Positions 1 to 64,000 of a DNA stretch of 64,000 nt are shown piece after piece. The DNA is taken from assembly GCA_029378245.1 (NCBI GenBank), contig JARKIF010000004.1:806001-870000 (forward strand), given 5' to 3'. The notes below the pieces were generated by a model, which ran no database searches, was not told the origin of the DNA, and saw only the letters and a list, made by a program, of their open reading frames with translations. How positions within the stretch are numbered: position 1 is the first letter of the stretch; the number at the start of each line of letters is the position of its first letter. The translations under genes were made by a program, and so were the position numbers. The stretch comes from Roridomyces roridus. Its lineage: Eukaryota; Basidiomycota; Agaricomycetes; Agaricales; Mycenaceae.

Positions 1-749
1 AGGCTGCTCTCGTAGTCAGAACTCGAGTCTCTCATACAAAGAAAAGACACACCCAGAGTGAAGGGCGTTGAGGAGCTCGGCGTGTTCAGGATTGTCGTAG
101 CGCATGAGGGGTCCGTCTTCGATGGAGTAGCCTTCACGCCAGAAAGTGAGACGACGGGTGACGGGTACGAGGGAGGGGTCGGCTGGGGCGTTGGGGTCTG
201 GGATGAATCTGCTCTCTGCTTCGTCCGAGCCAAGAGTATGCCCGCCACCGCTGAATACTCCGCCCGCTGTAGGTGGGGCTGGTGCCGCTCCAGCTCTGCG
301 AATGTCAGGATGTACTCCAAAAGCAATGATAAAGCGACATACTCTTCCGCGCGCCTCAAAAGGTCTCGCACCAAGTTCCCACCAGGAATCCGCTCTCGAT
401 TGTTCGGTGCATTGGGGTTCTGGACATTGACTCCACTGCGCTCGCCACCAGCAAACCACTGCTCACGCTCCGCAGGTGCCTCATCGTCCGAGTCATCGTC
501 GTCGTCATCGCTGCCGTGGCTGTGCGGCTGAGGGGGCGCACGAGGTGGAGGCGCGATGTCCCGCAGAGTCCCGATACGCGCACCACCGCCCCCGCCCCTG
601 CTGCTCTCACTGCTACCAGACCACCCTCCTACACGTCCTACACGGGGAGCAGCAGGGCGGCCCCACGATTCTGGAAGAGGTTCATTCGATGCAGGTCCGC
701 CGCCGAGAGACCGTCCGCCTGCGTTGCTGTCTTTGTTATCGCCCGACAT
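1..749 (-). CDS. SHP1: Shp1/p47-family UBX-SEP adaptor of Cdc48/p97, 3' part cut by the window edge
   Basis: Members of this family bring ubiquitylated cargo and PP1 to the AAA ATPase Cdc48/p97. Exons read 749-343, 295-53 and 3-1; the introns at 296-342 (47 nt) and 4-52 (49 nt) are both GT-AG. The start at 749 opens [10 protein letters not shown] Gly/Ser-rich stretch and an acidic DDDDDD run follow, then the p47 signature [16 protein letters not shown] and [11 protein letters not shown]. The SEP domain begins with [15 protein letters not shown] and continues [17 protein letters not shown]. The UBX domain should lie beyond the left edge. Assignment to the family is firm; only the C-terminal half is unseen. 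The promoter region to the right is partly duplicated at 1552-1808. Confidence 0.93.
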
Positions 750-871
750 CGGTGAAAGTGAAAGTGAAAAGAGAGAGACGCGTCACGCGCAAATAAGGAA
801 AGTTGTTCCCACACTGCCACAGTCAGTTGAAAAAACTCAAAGAATCTGGAAACAAAAGACCTCGCTCCACC

Positions 872-1052
872 AACTAGTCTGTCCACGACCGCGCGAGAAG
901 AACATTCCTGGCGGGAACTTAATCCCTTGAAATGACCACCAACTACATGCCGCTTAAGCCAGTTGGTAGAGCAGAGGCCGTCAGTAACGGAGGGTTACGG
1001 CGGTCCTCGTATGAATTTTGTCTCTTGGTCGGAGTACTGGGAATCGGATAAT
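872..1052. repeat. Direct repeat copy 1, upstream of the Shp1 gene
   Basis: About 180 bp that recur at 1628-1808 with scattered mismatches. Shared landmarks are the ACTACATGCCGCTT block, GCAGAGGCCGTCAGT, ACGGAGGGTTACGG and TCGTATGA followed by TCTTGGTC. A weaker match extends leftward into the Shp1 5' end (AACAAAAGACCTCGCT), so the duplicated unit probably began at the Shp1 start region. Confidence 0.8.
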
Positions 1053-1440
1053 GCGTTGGACACACGAGTTCGAGGGAAAGGGGACGATCTTTGGACCGTT
1101 CCAGCCATAGCACTCCACCAACCAACAGACATTCCCGGCGTATCGCGATAGCCCATTTGTACCTCGAGGGTGCTCCACAATTCAGGCGTCGCCAATGCCA
1201 CGTCGCGCCATTAATTTCACGGCAAAAGAGAGCCGTTGAGCACGATTCGACGAAGGTGGTATGTGCGCTCGGGGTATGATTTCGGGAGGAAGTGGAGGAA
1301 TATGTCGGAGGGCAAGCTTAAGGTCAGCAGGGTATTTGTGGTTTGTCTCCTCTTTCTGGAGGGTCTCGCGCTCCAGAAGAATCGAATGAAATATCAGATA
1401 GACGGCGCTGCCCGCTGGCATCCAACTGCGCAATTCTGGT
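943..1440 (-). pseudogene. F-box protein relic, paralogue of the gene at 29,971-31,189
   Basis: Minus-strand fragments in different frames line up with the F-box gene at 30-31 kb. They include RETLQKEETNHKYP (compare RETLQQALTDYKYP), ALATPELWSTLEV (compare TPELWSTFEV), a degraded YRDTPG segment, and LWLERSKDRPLS (compare EWLERSKDCPLS). The order matches the intact relative, but frames change at least twice and most of the C-terminal half is absent. Agaricomycete F-box proteins commonly carry WRDVAL(A/S)TPELW just after the F-box, which supports the identity. It is too damaged to make a full protein. Confidence 0.75.
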
Positions 1441-1627
1441 CAGCCCGGATAATTACTAGCAACCGCACGATTGAAGCCTCGTCAAAGCTGGACGGTTATG
1501 TAAGGAGGCTCGGGTGATACTTAGAAAGAAAGAATAAGTTAATAAGTGCGCCGCTTGTCGAGGGACAGCCCGCCTGAGTTGCCGTCTTTACTCCCACGAT
1601 CAGTTGAAACAAAAGACCTCGCTTCAC

Positions 1628-1808
1628 CAACCAGTCTGTCTACGACCGCGTTAGAAGAATCATTCCCGGCGGGAACTCGTCCGGTTGAAATGCCGACCAG
1701 CTACATGCCGCTTTCAAGCCAGTTGGCAAAGCAGAGGCCGTCAGTCACGGAGGGTTACGGAGGGTCCTCGTATGAGTTCTGTCTCTTGGTCAGAGTACTG
1801 GGATAATG
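1628..1808. repeat. Direct repeat copy 2
   Basis: Second copy of the block at 872-1052, in the same orientation. A leftward extension (from about 1552) resembles the Shp1 start region (GCCTGAGTTGCCGTCTTTACTC against GCCTGCGTTGCTGTCTTTGTT) but has no start codon. The F-box relic lies between the two copies. Confidence 0.75.
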
Positions 1809-2587
1809 AGATCTAGAAGTGGGAGTCTTCAAGCATTACAGGCTGCACTGGGACGTGATTCATGAACTCAATTTTTCCCTAGACTGTACTAATCAATTTG
1901 AGGTACATTCACAGAAAAACGAAAGGACCCCGAGCGAATCATCCGCTATCGATGGCGCTCCACGGTCGGTAATCAGTCCTTTCGAATTCTCACCAGCTAC
2001 TCACATGCTATTTCAAAATGGGCGCCGCATAGGGCTTGGATGATTTCATTGGATGAAAACGAAGAGAAAAAAAATAGGCCCACGCTTCACCAATATTCCC
2101 GGCCGCATCATCGGATGGGCGGTTCAAGCCCCAAGTTAAGCCATCCGCTGACTACATGCCGTTGAAATCAGCGGAGCGTAGGCGAAATTGGACTATGCGA
2201 ACGGCATGTCAGCAGATGAATGATGCACCTTGTTCGACAGACCGGGTCCGTGTCGGCGGGAATTGAAACGGTAAATCCCCCGGTGCCGCCCACTGTGCGG
2301 GCCGCCTCGAGCTACATACACGTTTCGTTTCAATGAGCGAGGTGAAGGCATTTAATTGGGATCCAGATGTCGGCATGTGCTCAGACGGGTTTGCGGACGT
2401 CCGAAGAACGTGTGGATGAAATCGCGCAGAAGAGACTCGGAGTTGGCCAGGGTGCTACTCACTTGAGTTTTCCGGGACGAGAGGGGAGTGCCATGAAGAA
2501 AAGTTGAATTGCGCTCGATTCAAATACAAGATGGAGGTCCTGCAAACGGTGAGGGAGTGATTTAGTCGATGAAATGCAAGACGTACC
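1809..2587. other. Gene-free stretch
   Basis: No supportable ORF, tRNA or element ends. A CTACATGCCGYTT word shared with the repeats at 944 and 1697 recurs near 2152, suggesting further decay of the same repeat. The segment at 2455-2530 may be 3' UTR, or an alternative last exon, of the BTB gene. Confidence 0.4.
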
Positions 2588-3587
2588 TTACTCATCGCCC
2601 ATCGCGGCCCTCTCCATAGTTTTGAGTTCATCCCACGAAGGCAATCCGAACATCCCAGGAAGCCGATCGTAAAAGTCGGTAAAGGCCTCTTCGTATTTCT
2701 GATCCGCCCACCGCAAACAATGCTCACACAATCCGAATCCGTCAAATTCGTACTTTTCAAGCGGATCAGGAGTCGTCCCCGTCGCAACGTCTCCCATAAA
2801 GTCAGCGAGAAACAACCGCCACGCGGTTTCGCATGTTGAACGACGCTGGCATAACGACTTTTCCTCCGCAATAAAGGTGTGGATGCGGACGGTCTCCCTG
2901 ACCATCAACGCACGGGCGTCTAAGCAGGTGCGTGTGTATGGTGCCAGCGGGCCGTCGAGGAACGGCGAGAGGCTCGAGGTTGGTAGGGTCATTGCGCAAT
3001 AATAGGCCCAGGGTAGAAGCCACAACGCACCGACCTCGGTGGCGACGGGAAGGAGGGTTAGTGAAGCATCCGGGGTATTGGAGTTCTCGGTGTCTTCCAC
3101 AAGAAGATAGCTTTCGCCCGGTTTGTCGTACTTGGTGGCATACCACCCATCTTCGGTTAGATGCTGTAGAGCGCGCCGAAAGAGATACGGGACGTCGTAT
3201 TTGTGGGACAGCCAAAGGATTCCCAACACCGCCTTAAATTCTATGGGCTCGGGGGCTGGCATACAGTAGCTTGATCGCGATGAGTGTGCTGAGGAATCGG
3301 CTGGAAGAAACTGGCAAATACCTCGAGTCAAAGACAGCTCGCAGAAACACCTCTACATCGTGTGCGGAATCATGCAGGAGAACGCAAGGAGGGCCATCCA
3401 TGCTCTCTCCTTGGTGAGGCACCCCAAGCATGTCGCGGAAAACGCTAGATCTCGCAGCCAAGACGCCTCCCGCAATCCGAAAAATCTTGTCTTCGGCTTG
3501 GATGACAATCAAATCCGCCGAGAACCAGAGGCCCTGCACCCGAGTCGGATTCGATGCTTGTATTGTGGACTGGTTGGGAGCATTCAT
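2588..3587 (-). CDS. BTB/POZ domain protein
   Basis: Exon 1 reads 3587-3322 and exon 2 3269-2588; the 52-nt intron at 3270-3321 has donor GTATTT and acceptor CAAG. The BTB fold shows as GLWFSADLIVIQAEDKIFRI, then LAARSSVFRDML, VFLRAVFDS across the splice, and ILWLSHKYDVPYLFRRAL. A C-terminal half typical of Agaricomycete BTB proteins follows, with CEHCLRWADQKYEEAF. These proteins usually act as Cullin-3 adaptors or transcription-linked scaffolds; the partner here is unknown. A start at 3659 is possible but adds an odd hydrophobic leader, so 3587 was preferred. At the 3' end a GTAAGG site right at the stop could splice to a slightly longer tail ending near 2455. Confidence 0.82.
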
Positions 3588-4001
3588 TGCCGAAAGAGAG
3601 GTGATGAAGAGAAACGGAAAGAAAGAAATGATGATCAATTGATCCTGGAGCATTGCCACTGATTTTGAACCTCGACATCTCTATTGCAGATCAACTCGAT
3701 TCTTCAAATAGTTTCCAGTGCATCCTATATCATTACTCCCACGAACCGGGAGATCAACAGTACGTCCGGAGCATCGCCGTCGAAAATACAATCGCAACCG
3801 AAGCGGAGGCGCTCTCTTGAGAAGACCCGGATGGATTTATGCAGCCACGATGACTCGGGAGAGGTTGCAGTAGGAGAGCCGGCTACTGTCGGAGCTTGGA
3901 CTCTAGATGGTTGCCAAGCAAGGCTTCACATACATATACCCAAGCTCCAGGAGCGATGAACGGTAACTCTTCCTTTTCATTTGACGCCGCGGAGTGCCTC
4001 G
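3588..4001. other. Intergenic, divergent promoter between BTB and membrane-protein genes
   Basis: No ORF with family support. A CACATACATATACCC tract about 70 bp upstream of the ATG at 4002 resembles the TATA-like stretch (GTATATATTTCC) in front of the paralogue at 5286, so both probably share a core-promoter layout. Confidence 0.4.
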
Positions 4002-4889
4002 ATGGCCGTCCGCTGGGCTGTCCTTTTTTCTTTCTTCTGGGCTTCGGTCTTGGCGTCGACTCCGGTAAATACCACGATCACCGCCTTTGACTCTAGCGTA
4101 AACTACAAGAACGCGACTGTGTTCTTCAATTGCCCCGACTCCGGATCGACATCGACATCTCAATGCACAGCAACGCTTGAAGGCCAGTTCCAAATCTCAT
4201 TCCAAGGTATGTGCAAATTCGAGTTAGACAGTTAAATCAACATTTCCAGGATTTACTATATTGCTCTTCCTTGTTCCGACCGGACAGTGCAGCTTTCTGA
4301 TCGATGGTGAACCCACGGAGGTGGTGGAGAGTACAGACGGAAACAGTCTGACCTTTTCCATTACCAACCTCGCTGATGCAGCACACACGCTCGACGTTAC
4401 CCCTGGGGGTAATCCTGCAACTTTTCTCAAAGCCATTGTCACGTACGTCGCGCTGCAGCTGAGGCACAACACCAGCTCATCAGGATTTGTTCAATTCGAA
4501 GATCTGGGGCAGACCCGGTTGCAAGCGTAGATTCAACAACTGCCCCGGCATCAACGTTCAGAAGCATTTTGTTCACCCCAAATTCAACACCGGTGTCCAA
4601 AACTTCCCAAAGCCTCTTCCCCGAATCCACCACTGCGAGCTTAGCCGATGGCGCCGAAACCTCTGTTCCTTCATCGACTCCGACACGTCAATCAGCGGGA
4701 AAAATAGCAGCAGCAGCTGTAATCGGCACACTGCTCTTCCTTTGCACGATGTCCGGAGTGGTTGTGTTTTTCCGTAGGAGACGGAAGAAGGCACAAGTTG
4801 CGAGGCTGGACCCATATCCGGCTGAGCAGGCTGAACCTGGGCGGGAAAAAACACGTTCAAGGTCTGATGGAACAAATGCGGGTATTTGA
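4002..4889 (+). CDS. Type I single-pass membrane protein, tandem copy 1 (apparent frameshift near the C-terminus)
   Basis: Exons 4002-4206, 4250-4442 and 4502-4889 follow exactly the splice pattern of the neighbour at 5286. A signal peptide starts MAVRWAVLFSFFWASVLA. An extracellular domain has QCSFLIDGEP and NSLTFSITNLADAAHTL, then a Ser/Thr-rich linker, a TM segment (SAGKIAAAAVIGTLLFL) and a stop-transfer RRRRKK. The open frame ends at 4889. After a shift at the A-run near 4850 the other frame resumes the homologous tail GLMEQMRVFEERFRRLEA and the APPTY motif, to about 5013. So this copy carries a one-base frameshift, or there is a sequence error. The function of the family is unknown; it looks like a lineage-specific surface protein. 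Confidence 0.72.
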
Positions 4890-5013
4890 GGAGCGCTTCA
4901 GGAGGTTGGAGGCAATACAACCGGCTGCGGCCCCCGCCAGGAGGATACGGACGGCTCCCAGACTTGCGCCGCCGACATATGTATCGTGGGTAGTTGACCC
5001 TTATTTGGTGTAA
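4890..5013 (+). pseudogene. Frame-shifted C-terminal tail of the membrane protein copy 1
   Basis: This segment encodes the end of a coiled-coil-like piece (EERFRRLEAIQ) and a tail containing PPTY, matching EERFTRLEATR and PPTYAE in the intact paralogue at 6180-6295. It is out of frame with the upstream exon, so translation would not reach it without a frameshift or an unseen edit. Confidence 0.6.
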
Positions 5014-5285
5014 ATTCCCACGGTTGTGATTTCGAAGTGGCGCATCATGCAGTATGTTCAACAGTTCGTAAAAGAGCCCGACATCACACGTAGCTAAGGT
5101 ACCTGCCCGAAACTATTCCATCGGATATCGGAATTGAAACGTTGACTTGTGGATACGGGGTTACTCCCTTATAGTGGCTGAGACGGTCAGACGGGGTCGC
5201 CAGGTATATATTTCCACATATATCCTCTTGGATCTTCAGACACCCCTCTTCCTCTACGCCCAACTCGGCGTCGCGGAGAGCCTTG

Positions 5286-6295
5286 ATGGCAGGCTGCTGG
5301 GTTGTCTTCTCTCTCTTCTGGCTCTCAGCTTGGGCGCTGGTCCCCCCAACAAACCGCACCATTAGTGCATCGGATGTGCAATTCCAGAGCGCCGTAAAAC
5401 TTTGTCAACTTCAGGCCGGGCAATGCTCGGCTGTCACGTCGGATTCGTTTCAAATCCAATTCCAAGGTGTGTGCGTTAGGACTTCACCAGTGCCTACTTG
5501 GAACTCTTTCAGGGTTCGCGTTATCCGTGTTTCTGGTTCCCCAGGGCGGCCCTTGCGATATTCAAATCGACGGTGTTAACGTGCGAACAGTGAGCGCCGT
5601 GGAGGGGAACAATCTGGCGCTCAGCATGTCCAATCTTCGAAACGAGGCTCATACCCTCGTGGTCACTCCCACCAATCAGGTTGAATTTTTCAGGGTCGTT
5701 GCGACGTATGTCTCGTTTCCATTTTGATTCAAGAGTTGACTTTTTTTTTTCCAGTTCCGGAGATCCACCCCAGAGTTCCCCAATCGCCCAAACGCCGAAT
5801 TCGGTGGTTACCGTCGGTCATCAGTCCACATCGAGCCTGGTTAGCAGCATCATTCAATCTGCTGCAAGTTCATCGATCACGGGTTCAACGATCACATTCA
5901 GCGGCAACATCCAAGCTGCTACAAGTTCAACAGCGTCGCAATCCAGCCCTAGCGCCTCCGCGACTTTGATAAACACAGTGCCTCCAAGCAGTAAGGGACA
6001 CTCGGCCGGGAAAATAGCGGGTGTCGTCGTCGGCATTCTCATCGCCGTCGGCGTCCTTCTGTTGGCGGCATTTATCGTCTACCGGCGCAGGCGCAGGAGA
6101 CGGCCCGCAGTCTCACGGCCAACACCATTTCCTGCAGAGCAACCCGAGGCAGCCGGAAAGGAGATCCAGGACTTGGTGGAGCAGCTCCGTGCGTTTGAGG
6201 AGCGGTTCACGAGATTGGAGGCAACCCGGTCATCGTCTTCCAATGTCAGGAGGACGGCAACGAATGTTACTTCGCCGCCAACGTATGCAGAGTAG
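5286..6295 (+). CDS. Type I single-pass membrane protein, tandem copy 2 (intact)
   Basis: Exons 5286-5466, 5513-5705 and 5755-6295; introns of 46 and 49 nt, the second ending in a long T-tract before CAG. The signal peptide is MAGCWVVFSLFWLSAWA. The lumenal domain has PCDIQIDGVNV and NNLALSMSNLRNEAHTL. A Ser/Thr-rich, probably O-mannosylated stalk leads to the TM segment GVVVGILIAVGVLLLAAFIV and a cytosolic RRRRRRR anchor. The cytosolic tail has an amphipathic LVEQLRAFEERFTRLEA segment and ends SPPTYAE, a PPxY motif of the kind bound by WW domains of Rsp5/NEDD4 ligases. About 400 bp separate it from copy 1 in the same orientation. The molecular role is unknown. Confidence 0.8.
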
Positions 6296-6690
6296 TTGAG
6301 TCGCTATGGACATTTGGACAATATTTGTAAAGGAGAAAATGCAAAGGCTAAAATTTTCAACCAAGTGGCAAGTGTTGAGTGCACCAGCCGATATTCAACC
6401 AAAGTTGCTTCGGACCATGATTATGGACTTGGTTGAAACAAGGAGCAGTCAAATTCAACAGCGTAACAACCGACTCTCACAATAAAACCCCGCATCTCGC
6501 TCAATTCCGATCCAATTCTGATAAAATCGAGTTCAATGGGACGCCCTGAGGTGAGACTACCTCCTGCAAGACCGACAGCTCCGGTGTGGTGTATCGGTAA
6601 CATAGGTGCGCCAGCACCTGGGGCAAAGTTTTTACTTGTTTTTTTTGATGGATTAGATATGATTCTGATCAAAATCAATTGATCGATCAC
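6296..6690. other. Gene-free stretch, AT-rich
   Basis: Downstream sequence of the membrane protein gene. No supportable coding frame or element boundary was seen before the short-repeat region begins near 6,700. Confidence 0.4.
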
Positions 6691-6694
6691 GTCA

Positions 6695-8060
6695 ATCAAT
6701 CAATCGCCATTTCCCCTCATTCAGTCACAGTCAGGCCATTCGCCATTTCCCCGGGACACTCATTCAGTCAATGCACCCAGGCCACGTATCCAGCACTCTT
6801 TTCCAGCCACTCACTCGGGCCCGTTCGCCCAGTCCATTCAATAAGGACGCTTCTCCAGGCCATTTGCCCGGGACACTCATTCAGTCAATGCATCCATCCA
6901 GGCCACTTGTCCAGTCAATGTTTCCAGTCATTAACAAATCACTCGCACCATGCATCCAGGCCATTCACCAGGGGCACGCGCTCAGAACACGTACTATCCA
7001 GCCAGGCCATTCCCGCGGCACACTTCCTCCGCCCATTGATCCAGCCATTCACTCGGGACAGTTCATCCAGCACACATCTTCAGCTCATACGTTTCCAGTC
7101 AATTCAGTCGGGACGTCCTTTCGGTCAAATCACTCGGATTGCGTTACGAGCGCGTCCTTCCGGTCAACGCACTCGGTCCAGCACTCGTTTCCAGCCAGTG
7201 CAGACAGTCCATTTACTCGGGACACGCTTGCCCCGGGCCACGTCAATGACTCGCCTCGTACCCAGATTACCCCCTCAGCTCACTCACTCGAGACGCGTCA
7301 TCAGTCAATTCATCGGGAGCACTCGGGCCACGCACGAGTACGTCCCTCCCAGTCCATGCATCCAGGCCACTCACTCCAGTCAACACGCTCTCGTTTCCAG
7401 TCAGTGTCTCCAGACCATCCATCGGGACCACATCTCGAGTACGTCCAGCCAGTCAACGCATTCGGGACGTGTCTTGAGCTCATCACCCAGGTTATCTCTC
7501 CAGGCAACTCACTCGGGACATCAGACGATTCCTCGGGACACGTCAGCCCATTCATTCAGCACGCTTCTCCAGGGCATTCCCCCGGGACACTCATCCTTCG
7601 AGTGCATCCATTCCATTCCCTCGGGACACGTCTTCAGCCCGTCGCCCCGGGACACTTGATCAGCCCATGCATTCAGCACTCCCACTCGGCTCATTCCTCC
7701 CACGACTAGTCCGAGCACGTCCCTCCAGTCAACGCGCTTGCAGTCAGTGTCTCCGGACGACGACACTTCGAGTACGTTCACCCAGTCAACGCATTCGGGA
7801 CACGTCTTTAGCTCATTCACCCATTCGTCCAAGCAGCCATTCTCTCGGGGTGCGTCTTTAGCCAATTACTCGGGACGCTTCTTTATCACTCGCGCAGCCC
7901 GTCCATTCAGCATTCTTCTTTCCGCCAACCTTCCTTTCATTCAAGTCGTCAGGTCCTCTTCTCGGACCATTTATCCGGGGCGTGTCTCCATCTATTCACG
8001 AATACACTCACTCAGGATACATACCTCTCGATCAAAGCCCATCTAGGTATGTCTTCCCGC
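6695..8060. repeat. Degenerate short tandem repeat region with pseudo-ORFs
   Basis: About 1.35 kb built from irregular, decayed repeats of words such as CACTCGGGACACG, CCAGGCCACTCA, TTCAGTCAATGCA and CATTCAGCCA, spaced roughly 15-30 bp apart. Two long plus-strand frames run through it. Their products are only His/Ser/Gln/Thr-rich low-complexity sequence that mirrors the DNA repeat (HPGHSFSQ-like), with no domain, so they are judged non-coding. The 3' boundary, CTTTGCAATATACTCTT near 8140, recurs at about 9400 next to a second small block of the same repeat. Confidence 0.75.
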
Positions 8061-8214
8061 CAACGCAGCCGGGATCATTCTCAGTCGCGGTCTTTCAGCC
8101 ACTTCCCACCACATCTCCTTCCCATTACTCAGACTGTACATCTCTACTTTGCAATATACTCTTCCTCCGTGTTTCCTCCAATGCACTTCTGCGGCGATCG
8201 GCGTGCGTGCGGCC

Positions 8215-8425
8215 ACCCTTGGCATCTTGCGCGGAGCGCCATGCGATCTTCCGCGGCAGCGGGTGGCCTGGCATCCTATGGTATCTTCCGCGGAGCGGGT
8301 GCTGGCATCCTATGGTAACTTCCGCGGCAGCGGGTGCTGGCATCCCATTGCATCTTCCGCGGCAGCGGGTGCCGGTATCTTATGCCATCTTCCGCGGAGC
8401 GGGCGTGGGGCTGCCGCCGCAGATG
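8215..8425. repeat. About six copies of a ~35-bp GC-rich tandem repeat
   Basis: Units of roughly 34-37 bp follow the pattern ATCTTCCGCGG(CA)GCGGGT, then GCTGGCATCCTATGGT. Each contains the palindrome CCGCGG. Unit lengths vary because some have GCAGCGGG and others GAGCGGG. No coding frame is convincing. Confidence 0.85.
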
Positions 8426-9190
8426 CCGTAGATACCGCTGCTGCCGAAGAAAGAAAAAGAAAAATTGCACCAAGTCCACTTTTCGTCGTGTCTTAGAATT
8501 TCTTTTCTGCGAGGCCCATGCACCCAGGTGTCGTGCGGTGAGGGGAAAAAATCTCTCAAGTCCATTTGCCGTTGTGCCAGGACGGGAGCGGCAGAAATTC
8601 GCTTGATCAAAAAGAGTGATGATGTGCTTTCTTTTCCGTCTACCACGATGCGCTTTCTGCCAAGAACGGGCTCCTGCAACGTCGACGCCAAGTCCACTTT
8701 CCGTGGTGCCTATTATATTGGGCGATGAGATAGAGTCCTGTCGTGCAGGGAGGGAAAAAACGGACAGAGGTGCGCTTTCCTTTTACCACATCTGTCGGTT
8801 ACCAACCTCTTGCTCTATCGTGACACGCCTCGCGACATTGGGACCGCCCGGAGCTGTCTACCGATCTCTGCGGGCTTGTTCATGACATGAAGGTCATCGT
8901 GTGCAGTGACCGCTCGGCCTACCTACGGCAACGCTCGCAGACAATCACGCTCTTCGTGGACCTCGACAATGCGACGGCGGTGCCAATTTCCCATCGTCCT
9001 TCACTAGGACCACCAGCCGTGCACGATTCGACGGAGGCTGGTGGGCCGTCTCCCATATATCGGCAGTACTTGATTCACAACTCGCCACTCTTCCCCCAGC
9101 CCCACCGATCCTGTCCAGCGACGCCACCAATCCTAGCTCCTTTCCTCGCTTTGGCTCTGGTCAGACCGACACTCTCTCAGCCGATTCCCC
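8426..9190. other. Unassigned region with short dispersed repeats
   Basis: Three copies of a motif like AAGTCCACTTTCCGT or AAGTCCATTTGCCGT occur near 8472, 8557 and 8690, followed each time by G/T-rich sequence. The remaining ORFs have no recognisable motif. No gene is called. Confidence 0.4.
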
Positions 9191-9430
9191 GAGGACATTG
9201 ATCCAGCCCTTCTCAGGCCTGCGGACATTGTCATAGTCGCGGACGACATCTCGAGTACTCGCGCAGTCCGCTCAGTTTTCAGCCAATGCATACAGACACC
9301 AGACCACGTCTCGACTACATTGACATTCATTCAAACTCACTACGTCCTCCGCGTCAATCCTCGGGATCGCGCTCATTCCCCCGTCCCATGTACATATCTA
9401 TTGCAATATACTCTTTTCCCATATACCCGT
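9190..9430. repeat. Second, shorter block of the 6.7-8.1 kb repeat family
   Basis: Contains the same words (CATTCATTCAAACTCAC, TCAATCCTCGGGA, CAGCCAATGCATAC) and the same right end, TTGCAATATACTCTT, as the block ending near 8,150. It is probably a split or duplicated part of the same repeat. Confidence 0.6.
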
Positions 9431-9570
9431 GTGTTCTGTAAACCGCCACTGCTTAGTGGTATCTTTCGGCATCCGCTGTACTTCTATATAGCAGGTGGCT
9501 GTAAAAATGGAAAAATTCCACATCTTGTAAAATTCGGCGAAAGTCGATCAAATCGGACTTGACTCTTGCC

Positions 9571-10778
9571 ATGACCCCTCCTCCGTCGCCCTCATTCTCC
9601 TCCACCCTTAAAACCCTCTCCACCATGCTCTTTGAGCCCCTCACCCCCTCAGCCAGTCCTCGTACGCGCAACCAACGCGCAGTCGACTACAACCTCTTCC
9701 AGCGCCTTAGCACCACAATCAAAACGATACGCGCTCAGGAGACCGTCATCGACACGGGCAGCGACGACGACGAGGAGGAGGTTGTCCCCAAGAAGAGCGC
9801 GCCTGATGTAGAGACGCGTGCATCCTCCCTCATCCCCGTCCCACCCTACACTAGCCCGACGATGGATGCCCAAGATTTCCGCCGACTCCTCCTCCACCCA
9901 CAAAAGTTCCAGAACGCTGCTGAACGCGAGAATTCCGGCGTGCAGCGGCTCTTTGGTCCTCACAGCGACACCCCCGACGCGTGGACAGACGCGCTCACCG
10001 ACCTCCTCACCGAGCGACTCAGTTGGCACGATCTCTGCCGTCAGCCGGACGACGCTGACGCCGAACCCGAGGAACGTCTCTTGACCGTGTTCAAGGTGTG
10101 TCTTTTCTCCCGTCGTCCTCCTTTCAGCTCACCTTGCTCAAGCGACTCTCCAACGCACCGAACCTCGACAAGGCCGTTTTTTTCGTTGACTATGTCATTC
10201 GTACCATAGACGTGCTCAAATTTGTTCACCTCTGGAAGTCGCATCATAGCGACAAGTCCTGGAAAACTCGCTATCTCAACGCTGCTTGTCGGCACGAGCA
10301 TGCCGAACTCCATGCCCGTCGCAACGCATGCCCCGCCGGAAGCCCAGACCGCCTAGAGTTGGATGCTGATCTCACCAAGGCCGAGAAGAAGTTCCACAAC
10401 CAACACAGTCGCCTACTCAAACGTCGCAAAGAGGTCGCGAAATTGTACCAACATTTCGGACCCGGCGTTCTCCTTGATCCCACTTGGGATACTATCAACG
10501 CTGATGGAAGCCCAATAACCCGTTCACCTCTCTTCCCCAAACTCGTCGACTACGTTTGCGACAATATCCCCGATTCTGACTTGGACGAAAACTTCAAGAT
10601 GCCGTATCCTGCTGCCGGAACGTATCTCCCGAATGCCGATTCTCTTTATCACATCCTTTGGAATCTCACAGGCAGTACCGTCGTGTCCGAGTACGTCAAG
10701 GACTACATCGAGGAGAACCCCCCGAATGTCTATGGTGATTATGTGTGGACGTTTGGGTTGGTGGGAGAGGACGAGTAG
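9571..10778 (+). CDS. Hypothetical protein upstream of the tyrosine recombinase gene
   Basis: Start ATG at 9571 opens MTPPPSPSFSS; exon 1 is 9571-10095 and exon 2 runs to 10778. The intron is either 10096-10127 (32 nt, CTTTCAG acceptor) or 10096-10142 (47 nt, CTCAAG acceptor). Both keep the frame; the longer fits fungal intron sizes better. The first third is disordered, with an acidic DDDEEEVVPKK patch. The second half is charged and helical (LTKAEKKFHNQHSRLLKRR). A C-terminal segment PNVYGDYVWTFGL ends the 391- or 386-aa protein. No known domain was recognised. It lies about 770 bp before the recombinase on the same strand, so it may be an accessory gene of the same element. Confidence 0.6.
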
Positions 10779-11549
10779 AGCAGATGGATAAGCCGTCTGA
10801 TGGATTGATGTGGCATCGGTCACCGGATCGAATCCCGCCGAAACCATTTTGATGCTGATAAACTGATTTCGATGCATAATGTACAACGTAGCACCGCCAC
10901 CAGCTAGCAACGTTTCCGCGGGACCATTTCTAATAATAACCTAATCGATTGTCGTCAATGCACTCTCTTATCGATCTACTGCTCGGTGGCCTCGACCTTT
11001 GCAGTCTAGGCGACTGCCGCGTCGATCCCTTATTAGGAATCTTCTTCGACGTAATGGGCTTTTGTTTGTGTCTTTTCCGTTTCACACCACTTTGTTTTCC
11101 AGTGACAAGTTCTCTCGCTCATCCAATTTTTTTTTCAGGTTTCTTGACGCGTCTTTGAAGCGTTGCTGGCCTTTCTTTCCTACCGCGTCGCTCGATCCGA
11201 CACGTTCTAGCTCCATCCGACACTTCTCTGTCAGGACGTAATATATTGCGCCCCACTCTTCTTTTTTGTCTTTCTCCTCTTTTTCTACATCTTGCCTCGC
11301 CCTTTTTCGCGTTTTTTCGTGGCGAGAGTGTTCAGCGACCAATTCTTCGAATGGTCCAATTTTTTTTCCAATTTTTTCGAGGCCTCCCTCACATTGTTCC
11401 TTGCCTTTCTTTGATTCCTCGGGTCTCTCTGGACTCCTCGGTTCTGTTTGTGCTTCTATCAATTGCTCGAGATATAAAGCTGGGGACCCCCCGTTCTCTC
11501 TTTTCTTCGCCCACTTGGGAGCCTATACCCTTTTCTTGTTATTTTCTTG
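10779..11549. promoter_or_regulatory. Pyrimidine-rich region in front of the recombinase gene
   Basis: On the plus strand the sequence from 11,050 to 11,545 is dominated by T and C tracts (TTTTTTTTCAGG, TTTTTTTTCC, CTTTCTCCTC), a usual feature of highly transcribed fungal promoters. No coding motif was found. The exact transcription start is not visible. Confidence 0.4.
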
Positions 11550-14500
11550 ATGGTTCTCCAATCCAGAACCGGCGCCACCACCGACCGTGAACGCCTTGCG
11601 CGTCGCGTCAACGACAACCCCGAACTCGTCAAAGTCTTCACCAACGGCCTCGAGGGCACCTATCACTTCAAGATGTTGACCATTCCAACCCTACAACAAC
11701 ACGACAACGTCCGTAACAAGTGGCGTGGTTTTGTCGAATACAAGAATGACCTGAACGCCGAGAATGGTAACACCGACAACGACCTCCAGCCCGAGATCGA
11801 CAGAGGAATCAAGCTACCGTCCGAGGGTGTGTGATTGACGCTCTCGCATCCATCTCCTCTCATTTTCACTGCAGGGGTATGCAAGGAATTCGTTACCTAC
11901 TTGGGCAACTCCCTCAAGGGCCTGCTTGACGACTACGCCAGCCGTCGCACCGTGCGCCTCTACGTGTCGACTTTCTTTGCTTGCTGGCGTCGTTATGCTG
12001 GCGTCCATATCCCCAAAGAGCTCCGCATGCAGGTCGACGCGTACATCTCGTCCCCCGAGTTCATCCAGACCACACCCGTCACCCGCAACATCCGCGAGAA
12101 ACCCATCGCGAGCGAGGCAGACTTTGACGACACTTGCCGTCAGGTTTGGAACGACACCAACATTTTCCGGCTACATCGCTCCAAGGTCCAGTTCATTGCC
12201 ATCAATGCGATTGGGTGCCTCACCGGCGAGCGTGTCGGCGCCATCATCGAGAGCTCTTGCTACCGCAAGTCGGGCGAGACGCTGGACTGGAAGGACATTG
12301 GCATCCATATCGTCCCCAACCCCGACGACCCCAGTCGACCCTTTGTCCTCCTCTCTCTCCGCTTTCGGAACACGAAAGCGCACCGCGGAGATCCCCAGTA
12401 TGAAAAGACACTGTGGGTTCTCATGGAGCCCGTGGGCTCTCGCGCGACATGCCTAGTCACCCTCATTCTCTACCTCGCTCTCGCCGACGGCGTTTTCGAG
12501 GACGGCGTTGAGACCATCGAGCAGATTGTGTGCCCCAAGGTGCCTCCCACCGAAAAGTACACCCTGCGCTTCAAGAAGGAGGCCCTCAAAAAGCACGTCT
12601 TCCGGTCGGAGGAGATGAATGAGGCTGGGATCTGGGTTACTTCAGAGACCAAGGCGCTCTCGGCGGGAACGCACAACGACCATCTTCGCCGAGTTTCCAT
12701 GTTTTGCGGCTTCACGAGTACGTACCCTTGCTTCGTCGCCTTGCATTCGCTCATTGGTCCTAGTTAACATCACCATGCACAACTGGCGACGCGGCTCCGG
12801 TAATCGGTTCAGCAAGGTCATGGACAGCCTCGATCGCGATGCTCTCCTGAGTCATACGTTCAACTCAAACATGTTCCGCAATGCGTATCAAGCCCGGGAT
12901 CTGGTCCACGATCTTGGAGGCATTCTGCACGACCGCCCAGCGAACCAAGCGGGCGTCAACGTGATTCGGGTACGCACGCCGATCCGCTTCCTTGCTTACT
13001 TTCAGCTGATCCCACTCAGTCCGCGACGGGCATGAAAAAAGTAACTGGTCTTCCCGTCAAGCTCGACGTCGCGGAGCGCGCCGCAATTGAAGCGGAACCC
13101 GAGCTTGTCGCCATGATGGCGGACCTCGACAAGGTACCCTTGTCTTTTGATATTCAGCGCTCTCATGCTCACCTTGTCTCTAGATCAGGTCCGACATTGC
13201 CGATCTCGTCTCGACTAGCAAGATCACGGAAGACGAAGACGTTTTGGACGACCTGACGCGCACCCTCGAAGCTAAACGCAAGGCCCGCAGCCAACTTCAA
13301 TCAAAATATTATGGCATCGTCGCCTCGGAAGTACGCGTCAGGCTCAAGGCCAAGCAAGTCCAGTGGATCGACGGTCACGCTCGGCGTCAGCTCAACGGAG
13401 AGGTGCGCAATCGAGTCTCCCAGTAATTTTTACATCTCATTCGTCCAACAGCCCGTCCCGCCTTCGCTTATTCCCGACCGTACCCGCGAGTCGGTGGCGC
13501 CGAGAGCAGCACGCGTGGTCGGCTCGGATCTTCAAGTGTCGACAACGTCGTTCGTCTCCAAGATCGAGCTTGTCGACCCTATCAACAGGCTCTGCGACGC
13601 CCTGTATCGCTACGCCGAGGACGATCTTGCGGAAGAGGTCTGCGGTGCGGTCAGTGCCTTGTTGGGAACCCCAGACCGCTTGTTTCCGAAATGTTACGTC
13701 GGTGAATCACCCACCGCAGAGGCAAAGTGTCCCGTTTGCAAGATCGATTGCGGGTATGTTTTGTCCCTATGCGCGTTCCTGCTCTCATCCTCGTCGTCTA
13801 GTCCCCAGGCCTTCAGCAAGGGATCGTCGCAGACTGTCGGCTCGCATATTCATCGTTGCCTCCAACGCGCCCAACAGGAAGAAGCCCAACGCCTAACCGA
13901 ACAAGATTTCGAGCACCAGCATTGCCAATGGGCAGGTTGCAGGAATAGACGGTTCAAGACGCGCGAGGCGTTCGTGGAGCACATGCAGGAACACGGCATC
14001 TGGCTCCTTCTGCCTACGACGCCCGAAATCCCCCACCGGTCCTGCCAGATGCTCGACGAAGATGGCGAGATCTGTGGGGAGGAAGACTCGGAAGATTGGT
14101 ACAAACACTTCGGCCAAGTCCACGGGATGAATATTCGCGATCAAGTCGAGATCCACTTCTGTGCCCAGACGAGTCAATGGCAAGTCTCTTTGATCGTCTC
14201 GCTTTACTAGCTCACTCATTTTTTTTTCAGGTTCGTCGACACCGCTGGTGACGGACTAGCCTGGGAGGATCATAACTGGCAACTTTTCGACAACCACTAT
14301 GCGCCATTCAGCAAGCGCCTCGAAAATTCGTCGGTCGATTTCACCCCAATTGGTGTGGTTTTCTCGGTAGCGAAGCAAAAGCCCACCATCGATTACGCCA
14401 CCGGCAGCGACTATCAGGGCAAGTTACCCGAATTCAGCGGCGACGTGCGCTACGGCGTCGCAACCAAGCCCCATCGTTGCCCGTGGTGCATCTTCGCCGT

Positions 14501-16301
14501 CGACGAGTCAATGCCGATTGAGGAGCGCATGCGTCAGTTCATCACCAACAAGGTGTACGCGGATCACATTGGTGTCCACGTCCACGAGCTCGACCAACAC
14601 GATGACGAGGAGCAGCTCTGCCCTGTACCGTCCTGTGGGACGCACAAATTTTCAAAGCACGACCTCAAATACCACCTCGTCACTTTCCACCGCGTACCCG
14701 TCATGGGCACCTCCCACGCAATCAGTTGCCGTCGCCTATTTCTCCCCGTTCCTCCCGATGAAATGGACGTTGACGACGAACCGACCGCCACCCGACGGAT
14801 GGTCATGTGCGATGCTCGCTCCGAACGCATCACGAAAGACAAGCAGGCCATCAGCGGGCACTGCTACGGTTGTAGTCGGATCAAGGCGGACATTGGCAAG
14901 CACATTGAAGGGACCAGCAGCTGCCGCCAGACGAATCGGTACCAGCTCGTTGTTCAGGGCGTGCGCACGGGCGAAACCTTGAATTGGGATCTTTCTTTGG
15001 TCAGTCTATCAACTTTGAGAAAATCGGCTGACGCTAGTGATGTTCAGGGCCGGGCTGGGCCTAAAAGCCCGGGCTTGGGCTGGGCTTTGGCGGGCTTAGG
15101 CTTGACATTTCCCGAGCCCGAGCCCGAGCCCGCATCAAGCCCGGCCCAAGCCTCAAGCCCGGGCTCGAGCCTGGGCTTGGTACAAGTTTTTTTCTTCTAC
15201 TAGGAGACTTGCTTAAAGAGTGGGTGTAAATGTATCTCTTGCATTGTCTGTGGCTGATTCAACCTGTATTAAAAGATAGAGGCTCAATCAGCCAAAACAT
15301 ACACTCTTCCCGTGGGCGGAGTCATGCCGGCAGAAGCCGAAGCCTGATCTTGGAGCAGATCAGAGAATATTCTGAATATGGGTGAGTCAACCCACCTATT
15401 CGGCAGCAAATGACATTCGGCAAGTGATAACCCGGCGCCGGAGAGCTTGCCGAGCACCAGTGATTCGGCCTGCCTGATACACAGCCAAGCCCGGGCCTGG
15501 CGGGCTTCGGCGGGCCTGAGATTTCCCAAGCCCGAGCCCTGGGCCCTGTCAAGCCTGATGTCGGGCCGGGCTGGGCTTGATGAAGCCCGGGCCGGGCTTG
15601 GTCGGGCTTTCGGGCTCAAGCCCGGCCCTGAACATCACTAGCTGACGCTCTTCAGACCGCGGAACCCGTGTCCACGAGCAAAAGTAACAAGCCACATGTG
15701 TGCGGAGGCGCGTGTCGACGTCAATACGAAGATATTAGTGTTCATTATCTCGACAAGACGACCAAGTGCAAACCCACATTCTTTCGCATGGCACTACCTC
15801 GTACCAAGGACGGCAACGGCAAGTGGAAAAAGAATTTTGGGCCGCCAATCGACATCAAGGAGTGGATCGAGGCAAGTATGCCCTTTTTATCCGCTACAAT
15901 ATGCTCATGCGCTCGCTTTAGAAACGAAACAACCCCGATCGCGGTGAGAGTGCGAGGCGGACTGAATCTCGCGGAGAGAGTTCTTCCAAGCGCCCTCGTT
16001 CCCAGGCTCCTCCTCAGTCCGAGAATCGCCCGCCAAGCACGGAACCGGATCGCGGGGAAGGTTCTTCCAAACGTCCTCGTACCGAACCCACGCAAACCGT
16101 ACGTCTTGATTCTCTTCTTATCCCATCTCATCATTTGTGCAGCAATACTGTTGCGACGGTTGCGCCCGAGAATACGTCGACATCGATGATCTTTCAAAGC
16201 ACTTCTCCCGCGTCACCAAGTCGGATTGCATTGCCAAAAAGTTTCGCGTTCGCAAAGCTTCGGGAGGATGGAGTCGGGCAAAAGACTGGGCAGGACGGTA
16301 G
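11550..16301 (+). CDS. DUF3435/Crypton-type tyrosine recombinase with C-terminal zinc fingers
   Basis: Eleven exons: 11550-11826, 11875-12717, 12764-12969, 13020-13133, 13184-13402, 13452-13753, 13802-14179, 14231-14999, 15656-15871, 15922-16098, 16143-16301; about 1,219 aa with no internal stop. The catalytic core looks complete: an Arg in LTGERVGAII (about R212), the H-x-x-R box MHNWRRGSGN (about H379, R382) and a Tyr in FRNAYQARD (about Y415). The C-terminal half has Cys/His clusters: KCPVCKIDC, CQWAGC...H...H, CPWC, CPVPSC...H...H and CCDGC. These are typical of DUF3435 proteins, which include the captains of Starship elements in Pezizomycotina. Two introns (14180-14230 and 15872-15921) need GC donors (GCAAGT); the GT alternatives give stops. 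The eighth intron carries a MITE. It probably mobilises or once mobilised DNA; element ends were not found. Confidence 0.85.
15035..15640. mobile_element. hAT-like MITE (606 bp) inside an intron of the recombinase gene
   Basis: Perfect 22-bp terminal inverted repeats start TAGTGATGTTCAGGGCCGGG. The element is flanked by an 8-bp direct repeat, GCTGACGC, at 15027-15034 and 15641-15648. Subterminal regions are packed with GGGCTTGGGC / GCCCGGGC words. The 8-bp duplication and TAGTG ends fit the hAT superfamily. It has no coding capacity, so it is non-autonomous. Removing the element and one target copy leaves a 42-nt intron with intact GT and AG ends, so the host frame is unaffected. Confidence 0.92.
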
Positions 16302-16341
16302 GACTGGCACTGTAATGATGTAACGGAGCTTGAATGATATC

Positions 16342-16437
16342 TCCTAATTGGTGTAGTGGTTAACATTGGTGCTTTTCACGAAACTTGACTGTATCTTGAC
16401 TGCGCACTAGCCAGGGGTTCGATTCCCCTATTGGGAA
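16342..16437 (+). tRNA. tRNA-Glu (anticodon TTC) with a ~24-nt intron
   Basis: The acceptor stem TCCTAAT pairs with ATTGGGA. The A box is TGGTGTAGTGG and the B box GGTTCGATTCC. The anticodon arm is GGTGC-TTTTCA, then an intron of about 24 nt one base 3' of the anticodon (the canonical position), then C-GCACT. The T stem is AGGGG/CCCCT. A T5 tract at 16442-16446 serves as Pol III terminator. The variable loop is short (4 nt). Confidence 0.85.
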
Positions 16438-16545
16438 TACCTTTTTCCACGAGAACGTGTCCACGTTTTTGCTCATTTTACCGTTCTACAATATCCGGTA
16501 TCCCGAGGATGCTCTTCCGCCTGTGGGTTACAGCGACATAAGAGC

Positions 16546-16612
16546 TGTTAATTGGTGGCTGCTCTTGTCACGTAATCGCACTTGCGCGGGGTTCGACTCC
16601 CCGCACCGGAGG
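16546..16612 (+). pseudogene. tRNA-Glu relic, 5' end missing
   Basis: The 3' half GCACTTGCGCGGGG-TTCGACT-CCCCGCACCGGAG is intact with a T-run after it. Upstream only GTTAATTGGTG and a scrambled anticodon arm (CTCTTGTCACG) remain. No acceptor 5' strand and no full A box are present. Confidence 0.7.
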
Positions 16613-17396
16613 TTTTTGTACTTTTAGTGTTCCCCCTGCCCTGTCCCTGAACATCCATATATCCGGAACTGCAGAGTTCAGGCACGTAAGTGGGCACCGT
16701 GGACCACACACCCATGATGTCAAGTTGACCCACCGTGGCCCATAACGGCCTCCTCGCCTAGCCTTGATTGACAGTTACCGCCTTGCCTCGGTGAATCTCG
16801 GACACAAGTAGACAGGGAACAGCATTCGCAGATCCCTTTTAGCGACCCGTCATATTCGCAGATCCTACGGAATATTCACGGAATGCATCTAGACTCGGAG
16901 ACCCGAACCCCGAGTCAACCATTGATCATGATGCGCGGGTCGGTCCCGTCGGAACGCGGAAGCGTGTATAATTGTTTCAAAAATACAGTAGGTAAGAGAC
17001 GAGGATTAGGTCTACAGAACTTGGCTCGTATGGTACATGATTGCGATTCCAGGAGGTGAACAAGAGCGGATTATGCACAAGGAATAATAGCACGGGCTGG
17101 CGGGATCAACCGCCAGAATAATTTTATCGCACGCGGATGGGAGCGGCGCGCTCAGGAAGATGGCGATGGAGTTAGCGGCGGAGGAGAGTCGCCGTCTGTA
17201 CTCGGATGTGTTCGCATGTGCCGCCGCATATTCGATTGGACATTGAACCGCCGACCGCAATTTGGGTGTGTACAGCGGAAAGCTGGGGAGAGTTTAGATG
17301 GGTGCGATGAAATGTGAACAAGGATGACTCACGCATGGCGCCCGTATGTGTGTTGGTGTGAGTGCGCAGGCTGCTGGGCCGCGTGAAAGTTCGTGG
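16613..17396. other. Gene-free stretch between tRNA relics
   Basis: No ORF with domain support. The segment 16438-16540 resembles 22437-22520 (both follow tRNA-Glu 3' ends and share CTCATTTTACCG and TCTACAAT), so this stretch belongs to the same duplicated block. Confidence 0.4.
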
Positions 17397-17444
17397 TCAC
17401 GTGACAGATCGCACTAGCCAAGGGTTCGATTCCCTTATTGGGAA
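17397..17444 (+). pseudogene. tRNA-Glu 3'-half relic
   Basis: CGCACTAGCCAAGGG-TTCGATT-CCCTTATTGGGAA matches the 3' half of the complete tRNA-Glu at 16342 with two compensatory T-stem changes. A T6 tract follows. The 5' half is absent apart from TCACG. Confidence 0.7.
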
Positions 17445-17489
17445 CACTTTTTTCTATCCTCGCGGCCCATAGTCATCTTGCGCAATAAT

Positions 17490-18560
17490 TTTGCATCCTG
17501 GTGGTGATGTGCACTGCCGGATCGCGGTTCGCTTCAACCCGTTGCCGAAAATTCAACATCTGCTGCAGCAGACCGCATTCCTCACTGTCTCCAAGTCCAA
17601 CGACTTTGGAGAACCTACGCCGTCGAACCATCTCAGATCACACTTCGATTCCTGCCCGGAATTCCGACCGAGCACGATATAGACCACTTTGAAATAGATA
17701 AATAGAATTCAGCCCAGCCTTCTAGCCCTCCTTCTCATTCTGCATCTTCACCGCGCACCAAAACGTACCGTGCCTGGCCCGTTTCGCTGCAACATTGCTT
17801 GCACCATCGTCCGGACCAGGTGGCCTACACAGAGCTGAACAAATGTATCTGAATATATACAAGCACGTACTGATTCCACCAGAATGCGGGGTGCCACGGC
17901 CACTTTGAATCGCGTTTCGATACTCTGGCAAAGAAGGATGAATGAATGAGTCCTACGCCCCATGAGACAGGCATACCTGGCCTCATCGCGTGTCCAGTCC
18001 CAGAACCGGGGGAGCTTTACAGCGCGTCTGGGAGCACGCTCATCGTGAACCGAATAAAAGCTAGGGTCTTTCGAATGAGAATGTAGCGTTCGAATGCAGG
18101 AGACGTACCCTCCATGTTCACGGCGGTCTCTGTGGTTCCAATAAAATGCACTGTGCCTCCGTTCGTCTTTCAATACGAGCAAATCTATGTGGTTCAAACA
18201 TCAGACAGGGCAATTCGAAAAGTAATTCCCATACCTCTGGGAGTCCCGCCGACCGGGTGGGCGAGTACCGTCGAGGCAGAAAGAAGAATCGAGAGTGCGG
18301 TGAGGAACTTCATGTTGGGTGCAAATGAGAAAGTGCAGGACCACATTTATACCCCCTGGTTCACTGCCTTGAACGAGACTATGTCGAGACTGGGCGCCAA
18401 TCGCACGCCTTACAAAGTTTGGACCAACCGCGACAGTGGCGCTTCAAGGCAGTCCAGGTGGATATCATTCCGAGCATCTTTGAGAGTTCGATATGGAGCC
18501 GTCTTGCGAAACAAGCTGGCAGCTGTCTGAGATCCAAACCGGCAGCCCATTGGCATGTCG
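17490..18560. repeat. Segmental duplication, copy 1 (other copy 22,725-23,557 plus 23,941-24,010)
   Basis: Long near-colinear similarity, including the 3' flank (CCCTCCTTCTCATTCTGCATCTTCAC), the body of precursor A against D, and the promoter side (TTTGAGAGTTCGATATGGAG). Copy 2 differs by loss of one precursor exon and gain of a 383-bp MITE. Confidence 0.85.
17722..18313 (-). CDS. Candidate RiPP precursor A: secreted Kex2-repeat protein with aromatic cores
   Basis: Exons 18313-18235, 18184-18109, 18060-17977, 17924-17871 and 17824-17722; all introns are GT-AG, 46-52 nt, and phases agree; 131 aa. The signal peptide MKFLTALSILLSASTVLA is followed by dibasic-delimited segments: RR-HSAFYWNHRD, RR-AVKLPRFWDW, KR-DSKWPWHPAFWW and KR-ARHGTFW. 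An acidic PPGPDDGASN spacer sits before the last KR. This is the layout of dikaritin-type precursors, in which Kex2 releases short cores later oxidised by UstY proteins. Compared with D, a one-base loss after TFW changes the tail. An alternative acceptor two bases on gives another open frame without KR sites and is disfavoured. The product and its bioactivity are unknown. Confidence 0.68.
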
Positions 18561-18659
18561 GTGTTTACCGTTCGGGACGGTGCAGTCGCCGCAGAGTGCC
18601 AATGGAATCCAAGGGTCAATTCGCCGCAGCAAGACATAGAACGAAGATCTCCTTGAGAA

Positions 18660-19139
18660 TTCAGCCGACCTGGTGCTCTTCCTCCCCAGCAGCTCCTTCC
18701 CTACGCAAATTCAACAGCCATTCATCAACAAACAAGAGCCCAAGACCCACTCCTTAAAATTTCCACGTAAAAGGAGGATGCTGAGTTGGGGATCCGCGTT
18801 TCTGCACCCCTTCACCCCCGACCTTGTGCCCTTCCTCGCCAGCACTGTCTTCTCCTTCCCTACGCAAAGTCAACGCCAATTCCTCAACAGATAAGACCCC
18901 AAGACTCACTCATTATTGTTCCACGAAAAAGCAGGATGCGGGGCTGCGGATCCGCCGCGTTTCTCCGCGCCTTTACCCCCGAACTTGTGCCCTTCCTCAC
19001 CAGCACCTTCCTGTTTTTCCCTATGCAAATTCAACGCAAATCAATCAACAAAAGGGAACCCGAGACCCACTCATTATTACTCCACCAAAAGCCGGGGTGC
19101 CCGCGTTGCTCTATCCCTTCGCCGTTTTCACCGTCCGCT
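18660..19139 (-). repeat. Tandem ~155-bp repeat: duplicated core-encoding exons of precursor B
   Basis: Exons 4, 5 and 6 of precursor B and their introns are related copies (intron donors GTGGGT or GTGAGT, acceptors GCATAG or GCGTAG). A decayed fourth unit follows at 18,660-18,750: it keeps the acceptor GCGTAG and an acidic EGAAGEEEHQVG reading but has lost the KR-core part. Copy number has evidently changed by whole-exon duplication and loss. Confidence 0.8.
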
Positions 19140-19504
19140 CTGAAACCAAAGAGTTTAGTAAATAAGCGGCGTACTCAGGGGGAAAACGCACTTGTCGACG
19201 GGTTTCCACCAAAAGCCTAGATGCTGTAGACGTTTCGAAAGTTGGCTACTGCAGTTGAATAGAGGGGTGAGATTTGAGGTGGGTGTGGACTAACTCGTCA
19301 GAGTCGGGCTTCCAGAAGAACCCGTGGTAGGGGACGGTCCTCTTGGCGTGGCTTTTGTCCACGTCGACGGGCTCGACGTTGCGGCCTGAAAGTCGTTTGA
19401 GTCCGGGCGAATCTGAAAGAGGGTGGGGACTCACTGGTGTCGATGGGATGGGCGATGACCCAGGAGGCAGAGAGGGCAAGGGAGAGCGTGGTGTAGAATT
19501 TCAT
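18754..19504 (-). CDS. Candidate RiPP precursor B: five Kex2-delimited aromatic cores, one per exon
   Basis: Exons 19504-19435, 19385-19295, 19248-19192, 19139-19071, 19020-18910 and 18859-18754; introns 46-52 nt; 504 nt coding, 167 aa, no internal stop. Signal peptide MKFYTTLSLALSASWVIA. Each later exon has one processing site and core: AKR-TVPYHGFFWKPD, SKR-LQHLGFWWKP, EQR-GHPGFWWSNN, EKR-GGSAAPHPAFSW and QKR-GSPTQHPPFTWKF. All cores hold F-x-W; acidic Gly/Glu spacers such as EGAGEEGHKFGG separate them. Exons 3-5 begin and end in the same phase, so they can duplicate without frame loss. The promoter faces the broken UstY gene at 20126. It is the best-preserved member of the family. That these cores become cyclic peptides is inference from the UstY neighbourhood. 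Confidence 0.75.
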
Positions 19505-19779
19505 GGTGTGTTACCAGTTGCGTGGATGGGGAGCCTCTTTATACGTTTTGCTTATCTGCAACGTCGAAGCGAGCAGTGCAAGCTATGATCATCTCTGTCC
19601 CGAAGATGATAGGCTGGGCCGACGACCAAAGATGATAGGCTGGAGCCTGGTCGTCGGCCCAGCGTAGAAGTCAAGAAGCGTCTTTTAGCTCTCCGATGCA
19701 TCAGCCGACGCGACAGTGGCACTTCGGGGCGGTGCAAGCCTGATTCATTCGAGGTCCTCGAGGCTGGAACGCAGCGCGA

Positions 19780-20110
19780 AACGTCGAGAATGGAGCGCGC
19801 TTTCGAGGATATGTAGATGGTGAGAGGAAAGAGGAAAGTTTCCAAAAGGAAGTTTCGCCAAACATTCGCAAATCGCCAACTCCTTTCCTCCCACCACGAC
19901 TCCCAAATCTGAAAACCTCGCTCTAGACTCTGCTGCTGTCAAAGTGAAATTAAATCCTTCATCAACTGGACTAATGCCACATCTAATGCTACTGATCGGC
20001 AAACGCAGTGTCGTACCTCAGCTGACCATTGCCGCCTGTCCAAGTGTGCGTGGCCTCGGCCTCTTTCGACGCTGCAATCTCAGACTCCAGTTCCCGCACA
20101 ACCTCTCCTC
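19780..20110. promoter_or_regulatory. Shared divergent promoter block, unit 1 (between precursor B and UstY copy 1)
   Basis: A conserved block (GGAAGTTTCGCCAAACATTCG, then CTCTAGACTCTGC and ATGCTACTGATC) that recurs between precursor and UstY at 22,100-22,370 and upstream of the intact UstY at 24,270-24,450. The minus strand is open in two copies but frame-shifted in the third, so a regulatory role is favoured over coding. Confidence 0.5.
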
Positions 20111-20125
20111 CTCATCACGGCGAAC

Positions 20126-20445
20126 GGAAAATACGAGTGCACTCCATTGCCTAGCGCAGACTCAGAAGCAAAGAAAAGACGCTTCCATCCCTTCCGCGGG
20201 CTACTTTCCGTGTCTCTGCTTCTCAACGTTGCCCTGGCATTGGGCTGGCTCTTGAATTCAACTCGCAGATCCGCTGCATTCGCCGATTATTGTAAGGCAA
20301 CGAATATCAATAGCATGCATCGCATCCAACCCCAGCACCTGCTCATGTCGCCATCGGATACAAGGTCGTCAAATTCCACCGCGGTCTACTCGACTACGTC
20401 CCCCGGGCCTCCATCTTGAAGGCAATCAGGCTTGGGGAAGAGGAA
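20126..20445 (+). pseudogene. UstY (DUF3328) copy 1, start lost and truncated
   Basis: Aligns with the intact copy at 24677 from the first codons (NGKYE, LPSADSEAKKRRF) through the TM segment (LLSVSLLLNVALALGWLL) and across the first intron to YKVVKFHRGL. The ATG has become ACG. Homology stops at about 20,440, where the sequence joins a minus-strand precursor fragment, so both HXXHC motifs are missing. Confidence 0.85.
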
Positions 20446-20800
20446 TGCTGGTTTCTATCTCCAAATGGTCTCAGATATCTTGCCTTGTCTGCAACTGTGG
20501 AGCTTATCGGCTGCCACTTTGAATCGCGTGTCGACTGGGATACTCTGCGCAAGATGGGTGAATGAGTGAGTCCTACGCCCATCAGACACGTACCTGTGCT
20601 CGTCGTGTTTCCAGTCCCAAAACGGGGCGTGCTCTGGTGCGCGTCTGGAAGCGCTTTCATCGTGAACTCAATACATCCCAGAATGTAGCACTCGAATGCA
20701 GGAGAGGACGTCGTGCTCGCCGCGGTCGCTTTGGTTCAAATAAGATGCGATGTACCTCCGTTCGTCTTTCGATAAGAGCGAATCTATCATGCATGCGGCT
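20446..20800 (-). pseudogene. Precursor-family relic E (no signal-peptide exon)
   Basis: Minus-strand pieces match the internal exons of precursors A and C: LSKDERRYIASYLNQ, APEHAPFWDWKHDEHR followed by a GTACGT donor, then RVSQSTRDSKWQP. The segment with the repeat core exon has a stop before EHAPFW and no exon 1 lies upstream. It is fused tail-to-tail with the truncated UstY copy 1. Confidence 0.7.
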
Positions 20801-20872
20801 CAAAGCCCAGAGTGCCCAGAAGTTGAGAAAAAAGAAAATATTATTCATTGAACTCAAGTTGTTGATCGAGCC

Positions 20873-21213
20873 CTAGTCTGCTGTGCCGTAGGCGTCCCAA
20901 AAAGGAGCGTGATTCTGAACGCGTTTCTCCACCCCTTCGCTGCCTTCACCGTCCGCGCTGAATTCAAAGAGTTTAGTGAATAAGCGGTGCACTAAGGGGG
21001 AAACGCACTTGTCGAGTTTAGGTTTCCCCCAGAGATGCTGCAAGCGTTTCGAAAGTTGGCTACGGGGGTTGAAAGGATGAGATTTAAGGTGGGTGTGGAC
21101 TAACTCGGCAGAGTCTGGCTTCCAGAAGAATCCCTGGTAGGGGATGGTTTTCTTGTCGTGGCTTGCGTCCGCGTCGACGCGAAGAGGACGGCTGAGTTCT
21201 ATTTCAAAGTGGT
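20873..21213 (-). pseudogene. Orphan 3' exons of a B-type precursor, or extra last exons of precursor C
   Basis: Three spliceable exons end at 21105, 21059-21009 and 20957-20873, with introns 21060-21104 and 20958-21008 placed exactly as in precursor B. They read DKK-TIPYQGFFWKPDS, then SKR-LQHLWGKPKLD, then a GEGSEGVEKR spacer and KR-VQNHAPFWDAYGTAD with a stop. No signal-peptide exon belongs to them alone. They could be reached from precursor C only by skipping its stop at 21214, for example by a GT-AG splice within the last C exon. Either a partial duplicate or alternative 3' exons. Confidence 0.6.
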
Positions 21214-21869
21214 CTAATATATCCTGCCTTGTCTGCAGCTGCTCCTCCTCTGTCTCTGCATTGTGGAGGGCGTTGGCTGCCACTTTGATTCCCGTTTCGA
21301 TACTTTGCGCAAGACGGGTGAATGAGTGAGTCCTACGCTTATCAGACACGTACCTAGCCTGTGCTCATCGCGTTTCCAGTCCCAGAACGGGGCGTGCGCC
21401 GGTGCGCGTCTGGGAGCGCTTCCATCGTGGCCCCAATACAGCTCAGTGTGACCCTGCTCGCGCTTCGGAACATGCGCGTCGTCCTGCGCGTCGGCGGGCA
21501 TCTCGGAGTCAGCCATCCTGGGCAACGAAGAAAAAAATTGAGAATGTAGCACTCGAATGCAGGAGAGAACCTTACACATGCCCGTCGTGCTCGCGGCGGT
21601 CCCTGTGGTTCAAAGGTTGGCTACGGGAGTTGAATACGGGGGTGAGATTTGAGATGAGTGTGGACTAACTCGTCAGAATCGGGCTTCCAGACATGGTAGG
21701 GGACGGTCTTCTTGTCGTGGCTTGCGTCCACGTCGACGGGCTCGATGGCGGGACCTAAAGTTGTTTGAGCCCGGGCGTATCTAAAGGGTGACCACTCACT
21801 GGTATCAATCGGATGAGCGAGGACCCAGGAGACAGAGAGCGCAATGGAGAGCGCGGTGTAGAATTTCAT
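21214..21869 (-). CDS. Candidate RiPP precursor C: chimeric Kex2-repeat secreted protein
   Basis: Exons 21869-21800, 21754-21670, 21620-21576, 21517-21354 and 21302-21214; 453 nt, 150 aa. The signal peptide MKFYTALSIALSVSWVLA and first core (DKK-TVPYHVWKPDS) are B-like. The following exons resemble A: NHRDRREHDG, then PKR-EQGHTELYWGHDG, APRR-APAHAPFWDWKR and SKR-ESKWQP. The 3' end drifts into a basic tail (QRQRRSSCRQG) without a core and stops at 21214. Intron 3 needs donor GTAAGG at 21575. The mix of B-type 5' and A-type 3' exons suggests unequal crossing-over between family members. Phases agree, but the tail is doubtful. Confidence 0.55.
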
Positions 21870-22099
21870 GGCGTTGTAGGGTGGATGTAGATGGGGGCAG
21901 TCTTTTTATACGTTCTGCTTAGTATCTCCAACATCGAAGCGAGCAGCCCGAGTGATGATCTTTCTGTAGCGTCGTCGGCCAGCATAGAAATCGCTCCCCG
22001 TATCGACCGGCGCGGCAGTGGCGCTTCCGGCAGTGCAAGCCTCATTTGTTCCAAGTCCTGGACTTCGAGAATGGAGCGCACGCTTTCGAGAGCAGATGG

Positions 22100-22370
22100 T
22101 GAGAGTGGGAGGAACTTGAAAGTGAGGAAAGTCTCCAAAAGGAAGTTCGCCAAACATTCGCAAATTGCAACGCCTTTCCTTCCACCACAACACACAAATT
22201 CTGAAACCCTTGCTCTAGACTCTGCGGCTGTCAGACCGAGATCATCATCTGGACTAGTAATGGCACAACCAATGCTACTGATCTTCAAACGCACACAGCC
22301 TGTCCAACTTGAAGTGCCTTTCTCGGTTCGCTCGAATCATCCCAGTCCCCGCACAACCTCTCCTCTTCAT
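22100..22370. promoter_or_regulatory. Shared divergent promoter block, unit 2
   Basis: Same conserved block as at 19,780-20,110, here between precursor C and the truncated UstY start. It has several indels relative to the other two copies. Confidence 0.45.
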
Positions 22371-22371
22371 C

Positions 22372-22400
22372 ATGGTCATGATCTCCATCTGAATCTGCTT
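22372..22400 (+). pseudogene. UstY copy 3, cut off just after the start codon
   Basis: The UstY leader CCCGCACAACCTCTCCTC and ATGGTC are present as in the intact gene, but after a few codons the sequence runs into a tRNA-Glu 3'-half relic at 22401. Only the promoter and first codons survive. Confidence 0.75.
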
Positions 22401-22436
22401 ACGCACTTGCGCGGGGTTCGACTCCCCGCACCGGAA
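22401..22436 (+). pseudogene. tRNA-Glu 3'-half relic at the UstY breakpoint
   Basis: Contains GCGCGGGG-TTCGACT-CCCCGC and ACCGGAA; identical over most of its length to the relic at 16575-16610. A T5 tract follows. It marks the join between the UstY leader and the duplicated flank of precursor D. Confidence 0.75.
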
Positions 22437-22921
22437 TAACCTTTTTGTTCATTTTACCGGTCTACAATCTGGGTGTCCAGAGGATACTCCTCCGGCTGTG
22501 GTTTCCAGCGAGATGTGACGTTTTCATTTGTGGTCAAAACATATTCGCCCACAGGTCCTGTACCATGCTCCATGCCTAATACGTATAATGAGGGCCAAGT
22601 GAGGGCGGACCCACCGAAAGATACAATGCAGGCACTTCATTGCGGAGGTTATGGAGCATCGAAGGATTGTAAGAGAGACCAATGCAGGCATATGGAACCT
22701 GAAAGCTCTGAGCAGGTCTGCCGATAGACCATGCCGGATCGCGGTCAACCCGCTGCCGAAAATTCGACATCTTCCGCGGGCTGTATTGTCTTTCGCTGCC
22801 CCCGAGGACTTTTTGCACGTTCACCGATGAACCATTCTGGATCGCACTTTGATTCCTGCCCGGAATTATATACACCACCTTGGAATAAATAACTAAAATT
22901 CAGCCCTTATAGCCCTCCTTC

Positions 22922-23383
22922 TCATTCTGCATCTTCACTGTGCCACCAAAACGTACCGTGCTCGGCTCGTTTCGCTACAGCATTGCTTGCACTATCGTCC
23001 GAACCAGGTGGCCTGCACAAAGCTAAACAAATGTCTGAATATATACAAGCACGTACTGATTCCACCAGAATGGGGAGTGCCACGGCCACCTTGAATCGCG
23101 TTTCGATACCCTGAACAAAGAAGGGTGAATGAATGAGTCCTACACCCCAGAATGCAGGAGACAACCACATGAGATACCCTCCATGTTCACCGCGGTCTGT
23201 GTGGTTCCAATAAAATGAGCCGCGGTCCCGTTCGCCTCTTGATACGAGCGAATCTATGCGGTTCCAATGTTAGGCCAGTGTTATTCGAACAGCAGGGCCC
23301 TGACCTTTGGGAGTGCCGCCGACCGGGTGGGCGAGTATCATTGAGGCTGAAAGAAGAATCGAAAGCGCGGTGAGAAACTTCAT
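22922..23383 (-). CDS. Candidate RiPP precursor D: short Kex2-repeat secreted protein
   Basis: Exons 23383-23305, 23253-23178, 23110-23057 and 23012-22922; 300 nt, 99 aa, no internal stop. Signal peptide MKFLTALSILLSASMILA. Cores: GSFYWNHTD (its leading RR has mutated, so release there is doubtful), SKR-DSRWPWHSPFWW and AKR-AEHGTFWWHSEDAE with a stop. An acidic PPGSDDSASN spacer precedes the last site. It is the duplicate of precursor A with the exon for the FWDW core deleted, which fuses two introns into one of 67 nt that still splices in frame. Upstream, a MITE sits in its promoter-side flank at 23558. Confidence 0.66.
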
Positions 23384-23557
23384 GTTGGGTACAATTTAAT
23401 ACAAATGAGAAAGTGCAGGTCCACATTTATACTCTCTGGTTCACTGCCTCGAACGAGACTATGTCGAGACTCGGCGCCCATCGCACACCTTAGAAAGTTT
23501 GGTTCGACCTCGACAGTGGCGCTTCAAGGCAGTTCAGGGGAGACATCATTCCGAGTA

Positions 23558-23940
23558 CAGTATTTCAGCACTCCTTTACACAGCAAATCAAAATTCGTGT
23601 TTTCTATCTTAGTGATCCACACTTTGGCGGATCTGTGTATGCAGTCGATGTTTGTAGGCTACTGGCAATGTACTCGAATATTTCCGGCATTTCGCATGGC
23701 CTGCAAGGGTGTAAACCGAGGTGTGTAAAGGAGTGATAGCCCAAAATGGCCGAAATCAGGCACTTTGATGGCAATTTTGCGTCCATTTCCGGGGTGTTTC
23801 TTGAGCCCAAAAGAGCCTAGGGGACCTATATAAGGCATAGATTTATGTATACAAAAGAGTGGGCACAAATTGAGCCAGATGTGGCCGAGTTACAGGGTGT
23901 GTAAAGGAGTGATAGTGTGTAAAGGATGGCTGGAATACTG
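23558..23940. mobile_element. Tc1/mariner-like MITE (383 bp)
   Basis: Imperfect terminal inverted repeats (CAGTATTTCAGCACTCCTTT and CAGTATTCCAGCCATCCTTT) are flanked by TA on both sides. The duplicate locus near precursor A has no insert at the same place (CCGAGCATCTTTGAGAG), which defines the empty site. The word TGTGTAAAGGAGTGATAG recurs near the right end. No ORF of transposase type. Confidence 0.85.
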
Positions 23941-24199
23941 TATGTTTGAGAGTTCGATATGAAGACGTCTTGGGAGACGAGCGGGCAACTGTCTGAGATC
24001 CAGACCCGACTGGCATTTTGGCGTTTGCGATTTGGTTGCAATCGCCGCTGGCAGAGCCAAAGAGTCATGGTACACACGATACTCCGGAATAGATCCGAAT
24101 CTCTGCTACCTCTTGTCGAGAAGCATCTTTTCGCTCCCTGCTCATGGCAGCCGGGGCGACAGTGGCACTTCTGGGCAGTGCATGCATGATTCGTTCGAG

Positions 24200-24676
24200 G
24201 TCCTCGAGGCTGGAGCGCAGCGCGAAACGTCGAGAATGGGGCGCGCTTTGAAGGATATGTATATGGTGAGAGGAAAGAGGAAAGTCTCCAAAAGGAAGTT
24301 TCGCCAAACATTCGCAAATCGCCAACTCCTTCCCTCCCACCACGACTCCCAAATCTGAAAACCTCGCTCTAGACTCTGCTTCTGTCAAAGTGAAATTAAA
24401 TCCTTCATCAACTGGACTAATGCCACATCTAATGCTACTGATCGTCAAACGTAGTGTCGTACCAGGACCCCTGTGGCCATTCAAGCCACCTGTTGGTTGC
24501 CTGTTAGCCATCGTCAAACGTAGTGTCGTACCAGGACCCCTGTGGCCATTCAAGCCACCTGTTGGTTGCCTGTTAGCCACCTGTCCAAGTCCTTTTCTGT
24601 GGGCGTGGCCTCGGCCTCTTTCGACGCTACAATCTCGATTCTCAGACCAGTTCCCGCACAACCTCTCCTCGTCATC
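24200..24676. promoter_or_regulatory. Promoter of the intact UstY gene, with the shared block
   Basis: Contains the conserved block found in the two other precursor/UstY units (GGAAGTTTCGCCAAACATTCG at about 24,294), then a tandem duplication, then the CACAACCTCTCCTCGTCATC leader directly before ATG 24677. Confidence 0.5.
24441..24578. repeat. Exact 69-bp tandem duplication in the UstY promoter
   Basis: Two identical adjacent units, 24441-24509 and 24510-24578, each starting ATCGTCAAACGTAGTG and ending TTGCCTGTTAGCC. The other two UstY copies have a single related segment, so the duplication is recent. Confidence 0.95.
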
Positions 24677-25521
24677 ATGGTCAACGGAAAATACGAATAC
24701 GACCCATTGCCTAGCGCAGACTCGGAAGCAAAGAAAAGACGCTTCGACCTCTTCCGCGTTCTACTCTCCGTGTCTCTACTTCTCAACGTCGGCCTGGCAT
24801 TGGGTTGGATCTTGAATTCGACACGCAGCTCCCCTCAATTCGCTAGCTACTGTGAGACAACGAATTCCAATCGAATGCATCTCATCCAACTCCAGCACCT
24901 GCCCAAGCTGCCATCGGATACAAGGTCGTGAAATTCCACCGCGGTCTACGCGACGATCTTCCCATCTACGAACGCCCTCCCTCCCCTGAAGGCGATCAAG
25001 CTTGGGGATTGCTATACGAATGTATGTGCTGAAGTTGGGTCTGCACATTATTGACTTGTTTCCAGACGCTCTTTCCCGCATTCCAAAGTCCGAGGCCGTC
25101 AAGCTGACGAACAAGACGTGGCCCATCCTCGACGAGCCTGGAAACTATATCATCGCGTTAGACGTCTTCCACCAATTGCACTGTCTGGTGAGCATGAATT
25201 CCGAAACCCCACTCAGTACCCTCAAACAAGAGTTATCAGGACCTCGTTCGGCAGCAACTCGAACTACACCACTCCAACACACGCAACTACACCGGACAGT
25301 CAATGCCTCACCTACGCCACTGCATCGGCGCTATCCGTCAGGCCCTAATGTGCCACGCCGATACGACCCCTATCATTTGGCAATGGTCCGACCGATTGAA
25401 AGAAGCGGAGCAGCTAGACGACATTTTACACAGCTGCAAGGACTTTGACAGGATTCAAGATTGGGCGAGGCAGCGGAGTGTCGGGCTACTGCCTGATTTG
25501 ACTGTCTACCTCGAGGGGTGA
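24677..25521 (+). CDS. UstYa-like DUF3328 oxidase, intact
   Basis: Exons 24677-24851, 24896-25021, 25066-25187 and 25240-25521; 234 aa, all introns GT-AG, 44-52 nt. A short cytosolic N-terminus (KYEYDPLPSADSE) leads to one TM segment (LLSVSLLLNVGLALGWIL). YSPAQAAIGYKVVKFHRG comes next. Both family motifs are present: HQLHC at 136-140 and HLRHC at 165-169, followed by LMCHADTTP. In ustiloxin, asperipin and cyclochlorotine pathways, proteins of this family carry out oxidative cyclisation or hydroxylation of peptide side chains, and the paired HXXHC motifs are essential. Two broken copies (20126, 22372) show it was part of a repeated unit with the secreted repeat genes, so those peptides are the likely substrates. 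Confidence 0.88.
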
Positions 25522-25739
25522 TCCTACGGTTTCAGCGCCACTTGTATGTAATCTGCGGCGAATGGACTGCTTTACTATGGAAACTCTGGAACCTTGAAGA
25601 CTGGACAGCCGCCAACACGCCTTTTTTCGACGTGCTTCTAATGCTGACCGAAATCCCGAGCAGATAGGATGGTGTTTCGTGCCTGACTACTTAGCTTGGA
25701 TAAAAGACCAACGAGCGCCCTCCAGGATTCAGCATCATC

Positions 25740-26856
25740 ATGTCTTCCGACGATGCAGCCATCTTCTCTATGCGCGACATTGCCTTCAACAACATCATCC
25801 TCGAAGCGTTTGCTCATGGCATCTACTCGGTCATCTTCACCCTCGCGCTGTACGCAATGAGTGAGTCTATCGCTTCCCGCCGCGAATCCCGACTTACCCT
25901 TTTTAGTCTTCAAGAAAAAGACCCCCGCTCTCTTCTTCTTGGCTGTCATCACCATGTTCGCTCTCTCCACCATCCAACTGGCCGTCCGTTGGGCGATCGC
26001 TCGGGACGCGTTCATCGTGCACGGTGACAATCCGTTGGACACCGTCGAGGCGTTCATGCAACCCACCTTGGCGCTGAGCGTCCTGTCGGGCAGTGCACTC
26101 GTCGTCAACACTTTCATCGCGGACTGTGTCCTCATCTATCGGTGTCTCGCCGTATGGAACCGCGACTGGCGCGCCTATCATATTCCCGACGCTCTCCACT
26201 GTCGGCGGCGCGGGTCAGTTCCTCTCCTCTTTTCTCAACTTCCGTTAACTTCCACTCGCAGTCCTCGGCGTCCTCACCGTCCACCAAACCGTTACATTCG
26301 TCCAATCCGGCGGCGACCCCAACAGCTTCGTCGACTACGCCCGCCCCTACTTTTGCATGTGCCTGCTCACAACCCTCCTCGCGACATTCCTCATCGTATT
26401 CCGCATCCTCTGGCTCACCCGCGAGGACTCGACCAGAAATGGATCAGCCACAGCCTTCTCGAGCTACCGCGCTGTCATCGAAATGGTCGTCGAATCGGCG
26501 TTTTTGTATTCCGCCACGCTCGCCATCTATATCGCGCTGCTGTATGGGTCCGAGACGGGTAACGCCGATGGGTATGCGCAGGCTCTTTTGATTGACATGA
26601 CGGTATGTACGCTTGGGCATTTGAAGTTCTTTTGAACCTGACCACATCTCGTAGGGCATCGCACCCACCCTGATCGTCGCGCGTGTGTCCTTCGGTCTGG
26701 CTCGTCCAAGCTCGTCCTGGCAGCGGTCTTCCGCCAAGGCTGGTCGCCTCAGGCAACTCGAGCTCGGTCACTGTCGTCCGGAGCGGAATTCAGTTCTCCA
26801 AGAACGAAGACCTCCTCCAGTCCCAAAACACCAATTTCGATGGGCAGTCTGTTTGA
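25740..26856 (+). CDS. Seven-TM Agaricomycete membrane protein, one probable frameshift
   Basis: Exons 25740-25860, 25907-26213, 26262-26602 and 26655-26703 plus 26753-26856 (last intron inferred from frame). Helices are clear: FAHGIYSVIFTLALYAM, LFFLAVITMFALSTIQLAV, VNTFIADCVLIYRCLAVWN, YFCMCLLTTLLATFLIVF and AVIEMVVESAFLYSATLAIY. The family word DNPLDTVEAFMQPTL marks it as one of the expanded uncharacterised Agaricomycete seven-helix proteins. Between WNRDWR and IIFPTLSTVGGA the frame changes by one base at about 26175, so exon 2 is not a multiple of three; either a mutation or a sequence error. The ligand or role is unknown. Confidence 0.7.
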
Positions 26857-26940
26857 GTACTGTACAATATCTTCTTGGTTATTGGTTATCTAGCATCTGT
26901 GTATGTCTTATCTACATATTTATGTGTGCAAGCAATTGGG

Positions 26941-29752
26941 TCAGTAATTGAAATCCTGAATCTGCAACTCGGCATGTGCCTTGCGAACCTCATAATCCCT
27001 CGCCTCCCACCACTGCTTCGCGCACTTTTCCACCTGCGTCTTCTCCCTCTCCTCCTCCTTCATCCTGCGATCCATCTCAGCCTTGGTCGGCACCGCCATC
27101 TTCTTCTTCCGCCTAGTCTCCGCATTCTGCTCCTCCACCGCCTTGAGTTCATACGGCCAGTGCTCCCCACGGCCAAAATCGATGATGCGGAAACTCGGCG
27201 TACGGTCGGAGCGCTCGGCAGGCGGGACACTGAGCGGGCCTGGTTGGCGAAGGATGTTGCGTACGTAGAACGAGTTTTGTGTGAATTCAGCGTGGGGCAG
27301 GCGGAGGGCGAGGGAGAAGCATTCGGATCTGCCTTGGTAATGAGTACGAGTCCGTTGGTAAGCTCTGCATACCTCTCATCTGGAGTGAACTTGTGTGACT
27401 CGATGGGAGACCCACATTCTTCGAGGAGGAGAATCGGGGACTGCTTTTCCCACTCCCTGTAGCTCGCGGTCCTCTGGAATCGTTGCAGCGCAAACTTCTC
27501 ATCTGTCTCCCTCTGCTGCGTTGCTCTCCTCCTCCTTCTCCTCCTCAGCAGAATGGTTCTCCTCCTCCTCTGCAGATAGAACTTCCCCCGCGTCCATCTT
27601 CTTCTTCCTCTCCTCCTCCTTGCGCTTTCGCTCCTGCTCCTTCTTCTCCTCCCTCTCCTTCCTCCTCGCCGCCTTCTTCTCTTCCACATACACCCTCACC
27701 GCCTGCCTCTTCTCCCTCTCCACATCCTCCATCACCGGCACATAGTACCCATAAAACTTGGGCACAACCGCACCCACCGGCACGGGATGGGTAATCGGCG
27801 CCACGAGATTATACCCACACCAATCCTCCTGCAAATGCTTTGGGAAGGCACCGTAGATCTTGCCTTCGTTCTGGAGCAATTGGCGGGCCTCGCTGTTGCT
27901 GAATCCTGTTTTGGCGGCGACGAGGACTTGGCCAGTGGGGGAGCGTCCAGTGAGGGGTGTAGGCAGGAGGAGGGAGGCGCGGTGCACGACGGAGTGGTTG
28001 CCCGTACCAAGGAGCGGGGCGGCTGAGAGGTCGAGGTGCGCGATACGGAGGTTGGATGAGGGGGATTTGGGGAGCTCAGGTTTGGAGCTGGTCGAGACCA
28101 CGGAAGGAAATCCAATCGACGCACACGATTCATCGGTATTAAACCGCGGTCCCTCCTCATCCCTGTCGAAACGCGGCCAGACGCGTTTATACTTCCTCGG
28201 CACGGCCTCCTTCGTCTGCGTCTTCGCAGACTGACCATTACGCCCGTAGTGTCCCAAAGAAGACTGCCCCTGCGGGTCGTTCACGTAGAGAATGTCGGGA
28301 AAGTACGCTGTAGGAATGAATTCTTCGAGTTTCGGGAGTCGATTGTAAATCGGGGGCTGTGAGAGGTCGTCAAAACAAAACAGGAAGCAGTAGGCGGTCA
28401 GACGCACCTCGGGGGAGGGTGGCGGGGCTGGCGTTGGCTTGTGCGTCGGGTCATCCTGTGGCTCGGAAGCTGCCACCGCCGGTGGAGGTACTGAGCAGGC
28501 GCATCATGATCGGCGGACAATGGAAATGATGCCCGACACACCTTTCTCCTGCTCCACACTGGCTGCTTCCAATGAGCACTGGCGCGGGTCTTCAATAAAC
28601 TCTGGACGTACCTCCATCCTTGCCCTCCGTCTTCTCAGCTATCTTCTCTTCTGGCAGCGATAAGGAAGGCAGAAAGGATCGACGGGAAGTATGCAGACGC
28701 ACCTTTTACGTCTCCCTCCTTCGCATCCTTTGCTTTACCTGTAGTCGGATCCGGGCTCTTGTTCTCGCCTTCCTTCGGCCCATCGCCCGCCGCAGTCGGC
28801 CTAGCGGCATCCCACTCGCCGCTCCCCGAAGACCAGCCTCCGGAACTCGCTGCCGTCGACTGCGGGGACTTTGATCCATCGTCTTCTGGAGCAGGAGCAT
28901 CTTCTGCTAGGATGAGTCGACGTTTACGGGAAATGGTGTCCGACGCACTACTAGCGGCATTATCTACGCGGCGTGAGGTAAGATTGGCGCAGAAGATTAT
29001 GAGAGGCGGCTTACCGTTATCCTTCGCGTCCTTTGCAGTGGAAGACGCGTCTACCAAGAAATTGACGCGCTTTTCAATGTTGGAGGTGATGGAAACATAC
29101 CTGGGCGACGCACGGGCCCTGGGACTACGCGAATGGATAAATGCAGCAAACGAGATAAAAGACGCGTACCACCAGTCCCGCATCCGTCTATTCATGCGTC
29201 GTGAGTGCAATTCCTTGCAAAAAAGTGCCGTCACTCGCCAGAAAACTTTGCCTTTGCTTTCCCTTTATCGACATCCATCGGTGCAGCCCACTCTGCCTTC
29301 TTCACCTTGTCCTTCTCCGCTACGGCCTCGACTTGATGACGATGCCCACAATCCTTGTCGATGAAACCAAAGTGTGGATCGTCTTGGAGTTTGATGTGCG
29401 CAGGCAACGTCAGAGCAGGCCAAGGGCGAATCCGACGCGGTGCAGGCTCCATGTAGGGGAATCTTTGGGGGGTTCATCGTCTGCGGGGCTTCGGTGATGG
29501 TTTGAATCATGCTGCGCGTCCAGATAGTCAAGACATTGATTTTGGGGATGCGTTGAATCCTGGTAGATCTTTGTTGAAAAGCGAGATGTTGCAGAGATAA
29601 ATGGGTGGCACGCACCAGAAGAAATCTTCGAGTGAGTGTCCCCAGATGATACCGTTCTCCGTGCGCTGGCCTTTTGGTGGTGGTTTGGGCAGGATGGCAC
29701 CGTCGGGGTCACAGAGCCACTCTTGGTAGACGACGCGTTTACGGTCGGACAT
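26941..29752 (-). CDS. Kinase-like protein of an Agaricomycete-specific family, model incomplete
   Basis: Starts at 29752 with MSDRKRVVYQEWLCDPDG and WGHSLEDFFW, then PAHIKLQDDPHFGFIDKD. A long disordered middle is cut by many introns (for example 28346-28396, 28462-28512). The C-terminal kinase-like lobe shows TGQVLVAAKTGFSNSEAR, a GYNLVAPITHPVPVG strand, SPILLLEECGSPIE and FYVRNILRQPGPLS. FRIIDFGRG near the end resembles the DFG loop. The usual HRD is replaced by the RN of VRNI, so it may be a pseudokinase. The reading frame breaks twice: near 29,440 beside a C6 run, and near 27,510 in a GAG/GAA-rich tract. Exons between 28,930 and 29,250 include possible micro-exons that could not be settled. 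Confidence 0.65.
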
Positions 29753-29970
29753 GGTGGAATAGAAGAAGAAAAAATAAAGAAGGCGGATCGGATCGAAGGC
29801 GAGTCAAAGCGACCCTCGAGGCGCGAACAAAGAGAGGTTCTATTTCGTAATTGCCTTTCTCGAGTCAACGTCATGGCGACTTAGACGTCTTCGATTTCTT
29901 GAGCTCTAAAGCGGAACCCTAAAGGTAACTCCAGGGTCGACACGTTCGAGTGGAAGGAACAATATATTTT

Positions 29971-31189
29971 TCAAGATATAAAAAGCGTCGACAAGTTCAA
30001 GGTACAGGTACGATCCGCCGAGGGATCCTCCCAGGGTTCAACGACCAGCTCCTTCACGTGAGGGAAAGCTTGTTCATACTCGTCGGCTTCTCTGTGGGCA
30101 TCGGATACAGTGATATGCCCCGTATAACCAGGTGGGCACATCAAAGATAGCGTACCCACCGGATCTTCCTCGCCCAAGAGGAACTCGCTGACGGTGAGAT
30201 TCTGGAGGGCCGGCAGAGCCTCTGCCAACGCTTTGACGAGGGTGTCGGCCATGGGACCACCCGAGTACGTCTCGAGTGAGAGTGAGTTGAGATGATGAAG
30301 AGGGGGAATGGGCGAGGCGATTGTTGAGAGAGGCGTGGTCCCATCCATGACATTTATAAAACACTCTTCGAGCGCCCCGACACTGCCCAGGACGTGAGCC
30401 GCGTCGTGTTCGTACAGATTCCCGCTGAAGACGGTAATCTGTGACCAGGGAAACACGCTCTTGAAGCTATCGAAGTACCTTCCGGGATAGAGCTCCAATT
30501 TCCGAAGATTCGGGGTCTGGAGGGCAAAGTTTTGAGACGACTTGACTCCCTGGTCGGGGTCGAACCTCTCCAAACTCAAATACAGATTTCGGAGAGTGGG
30601 AAGAGAGCCTGTGATGCGCTGGAGCTGCTGGAAGGGAAGTTCCAGCCCCATATCTTGCCACCGCGGGGTATGATGCAGAAGAGGGTCGAACAGCGTAGCG
30701 ATCAAGGGGTATTTCGAGCCATCTATCTGGCGACGACTTGCACCGCTGAGCTGGCCCGAGAGGGGACAATCTTTCGACCGTTCCAACCACTCTACCAGAA
30801 AGCGCTGGTTGCGGGCATACACCGCAGGTGTATCTTGATGACCTAGCTTGACCTCGAAAGTGCTCCATAATTCAGGCGTATATATATATAGCCAACGCTA
30901 CGTCACGCCATTCGCGGCAGACTTGCAGCAGGAGAGACGGCGAGGACGGGCCATTGAGGGATGCACGCTTGGGGTACGACGGCAGGAAGTGGAGGAAGAT
31001 TTCGGACGTGACCTCGGATGGTAAGGTGAGGACGGGGTATTTGTAGTCTGTGAGCGCTTGCTGGAGGGTCTCGCGCTCCACGACCATCGAGTCGGATAGA
31101 GGGAGCTGGGTAGCTAGCTGAGAGAGTCGGGCTCGTGCGACGGCAGTCTGGACAAACGACATCTGAGGTGGATAAATTTGAGTGCACAA
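29971..31189 (-). pseudogene. F-box protein gene broken by a (TA)6 insertion
   Basis: The first frame (31189-30872) has the leader ETLQQALTDYKYPVLTLP, the F-box PSEVTSEIFLHFLP and the following LLLQVCREWRDVALA. The second (about 30870-29971) carries TPELWSTFEV and a 280-aa C-terminal region with leucine-rich elements (LRNLYLSLERFD, LRKLELYPGRYF, LNSLSLETYSGG, LQNLTVSEFLLG). The frames should join at DVALA-TPELW, as in the relic at 1 kb. Here a TATATATATATA tract (30879-30890) replaces two bases and shifts the frame. Such proteins normally recruit targets to SCF ubiquitin ligases; this copy would lose everything after the F-box. Confidence 0.75.
30879..30890. repeat. (TA)6 microsatellite in the F-box gene
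   Basis: Twelve bases of alternating T and A between GGC and CGCCTGAATT (minus strand). The paralogous relic has just GA at this spot, so the net change is +10 bp and a frameshift. Confidence 0.9.
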
Positions 31190-31376
31190 GCCAGACGACG
31201 TCGCTCACATTTTAGTGGGTGGAATGCGAGGATGATTGAAGGCTTGACGATAGGAACGGCGCCGTCGGCGTCCGGTCTAACTCGGATTGATCCGCTTTCA
31301 GTCAGAGTCGGCAGCGAATCATGATGCGTCTGATCGCTTCAACACTCAACACTCCACCCAAACTCCACCATTCACC

Positions 31377-32727
31377 ATGACATTTCTGCCTCCGCGAATC
31401 GTCTCAGTATTCGGCGCCTCTGGCCTCCAAGGCTCTTCTGTCGTCGACGCATTGCTCCGTGAAGGCACCTTCACCCCACGTGCGCTCACACGAAACCCAA
31501 CCTCCGAAGCCGGTCTCAAGCTCCAAGAACGGGGCGTCGAGGTCGTGGCTGCCGATAGCAGCAGTAAGGCGTCGTTGATAGATGCTCTACGTGGGTCCGA
31601 GGCTGTTTTCGCGGTGCGTAGCGGCAGGCCAGTGATGTTTCATGAATTCAAAGGTTAACTCGATGTCCAGGTCACGGTTCCAACCATAGTCCCCGCCTTT
31701 GCTGATGGTCCCGAAGAGCTCACACAGGGCCGTAATATGGTCGACGCAGCTCGCGAGGCTGGTGTCAAGTTCTTCATATTCAGGTTGCTTACCCGTAGGG
31801 GTAATCCTTCTGCTTACCTTCTTGCAGCTCACTACCGAATATGACGAAACTCTCGGGTGGAAAATACTCGAATCTCGCGCACTACGACGGTACGGGGCTG
31901 CCTTCCCATTGAAATTCGGTTCTTTAGCGGTGAGTCGCAGATAAAGCGGCGATCCAAGAATACCTCCAATCCTCCGGTCTCACCAACGCCTCCCTCCTTC
32001 TCGGCGGGTTTGCGGACAGTCTCTGGACGTATGTATGTTTCAATCGCCCAACCCCAACTCATTTCTGTTGAACCGGGACTCTCCAGGAAAAACTATCTCC
32101 AAAAATCACCCACAGGCTCTCCGGGGTACACGATCTCCGTGCCAAAATACACGCCCACCGCGCTCGAAGCGCACACGTGGGTATCGCGCGACGTCGGCGA
32201 AGCGGCACTCGCCCTCCTCAAGAATTACGACAATCCCAATCTGCCTGCATCGATTTCCGGGAAGAGCTATCCCGTCGTGACGGCGAATTTGAGTTACACC
32301 GATTTGGCGGGGCGTATCGAGAAAGGTTTGTTCCATTTGATGTTTCTCGTGCGCATTTGAACATTTAAAATGTGCAGCGCTGGGCGTGCCGGTGTCGGTC
32401 ACTTTCCCTTCGACGTCAGGGAACGCTGTACGTGATGCGATGGTATGGTTTTCCTCCAACCTCCCGCTTTAGCGCCAACTCAATCTGTGGTAGTTGGCGT
32501 CGCACGCGGAATACAATGGCCTGTACACCTCCACGCCTGTGCCAAACCCTGATCTTGTGGAACTGGGTGCGCGGTTGGGGACTGTGGACGAGTTGGTCGA
32601 GGAGGTGCGGAGGTTTTATGCCGGAGTGATGAGGCGGGGATGTACGATAGCCAAGAATACACTGCTCGGATTCAAAAGGTCAGAAAACCTCGTAGTGTTG
32701 AATCTCATTGTACGTATCGATTTTTGA
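31377..32727 (+). CDS. NmrA-like NAD(P)-binding protein
   Basis: Seven exons: 31377-31613, 31671-31783, 31828-31889, 31941-32028, 32087-32325, 32378-32442, 32494-32727. The N-terminus IVSVFGASGLQGSSVVDALL has the GxxGxxG dinucleotide loop of atypical short-chain dehydrogenases. Next are TPRALTRNPTSEAG, EVVAADSSSKASLIDAL, NMVDAAREAGVKFFIFSSLP and KYSNLAHYDDKAAIQEYL. The catalytic Tyr-Lys pair of classical SDRs is not conserved in place, as in NmrA redox sensors. About 345 aa, typical length. No neighbour suggests a pathway. Confidence 0.85.
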
Positions 32728-33153
32728 ACTCAAAGGTCGCAAAATACATCTCTTGATCTTAATGATGAACTCGTCCGCATCGGCTCTCGATGTAATACCA
32801 ATTGCTGTGTCGACACTTCCGAGTGAAGGCAACACGAACTTTCAACCAGATGATACCTCCTTAACAAGGGACTGAACTTTCATGCGAAACAGAAACGCAC
32901 TTGAACATTGACATAAGATCGGACGCGGACGGGAATGTGACATCCACGGAGTGATGAAGACGAGCTTGGATCGCAAAATGAATCAACGCAGTGCTCGATA
33001 GGGCGTACAAGATGGTTTGAAATTTGGAGCATAAGGGTGGCCATGGTACCATTACTTCAACCCAAGTCTCAAGATCTTTTTATCTGCAAGTCATAGCTGT
33101 CAAAAGTCTAAGCATGGATAAAAACAAGAGGAACGTACTCTGTCCTCTCAATG
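32728..33153. other. Gene-free stretch
   Basis: Convergent 3' flanks of the NmrA-like and F-box genes. No ORF, RNA or repeat of note. Confidence 0.4.
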
Positions 33154-34194
33154 TCAGTATTCGAACTCGAATGTTGGAATGTCGGGAAAGGCGGTGGCAT
33201 GTGCTTTTTCTAATTCTCTTGATCCTTCTGACCACCCCTTCGTTACAACGACCTTCTTTAACTCGCACTCGGATCTCCCAATGAAGGCGTGGAGTGCCTC
33301 CACAGATTGCAGGCCGAGGAATTCGCCGTGGAGTTTGAGACTACGCAGCGAGAGGACATAAAAGGCGTCGAGATACCTCGGGATGGGCTCGCAGTCCCAG
33401 TCGTGCGACCACTGAATGATCAGAGTCTCGAGGTCCTCCAGCTTAATGTCCTCGATCTCAGCTTGCGTGTCCGCGCCGGAGAGGTGTATTTCGCAGAAGA
33501 TCAGGCTGACTGCCTCTCTGAGGATGGGATGAGAGTGACGAGTCGTGGTGTCGTAGAGTGTCAAGGAGGTCAAGTAAGACCAAGGCAAAATGGTGGTGCA
33601 ATGAGAGAGTTCGCTTTCAAGAATGACGGTTTCGAGCAGAGGTGCATGCTCAGCAATCACGGAGAGGGTCCCAAAATCCTTGGCGAGTTCGTCGACCTCA
33701 GAAGGCGAAGGAATCCCGTCGGTATCTGGATCGTGGTCGACAAAGATCTCACAATCGCGAAGCAACGGCATTGGACCCTCGATGAGAAGGAGATTCGCAG
33801 GGGAGATTCGCAGCATGACATATTGCCAGCGCTGGCGATATGGGAGGATTATCGAAAATAGTGTGCTGGACAGTCGACCAGATATCGCGTACCACTCCAC
33901 GTGAGCATGGAGGGAGAGCGGCAGACAACCGGAGTGCTGCAGCCAGAACTCGACCGCTTCAGGGTATGGCTCTTCCACCTCGTCCAGACCCTGATCAAGC
34001 ATCGAGATCGCCCTCCACAATTCGGGGGTGCCAAGGGCTATTTGCCGCCACCGGCGGCATATGTGTGTGAGAATTGTCGGCGAGGAGAGCCCCATGTGTG
34101 GCGGACAGAGGGGGTACTCGGGAATGAAGTGGCAAAAGATCTCGGAAATGAGCTCGTTGGGCAGAGTGAAGACCACCGGTGAATGTGTCTGCAT
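33154..34194 (-). CDS. F-box protein (intact, single exon)
   Basis: The 346-aa frame opens MQTHSPVVFTLPNELISEIF, with F-box core LPNELISEIFCHFIPEYP, then ILTHICRRWRQIALGTPELW, the usual Agaricomycete continuation. The rest is a divergent leucine-rich region (LLETVILESELSHCT, YLTSLTLYDTTTRH, VLSLRSLKLHGEFLGLQ). It should bind Skp1 and present a substrate to an SCF ligase. No intron is needed. Members often have a coiled leader before the F-box; an extra upstream exon cannot be excluded. Confidence 0.8.
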   Translation of the reverse strand: MQTHSPVVFTLPNELISEIFCHFIPEYPLCPPHMGLSSPTILTHICRRWRQIALGTPELWRAISMLDQGLDEVEEPYPEAVEFWLQHSGCLPLSLHAHVEWYAISGRLSSTLFSIILPYRQRWQYVMLRISPANLLLIEGPMPLLRDCEIFVDHDPDTDGIPSPSEVDELAKDFGTLSVIAEHAPLLETVILESELSHCTTILPWSYLTSLTLYDTTTRHSHPILREAVSLIFCEIHLSGADTQAEIEDIKLEDLETLIIQWSHDWDCEPIPRYLDAFYVLSLRSLKLHGEFLGLQSVEALHAFIGRSECELKKVVVTKGWSEGSRELEKAHATAFPDIPTFEFEY

Positions 34195-34393
34195 GAGCGC
34201 GAATTATGTGAGATGAAACTGGTTTGGGCCGTCGAGTAAGTGAAAATATGCGCAAAGTCATCCAAAAGCACTGACGAGGTTATGGTGAAGAGAAAGAAGC
34301 GATGTGACTTTGTGTGACGGGTCGTGAAGACGGATCAATCCCGGTTTGATTCACACATTTTAAGCGCGCCGCTTGTCTCTCTCCACCACCACG

Positions 34394-35362
34394 ATGCCGC
34401 GACTCGTTTTGAAGCCCGCCAGTGAGCCTACCCAACTTAATCGATTCCAGTGCTACGCTAATGCTGCTTGATTCCAGTTATCTCCGCAGAAGGCGTCTCA
34501 GACGGCGAACTGAATCTGGACCCCGAGACGTTGCCCAGTCGTTTGGCGGTGCGGATGTGCGATCGTCGAGATTGCAATAACCATGACGGGAAACTCGACA
34601 AATGTTCTCGATGCAAGTGAGTACACTGGCACAACTCCGAATCTACCCTGATTTCAACTTCAAGGACGGCCATGTATTGCAGCAAAGACTGCCAAAGGCA
34701 CGACTGGCCCCTTCACAAACCCGCTTGCCAGCTAGCCTCGACCTTTGCCCCCGATCCTGTCACCGGCGAGCCTGCTCTGAAGCGATACCTCCGCCTCTGG
34801 ACATCGCGGTTTAACGGCTCTCTCGTCTGTGCCACAATCGTAGCCCTCAAGCTCAACGCCCAGCCATCCAACATCGACAACTTTGGTCTCATCATCAACC
34901 TCCGCCCACGCCCGCACGCCGACTCTGGCGCCCGTTTCGAGCTCATCTCGGCCGTGGTGAAGCCCATGCTTGAGATCCAGTTCATGATGACCATAGCGGA
35001 GGGGATAACCACCTCGAATTTGAATGGGGAGTCCAAGGTGTTGGACATGCACGCTCAGCATCGCACGGCGGTCAAGCGCAGCTCAAATGGACAGGAGGAT
35101 TATGCGACCGTCCTCGTCGTTGCGCATAACGACGGGCCGTGTGCGATTCCCGGGGCGGTTGAGCAGGAGTTCAGGTGCGGCTTCTTCAGCTGCGAGTCGT
35201 CCCTCTGAATCGTTTTCGAACAGGTTTAAACCGATCGGTGTTCATAAAAGGATGGTCCGCAGCCCCGTCTTGACGGACCCAACCTTGGACTGGTACACCT
35301 CCTTCCGATATCAGGTGCAAGAGAACTTGCCGAACCAAATCGTCGTCGACAGTTCAACTTGA
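34394..35362 (+). CDS. MYND-type zinc finger protein
   Basis: Exons 34394-34421, 34478-34616, 34665-35174 and 35224-35362; about 271 aa. The MYND finger is split by the second intron: MCDRRDCNNHDGKLDKCSRC, then KTAMYCSKDCQRHDWPLHKP and AC, giving the C-x2-C...C-x3-C...H-x3-C ligand set. The remainder (LRLWTSRFNGSLVCATIVAL, PTLDWYTSFRYQVQENL) matches the uncharacterised Agaricomycete MYND proteins and has no SET domain. MYND fingers bind proline-rich peptides; the partner is unknown. Confidence 0.85.
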
Positions 35363-35796
35363 AAAGGTAGGGATCGAAGTCGGCGTGTACCCTTGTCATT
35401 AAATTTTAAACATCCGGGCTAAAAAATGTTGCATTCGATAGAAGGGTCCTTCTGATTCGCGCATATATAATACCATTGACGTATCACGTCCAGTGACGAT
35501 GCACCCACCTTCAAAGACTGACTGCGGGACTATCGTACTTTTCGGGATTGCGCTGCTTGATCTCAGACATGCTAGGCTGGAAGGTTGGCGCGGGAGGTGA
35601 GGTAGGCAGCAGGCTATTGTGCTGGAGAGAATCCTGATGAGTTTGTTGGATTTGATCTTGGAGTTGCGGTCCATGTGCGACAGACAGCTTTTGCTACTGA
35701 TCAGCGCTGGCATGGTTGACTTGACACCGCCACTCCGCCCGGTTTATTTTCGTTCTTATTTCGTTCCCGGCGGCGTCCTGACACCACACATCCTCC
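35363..35796. other. Gene-free stretch
   Basis: Short flank between two plus-strand genes. No feature supported. Confidence 0.4.
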
Positions 35797-37519
35797 ATGT
35801 CTTCCCCAAGGCCAGGCGCCCTCACGCTCGGAAACGATGTCGTCGACCGCATCATGACCTTCTGTCCCGACTTTGGGACCCTACACAAAGTCGCGCTCGT
35901 TTCAAAGGAGTTCCTGAATGTGTATCGGAATCATCCAAAGGTGTGGCGCGCTCTTCACTCTCAGGTCTGAGCATGGCTGAATACCAGATAGTCCATTACA
36001 CGGGCGGTGGCGTACAACATCGTCGGGCCCGCCCTCCCCGCTGCCATCCGTCTCATCCGATACCCCCTCGATGACCACGTCTCGACTGACACGGACCCGG
36101 TGGACGTGGCGACAGCGTGTCCAGAGGGACAGAACGCAAGCACCCTCACTGGCGAGGAGCAATGCAGACTTCTCGAGAACGCGGCCATCGTCCAGGCGTT
36201 GGAGGATGTATTCAGTCTCCGGCACAAGTCGAGGTTCTCCAGGAGCTCAGTGCTCACTGGGGTGGAGTCGGAGAGGTTTCGGCGCGCGGCGTATCGAGCC
36301 ATGCTTTTTTACAGGCTATTCCCCGGCGATAACCTCGACTACGACGAGCTTAGTGATATGGATGCAGACCAGGTTGAGAGAGTGAGGGAGAGAAGGGCGG
36401 CGGTTTTGGATGTGTATAAGACGAGGGAGCTGTTGGAGTTGTATTCATTCGTGAGATTCATGCGCTGGATTTTTAGGGAGGTTTCGCAGGGGGAGTCAGG
36501 TGCGTGGTCGCCCCAGTTCTAAGCGGTGGCTTATATTACCCACGGAAGGCGAGCACCTCGACGTGCTGCTCAGCTCGGGTCCAGAAGGTGCGCTGCAGGC
36601 CTGGGAGTCGCAGACGGACGACGGCACGCTAGAGAGTATTGGGTACTCGTTCGTTGACGATGCGACTCCTTTTCTGGGCGGTTACTACTCGTTGCCGTTT
36701 GCGACCATCTGGGAAAAGCGGAAGGAAGACCCGTTGTTCATCTCGCATGGCAAGGACCAGGAAGGAGGGCCTCCGGAACCGCCGAACGAGGACGACGGTG
36801 CGTCTCCGGCGTGGTGGCTGTTGGATGAAGTGCATGGGGAAAATGATACATGTGAGTGTTTCCATCTCCGTCAGGAATTTAGCTTGATATCTCAGGTTCA
36901 CACTGTGCCGCGCCCAACGGGCTCAAATTGCTTACCGAAACCAGTAAATTTGCAACTTTCACACCAGGAACACTTGCTGATGCTGCATAGACTGGCACAA
37001 GAGTCGGTTGATGGACATGCCCACCCAACTTCTCAAAGGCCTATTGAACCGCTCTCCTAGCGTAACTCAGGTGCTTTCTGCACTGCTTCGGGAAATTTAC
37101 CTCGCCGCCGCTCCTGCGAGCCCCTGGCCTGAACTGCGCGGCCCACACCAAGGCGTTGAAGGGGCGGTGTGGGTGGGGAAAGTGTTCGATTTTGCGGAGG
37201 AGATGTATCGAGGGCAGCCGACGAATGCCAGTACGAGTACGAGTGAACTCGCCACCTGGGGCAGGAGTGATTCGCTCTGCGAGGATTGTTTAAAACGATT
37301 TTTGCAGGAGCATGTCTGGAGGTGGGTGTTGGCTGAGCGAGTTAAAGGAGGTTGGGTGCCGCCTGAAGATTGCTGGTGTGTGTTTTCCGCCAAGTTTCAG
37401 TCCAGGCTAACGAAGTTCATTTCAGGTATGGCTACAATTGTCGGACGCAGACGGATAAGCAGGCGCATGAACTTGGCAAGAATGTGGGTTTCGTTTTCGA
37501 TTTTTCTCCCAGTGGCTGA
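35797..37519 (+). CDS. Agaricomycete-specific protein with F-box-like start and Cys-rich C-terminus
   Basis: Exons 35797-35940, 35992-36499, 36549-36851, 36896-36943, 36991-37375 and 37426-37519; introns 44-51 nt with consistent phase. The start GNDVVDRIMTFCPDFGTLHK and ALVSKEFLNVYRNHPK resembles a degenerate F-box. The middle is a helical region (RAAYRAMLFYRLFPG, ELYSFVRFMRWIFREV). The C-terminal part has CSHCAAPNGLKL, CEDCLKRFLQEHVWRWVL and CWYGYNCRTQTDKQAHEL, probable zinc ligands seen in an expanded Agaricomycete family. The biological role is not known. Relatives usually end shortly after a further HLC motif, so the last few residues here are uncertain. Confidence 0.75.
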
Positions 37520-37668
37520 TTCTTTTCGCATCTGGCGGTTCCGACGAAAGGTTGATTTCGTTTTCTTTTTTGGGCTCCAAGATTTTCCTGTCTATTAGAT
37601 ATCGTAGTGGATCAGGCCATTCGCCTGCAGTAATTGTATTTGTAGCAAAACGCAGGACTTATTCGGTC

Positions 37669-38356
37669 CTACACGTCGTCTGGTCCCAACTTGTTTCCGT
37701 CTAGAGTCATGGAGAAATAGAATCCCCAGTCGCGACAAAGACCCTCGAGGGAGAGTCTTGTCTTGCCACTGCCGGATGTGTTTACGAGGAATCTGAACAA
37801 CGGATCAGCAGGCAAGTATACTTGTGCGGGGAAGACTTACGTGTAGGCATGCTTGTGGAAAATTCGGCCAACACGCTCTTTGAGATCTTCCTTTTCTCCG
37901 AAACTGCCCAGTCGATGAATTAGCAGTCTCGGGTCGTCGTCTACCGAAGGAACACGCAGGTTCCGGATGTGGGCGACAACGCTGGGATCTGCGTCGAGGG
38001 ATGACTCGGGCGTCCAGTAGTCGATAGGATTTTCGCCAAGAGCGTACTGCTCCATATGAGGTCGGATTTCATCCAAGTAATTATACAGCCTGTTCCTTTC
38101 TCTGTTATGTCGGACAGAATCTGGTGCGCTGTGAATACCGAGTTTGAAGTACAAGTACAGAAATGCACATACGATGGGCCCAGACGGGTTGGTAGTCCTT
38201 TGTTTCACGCGCCACATCCACCAACGCGCGTAACTCGGGTCTTCGCTCCAGCAAGACAGCGCAGGCCTCTTCATGGCTGTACAAGGCGTTGAGCGGAGTG
38301 TGAGTGTCGTACGATCTCGCGGCGACGATGCTCGCCAGAGTCGAGGCTAGATCCAT
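37669..38356 (-). pseudogene. Crinkler-like NTPase gene truncated after Walker A
   Basis: Exons 38356-38173, 38120-37842 and 37792-37669 match the 5' end of the complete paralogue at 43526: MDLASTLASIVAARSYD, ALYSHEEACAVLLERRPELR, IDYWTPESSLDADP, LLIHRLGSFGEKEDL, then FLVNTSGSGKTRLSLEGLCR and WGFYFSM. A stop follows at 37669, soon after the P-loop, and the next kilobase has no remaining NTPase. Either a truncated pseudogene or a stand-alone N-terminal fragment. Confidence 0.72.
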
Positions 38357-40636
38357 GGTTGAGGTGTTCAAGTTCCAGGGAATGCTGGGGGGGGGGGGAG
38401 AAGCTGCAGATAAATGTGGACCGTGGATACGAGAATACAAAAGAACAATTGCAGAGAACAAGAGTCGCGATTGACAGATTCCTACGCACGCGCGGTTACC
38501 GTCAGTGTCGAGACGCCCGCCATTGTTTCAACTTTCAGTCGAGAAAAGAAAGTCAGTGGGAGAGGAAGAATCGCCGATCACTGATCGAGCGATCAGTGTT
38601 GATGATGCCGCAGTCTAGCCGACGGTCGGCCGAGTAAGCCGACCTCCAAAGAACTCTCTCTGGTCTCAAAAGGAGCCTCCAGATTCAATACTACATACTG
38701 CGTGAGCTTTTCTTCTGAGGCATGGAAGCGTTCGATATGCACAAAATGCCCTGCCGAACTTCCGAACTCTTCACCGGAGCCTCCATCACTTGTGCGACCC
38801 GCCCGCACAAAAGTCGCTCCCTTCACGGCTTCTCCGCGTGCCGGTGGCTTCTGCATCCCACATGCTGTCGGGGACTGACGGCACAAGACTGGCTGCGGCG
38901 CCAACAATATCATCACAATTATGCCCACGAGTAGCATGGAGACTCGAGAGCTGCTTCTCAGCGGCGCCCGACACACCACGAAGCATACTAGAGGGACGCA
39001 AACGCAGAGATGTTGTCCGAGTGTACCGCTACTAGGACAGCAGCAGCAGCTTGTCTTCGCGACGTCCATCGTAGTCGTGAGGGACGGAGCGGGCGAAGGG
39101 TTCGTGTAGCATAGCATGGCGATGAATGGAATGGGTGGCTACGGCCAGCTCATGTCGCTGAACGCAAGGGCGCACCCTGGCGTAGCGGGCAGCTACAATC
39201 TGCCCGATTGAGTGGAGCTCGGCCTGGCGGCAGTGGGGTACCGACGTCCACTGGAGTGGTGTCTGCTCATGCAGTCATCGCCGTAGCTGCGGGGACCTCC
39301 TCGACGAGTATCACCCGAACCTCGTGGCGGCTTGGTGACAAGCTCCGATACACCGTCCAGCCGCCCGAGACCAGGGAGCGCCCAGAGAGCGCGCAGGAAA
39401 GTCGTTTACGCCGGCCTTGGGGAAACGACTGCTCAGGCTCGAGCAGCAGCAGCTTCACGAATGGCCGCAGCTGCAGCGGAGAGAGGGATTCAGAGGGTCG
39501 TAGATCCCGTATGAGGTGTCTATGGCGTGGATTTGGATATGCGTGTCGTACAGCGCTTGAATACACTGGCATGCCTTGCCCCAACGATACTGCCAACGAT
39601 ACTTGAGCGGTCGAGCATGCCGATGGTGTCTGCCGCAACGCACGGTGAGTCATCTGCAGCACTATGCAACGCATGAGCGCACCTTGTCACCGACCCCATC
39701 TGCAAGTAACAGCCCGCCGCTATCCTGCTTTGACCAGATGTAGACACGGCAGTGGGCGCACCCAGCGTGCTGGATGGACTTGACTTTGGGAGTGCCACGT
39801 CGGCGAGTGTCGCGGTGGCATGGCGGTCGAGGCCTGAGGGAGGAGAGGGTCTAAGTCATAGTCGATTAGCCGGATTTCGATACCCTTTTGAAAGAATGTC
39901 AACGTTGCTGGGAGGAGATGGAGAGAAAGGAGACGTACGAAGGGATGAGCGAGCCTCAGCTGCTCTCAGCGTCGCAGCCCACGGCGATGACGATGCCTCG
40001 TCGCCAGTTCCGCGCCAGCTACTCCGATATCAGCCTTCTCCGCCCATGAGGACCGGCAGGAGCTCCCGGGAATAGGGATCGTTTTTCGACACGTTTCCGT
40101 CATTGCAGGACCTCAGCATGACGGTGGACCGAGGGGTGGCACGCAAGATCTCGGTCAAGGTCGCACCTAGCCCGTGTGGAGAAGGCCGAGCATGAAAATT
40201 GAGGGCGGCAGTGGTGGAAGAGCTAGCACGGCTGCTGCAATGAGCTGGACGCGATAAGGGCGTGCGTTGAAGTCGTCCAATGGCAAGAGCGGAGGAGCAG
40301 GAGATCAAGAATCCAATTCGGCTTTGCTCTTCACCACCACTGCCAGAACTTGGCCAGCACCAGCGACGAACTCGAACGTCCTAAGTACGACCGTCCGGTG
40401 CTGGCTCAGTCCTTTCTTTGCGCTCGAGCAACTGTCTTAAAAGTATTCTCGTCTCCCACCAGCTCTCTGAATGTGATCTTTCGTTGTCTGGGTTTGTCTC
40501 GATGTCTGCGCCGCGCCCCCAGCTCCACCGGGGTATTCAATTATAAGAATTACTGGCACCAGAACTCGTATTCGAATATTCAAGATACAGCTACAGCAAC
40601 ATCTTGGGAATTAACGAAATCATCGTACCCTCGACA
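38357..40636. other. Unresolved 2.3-kb region, no gene called
   Basis: Several overlapping ORFs of 60-175 aa on both strands, none with a recognisable domain or convincing splice pattern. A G10 run sits at 38387. A minus-strand frame at 38,593-39,117 has one hydrophobic stretch (LLVGIIVMILLAP) but is otherwise low in structure. Codon use looks unlike the flanking genes. Confidence 0.4.
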
Positions 40637-43526
40637 TCAAGCCTTCTTCTTCCCTTTCCGTTTCTTCGCCCGTGAGGCTTCCGCGTCAGACGCCTCCGGA
40701 TCCGCGTCGCCGGAAGGACGTTTTGCTGGTGAAGCGGGAGGAGGAGGTGAGTCGTCCTCCTGGGCTGGGGAAGGATCGTCGGACGCGGCTGGTAACGCAT
40801 CCGTAGAATCCTCGCCCGGGCCACCATCCCTCTTACGCTTCCCCACTGTCACCGCAGAAACGATGTGTGCCATGATTTCTTGGATTTTAATCTCGGCGGT
40901 GAGACGTTCGAAGCGCCCGGTATTGAGATTCGCAAAAACCGAGGCTGAAGTCGCCTTCGAGGGCACCGTTTTGAGATAGGTCTTTGCGGGGAAGGAAGCA
41001 ACGACGTGGAGGATGTGGGAAGGCCCATCGGTCTGGGTGGTATCGAGCAGCTTCGCGACGACGCGGTCGATCTCTGGCAAGTCTGTGTCTGCAGTACCCT
41101 GTACCTCTAGATGAGATACGAAATATAACAAGAGACATCCACGCACCTCTTCGCGGAGCAAATGGGATGGCTCGAAGCGTTGCATGGTTTGCTTGAGCTG
41201 GGCATTTTGCAGGATGGTGCTCGTCACAACAGAATGCAAGATAACACGAATAATTTTGTCGTCCTCCAATTTCAGATGAAATATAAGATCGGGGTCCGAA
41301 GTGGGCGTAAGGCAGAACAGGCTTGGAGTGGCTCCGTCCAACCATGATTCGACTTCGGTTACGGTGTGCGCACTGGTGGCCGGGAAATCGTCCTCGGTTG
41401 GCTCGTTGCGAGCGAAGAGGTGGGCGCGCTGGTTGGCCCATCGTGGAACAGGCTTGTGCGGAATGGAAAACACATCGGACAATACGGCACCCGTCGCAAA
41501 AGCCCTCTCGAAATGAAAGACGAGGAACATGGTGAAGGATTTCGAAGTAATATGTTCTTGGTGGCGAGTCAGCGCGTGGAATGTATCGGTGGACGCCAGA
41601 GGTGGTTGATCGGTGAATAGCCATCGTGCGGCGGTGACGATGAATAGAGGCTCGTTGAGCACGACAACCTGCATATCCCCGTCAATGAAGCGGCCGAAAC
41701 CGGATCTGACCAAGGGCATCTCTGCCGGGAACGGCTGTGGATGCCGACCCGTCGCCAGGTAATGGAAGACGACTTCAGGAATCGTTGATGCCAGTAATCC
41801 GGCTGCAAACATGAGAACGACATGCCAGGGTTGGGGTACGCTCCAACTCACCTTCCATATCCTTCAAAAACATATTTTCGCTCAATTCATGAAGCCGATT
41901 GTAATCGTCGGTGTTGATTCGCATCGGCTCATCAGCGGCTTCATTATCCGTAGGAGGGTACCGGGTGGCTTGGACGATGTAGGCGTCCAGCAATCTATTC
42001 GGAGCTCTGAACGCCTCCATCAGGAGGGCCTTGATCAGACCATCCGTCAACCGGTGCCTAAAACAAAGTTAAGAACATCATTGGACGCAAATTAGGCAGA
42101 CATTTTACCGCCCACGGCACCAAGACCACATGCGGTCAAGAAAATTTGCTCCTGCCGGTGACACCCGATATTTTGGAGGTAAAAACGCGGCGACATAGTC
42201 TCGATGGACAGCTTTTTCGTCAAAGCCGCCGGTATCGGATAACCAGCGCATCGAATCTGCAAACGATGCCGTTGCGAAGACATCTTTTGGAATATCGGTG
42301 CCCACAGTCACAAAGGACAATTCCTGAGGGCTTGACTTGGCTCCCCAACTCTGGATGATCTCCCGAAGAAGCGGATACTCCACGCCGTCGTGGTGGAAAG
42401 CCTCCGTATGCAACCGAGAAACCACCTGTGCTTCATCCAAGACACAGAACAGATGAAACTCGGGGCCATGAATCCGTCGCAACTTGAAAAGCATGACGGC
42501 AATCATGTCCAGCACTTCCTCCGAGTCCAAACGTGGCGTGAATCTCTTGAGATCTTTGAAGAGGTCCTTCATGTGGATGCGATCGGGAAAGCGAGGTTGA
42601 AGCTGGAACAAGACCCATCTGCGCTTGTGCTCCTCCTTGATTCCCTCGGGACGGGACTGCAGAATCTCCAAGTACATCTGGAAGATCAGCAGACGAGAAA
42701 GGAAGACGGCGCCAAATTTCTCGTCCACTGATTTGCGATTTCTCTCGAGTTTGGTGTGATATTCCGAGTCCGAGGGCGGCGGGAGCTCCACTGAAAATTC
42801 TGCGTGATCCAAGCGGTTGTAAAGCCCATGCCCGATATCATTTGCGCCCAACAGAGTTCCATCTGTCTGCATGGTGAAATAAAACCCCCAATTACGGCAA
42901 AGACCCTCGAGAGAGAGTCGCGTCTTTCCACTGCCAGAAACATTGACCAGGAATCTGGCAAAATTTAGTTGACGAAATACTCTAGTTGAAGCACTGACGT
43001 ATGCGAGTGCTTTCGGAAAATATCGGCGACGCGACTGCTGAGATTATCATGTTCTCCGAAACGTCCAAGGTTATGAATAAGTAAAGCTGGTTCTGGCTTT
43101 TTTCCGACGGAGGGAACTCTCAAGGACTGAATATGCGCAACAGTCTCCGGGTCCGCATCGAGAGCGGAATTCGGCGTCCAATACTTGAGGGGATCGGCGG
43201 AAAGAGCGAATTTCTCCATATTGGGCCGGATTTCATCTTTCAGATAACTCGTCAAGCGATCCCTTTCATCGTTGCGCTGTATCGCAGCTATGTGGTTCCA
43301 TGAAAGGCATCCGTCTGCATTAAGAGATACACATACGATGCTCCCGAACAACGCCGTAGGTTTCTGCGTCGTGCGCAGCTTCTACCAAAACCCGCAGGTC
43401 CGGCCGTCGATCAAGCAAGACCGCACAGATCTCCTGGTCTCTGTATGTCGGATCCAAGGGCGCATTGTTGTCCAGTCCATCAGCGACGATGTTAGCCAGA
43501 GATTGGGCAAGGTCCGTCAGGGCCAT
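40637..43526 (-). CDS. Crinkler-like P-loop NTPase with degenerate nuclease-like C-terminus
   Basis: Six exons: 43526-43337, 43287-42999, 42954-42109, 42057-41852, 41802-41147, 41104-40637; 884 aa, no internal stop. An N-terminal header (AQSLANIVADGLDNNAP, CAVLLDRRPDLRVLV) leads to the NTPase: Walker A FLVNVSGSGKTRLSLEGL, Walker B FHLFCVLDEAQ, and SFVTVGTDIPKDVF. The DRMWSWCRGRHRLTDGLIK segment ends the NTPase. The following domain aligns with the family's PD-(D/E)xK-like nuclease, but the site reads SDPDLIFHLKLEDD then RVILHSV, where a VQxKY-type strand is expected, so catalysis is doubtful. The tail has a nuclear-type basic end (KKRKGKKKA). Fungal CRN-type proteins with this layout are proposed conflict or effector proteins. 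Confidence 0.75.
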
Positions 43527-44472
43527 GGCAGAGATTGGCGCCCGAGCACTGCAGGAGGGAGAAATACAAGGGCAACCACAGCAATGACACGAACCTCCCA
43601 CGGTATGCCGTCACCCATCAAAGTGATGTCGGCTGATTCGGCATCACCCTCTTCTAAGACTCTTGGGCGCTGTGCGTGTGTTGGCCCTTCAGTAAGTACT
43701 AGTTGGGCTCGTTCAGAGACTCTCAGTCTGCGACTCGAATTCAAGTATCACAGGATCCAAATGCGTAATGATCTGAGATTCGTAGGAACAGAAGGTTGTC
43801 TCATACGGCAGCCTGCCGCAGCATTGCAACGAACTATAAAAAACTACAAAGTTCCCCATTGTCTGGATTGACAACCGGTTGACAGAATGAAGAATGTCTT
43901 GCAGAGGAAAGAACAATGGTGAGTGACCGTGACTAAGTTACGATGGCGGCATCAGAGATGGAACACTGGGTTCTGCTTCGAAGTTCGAACTGATCCGACT
44001 TTTGATCGCACTTACTTCCAGATGTCTTGGTCTCTACAAAATGCGGCAGTCGCTGCATTCAAGGCGCATCCAAGCTCAGGGCCTCTAAGAGCCTTGAGGA
44101 CATTGTTCGGCGGCAAGCCCACGTGGACCCACAAACGTCACAAGTCAGGCAACCGTCGTGTCGGAAGAATAAAGACGTCTAAGAAAGACTTCCGATCCGC
44201 CATGCCGAATGTAATACAAAGACGAGCTTCGGATGAGAATACACGCCATTGTATCCCGGTGCGAATCTGCCACAGCTATTATGTCAACTTCTCCGAGTGT
44301 CGAATTCATTTCCGAGTCGACCGACGAGTTCGCCGTTGATCGAATGTCAGAAGAACAAGGACGCGGGACGTGTTATTGTAGTGTCGAATCGGCATAGCAA
44401 CATTCGTTCGTTCAATCCTTATAGCGGGGATCCGCCCAAACTTACTTCCAACTTTTCAACCCTCACACCATT
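43527..44472. promoter_or_regulatory. Divergent promoter between two Crinkler-like genes
   Basis: A 946-bp intergenic region between ATG 43526 (minus) and ATG 44473 (plus). No convincing ORF; a short plus-strand frame at 43,923-44,339 is Arg-rich without a domain. Both flanking genes belong to the same family in opposite orientation. Confidence 0.4.
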
Positions 44473-47400
44473 ATGGATTCCGGCCAGGAATCGCTTAGCG
44501 CATCCAGCACTACGACAGAGCGACAGAAACGGGACTCCGACATGCACAGGGCACTCAATACCATGAACGTAGAGTTCTGGACATGGAATGGGAACCCGGC
44601 GGATCGCCTGAGCGCCGTCGAAAAGGTTTTGGATACAGCAGCAACTCACCAGGCAACATGCGACGGGACGAGGCGAACAGGCGTGGAGCTCTCCGACTAT
44701 GATTGCAAGGAGTTTTATGAAAACCTTCTCCAAGGGCATAGGAGAATGCCCCCGGATTATCAATGGATATACAATTGTTGTGCGTGTCTTCAACTGTTAT
44801 TTCCTCGGCACCCACTAACATGTACTCTAGTCTGGTTGGCGGAACCCGTAAGCCTCAACTCGGGGGCTTTCAGTTTGAAGGACACCACCGCCCGATATTT
44901 GAGCAACATTCGCCCTGCAATCGAACGTTTCATCGCAGGAGAGGCAAAACTGGCCACCTGGATCCCGCAAGCCGGGACGGAGCACAGAAATTTTCTTGCC
45001 AGTTTGCAGATACCAGTGCTCAAAGGAGGGCCGGACATGCTTCTCCACAATATCGGGAGTTTTTCCACGGATCCCTTGCTTCAGGCTCGCATCGAGGAAA
45101 TCTTTGATGATACCAGACACACGTGAGTGTTGCATGTTCAAACCACCTATCTGTTATTCATTTTGTGAATCAGGATTGTTCTCAATACGTCAGGGTCAGG
45201 CAAAACTCGCCTCAGTTTTGAAGGACTTTGCAAGCATTGGGGACTCTACTTCACCGCATTGGTGGATGTGCAGGGCCACGGATCCAAGGACCTGCAGGAA
45301 AGCATGGCTCGCATGGAAGGAGATGTCAATTTCAAGCCGTTGCCGCCACCGACGTCCCCGTCCAGAAAGTCCGTTCACCAGGAGAACATATCAATTGCGT
45401 CCAAACGCTTCATGGAAGTGATGCATGCCCGCTTGGCAATTTTCCACCTGTTTTGCGAAATAGCACAGGAGCGACTGGGATCTTTGCCCCACTTGCATGG
45501 CTTGGAGAAGATGTGGTTGATACTCCAGCTGAAGCCCACTGCAGTTCTTAAAAGTCTTGGCCTTGTGCCGCAAGATATCTTCGCAGAGTTGTCTAGGAAC
45601 ATTACCGGCGCGGAAGAAACGGAGCTTGTCAAATTCAACAGTGATCTCCTAACCTCAATCTTGGACATGATTGGGACTGACACCCTATTTTGTGTCGTCG
45701 ACGAATCTCAAGTTGCTGCAACAAAATTTAGTTCTGCATTCGTATCCCGCAATCTCTCGAATACACAGGCGTCGGAGAACATGCGGGGAGTACTTCGGGA
45801 ACTGATAGCGGCTTGGAATGACCTGGAACTTTGCCTCATCATTTCCGGGACCGGGATGTCCAAAGAGGTGGTAGAGCATACCATGGCCTCCGCGGTAGTC
45901 AAACCCAATGGCCATGTCACTGTGTCTGACACAGGTGTCTTCGATGGTACTACAACAGCACAGATGGATTACATGAAGGAATTCATGCCTCCGAGTCTCC
46001 AGAACACCAAGGAGATAAAACGTGTATACGGGCTGGCAGACAAATGGCTACGGGGCAGGTGAGTACCCTGTATAGACTGATGCAAGGTTCACCAACTAAT
46101 ATCAAAACCAGGTTTCGTTTCACAGCTGCGTTCATGCGGGAGTTGTTGATATCCGATTTTCAACAACCAGAACTCCTGCTCCAACAATTCGTCAAAGCCT
46201 GCACGGATCCTTTGGGCTCTGAACCCTCTGTGGCAGATATCAACAGAGGCTTCGTGCCAACCGGTGGCAAAATCCTGGACTCTGGCCAGGAAAATGCCAG
46301 GACCATACGGATTGGTTTGAATTTCAACTTTGAGCGACTGAGATCCAGCGGTAGGCAGCTTACTCCATGCACTTGGTACGTTCAGTTGACGAACCATTTT
46401 CTCAGATCCTGTATTATTCGACGAAATCAAGAAGCTCGTAAACGAGCAGGTTATGCGGTCCGCCGCTTCCAGAACTGCCGCCGAACTCACATCCGTCAAC
46501 AAGTTCGAAGCCGTGATGTGGGGTTTTGCTCGCCTTGTAACGGACCAGCTGTGCAATGGCGCCAAGGTTCATGTTTCGCAACAAACCATCCGGGTATTCC
46601 TCGACGAGCCATTGGTCATTTGGCCATCGCCAGATGGTGGAGATCCACGATGTTTCCATGTTCAGGCACTATCAGATACAAAGCCAACAGGGCCACCCAC
46701 GAATCAACCTCCGGAGGACGTAACAGTCTGGAGGAGCATTTGGTGTCTTATTTGAGCATCATCCTCAACGGCAAGACGCCTCTGACGAGATCTTATATTC
46801 CATGGCAAATGCCCGGCATGGGCAAAAAAGAACGCCTTCCTTGTTTCACTTTACAATGCACACATACCCCAATATTGTGCAGACTCGGAGGCCCGGGATG
46901 GAGGGAAGCTCGAAAGTGGTCGAGTTTCAATGAATGCCCGCCCGTCGCCAGCTCTTGGTTTCAAGGCCAAAGATGAAACTGAGACGCAAGACTGGCTGAA
47001 GCACGGCATAGATGCACCATTCCTTTTCCCAGATAACGGGTTTGGTCCAGATATCGTCTTCGTCTTGGAGCTCGGGGGACAAGCTAGGGGACGTGGATAA
47101 TCGAAGAATCTGGGTAGCTGTCCAGTCCAAATATTCGAAGAAGTCAATCGACCGTAAAAAGGTTCTCGGACCTGCGTTGCGCTCCGTTTCACCCTGTCAA
47201 TTCTATTTGGTTAAGGTGAGTCTGACAACATGACCTGAGGATATTAGGCTTATTGAATGTTCCTGTAGAAGAAGGACGAGTCAGACCAGATATCGGACCA
47301 GAGCAAGATATCGGACCAGAGCAAGATATCGGACCAGAGCAAGAGGACTAGGGAAGCGGCGCAAGCGTGTCACGATGAGACCGTCCCTCTTCTCAGTCAG

Positions 47401-47988
47401 CTCCCGAACCGTCAGATGTCCGAGGCAGGCACCTGCAGTCTACTTCGCGTTCTTGCCAGTTACCCAGCGCAAATGAAGGCCCAACGCGCGAAACCGACGA
47501 AGATGGATGGACAGCTCGAGTATTACAAGGATCCTGAGGGACACCCACTGGCGGAGATAGATGTCGAGTTGATGAAGCAAACCATGCAAGAGCACGATGC
47601 GGCCAATCGCCGCTTGTGGTCGTCGGACACACCGAGGGGAGGCGGCTCAAAGCGGATGCAGAAATTTGCCATTCCAGTTGCCAAGAAAAGACGTATTCAG
47701 CGGTCCGAGGTGGAGGACAACGAGGCAGACAGTGCGACCACGCCACCACGGACTCCGGCGATGCAAGTCGACGACCTGGATGTGGATATGGAGTCTGCCA
47801 GCGAAAGGGAGATGGTGGAGGGTGAGGAATCGGAAGAGGAAGAGGAGGACGAGGACGATGGTGTGGAACCTGAATCTGAGTCCGACATAGCTGAGTCCGA
47901 GGGCGACGAATACCGAGGGCCTACTTTTACTTCTAATTATCTGTCCCCAGAGCGAACGACCCGATCCCGAGGTCGATTATCCCGCTAG
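44473..47988 (+). pseudogene. Crinkler-like P-loop NTPase with a frame-shifted nuclease domain
   Basis: The front is intact: exons 44473-44779, 44831-45122, 45174-46058 and 46112 onward. They give a header, Walker A IVLNTSGSGKTRLSFEGLCK, Walker B TLFCVVDESQ and KWLRGRFRFTAAFMRELL. From about 46,620 the family sequence continues only by changing frame three times: STSGGRNSLEEHLVSYL; after the A6 run at 46824, DWLKHGIDAPFLFPDNGFG and PDIVFVLEL; after about 47,090, RRIWVAVQSKYSKKS. The last two pieces hold the PD...QxK core of a PD-(D/E)xK-type nuclease. A downstream exon (47,276-47,988) gives an acidic, basic-patched tail ending TTRSRGRLSR. The NTPase may still be expressed; the nuclease as read is broken. 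Confidence 0.7.
47290..47343 (+). repeat. 18-bp tandem repeat, three exact units
   Basis: Unit ATATCGGACCAGAGCAAG occurs three times and encodes ISDQSK repeats in the tail of the Crinkler-like gene. The length is a multiple of three, so the copy number can vary without breaking frame. Confidence 0.95.
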
Positions 47989-48428
47989 CTCGGAGACAGT
48001 GGGGCTACGTTCGTAGTATTTATTTGTTCTGTAAATTTCTCTTAGGGTTTTACTTACTATGGAAGTCGTTGATGACCGTGATGTGAGCCAAGCAGAAGAC
48101 TGGACGTGAGCGTGAAATCGGGATTCAGGCTCTGCTTCAATCGCCGTAGGTATAGTGTGGTCGTCACCAAGTCGCCAAACGGTGTCAATTCTCAAAACCC
48201 ATTTTTGAGATCAAAGCCAAGGCATGCCAGTAGAGTCGTCTGTCGAGCAACATAGCACAGCCCTTAGCTATTTAGAGAGAAGGGACCATGGAGCGGCGAA
48301 CACAGGAGGAGCATGCTGCAAGTGAGAGCGAGGCAAGAACGACTCTGAACGAGGTAAGTACTTAGCCAGGCACAGCCTCCGGATCATTGGCCGTTGGCGC
48401 ATTGCTGTGCCGCCACACAACTCTCTCA

Positions 48429-49637
48429 ATGACCACCATGTACGCTCCCCCTCCTGGTCCTCCCCCCGGCATACACGCTAGTGTACAGTATGCTCCTCCA
48501 CCAGGCCCGCCTCCAGCCACATACGCGCCTCCACCAGGCCCCCCTCCGATGTTCTATCCTCGGGACACTCGGGATCTCTCCCAATTCATCCGCAACAATC
48601 TAACTGCGCTCGCGACTCGAGGATGGCTCTCTGTACCGCTACCTCCAGAGCTCGAATCGCTATACGCAGATCTCTTCGCCGAATCTGCCCACTTCTTCAA
48701 TCTTCCTTCCGATTCCCCGATCAAGCTGAAACACGCAGCTCCCCCAGGAAAGAGTGCGTCAGACGAGGGTTTCGCGGACATTCCAGGGGAGAAGCAACTC
48801 ATCACTCTACGCCGTCTCTCTGGCATTCCCGACTCTGCGACGTCTGAAGGCAGTGCACATACACTGCACAGCGCAACGACTGCGGCTTGGAATGCCACGG
48901 GGGAGCTCTTCCTTGACACCGCACACACCATTGCGGAGAGTCTGGGACTCGAAGAAGATGTCTTCGATGAGCTGTCGGCCGACTCCAAGGGGCTCCCAGC
49001 TTCGTCCCGCGCCTCCAGCCTCCTTCGCCTCTTTCGATACAAGCGCCCGCCCCAGGACACACCTGGCGGCAAAAAGATTGTGGCGGAGGAGCACAAGGAC
49101 CTTGGTATACTCACCCTGGTTATTGGCCACTCACCGGGGCTCGACGCTCGTGATCCCACGACTGGTGAGTGGCACAGCGTCGAGGACGCCCCGCCACCTG
49201 GCTGGGGAAAGCTCACGGCAACGCTCTTATGTGGACGCACGCTGTGGTATCTTACTCGTGGGCTCTATGCCTCGGGCGACCACCGCGTCTCCGTTCGCGC
49301 CCCATCTTCTCCGGACGACCTGTACCGCTTCTCCCTCGTCTTCGCCCTTCGGCCGTTCTACACTGCGCCCATCGAAACAGATGTCTTTGCTCGCAGCCCG
49401 CTCATTGGACCGTTCCCGCCCGCCCGTATTTCCCCGACGACGTATCCACAGTGCAGTATGCACGGCGAGCCAGCGCGGATGTTGTTTGATGTTATTATTG
49501 GGAAGAGCTGGAACGTCAATGTCGCGCCGGAGATTAGGGAGATGCAGAAGAAGAAGTTGGCAGATGCGAGTCGCAAGACAAGTGACCCAGGGTCTACTCA
49601 GGTTGAATCTACTACAACGGACAAGGACGCTCAGTAG
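48429..49637 (+). CDS. 2-oxoglutarate/Fe(II) dioxygenase-like protein with proline-rich leader
   Basis: Single exon of about 402 aa. The ATG at 48429 opens MTTMYAPPPGPPP, the first of three YAPPPGPPP-type repeats. The double-stranded beta-helix core shows the Fe ligands EEHKDLGILTLVIGH (H-x-D), the distal His in SGDHRVSV and the 2OG-binding R-x-S in DDLYRFSLVF. The N-terminal part (FIRNNLTALATRGWLSVPLP, FFNLPSDSPIKLKH) matches isopenicillin-N-synthase-type oxygenases. The substrate cannot be told. The Pro-rich leader is unusual and may bind SH3 or WW domains. No intron, unlike almost all neighbours. Confidence 0.85.
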   Translation: MTTMYAPPPGPPPGIHASVQYAPPPGPPPATYAPPPGPPPMFYPRDTRDLSQFIRNNLTALATRGWLSVPLPPELESLYADLFAESAHFFNLPSDSPIKLKHAAPPGKSASDEGFADIPGEKQLITLRRLSGIPDSATSEGSAHTLHSATTAAWNATGELFLDTAHTIAESLGLEEDVFDELSADSKGLPASSRASSLLRLFRYKRPPQDTPGGKKIVAEEHKDLGILTLVIGHSPGLDARDPTTGEWHSVEDAPPPGWGKLTATLLCGRTLWYLTRGLYASGDHRVSVRAPSSPDDLYRFSLVFALRPFYTAPIETDVFARSPLIGPFPPARISPTTYPQCSMHGEPARMLFDVIIGKSWNVNVAPEIREMQKKKLADASRKTSDPGSTQVESTTTDKDAQ

Positions 49638-50341
49638 GATGATGTCCTTAATGTAAATCTGAGGTTTGCAGGGAATCCAGCCAACCATGTTGAATAGCTT
49701 GTGAATCGCAGCCGAGTAGATGTAATTGGATTGGAATTTGGACAAGTGGCGAGCAATCAAAAGAGGCGGACTCTAGATCTCGGATCACACTGCTCCGGTC
49801 TCTTTTACAGACCCTCGACGCTCCGCAAGCTCCGGAGCCTTTTTCACCACCAACACTGTACACACATCTACTGACCAGTACCACCATTCGACTCGCCTGG
49901 TGCGACCGCGTCGACATCCCTCTGATCGCAGATGCTTTCCGTCGCGACGCTTGAAGGCACCGTTTCTGCAGTCACCGCGCGCTTGTCGTTGAGCTGACCT
50001 ATTAACACTTTCTATTTTTTCGTGTGCCAGTTCTTTGCACAGTCGTTTATTCAGATGTTGATAATCTTTGCACAGAGTCCTTGTGTACCTGCTGTTCAAA
50101 ACAATTTCCGCTCTTATTCCGACACACTGTTAGAAGTTGAAACTTGAACCCAAGTGAAACCTCTTTGCTCCTCCGAATCTGCTTGTTTCTCCGCCGATCA
50201 ACGACGTTAACGGATGCCTTGACGGTCGGCACAATCACTACTTCGACTCACTTGACGAGCACCGCCTCGTGATTGGCGGGGTGATCACTGTTGCTGAGTA
50301 CAGAGTCCGCACATCACGTCTGCCTCTTGGCTCTTACACTC
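49638..50341. other. Gene-free stretch
   Basis: Promoter region of the DUF6534 gene; no ORF or element supported. Confidence 0.4.
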
Positions 50342-52097
50342 ATGGCCGCCTACGGTGGTGGGCTCACAACGCTCGCCAGCAACACCGAACCGGGCCCCAA
50401 CTTCCAGCTCATGTACGTCTTGGAGCTGAGCGGTGTCACGGACTCTCAATCGTCATCAGTTTTGCACCTCTTCTCTTCGGCGTCTTGCTCAATGTCATGC
50501 TCTTTGGCGTCTTCCTTGTGCAGGTGAGCTGTCCTTGACTCTCTTCAGACTCCGCTCATTGTCTCCAAGGTTCACTCTTACTTCCGCCTTTACAAAGGGT
50601 GCGTCTTTCTCGTTTGCATCCGAGCCCTTTTTTTGACCGAGTATCAGAGATACTTGGATCCGATATTTGGTAGTCATGATTTGCTTATTCCGGGAACGAA
50701 GCTGACGCGAGCCAGATTTACTACCTCATCTTATTGGAGGTCGTCAACACTGTCTGCGACATTGGCCTCATCTACGAGCCACTAATTACTTTGCACGGTA
50801 CGTGTCCTTTTTCCATCTCCCTTGGGTTATTCTTGAAACCCGTATCTCAGGTACCCAAAACGTTCCAACCCCCGCTCGTGCGTAAACGGCTATATCCGTG
50901 AAACTAGGAAACTCACCTCATCTCAATTGCATGTAGTACAGGCCGCAGGTGTGTGTTTGTTCGCATCTCCGCTCTGCCATGACCAAGCCTGTGCGCAGAT
51001 CCCATAGTGACAGTGAGCGCTGATCCACGGAGGCGATGACTGGCGCTAACGGAATATCCCACAGACGCTGATATCCACCCCGACACAACTCTTCATGGCT
51101 TGGCGAGTCCGGCTAGTGACAAAGTCGGGGTGGCCATCGACGCTGGTCGCGCTCCTAGCCTTCACGTCCCTTGGTAAGCAACGCCCGCGCTGTGCTGAAC
51201 TGCCACGTAACTAACCGAGGTGATGGGGTAGCTGGTGGCCTCGCCTCGACGATATTGTTGTCGCAAACCTCCTCGCAAAGTGAATTTGGGATCAAATCGG
51301 CAGGGGTCGTAACAGCGATGACATTTTGGCTTACGTCGGCAGCCTTCGCTGATCTTTTTATCACGACTTTCCTCGTCAACTTTCTGGTGCGTCTCGACCG
51401 TGTGCCGTTGCCTGGCGGTGTTTGATACGCATCCTGTCAGTGGAAAAGCAAGACGGGCTTCCAGACCCAGACAGACTCGGTGGCGGACAAGATCATCTTT
51501 TTCACTGTTCAAACGGGCGCTATTACGTCTATCGCCGCCATTGCAGACGTTACCACATTTTTGATCGTTCCGGTGCGTGGTTTATACGCGCAAAACGATC
51601 CACCTCCTGACTGCGGCTCATAGAACACGACAATGTTTGTTCCTTGCCTCCACGCACCATTCGCATGCTGATCATTCACATAGAAATTTTGTGTGGGATT
51701 TCTCCCTGTCCAAGATGTACTCCATCTGCTTGATTGCGACGTGAGTGTCCATTCATCACATGTCCACATGTCTCTCAGGTTACCCAGCCTCAATTCTCGG
51801 GCCGAGTGGAACACTCTCGTGGCCGCTCCCACACCCGCCAAGTCCCAGGATCCCGACCACAAGGCGATCGTTCGAGTCCGACGTGCAACGGACATCGAGG
51901 GACTACAGCTGTACATTCCCAGCCAGTTTGAATTCAACAGCACCAACACTCCCCGTCGACGCACCCCGCATTCGGACTGGATACCGCCGCCCCTGCCCCT
52001 GGCTGCGCAAAGGGAAGGGAGCGCTAGCCGTAAGGGCAGTGATCAGTCTGAGATTATGCAGCGGACAGCCGAGTGGGTGAAGAAAACAGTGCGATAG
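50342..52097 (+). CDS. DUF6534-type multi-helix membrane protein, 14 exons
   Basis: Exons 50342-50412, 50460-50523, 50570-50598, 50642-50669, 50716-50797, 50851-50877, 50937-50948, 50999-51012, 51065-51173, 51232-51386, 51441-51572, 51624-51634, 51684-51740 and 51779-52097; phases agree throughout. Exon 7 (12 nt), exon 8 (14 nt) and exon 12 (11 nt) are micro-exons. Helices: FAPLLFGVLLNVMLFGVFLV, YYLILLEVVNTVCDIGLIY, MTFWLTSAAFADLFITTFLV and TVQTGAITSIAAIADVTTFL. The DUF6534 hallmark is KTGFQTQTDSVADKIIFFTV, with FSLSKMYSICLIATLPSLN and the LNSRAEWN end. The C-terminal tail is disordered. The function of this large Agaricomycete family is unknown. Confidence 0.85.
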
Positions 52098-52601
52098 CGC
52101 TTGCGCCACTGGATCTTTTCCCACCCCGACGGATAGAAGCCGTAGTGGTGATGGGCGCGTCCGGGTCCTCATTGACATCTACAACACGCATTCATCTGTC
52201 GTTCGCCGACAGACGTGTGGACCACGTAATCGCCCCACACCACCATCCCCGCATACCCGCGAGAGGAGCGGGCGGCTCATTATTTCCGCAGCGCTGGCCG
52301 TCTCGCGGGGATTGGACACTATGCTTATAAGTAATTATTTATACTACCAAGGGCCTTTAATGTACTAGCACTCGGGAATTGTAATGTGATCGTCATCGTC
52401 ATGTAGGTTCCCCGAAAGATACATTCATTCACGTTCAACTCAATGGAGAAGGTAACAGCTAGTACCAGTAGTAGTGTGATTTATACGGATTCAGAACGAG
52501 CCGTTTTCTCTTGTTGGTATGTTGTGTAGCGATGTGAAATTCTTAGTTCAACCTGCATGAAAATCCGTCAGAACGAAATTACCCGCACGCATTACACACA
52601 C
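52098..52601. other. Gene-free stretch
   Basis: Convergent 3' flanks; a palindromic-looking GGCTTATAAGTAATTATTTATAC stretch near 52,320 is probably 3' UTR. Nothing else supported. Confidence 0.4.
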
Positions 52602-54163
52602 CTAAAGCAAACGCGCCTTTTGCATCTCTTTGACCAGGGAAAAAACTTGAATCCAGAATGGGTCGTGGCAGTCAATCTGCGAGCGGATGTGCTGGACATT
52701 CGGTAATATATGATCCACAAATTTTGCAATAGCTCGTGTCGCTTCTGTTGTCCGGTAAAAGAGCGATGTCACTGGCATGTACATGTTTCGAATGCCCAAT
52801 ACCCTGAACCCCTTGTTTTTGGGAATAGTCGGGGATAGGTTGAGTCGGAGTGGGACAGGAAACACCAGAGACATGTTAACGGCCTCGAGGAGAGGACAAT
52901 GAGCAGCGAGGTGCTCCAACGACGCGATCGACGGTGCGACGCCGTCAGGATCGTGATACATTCCCGCCATGAGATTCAAAGATACCAAGTTGGGACAGCT
53001 CTCCCCTATTTTTTGAACGCCCGCATCCCCGATCTGTATGGGCCAGTAGTTCGTAAGAGCCAAGTGCTGCAAGCTGGGAAGGTGGATCGATCCAAGCAGC
53101 GTGGTGATTAAGGCTGGTTTGGACGAGTTCTTGAAGTCTACATGGATATCCCGCAGACACGCGCTCCAACGTCCGAAAATGAGATCCGCGAGCGGCCTCC
53201 AGTTCAAAGAGGACTGCGTCCCGCGAGGATCGGTGGAATAAATCACGGAGATTTTGGACACTCGGGTTGACTGAACCCGAGAAACAGCTGCGGAAATGAC
53301 ACCCGATCCACCCTCTATCCACAAGGTCTGCAAGGTTTGAAACCCGACAGAGAGGATTGTTTCGTGATATCCAACTCCCACTGGGCCGGAGCGGTCAACC
53401 CGAAATGTTGACAGTTGCCCTGCGCGAGCGCTCGATCGAGTTCAACGTATGCAAGAAGAGGAGTATTGCGAAGATCTAGTATCACTTGAGGGGCTCGAAA
53501 CTTTTGGATGAGGGCCTGAACTCAAGGATCAAATGGTCCGGTAAGAGTCACCCGCACATCTGAGATGTGGGGTGCCTTCCGGTAGATAGCGTTGAGGAAG
53601 GTCGACGCCGCTGCATTATCAGCCGATTCGAAGCTGACTCTGTGGAGTGCAGGGCCCACAAGCACGAGGGCATCGTTTATGCGAGATCCACAAAACAATG
53701 AACCGAGATTGGGTAAAAGCGGCGCGGGATGCTCTTGTGCCATCCGAATGAAGACGGAGGGGTGGACGGGGTGCCCGGCTCTCACGTCAAAAAACATCTC
53801 CTTGACCCAGCGAGCATAGCGATCGAATCTGACCCATTCGGCTGCCTCAAGGGGTCCTGTCTGAATCATTGTCTAAAGGAAATAAGCATATGGCAGTGGC
53901 AGGACAAAGTGAGGACGAGGACGTACATATGTGTTTCCGATTAACTGGACGGAAGGTAGCAAGCCACACAGTCGGGCTAAACCCTTAAGTTCGCACCAAA
54001 GTTCGGCGAGGGCAGGCTCTTCAAAAGCCTTACACACAAGAGCAATGTTGAGAAGAGGCTGACAAAGGCCGGCACCGACGCTATAGACGTGGTATGGTTC
54101 GAATTTGAGGATGGTTCTGAGAAGGTCGTCGTTGAACAAGCACTTGTGCGCGGCGCTGGATTG
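52602..54163 (-). pseudogene. F-box/LRR-type gene with lost start, nonsense codon and frameshift
   Basis: Family proteins begin MH(R/K)CL; here the codon before HKCLFNDDLLRTILKF is GCG, so the start is lost. Exon 1 ends at NTY with a GTACGT donor at about 53,928. Exon 2 (53874-53522) reads to LTGPFDP, then TGA, after which the frame continues with VQALIQKFRAP and LDLRNTPLL. A further shift leads to the last frame (53381-52602): GFQTLQTLWIEGGSG, LQHLALTNYWPIQIG and LVSLNLMAGMYHD. Homology is continuous, so this was one gene. Three independent lesions make it non-functional. Confidence 0.75.
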
Positions 54164-56773
54164 GACCGCACTCGCCCCATGGGTGTGGGCAAGGTGTGGG
54201 AAGAGAAAAATTTCTGCTTGGTTGTGTTTCCAACCAAGTCACGTGCTTGATTGTTCAACTTCGCATTCGTCACGGCACGTCGGCAACACCGATCGGATGA
54301 TCCATCGCTCACCGTCCATGTCGCCCATGTTATAATTTGAATCTAGAATGGGTGTTGGTCCTTGGGGTAGACGTGCACAGTATTCAATTTGGGTCATACC
54401 GGTTTGCACGAGGGATTTCATTTCGGTACAGCGACCTTTCAAGCCTGTTTATTGGCCAGGAGACGCTCACGAATGCTACTGAGAGTCCTTTCCAGAGTGC
54501 GGTGAGTTTCCGGTTGAGTTGTCGAGCCTCCGAGCCGCGTCTCTGACACAAAGGTTTGGTCGCGAGGCTTTAACTTATATTTCGCGGCGTATCTAGTGGC
54601 CAAAAAGATGCAACTCTGAAGCTACGATCAGTGTTGAACACAACAGATGAGCAGCCGAGAAAATTCTCTGCCAAGCGAAGGCACCGGTGGAACAATTATG
54701 GTCCCTGGCAAGTTCCTGGAATGAATCACCGACGTTTCAACGGCCGTAGAATCTCTCGGCAACTCTGGACTCCGAGTCCATTCAGGTCCAGTCGCAGGTC
54801 CAATCGCTCCAGTAGTAAAACCTTTTACCTCCAAGCTTGCTTCGAGAAGGTGCCGCCAAGTCGTACGCTGTCGTACGATCCCTTAACGCATTCAAGTTCG
54901 CCGTGGTCAAGCCACTCTTCGACGGTCCCCTATCGCTCCATTTATGCTCCATCGCCCTGTGCCGCAGCGGAGCCCCTATACACGTCGTGCGGTACCGTAC
55001 CCCGGGCCGTCGCGCTTATTTTTACGCGACGCGTATCGCGATCCACTCAATCATTGAATCATTATGCAGTGAGATCGTGATCGTGATCTGCGATGATGCT
55101 CTCGGCCGAAATCTCCCTTCGTTGAATTGTTGAAAACTGAATCGGTCAACAATTGAGAATTCAAGGATAGGAGAGCTCTCCTCTCTCCTCATCCTCCTCT
55201 TTTCTTTTGTGGTTGTTTTAGGAGACTCTTAAACCTGCCCGGGTTTTAGAGTTTCGTTCCATGTGGCATGTGCTAACGATACACGCGTCCGTGGAGAGCT
55301 TCCGTGCATTACTCCCTTCGTTTCTCGGGGGATTCTGGCGGACGATCCCTTCCCGGTGTGGGCTCCCGACTAGTCTGCGTTGTGTTGTCGACAGTTGAAC
55401 ATGCCGATTCCCTGACATTGGTTTCCCCATTCTATTAGTAAACTCTGAGCCTCATCCCACGCTTCCCTAATTATACGGTGTATAAGAGTGGCTTTCCATG
55501 GCTACTGGGGATTCTCCCGAACGATAGCATATATGGGTTTTGGAGTTACATAACTTGCAACTGAGTTATTCAACCCAAGGAATGAATAGCCATTGTCATG
55601 GGCCTGAGCCTCTCAACGGGGCCTGGAACACAACTCTCGTGAGTCGTCGCCGAGGATCCACGGGATGTGGAGGAATCCCGCCCGCCCGACCATTCGCATC
55701 GGGTATGTAGGGAAACGGAGCAGATGAGTACCATTCCAAGAATTGCAATTTGTTCCCGGACAAAAGGGTGGGTATTTTGCGAGTGTGGGGTAGCAGGTCG
55801 AGGAGAGGGATGCAGTTGGTTGTTGGCAGACTCGCCTACAAACGCACACATTTATACATATCGGCTAAAGAGTTGAACGTAATGGGCGTAGATATCGCCG
55901 TTTCTGCGAAGTGAACACGGCAGTGTGATAAAAATGATTCTTATCGGGTAGATTCTGGTAGATTTCTCTCGCGTGGAGGTGGCTTGATGCATTGGTGGGT
56001 AAACGGTGTGAGCGGACAAATAGGGTGGCGCGGTGTTGTTGGCTTCCGTTCCCCACAGTGCTGTTTTAGGAGAACAACAAGGAAGAGAAGTCTTCGGTCC
56101 GTTCGGGTGTCGCTACGGAAATTCCGGATGTTCAAGAATGACATCAGTGAAATGAAAATGTCGGATAATGCATCCAACCGAGGTCGTGCTACTGGACGCG
56201 AAGAGCGAGACAATAGAGATGTTAGACCGTATGTGGGTGTTGCGTGGCTACAAGTTTAAATTTCCGCCTACAAAGACCGAAAAAACCCTCGGTTCCGGGG
56301 TTAACTACAGCGCCAAGTGGACGCCGGGACTTTGGTCATTCCTTGTGATAGATGGACGTCGAAAGGGGATTCTGGACTCTTTTGTGCGGCACACGCCGCA
56401 TTAAATCTGTCCAGTGTCAGGTGCTGATTGCTTCTCTTATTCTCATTTTTCTCCCCTCTCGCTAGACAAGAGCAAGAGGGCAATTTGCAAAGGACTGTAT
56501 TCCCACCCATTCATTCTTGTCCCTGATGGATGGCCGAAATTTGATTATTTTGAGGCTATACAAAGATAGGATCCACAATGTCGGCGGCGTTGAATTGTCC
56601 GGACTGTCCCCGCTTGACCAGGTACACTGGCAACCGATTACTGCTGAATGGCATCGCTTATTACCTAAGCTAATCAATAGCCGAAATAAATACATAACAC
56701 CCATCCACGCCCACTTCTTCGTCCTCCCCGTCGTAGACCACAGCGCCGACCCTTCTCGCCGACGCTCGCTAGA
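54164..56773. other. Unresolved 2.6-kb region, no gene called
   Basis: ORFs of up to 150 aa (for example 54,631-55,080) lack domains and credible splice patterns. A C/T-rich stretch precedes the CDK gene (CCTCTCGCTAGACAAGAGC near 56,455). No terminal repeats or tRNA were seen. Confidence 0.4.
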
Positions 56774-58482
56774 ATGGATCGGTAAGCATCCTACCCCAGT
56801 CCCCGTACCCTGTCTCACCTCTTCCCACGCTGCAGCTACACCAAGATTGAAAAAATCGGTGCGTGTCTGTGCTCTTTCTTTGCTTCTCCAGCGCTTACCA
56901 GCTGATAGGCGAAGGCAAGTGCTCTACATCTCTCACCGTGAGACGCGCGGCTCCAACTTTGGACGGTGGCAGGAACGTACGGCGTGGTCTACAAGGCCCG
57001 CGATGCTTCGACAAACTCCATCGTCGCTCTCAAGAAGATTCGACTCGAGGCGGAGGACGAGGGTGTGCCCAGTACGGCCATCCGCGAGATAAGCCTTCTC
57101 AGGGAGCTTAATGACGAGCACATCGTGCGGTGCGTCCACGTCGGCTCCTTTTACGCCATGTCCCACATACTCATCTTTTTTCGCTTCTTTTGTCCCGATC
57201 CGATTTCAGGCTGCTCGACATTGTGCATGCCGACCAGAAGCTCTACCTGGTATTCGAATACCTCGACGTCGACCTCAAGCGCTACATGGAGAACGGCAAT
57301 CGGGACCACACGCCCATTTCTCCGAATGTCGTCAAGTGTGTTGGACCCCTATTGATTCCATCTCTCCATTTTCCGTCCCTTTTGTCTCGGTCCTTTTTCT
57401 CCCCGAAAATTCCATCCATCCTCGATAAAACGCGTTTTCCACGTTCCATTCATTGTTCCTCTATCCGGGAATTGCCATCCCCGGAAGGGTCGACTTTTGC
57501 TCGGCGCTGATGAAAGCCTCTTTTGTTTCATACTCCACCTGTTCGCTTCGCGTCGGTCCGGCACTCCGGCGCGCCAGAGTGGCGCGCCGTCGGGCGTTCA
57601 TCACGTCAATCATCGTGTGTTGACATATCCACGTGACCCCGCCGCGGCCCGCCCATGAAATTATTTTTTCCGCTTTCTGACTCGTCTCTAGAAATTCACC
57701 CACCAGCTCACCGCTGGCCTCCGTTTCTGCCATGGACATCGGATTTTGCACCGCGATCTCAAGCCGCAAAACCTGCTGATTACGCAGGATCCGCGGGGAG
57801 ACGGCGATATTCTCAAGCTTGCCGATTTTGGGCTAGCTAGGGCGTTTGGTATCCCGATGCGCACGCTTACGCACGAGGTGCGGTTGTTTTCTTCTTTCTT
57901 TTTGGACGCCGACGACGTTTTTTTTTCCTCCCAGGTTGTCACGCTTTGGTATCGCGCGCCGGAAGTCCTCCTTGGAGCCCGGCACTATAGCACAGGCATC
58001 GATATGTGGAGCGTCGGGTGTATTTTTGCAGAGATGGCCATGAAGGGGACGCCCCTATTTCCTGGCGACTCGGAGATTGACCAGATATTTAAGATCTTTA
58101 GGTTTGCTGCCCAGTTTCTTGCTGGTGCCTTGGCTGACGGCGCGCAGAATTTTGGGAACGCCGAACGAGGAGTGCTGGCCGGGTATAGAGGGCCTGCCAG
58201 ACTACAAGTCGACTTTCCCGCAGTGGTCCGCCCAGCCACTTACGAGCATCGTGCCGACGCTGGACAAGGACGGTATTGATTTCCTTCAGGTACGTGTTCC
58301 TGCTCTCGTTTTGGGGCGCGCTCATTTTGGACTAGTCCACGCTCATGTACGACGCGTCGAAACGTATTTCTGGTGCGTTTCGTTGTGCTTTACGACAAGC
58401 AAAAGACTGATCAGACTTTTTTTGACTACGTCTAGCGAAGCGTGCTCTCGACCACGATTACTTCAGGGGCTTCATGCCTTGA
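56774..58482 (+). CDS. CDK1: Cyclin-dependent kinase 1 (Cdc28/Cdc2)
   Basis: Ten exons: 56774-56781, 56836-56858, 56909-56914, 56973-57129, 57210-57339, 57692-57877, 57935-58101, 58148-58289, 58336-58372, 58436-58482; 300 aa, the normal CDK1 size. Motifs: YTKIEKIG then [35 protein letters not shown] with an intact [54 protein letters not shown] and [14 protein letters not shown], ending DYFRGFMP. Thr14/Tyr15 sites (GTYG) and the T-loop Thr are kept. The third exon is only six bases (GCGAAG) and its downstream intron has a GC donor (GCAAGT). The fifth intron (57340-57691, 352 nt) is much longer than the rest; its exact donor is the least certain junction. It drives the mitotic cell cycle with cyclin B. 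Confidence 0.93.
57567..57589. other. Perfect GC-rich hairpin in a CDK1 intron
   Basis: CGGCGCGCCA and TGGCGCGCCG are exact inverted repeats separated by GAG, inside the 352-nt fifth intron. A transcript could form a ten-base-pair stem. Confidence 0.85.
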
Positions 58483-58793
58483 CGAGACTACGCCGCCGCC
58501 TCGTTCGACCATTATGTTTATGACTCTTGCACGTTGTCGCTGTCGTTGTTGCTTTCCGTTCTGGGTCCGTCCATCTGTTTCATCACGTCTCCCCCAAGCC
58601 ACATTCTTCTTCTTCTCCATCCAATCCGCACGAACCACCACGCACTTGCACGTCTTACCCATTACCATCCATCACCATACCGTTTACGAGCACGCACATT
58701 CCCGATTGAAATGACCAATACATACATACGTACAAAGATGCAATTTTTTTGCCGCTGCACGCAAGGTGCAGCGAAACGACTATTATTTTCTAT

Positions 58794-60718
58794 TTATGGC
58801 GAATATGTAGTGAGACCTGGATTCAACCACTCGAACACGGTGAGACCCTCCTCTGGCTCCTCCCCGACCTTCCCGCCCGACGCACGGCCGACCCAGCGGT
58901 GGTACACATTCTGATCGGGATTCTGCGCACCTGCGATGGAGCTCAAGTTGAACAGGAACTCCTCTCCGTTGGCGAGGACGTATCCGATCAGGTAACCCGT
59001 CGGCACCGCAACGCCCGCCACTTGATCGTTCTCCAGCCCGTACGGCGTCACGGTGCTATAATCGGCGTTCTTGGTTCCACCGAGACTGCACTGGTTCTGG
59101 AGGACGACACCGTTGCGGGAGAGGTAGCCTGTCGTGAGGACACGGGTCCGAGGCCCAACTAAGGAAATGGCTTCTCACCTTGGTAGAAGAGATATTGGAA
59201 AGCGGCCGGGGGATTCTCGCCTACAGGCTCAGCGATACACTGTGAAAACAACGGCGCATGAATTTCATGTCGCCGTGCCATGAACAAGCAGAATCACAGT
59301 CTATGGCCTGAAATGAACAGATCAAATACCTCGGGTACTTCAGACGTTAATTTGCAATTTTTACAGAGTCCGTACAATGTATCAAATCATGGCCTCTTCG
59401 GTGAAAATCAGGAACAATTCCGCTGAATTGGTGAAGCCGAAATCATGGGAGAAACACATGAAAATCAGGGAGCAAGATGGAAATGAACATTGATCGAGCC
59501 AGGGTCTTCTTCGATCAACCTATACCCCGTCTGGACGTCCCTTGACGACCGCGCTGTTGCACAGTGAGATATTTGCACGGAGAAGGACTTGGGAAAGTTG
59601 TGGGAAGGCCGGTGTGGAGCCATGCTGCGGATGAGGTCAGTGGTGTCACGTCTGTCACGGCGCTCCACTCCTTCCTCCCAACCCTCATGTCGCCTTCCCC
59701 CCCGTTCTTCAATGTACCTCTCCTCCACTCTCTTCTCCCCAGGAGCCCCCTGTCGACAGTACTTCATTGCAATATCAACGTCTGGACCCTTTGATGCCCT
59801 TCCACTCTGCACATCATGAACCTCGGACGACAGCTTGAAGACAGCACAAGAAGCCGCTGTGGCTGTCTCGACTGAGTGTAGGGCTTGGTTCTTGGGACCC
59901 AGTGCTCCAATCACTGTTGACCTCAGGTGCGTCACGAGCTCATCCTGCTACGATCTGCTGACCGGATACGAACTTGATGTCCTCAAGCTTCTCGAGTCGA
60001 TGGCGGGGCCAGAGCTCGCTTCTTTCAGGTATGTGCCCTTCTATGGCTTTTGTCCTTGAGCTTGATTCCCTCCCCATCTACGACGCCGCTACCGTGGCCT
60101 CCCACTGCTTGAGGTGTGTACTAGTGTACACCTTCGAGCCGCATTCTGATCTGACATCCAGCCGCAGGTTGATCTTTTCGAATCCGGTGATGCGTGTGTG
60201 GCTCTTGAGTCCCGGTGGTGGTGGAAGCAATAGCGGGTGGGCTGCTGGTAGCACTTCCTTGTATTAGCTACATTACTTTGAAATTCATATTCCTTTCATC
60301 CGAAATTCAGTCCCTCAGGAATAGTATTCATTAGGAAGCTGCATTGCTCAAATCAAACCCACTCAGTTCCCAGTCATTTTCATGTCATGGGAACATGAAT
60401 TCGGTACATGAAAACGTCGAAAACGGACATGAATTGGTTATTCACATTTCATGGAGGAGGAGGTGATTTTCGACCACCCTCACGTGAGTTTCATGGCATC
60501 GGTGCATGATTTGGGGGTACCCGGGGTACATGAAAATCATGTCCCCCGGGTCTCACAGTGATAGCTTGTCCCCACCACCACTCAACCGCCTCGTTCGACG
60601 AGTTGGCCTCCAAATACTGGCCGTCGAAAGGGATGTCGGCCCTTGGGTGAACGAATCGCGCCACCGCGGGAACGACTAGAAAGTTGAACGCGAGGAAACA
60701 CGCCGAGGAAAAATGCAT
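58794..60718 (-). CDS. Secreted protein of unknown function, interrupted by a spliceable transposon
   Basis: Exon 1 is 60718-60557, exon 2 59239-59179 and exon 3 59128-58794; 185 aa. Signal peptide MHFSSACFLAFNFLVVPAVA, then DIPFDGQYLEANSSNEAVEW and WWGQAIT. After the first intron comes CIAEPVGENPPAAFQYLFYQ, then GYLSRNGVVLQNQCSL, GYLIGYVLANGEEFLFNL and LTVFEWLNPG. Extracellular, no known domain, no catalytic motif seen. Intron 1 (59240-60556, 1,317 nt) is almost exactly a DNA element; without it exon 1 would read GQAI-AEPVGE directly. Splicing at the element ends leaves three extra codons (T-C-I) and an open frame. Start at 60718 chosen because upstream codons lack ATG. Confidence 0.72.
59238..60560. 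mobile_element. CACTA-like DNA element (1,323 bp) functioning as an intron
   Basis: Ends CACTGTGA on both sides (imperfect terminal inverted repeats continuing with CATGA-TTTCATGT), flanked by a 3-bp duplication, ATA on the plus strand (59235-59237 and 60561-60563). CACTR ends with a 3-bp duplication fit the CACTA/EnSpm superfamily. Many subterminal ATGAA/TTCAT words occur. No transposase was recognised; ORFs in the middle may be captured host sequence. On the minus strand the terminal repeats supply donor CACT|GTGAGA and acceptor TTTTCACAG|TG. Confidence 0.82.
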
Positions 60719-61371
60719 GGAGCTCGAGAGGGAACTGGAGAGGCTGGGGTGGGAACTGAGTACTGAAACCGTCACACCTTTTATACAGATACCTACGCAT
60801 TATTCATTCCCCCGCTCGCGTAACATCTGAATCCGGATAACTCCAAGCACGCGGCGGAGAAAAGGCCATGAATAGGTGCCCAGACGCCGGACGGCGTTTG
60901 ATTGACTGAAACTGACAAGCACGCACACAACGACATGTGAAGAGGGGTTCGACCAGACTGAGGTGAGTCGGGAAGAATGTGGATAGAGTCTTGGCTCGGA
61001 GATAATCCAGGTCCGCGACACGGAGGCATGAACTGTCGGCGAAAATTGATGCGAGAGCCGGCGAAAGTTGATGCGAGGACCTGCGGGTAATTGATTGCCT
61101 GGTTTGCCTGGTCAACGGAAACACTCATTCGACTCCGAGCATCTCCGAACTTGTGGCTAGAATTAGCATCTTAAGGTGGTTGAAACACATACGTAGTAAC
61201 GTACGCATCGGTCGGGACTCGGTCGGCACCCGGTAAACATAAGCTGACAATCCACATACCGGTGTGGCGGTGTAGGGTTGGTTCAAAGTTCAAACACATG
61301 TATGGATCGGTCGGGGTCAGACGCTGACAAAATATATTCGAAGAATGGCCCGAGTATGACAAAGGACGCAT
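60719..61371. other. Gene-free stretch
   Basis: Promoter of the secreted-protein gene (TATAAAAGG-like AAGGTGTGAC region near 60,775, read on the minus strand) and 3' flank of the MFS gene. Small overlapping minus-strand ORFs have no motif. Confidence 0.4.
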
Positions 61372-63398
61372 TCATGCACTCCCACCTCTCTCACCCTCGG
61401 ACGCATCCTCCACAGGGACGGTCACCGACGGTCCATTAGGCACAAGTAGAAGCGCTGCGCATATGAGGAAAAACGCCGCCGGTTCCAAGATAAAGCGAAA
61501 TACAGAATGCTGCGGGGGGGAGATCCGCGGTATCAGTATACTCGGAACTCGATGGCGGTATGCAGCCACTGACCGAATAAAACTCTGCCAACGAAGCCCA
61601 GATGGCAAGCGACCCAAATAAGGCTCCGCTTTTGTGGCTGCGTTGCAGGGCGAGAGAGTAAGATGCCGCGAGTGAGTATAGAGCGGGCAGAGCTCCGACA
61701 GTGAATGGATGTAGGAAGAAGAAGATTCCAAAGAGGAAGCCGTTATGGGACGACGATCTGTACTGCGCAAAGACGATGATGCCGATGATGGAGAGGGTAG
61801 CGATGAGGATCGAGTTGGATGCGATGCTCTTCGCGAATAATACTCCTGACTTGTGGTTGTCGCCATATCTGGCTTTGAATGCCAAAGCCAGGGCTAGGTG
61901 CGTCAATTCAATTACATTAACCGCATCGAGGGAGAGATGACGGTACCTGGTATGATACAAAGCAGGGTCGAGAGCCTTAGAAGGCCGGGTACCGTTTGCA
62001 GAACCCATCTCTGCCGACGCGCAGTGAATAAAGGGAAAATATAAGCAAGTCAGTCCTCACAGGAACGGAGGGCATGTAGTTCCCAATTAAAGACCGGGTG
62101 ACCAAGGACACATCCAGACCCTAGCGCAATCAGAGAATGCCATGCAAAAAAAAAATTGACGCGGCGCTTACCAAAGTCCAACAATACGTATAAACTGTGA
62201 ATGCGAGGAGAATCATATGCTTGGCTGGACGGACGAGGAAGATGGTGAATGGAATGAAGACGTAATTCACAGCCGAAGTCGACTCTTCAGAGGTCTGTTC
62301 TTGAGAAGCAGGAGGCAAGGACTCGGGGAGGATAAAGTATATGTAGGTCAGGTTGGTGGCGGCGATTATGACGCTGAGAATATATGATAGATTGCTGTGG
62401 GGCAAGGTCGGACCCACAATCCAGCCGCACTGCGAGAGATGAGGGAGAGCGTTGAAGTAGAATTAACCACTTGCCGCTGCTCCGATGCGAAAGCCGATGA
62501 ATGAGACGGCATGGAAGCCGCAGAAGATAACGGTCCTCGATAGCGAGGAAGGTGAAACATCGTAGGCGTATCTGCAGCAATGTCAGTAGAGTATAGGTTG
62601 CCTTGCAGGCGAGCAGTACGCATAAACAGCGCCATTATAAGTGGCAACACCCCCAAGCAGTCCTTGAATTATCAAGCCCAAAGAGAGCGTATCTTGCGCA
62701 TCTCGGTGGATCGCGGGTATATTCGCCGCCACGAGATAGATGAAGTCTCTGGTTGATTTATTCAGAGCGAGGATGAGACGCAATGAAGGCAGGCATACAT
62801 CAAGAGACCCCCAAGAAGGGAGACGAAGAGCACAGGCCTGCGTCCGCGCCTGTCGCCATACGAACTCCACCAACCAACTGTGGCAAAGCTCACGACAAAG
62901 AGAGCAAAGGTCGAGTCTGCAAGCCGTCTGTGTGTAAGCAGGTCCAGTTTTGCGCAAGTACTCAGCTCACACATGTCCATTCGCACGGTAACACCTTGCA
63001 TGACGACCCACTCTTCAAACCAGCCGCAACGCAGTGTGATTGGGCCAGCTAACATAACCATGAGTGAAAATCGCGACCCAAGTAGCAACATACGACGCGG
63101 TGCGGGGCAGAAAGTGTCTTGATAATATCCGAAGCGCGCAAAGGCTGATATCCCTTGCTGTAGAAGATGACCAGCTGAATCTTGGACCAAATACCCCACT
63201 CACACATATCGAGGCCAGCATTACGACCGGGAACAGCCTGGGATTCATTCAACTCAGCAGAGCAGCTAGAAACAGACCAAACGCTAACCATATGACAGGA
63301 AAGTATGGGGTTCGCGAAAGGCGAGTGCCCAGAGACGCGGTGGTGTCTCGACGGTGCCCGAGAAGAGGTTGCGTTTCGGAGGGAGCTGCTTCTGCCAT
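61372..63398 (-). CDS. Major facilitator superfamily transporter
   Basis: The start at 63398 opens MAEAAPSETQPLLGHRRD, a usual cytosolic leader, then YFPVIWLFPVVMLASIC across a splice. The key MFS motif A is WWSSYGDRRGRRPVLFVSLL (G-x3-D-R-x-G-R-R). Further helices: GLIIQGLLGGVATYNGAV, VIFCGFHAVSFIGFRIGAA, YILSVIIAATNLTYIYFILP, NSILIATLSIIGIIVFAQY and FRFILEPAAFFLICAALLLV. SGALFGSLAIWASLAEFYS precedes the last intron. At least eight introns of 45-60 nt; some (63,060-63,120 and 62,930-62,980) were placed by frame only. It belongs to the TetA/HIAT-like drug:H+ antiporter branch. The substrate is unknown. No metabolic genes flank it. Confidence 0.82.
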
Positions 63399-64000
63399 GA
63401 CGAATTCGGGCGTGCAGTAGTGGGAGGAAGGAAGGACGATTCAAGATTGTCGGTCCCAGATATATAGCCGCTCAGTGCCAAGGATGTTGACGCGCGGCGG
63501 TGCTGCGACGTGTCGACCAACAATTGATCTCGTACTGCGCTGGCGTCCAATTCAATGGTTGCGGGACCGCAGTCTGAGGGCGAGTACATACCTTGTGCAG
63601 AATGAGACGCAGTGGGATCATGGTGGTTGCGACGAAAATAAGATAAATAATAGGTACAAAAGTCGCGGTCGGTATCGACTGGGACATAAAAGTAAAAAAA
63701 AATAGGTAGATGAGAGATCATAGTAAGATGGGTCGAGATACTCGGGAGGGGGAGGGGAGGGGTTATGTAGGAAAGGCCGAAAACACAAATGTAGAATCCG
63801 AATAAATCGCCTCCGTAGAGGTTCCTTCCATAACATCCGCATGGACCGTCATTAGAAGATCCACCCGTCCGTCCGTTCATACGTATCTAACCCCACGAGT
63901 CAATTGTCTATCCGTCTAGCGAGGCGGAGCCTGCACAGACGCTCGTCGATAGTTGTAGCGATGTCGGCGTGTAGACGCCCAATGGCTCTTCGTTCGCAAT
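63399..64000. other. Right edge, nothing supported
   Basis: A minus-strand frame (63,284-63,880) overlaps the MFS start in another frame and shows no domain. A purine-rich AGTAAAAAAAAATAGG tract lies near 63,690. No gene called. Confidence 0.4.

Follow-up and report, generated by a model that had tools for sequence, protein, structure and literature searches.

Results

Organization of the locus

The window analysed here is a 64-kb stretch of the Roridomyces roridus genome. On its minus strand lie the precursor genes A1, A2, B1 and B2, adjoined by an intact, divergently transcribed UstYa gene. The features are:

17722..18313, minus strand: precursor A1, signal peptide and four core exons; FB45DRAFT_899806 (partial)
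18662..18753, minus strand: remains of one more B1 cassette (an acidic spacer and a stretch resembling an intron), 3' of the B1 stop
18754..19504, minus strand: precursor B1, signal peptide and five core exons; FB45DRAFT_354300
20044..20438, plus strand: second UstYa copy, a 5' fragment without HxxHC motifs, 82% to 24599-25008
20513..20787, minus strand: headless A-type fragment A3, 73.6% to 17899-18188
20873..21181, minus strand: headless B-type exons B3 (GFFWKPD, LWGKP, APFWDAY), at the end of FB45DRAFT_1000023
21182..21869, minus strand: precursor B2, signal peptide, then cores YHVWKPD, TELYWGHDG and APFWDW
22342..22378, plus strand: 37-bp remnant of a UstYa 5' end, 94.6% to 24647-24683
22922..23383, minus strand: precursor A2, signal peptide and three core exons; identical to FB45DRAFT_899809
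23554..23943, no strand assigned: repeat element of ~390 bp, interrupting the stretch upstream of A2
24115..24463, no strand assigned: intergenic stretch common to the divergent units, also at 19670-20017 (92.6%)
24677..25521, plus strand: intact UstYa (DUF3328) gene; FB45DRAFT_899814

A1, A2 and B1 are neighbouring genes for three predicted-secreted precursors, in which each exon past the first encodes one short Trp-centred peptide (12/12 core exons). The A1 exons (18313-18235, 18184-18109, 18060-17977, 17924-17871 and 17824-17722, minus strand) yield, in order, the cores HSAFYWNH, AVKLPRFWDW, DSKWPWHPAFWWN and ARHGTFWCAV; the partial public model FB45DRAFT_899806 lacks exon 3 of the model built here. 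B1 (19504-19435, 19385-19295, 19245-19192, 19139-19071, 19020-18910 and 18859-18754, minus strand) carries TVPYHGFFWKPD, LQHLGFWWKP, GHPGFWWSNN, GGSAAPHPAFSWNNN and GSPTQHPPFTWKF, and its spliced model is identical to FB45DRAFT_354300 across 166 aa. A2 (23383-23305, 23253-23169, 23110-23057 and 23012-22922, minus strand) carries GSFYWNH, DSRWPWHSPFWWN and AEHGTFWWHS. The depositors' gene calls match our exon models for B1, A2 and UstYa. The B2 region matches the B1 stretch 19234-20007 at 71%, and the public annotation fuses B2 with the headless B3 into FB45DRAFT_1000023 (245 aa). A sequence-only reading of this DNA had assigned signal-peptide-like starts, basic sites and acidic spacers to the minus-strand genes; the exon models and public proteins confirm them, and every core it named was recovered.

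Cores, cleavage sites and exon borders

The cores had been placed in dibasic-delimited segments. This holds for most of them, but the first core of A2 has no dibasic site ahead of it and one B1 core sits behind QR; KR, RR or QR lies upstream of the core in 11 of the 12 core exons of A1, A2 and B1. Dibasic sites number four in B1, five in A1 and eight in B2/B3. The commonest core form is H-x(1-2)-F-(x)-W, present in 12/18 segments and missing from the other 6, against 0.59 expected from shuffling. Exact F-x-W, the simpler label given to the cores, occurs in 11/18 segments and is missing from 7; F-W or F-x-W is found in 15/18. Within 17701-23400, [KR]R and then F-x-W (at most 14 residues) occurs eight times on the minus strand and never on the plus strand, while 300 dinucleotide-shuffled versions of the minus strand gave a mean of 0.51 and a maximum of 3; the eight occurrences are not independent, the genes being paralogous. 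Over both strands, the remainder of the window has 12 further occurrences of this pattern, and each of 20 pieces taken from other UstYa loci has 0-3.

The cores are divergent and not highly repeated. The best 40-aa self match is 8/40 in A1, 16/40 in B2/B3 and 22/40 in B1, with 40/40 for a tandem-repeat precursor at another UstYa locus (L029) and 9/40 for the non-repeat UstYa as controls. By identity, A1 is not repeated and B1 is borderline as a tandem repeat. All internal later exons of A1, A2 and B1 (6/6) are of 3n length. By hand sums, A1 and A2 are alike at 263/299 positions in their exons and at 75/94 in two introns. The codons of F and its paired W are kept in the three cores common to both genes, but one intron (41/44) is as alike as the exons, so the comparison does not point to strongly selected cores.

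Signal peptides were scored with a home-made measure (hydrophobic stretch plus small residues at -3/-1), which gave 2.53 for A1, 2.53 for A2 and 1.93 for B1; the cut-off was 2.3 in one scan and 1.9 in another, so that B1 falls between them. The measure is permissive and weak by itself, as signal-peptide-like ATGs are common in the scanned loci. The signal peptide of B2 was judged by eye from the protein sequence.

The UstYa gene and duplication of the module

The UstYa exons (24677-24851, 24896-25021, 25066-25187 and 25240-25521, plus strand) splice to a protein identical to FB45DRAFT_899814 across 234 aa. PF11807 matches in two of them (25074-25190 and 25243-25476) score 28.2 and 64.4 bits, above the cut-off of 25, so the intact divergent gene seen by the sequence-only reading is secure. 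Its paired HxxHC motifs are HQLHC and HLRHC. In an alignment of 34 UstYa proteins picked from 106 database relatives, H136, H139, C140, H165, H205 and C207 are invariant, and H168 and C169 are conserved at 90% or more. The AlphaFold model (mean pLDDT 83.5) has one predicted N-terminal helix (14-50). Relatives occur in more than 20 Mycena species; no relative of the precursors beyond R. roridus was found among 20 and 3562 protein-database candidates.

Two further UstYa genes had been read as broken. Instead, we find one 5' fragment (20044-20438), where the reading frame 19913-20416 has no Pfam match, and the 37-bp remnant. Repetition extends to the neighbouring DNA. The B1 relic goes with a repeat pair (18665-18929 and 18818-19090, 77.7%), and its intron matches the preceding intron at 41/50. 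The ~390-bp element has six more copies in the genome (93-100%), and homology to the A1 upstream region picks up again beyond it, at 23942-24006. Our data suggest that the A(-) B(-) UstYa(+) module has probably been duplicated some three times, with only one UstYa remaining whole. Therefore, one enzyme would serve all precursors.

These remains raise the question of whether most of the cluster is a relic in decay, with the pathway on its way out. The truncated UstYa copies, the headless A3 and B3 and the element upstream of A2 point in that direction, as do the further genome matches for 16000-28500, which are dispersed pieces only. However, UstYa, B1 and A2 each keep an uninterrupted reading frame across their exons, whose borders follow GT-AG; all three are annotated genes, and the UstYa motifs are intact, which makes general decay improbable.

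Other UstYa loci in the genome

The R. roridus genome holds ~12 UstYa loci (28 PF11807 exon matches, grouped by hand). Signal-peptide starts close to short-range repeats were picked up at 7/12 of these loci and at 0/8 control tiles; five of the seven hold on inspection (the window, L026, L028, L029 and L037). Six UstYa loci, namely these five and L024, have nearby a gene that encodes a signal peptide and exon-wise or tandem repeats. Exon-per-repeat arrays occur again near other UstYa genes of this genome. L024 has a signal peptide and a 117-nt exon with phase-2 borders, and its sites are QAR and QRGR, not KR. L030 has three exons (69, 63 and 63 nt) with RRR. L028 has KR-CFWNGG and WYWC exons in a gene that appears partly decayed, and the UstYa match at L037 runs across stops.

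The recurrence bears on another reading, in which the precursors are ordinary Kex2 substrates that release linear secreted peptides with no modification and UstYa acts elsewhere or is a bystander. Working on four Agaricomycetes, Vogt 2022 (PMC9769878) detected peptides from such precursors that were linear and only minimally modified. In the basidiomycete part of a survey of 1461 strains, Umemura 2020 (PMC7329392) places DUF3328 beside only 103/1680 (6.1%) Kex2-repeat precursors and suggests that cyclisation may almost never take place in the phylum. On the other hand, UstYa and precursors were duplicated jointly as a unit here, repeat-near signal-peptide starts gather at UstYa loci, and the His-Phe-Trp motif far exceeds shuffles. 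We regard purely linear products as rather unlikely.

Discussion

In this study, we describe diversified precursor genes beside one intact UstYa gene. Judged from the sequence, they likely specify short Trp-centred peptides that are cut by Kex2 and oxidised by UstYa, to which we give a rough probability of 0.6. The signal peptide is predicted to take each precursor into the secretory pathway. Each core exon of A1, A2 and B1 would give one Trp core, usually after KR, RR or QR and often after an acidic spacer. The aromatic core may then be oxidised in the ER/Golgi by UstYa, which carries two HxxHC motifs and a predicted membrane helix; a Trp side-chain ring is the likeliest outcome, with hydroxylation or desaturation as the alternative. 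Kex2/Kex1 would free the core at its N-side, and removal of the C-side spacer would require a further peptidase. In addition, 3n exons with phase-2 borders would allow cores to be gained, lost or skipped with the frame kept, which may underlie their diversification.

UstYa might also modify the peptides without closing a ring; in other words, it would hydroxylate, desaturate or halogenate one of their residues, like its relatives in the cyclochlorotine pathway. The locus has a single whole UstYa, and all 11 PF00264 (tyrosinase) matches of the genome lie outside the window, which would suit such chemistry. Nothing speaks directly against it, but aromatic pairs are abundant in the cores and would suit a cross-link, and we hold ring-free modification to be somewhat unlikely. 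No P450 match was found in the window among 92 scored of 795 candidates.

The locus had been called dikaritin-type. Signal peptide, Kex2 sites and UstYa make this apt as an analogy, and oxidised Trp peptides from this locus would be made much as dikaritins are. Membership is not claimed, because the cores are not highly repeated, the window lacks a tyrosinase match and the chemistry is predicted. The dikaritins ustiloxin, phomopsin, asperipin-2a and victorin are alike in having a signal-peptide precursor, Kex2 sites, a UstYa/DUF3328 neighbour and an aromatic core residue. A tyrosinase is not needed by every dikaritin; asperipin, for one, is not known to require it. Ustiloxin and phomopsin do (PMC7329392). 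In the known dikaritin products the ring closes at Tyr or, in victorin, at Phe (PMC9233826), whereas the residue here is Trp, which usually has a His upstream of it. Known dikaritin precursors have highly repeated cores (PMC7329392), whereas ours vary from exon to exon.

Kex2-processed repeat proteins (KEPs) of Agaricomycetes share the signal peptide and dibasic-delimited segments, and Trp-containing precursors beside DUF3328 genes are already known (Umemura 2020, PMC7329392). Type P-3 of that survey (W with P; Galerina, Psilocybe, Coprinellus and two other genera) has 7 members, 4 of them beside DUF3328. According to the same source, W is not commoner in DUF3328-linked precursors (20.5% of 1758) than in others (24.5%). 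The survey picked out KEPs by their tandem repeats, with identity to 40-aa seeds as the score. The self match of A1 is no better than that of the non-repeat UstYa, so such a screen would probably miss A1. If precursors split over short exons with diverging cores escape tandem-repeat screens, the low 6.1% may partly reflect a blind spot.

Amanita cycloamanides (the MSDIN family) are likewise mushroom RiPPs, but their genes hold one core each, a prolyl oligopeptidase takes the place of Kex2, and neither a signal peptide nor UstYa is known for them. In plant burpitides, Trp can be a cross-link partner. Amatoxins and phallotoxins have a Trp side chain cross-linked to Cys (PMC9233826), and the BURP-domain cyclases of burpitides cross-link side chains of precursor peptides oxidatively (PMC12186524); the latter are an unrelated copper enzyme family from another kingdom, and the analogy is chemical only.

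It is conceivable, though doubtful, that the Mycena group has a UstYa-dependent peptide class of one-exon-one-core cassettes, in which exon duplication and in-frame skipping would build an H-x-F-x-W library and UstYa would cross-link Trp, perhaps with Phe or with the conserved His upstream. Such a class would be a Trp counterpart of the Tyr dikaritins and would have been missed by tandem-repeat surveys. The A2/B1-UstYa pair is small enough for a direct test of UstYa action on Trp.

Gene models and exon organisation

The host genome, that of the mushroom Roridomyces roridus (family Mycenaceae), spans 90.8 Mb in 501 contigs. At the locus, an intact UstYa gene (DUF3328, PF11807) stands beside four signal-peptide genes with short Trp-centred segments, or cores, and a set of headless exons.

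24677-25521, plus strand: UstYa, four exons; identical to public FB45DRAFT_899814 across all 234 residues
Minus strand: B1, six exons; identical to FB45DRAFT_354300 across 166 residues
Minus strand: A2, four exons; identical to FB45DRAFT_899809
Minus strand: A1, five exons in our model; public annotation partial, lacking exon 3
Minus strand: B2, joined in the public annotation with the headless B-type exons (B3) as FB45DRAFT_1000023

The 14 precursor introns listed all have GT-AG borders and measure 44-67 nt. Of the three A2 donors, two (GTCAGG and GTGGTT) are weak. In A1, A2 and B1, every core exon (12/12) carries one core, preceded in 11 of the 12 by KR, RR or QR, and the first core of A2 has no dibasic site. 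The second exons of these genes (76, 85 and 91 nt) are not multiples of three. All six internal later exons (84 and 54 nt in A1, 54 nt in A2, 54, 69 and 111 nt in B1) are multiples of three with phase-2 borders, so that gain, loss or skipping of cores keeps the frame. The public A1 model, which omits one such exon, may represent a genuine splice form or the annotator's choice.

Core motifs

We picked 18 Trp-holding segments by eye at basic sites in A1, A2, B1, B2 and B3, choosing their ends ourselves. F-W or F-x-W occurs in 15 of them and exact F-x-W in 11. In 12 of the 18, a His stands ahead of that Phe with one or two residues separating them; shuffling the letters inside each segment gives an expectation of 0.59 (12 reached in 0/20000 shuffles). 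When each paralogous set was reduced to a single member (10 segments of our choosing), 8 were observed against 0.36 expected (0/20000). This upstream His is an addition to what the first report on the locus had described. The codons of F and its partner W are preserved in all three cores common to A1 and A2. Selection on the cores is nevertheless not proven: by hand sums, A1 and A2 agree at 263/299 positions in their exons and at 75/94 in two introns, one of which, at 41/44, matches as well as the exons do.

History of the locus

In self-comparison, the A1 and A2 stretches pair at 80-82% and those of B1 and B2 at 71%. The 5' part of UstYa matches a fragment at 20044-20438 (82%), and the intervals separating B from UstYa are 92.6% alike. 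The simplest reading of these sequences is that a module A(-) B(-) UstYa(+) was copied about three times, two copies having probably lost UstYa and the third B. Upstream of A2 lies a ~390-bp repeat element (23554-23943) with six other genome copies at 93-100% identity, immediately behind which homology to the A1 upstream region picks up again. A genome search with 16000-28500 returned dispersed pieces only; several other UstYa loci occur as contig pairs. This region would be either haplotype-specific or collapsed in the assembly.

A perfect 70-bp tandem duplication (24441-24579) lies upstream of the intact UstYa gene. Beside the locus, a 1.1-kb stretch (16246-17387) is repeated at 95% on contig C113, and ARAGORN predicts one odd tRNA-like gene within it (16342-16437).

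UstYa relatives and other UstYa loci

We found 106 UstYa relatives. They come from over 20 named species of Mycena and from other Agaricales, and a few weaker ones from ascomycetes. A tree built from 49 selected rows, drawn open, places UstYa within a mostly Mycena group of 26 rows (support 89/90). No solved structure related to it was found by sequence, and none clearly by fold, so the chemistry of the family is not readable here from a known structure.

Within the genome, 28 UstYa exon matches form 12 loci by our grouping, with paired contigs counted as haplotypes. A fixed criterion, by which a signal-peptide start must lie no more than 500 bp from a short-range repeat, flags 7 of the 12 and 0 of 8 control tiles; inspection upholds 5 of the 7. 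Precursor-like features at these loci, in their own coordinates, are as follows.

L024: signal-peptide gene, 117-nt exon with phase-2 borders, QAR/QRGR sites
L030: exon array (69, 63 and 63 nt) bearing RRR; putative precursor
L028, 3572-4580: a second array resembling an aromatic precursor, adjacent to a UstYa gene; RR/KR-CFWNGG, then exons starting WYWCAVQETP; Cys at both ends
L037: exons with SFNKYRR; the adjoining UstYa match runs across stops
L029, 2156-2777, minus strand: six near-perfect 27-residue tandem repeats with KR (AEEVDQGNNKWCSEEDGVDGVNCDW); two UstYa matches near
L026, 2609-3247, minus strand: run of 14-residue repeats (EFAIAEEEPRLEGR) behind a signal peptide; two UstYa matches near

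The L028 array is partly decayed, with a stop or frame change in some copies, and the L026 repeats have a single Arg in place of dibasic sites. Among the UstYa loci compared, F-x-W occurs in number only at the locus in the window. Two other UstYa loci are accompanied by multiple copies of a family of small secreted Cys-rich peptides (MAFKIMFPMLL... QCPPCC; L020 1410-9100, L019 6600-6900, L022, L023); no dibasic repeats were seen in these peptides, which are perhaps another type of UstYa partner.

Proposed mechanism and comparison with dikaritins

What the locus displays is its gene structure, its motifs, the linkage of its genes and duplicated segments. In the proposed pathway, the precursors would be secreted and cut by Kex2, UstYa would oxidise the cores with ring closure at Trp, and one enzyme would serve several precursors. 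Since the Kex2 site precedes the core, on its N-side, and B1 has an acidic spacer behind the core, a second peptidase would be needed for C-side trimming.

The locus would work like that of a dikaritin (PMC9769878, PMC9233826, PMC7329392). Since the highly repeated cores of dikaritins are not found in these precursors, and the product is a predicted one, we do not claim membership. Lichen clusters bearing UstY are reported likewise to have no repeated cores (PMC12048977), and non-repeated precursors may thus be commoner than screens reveal.

Elsewhere in the window

At 6649-7709, two repetitive frames overlap; they are Ser-, His- and Gln-rich, and 'HPGH' motifs recur in them. A DUF3435 frame (84 bits) lies at 11835-12764; this family is common in mobile elements.
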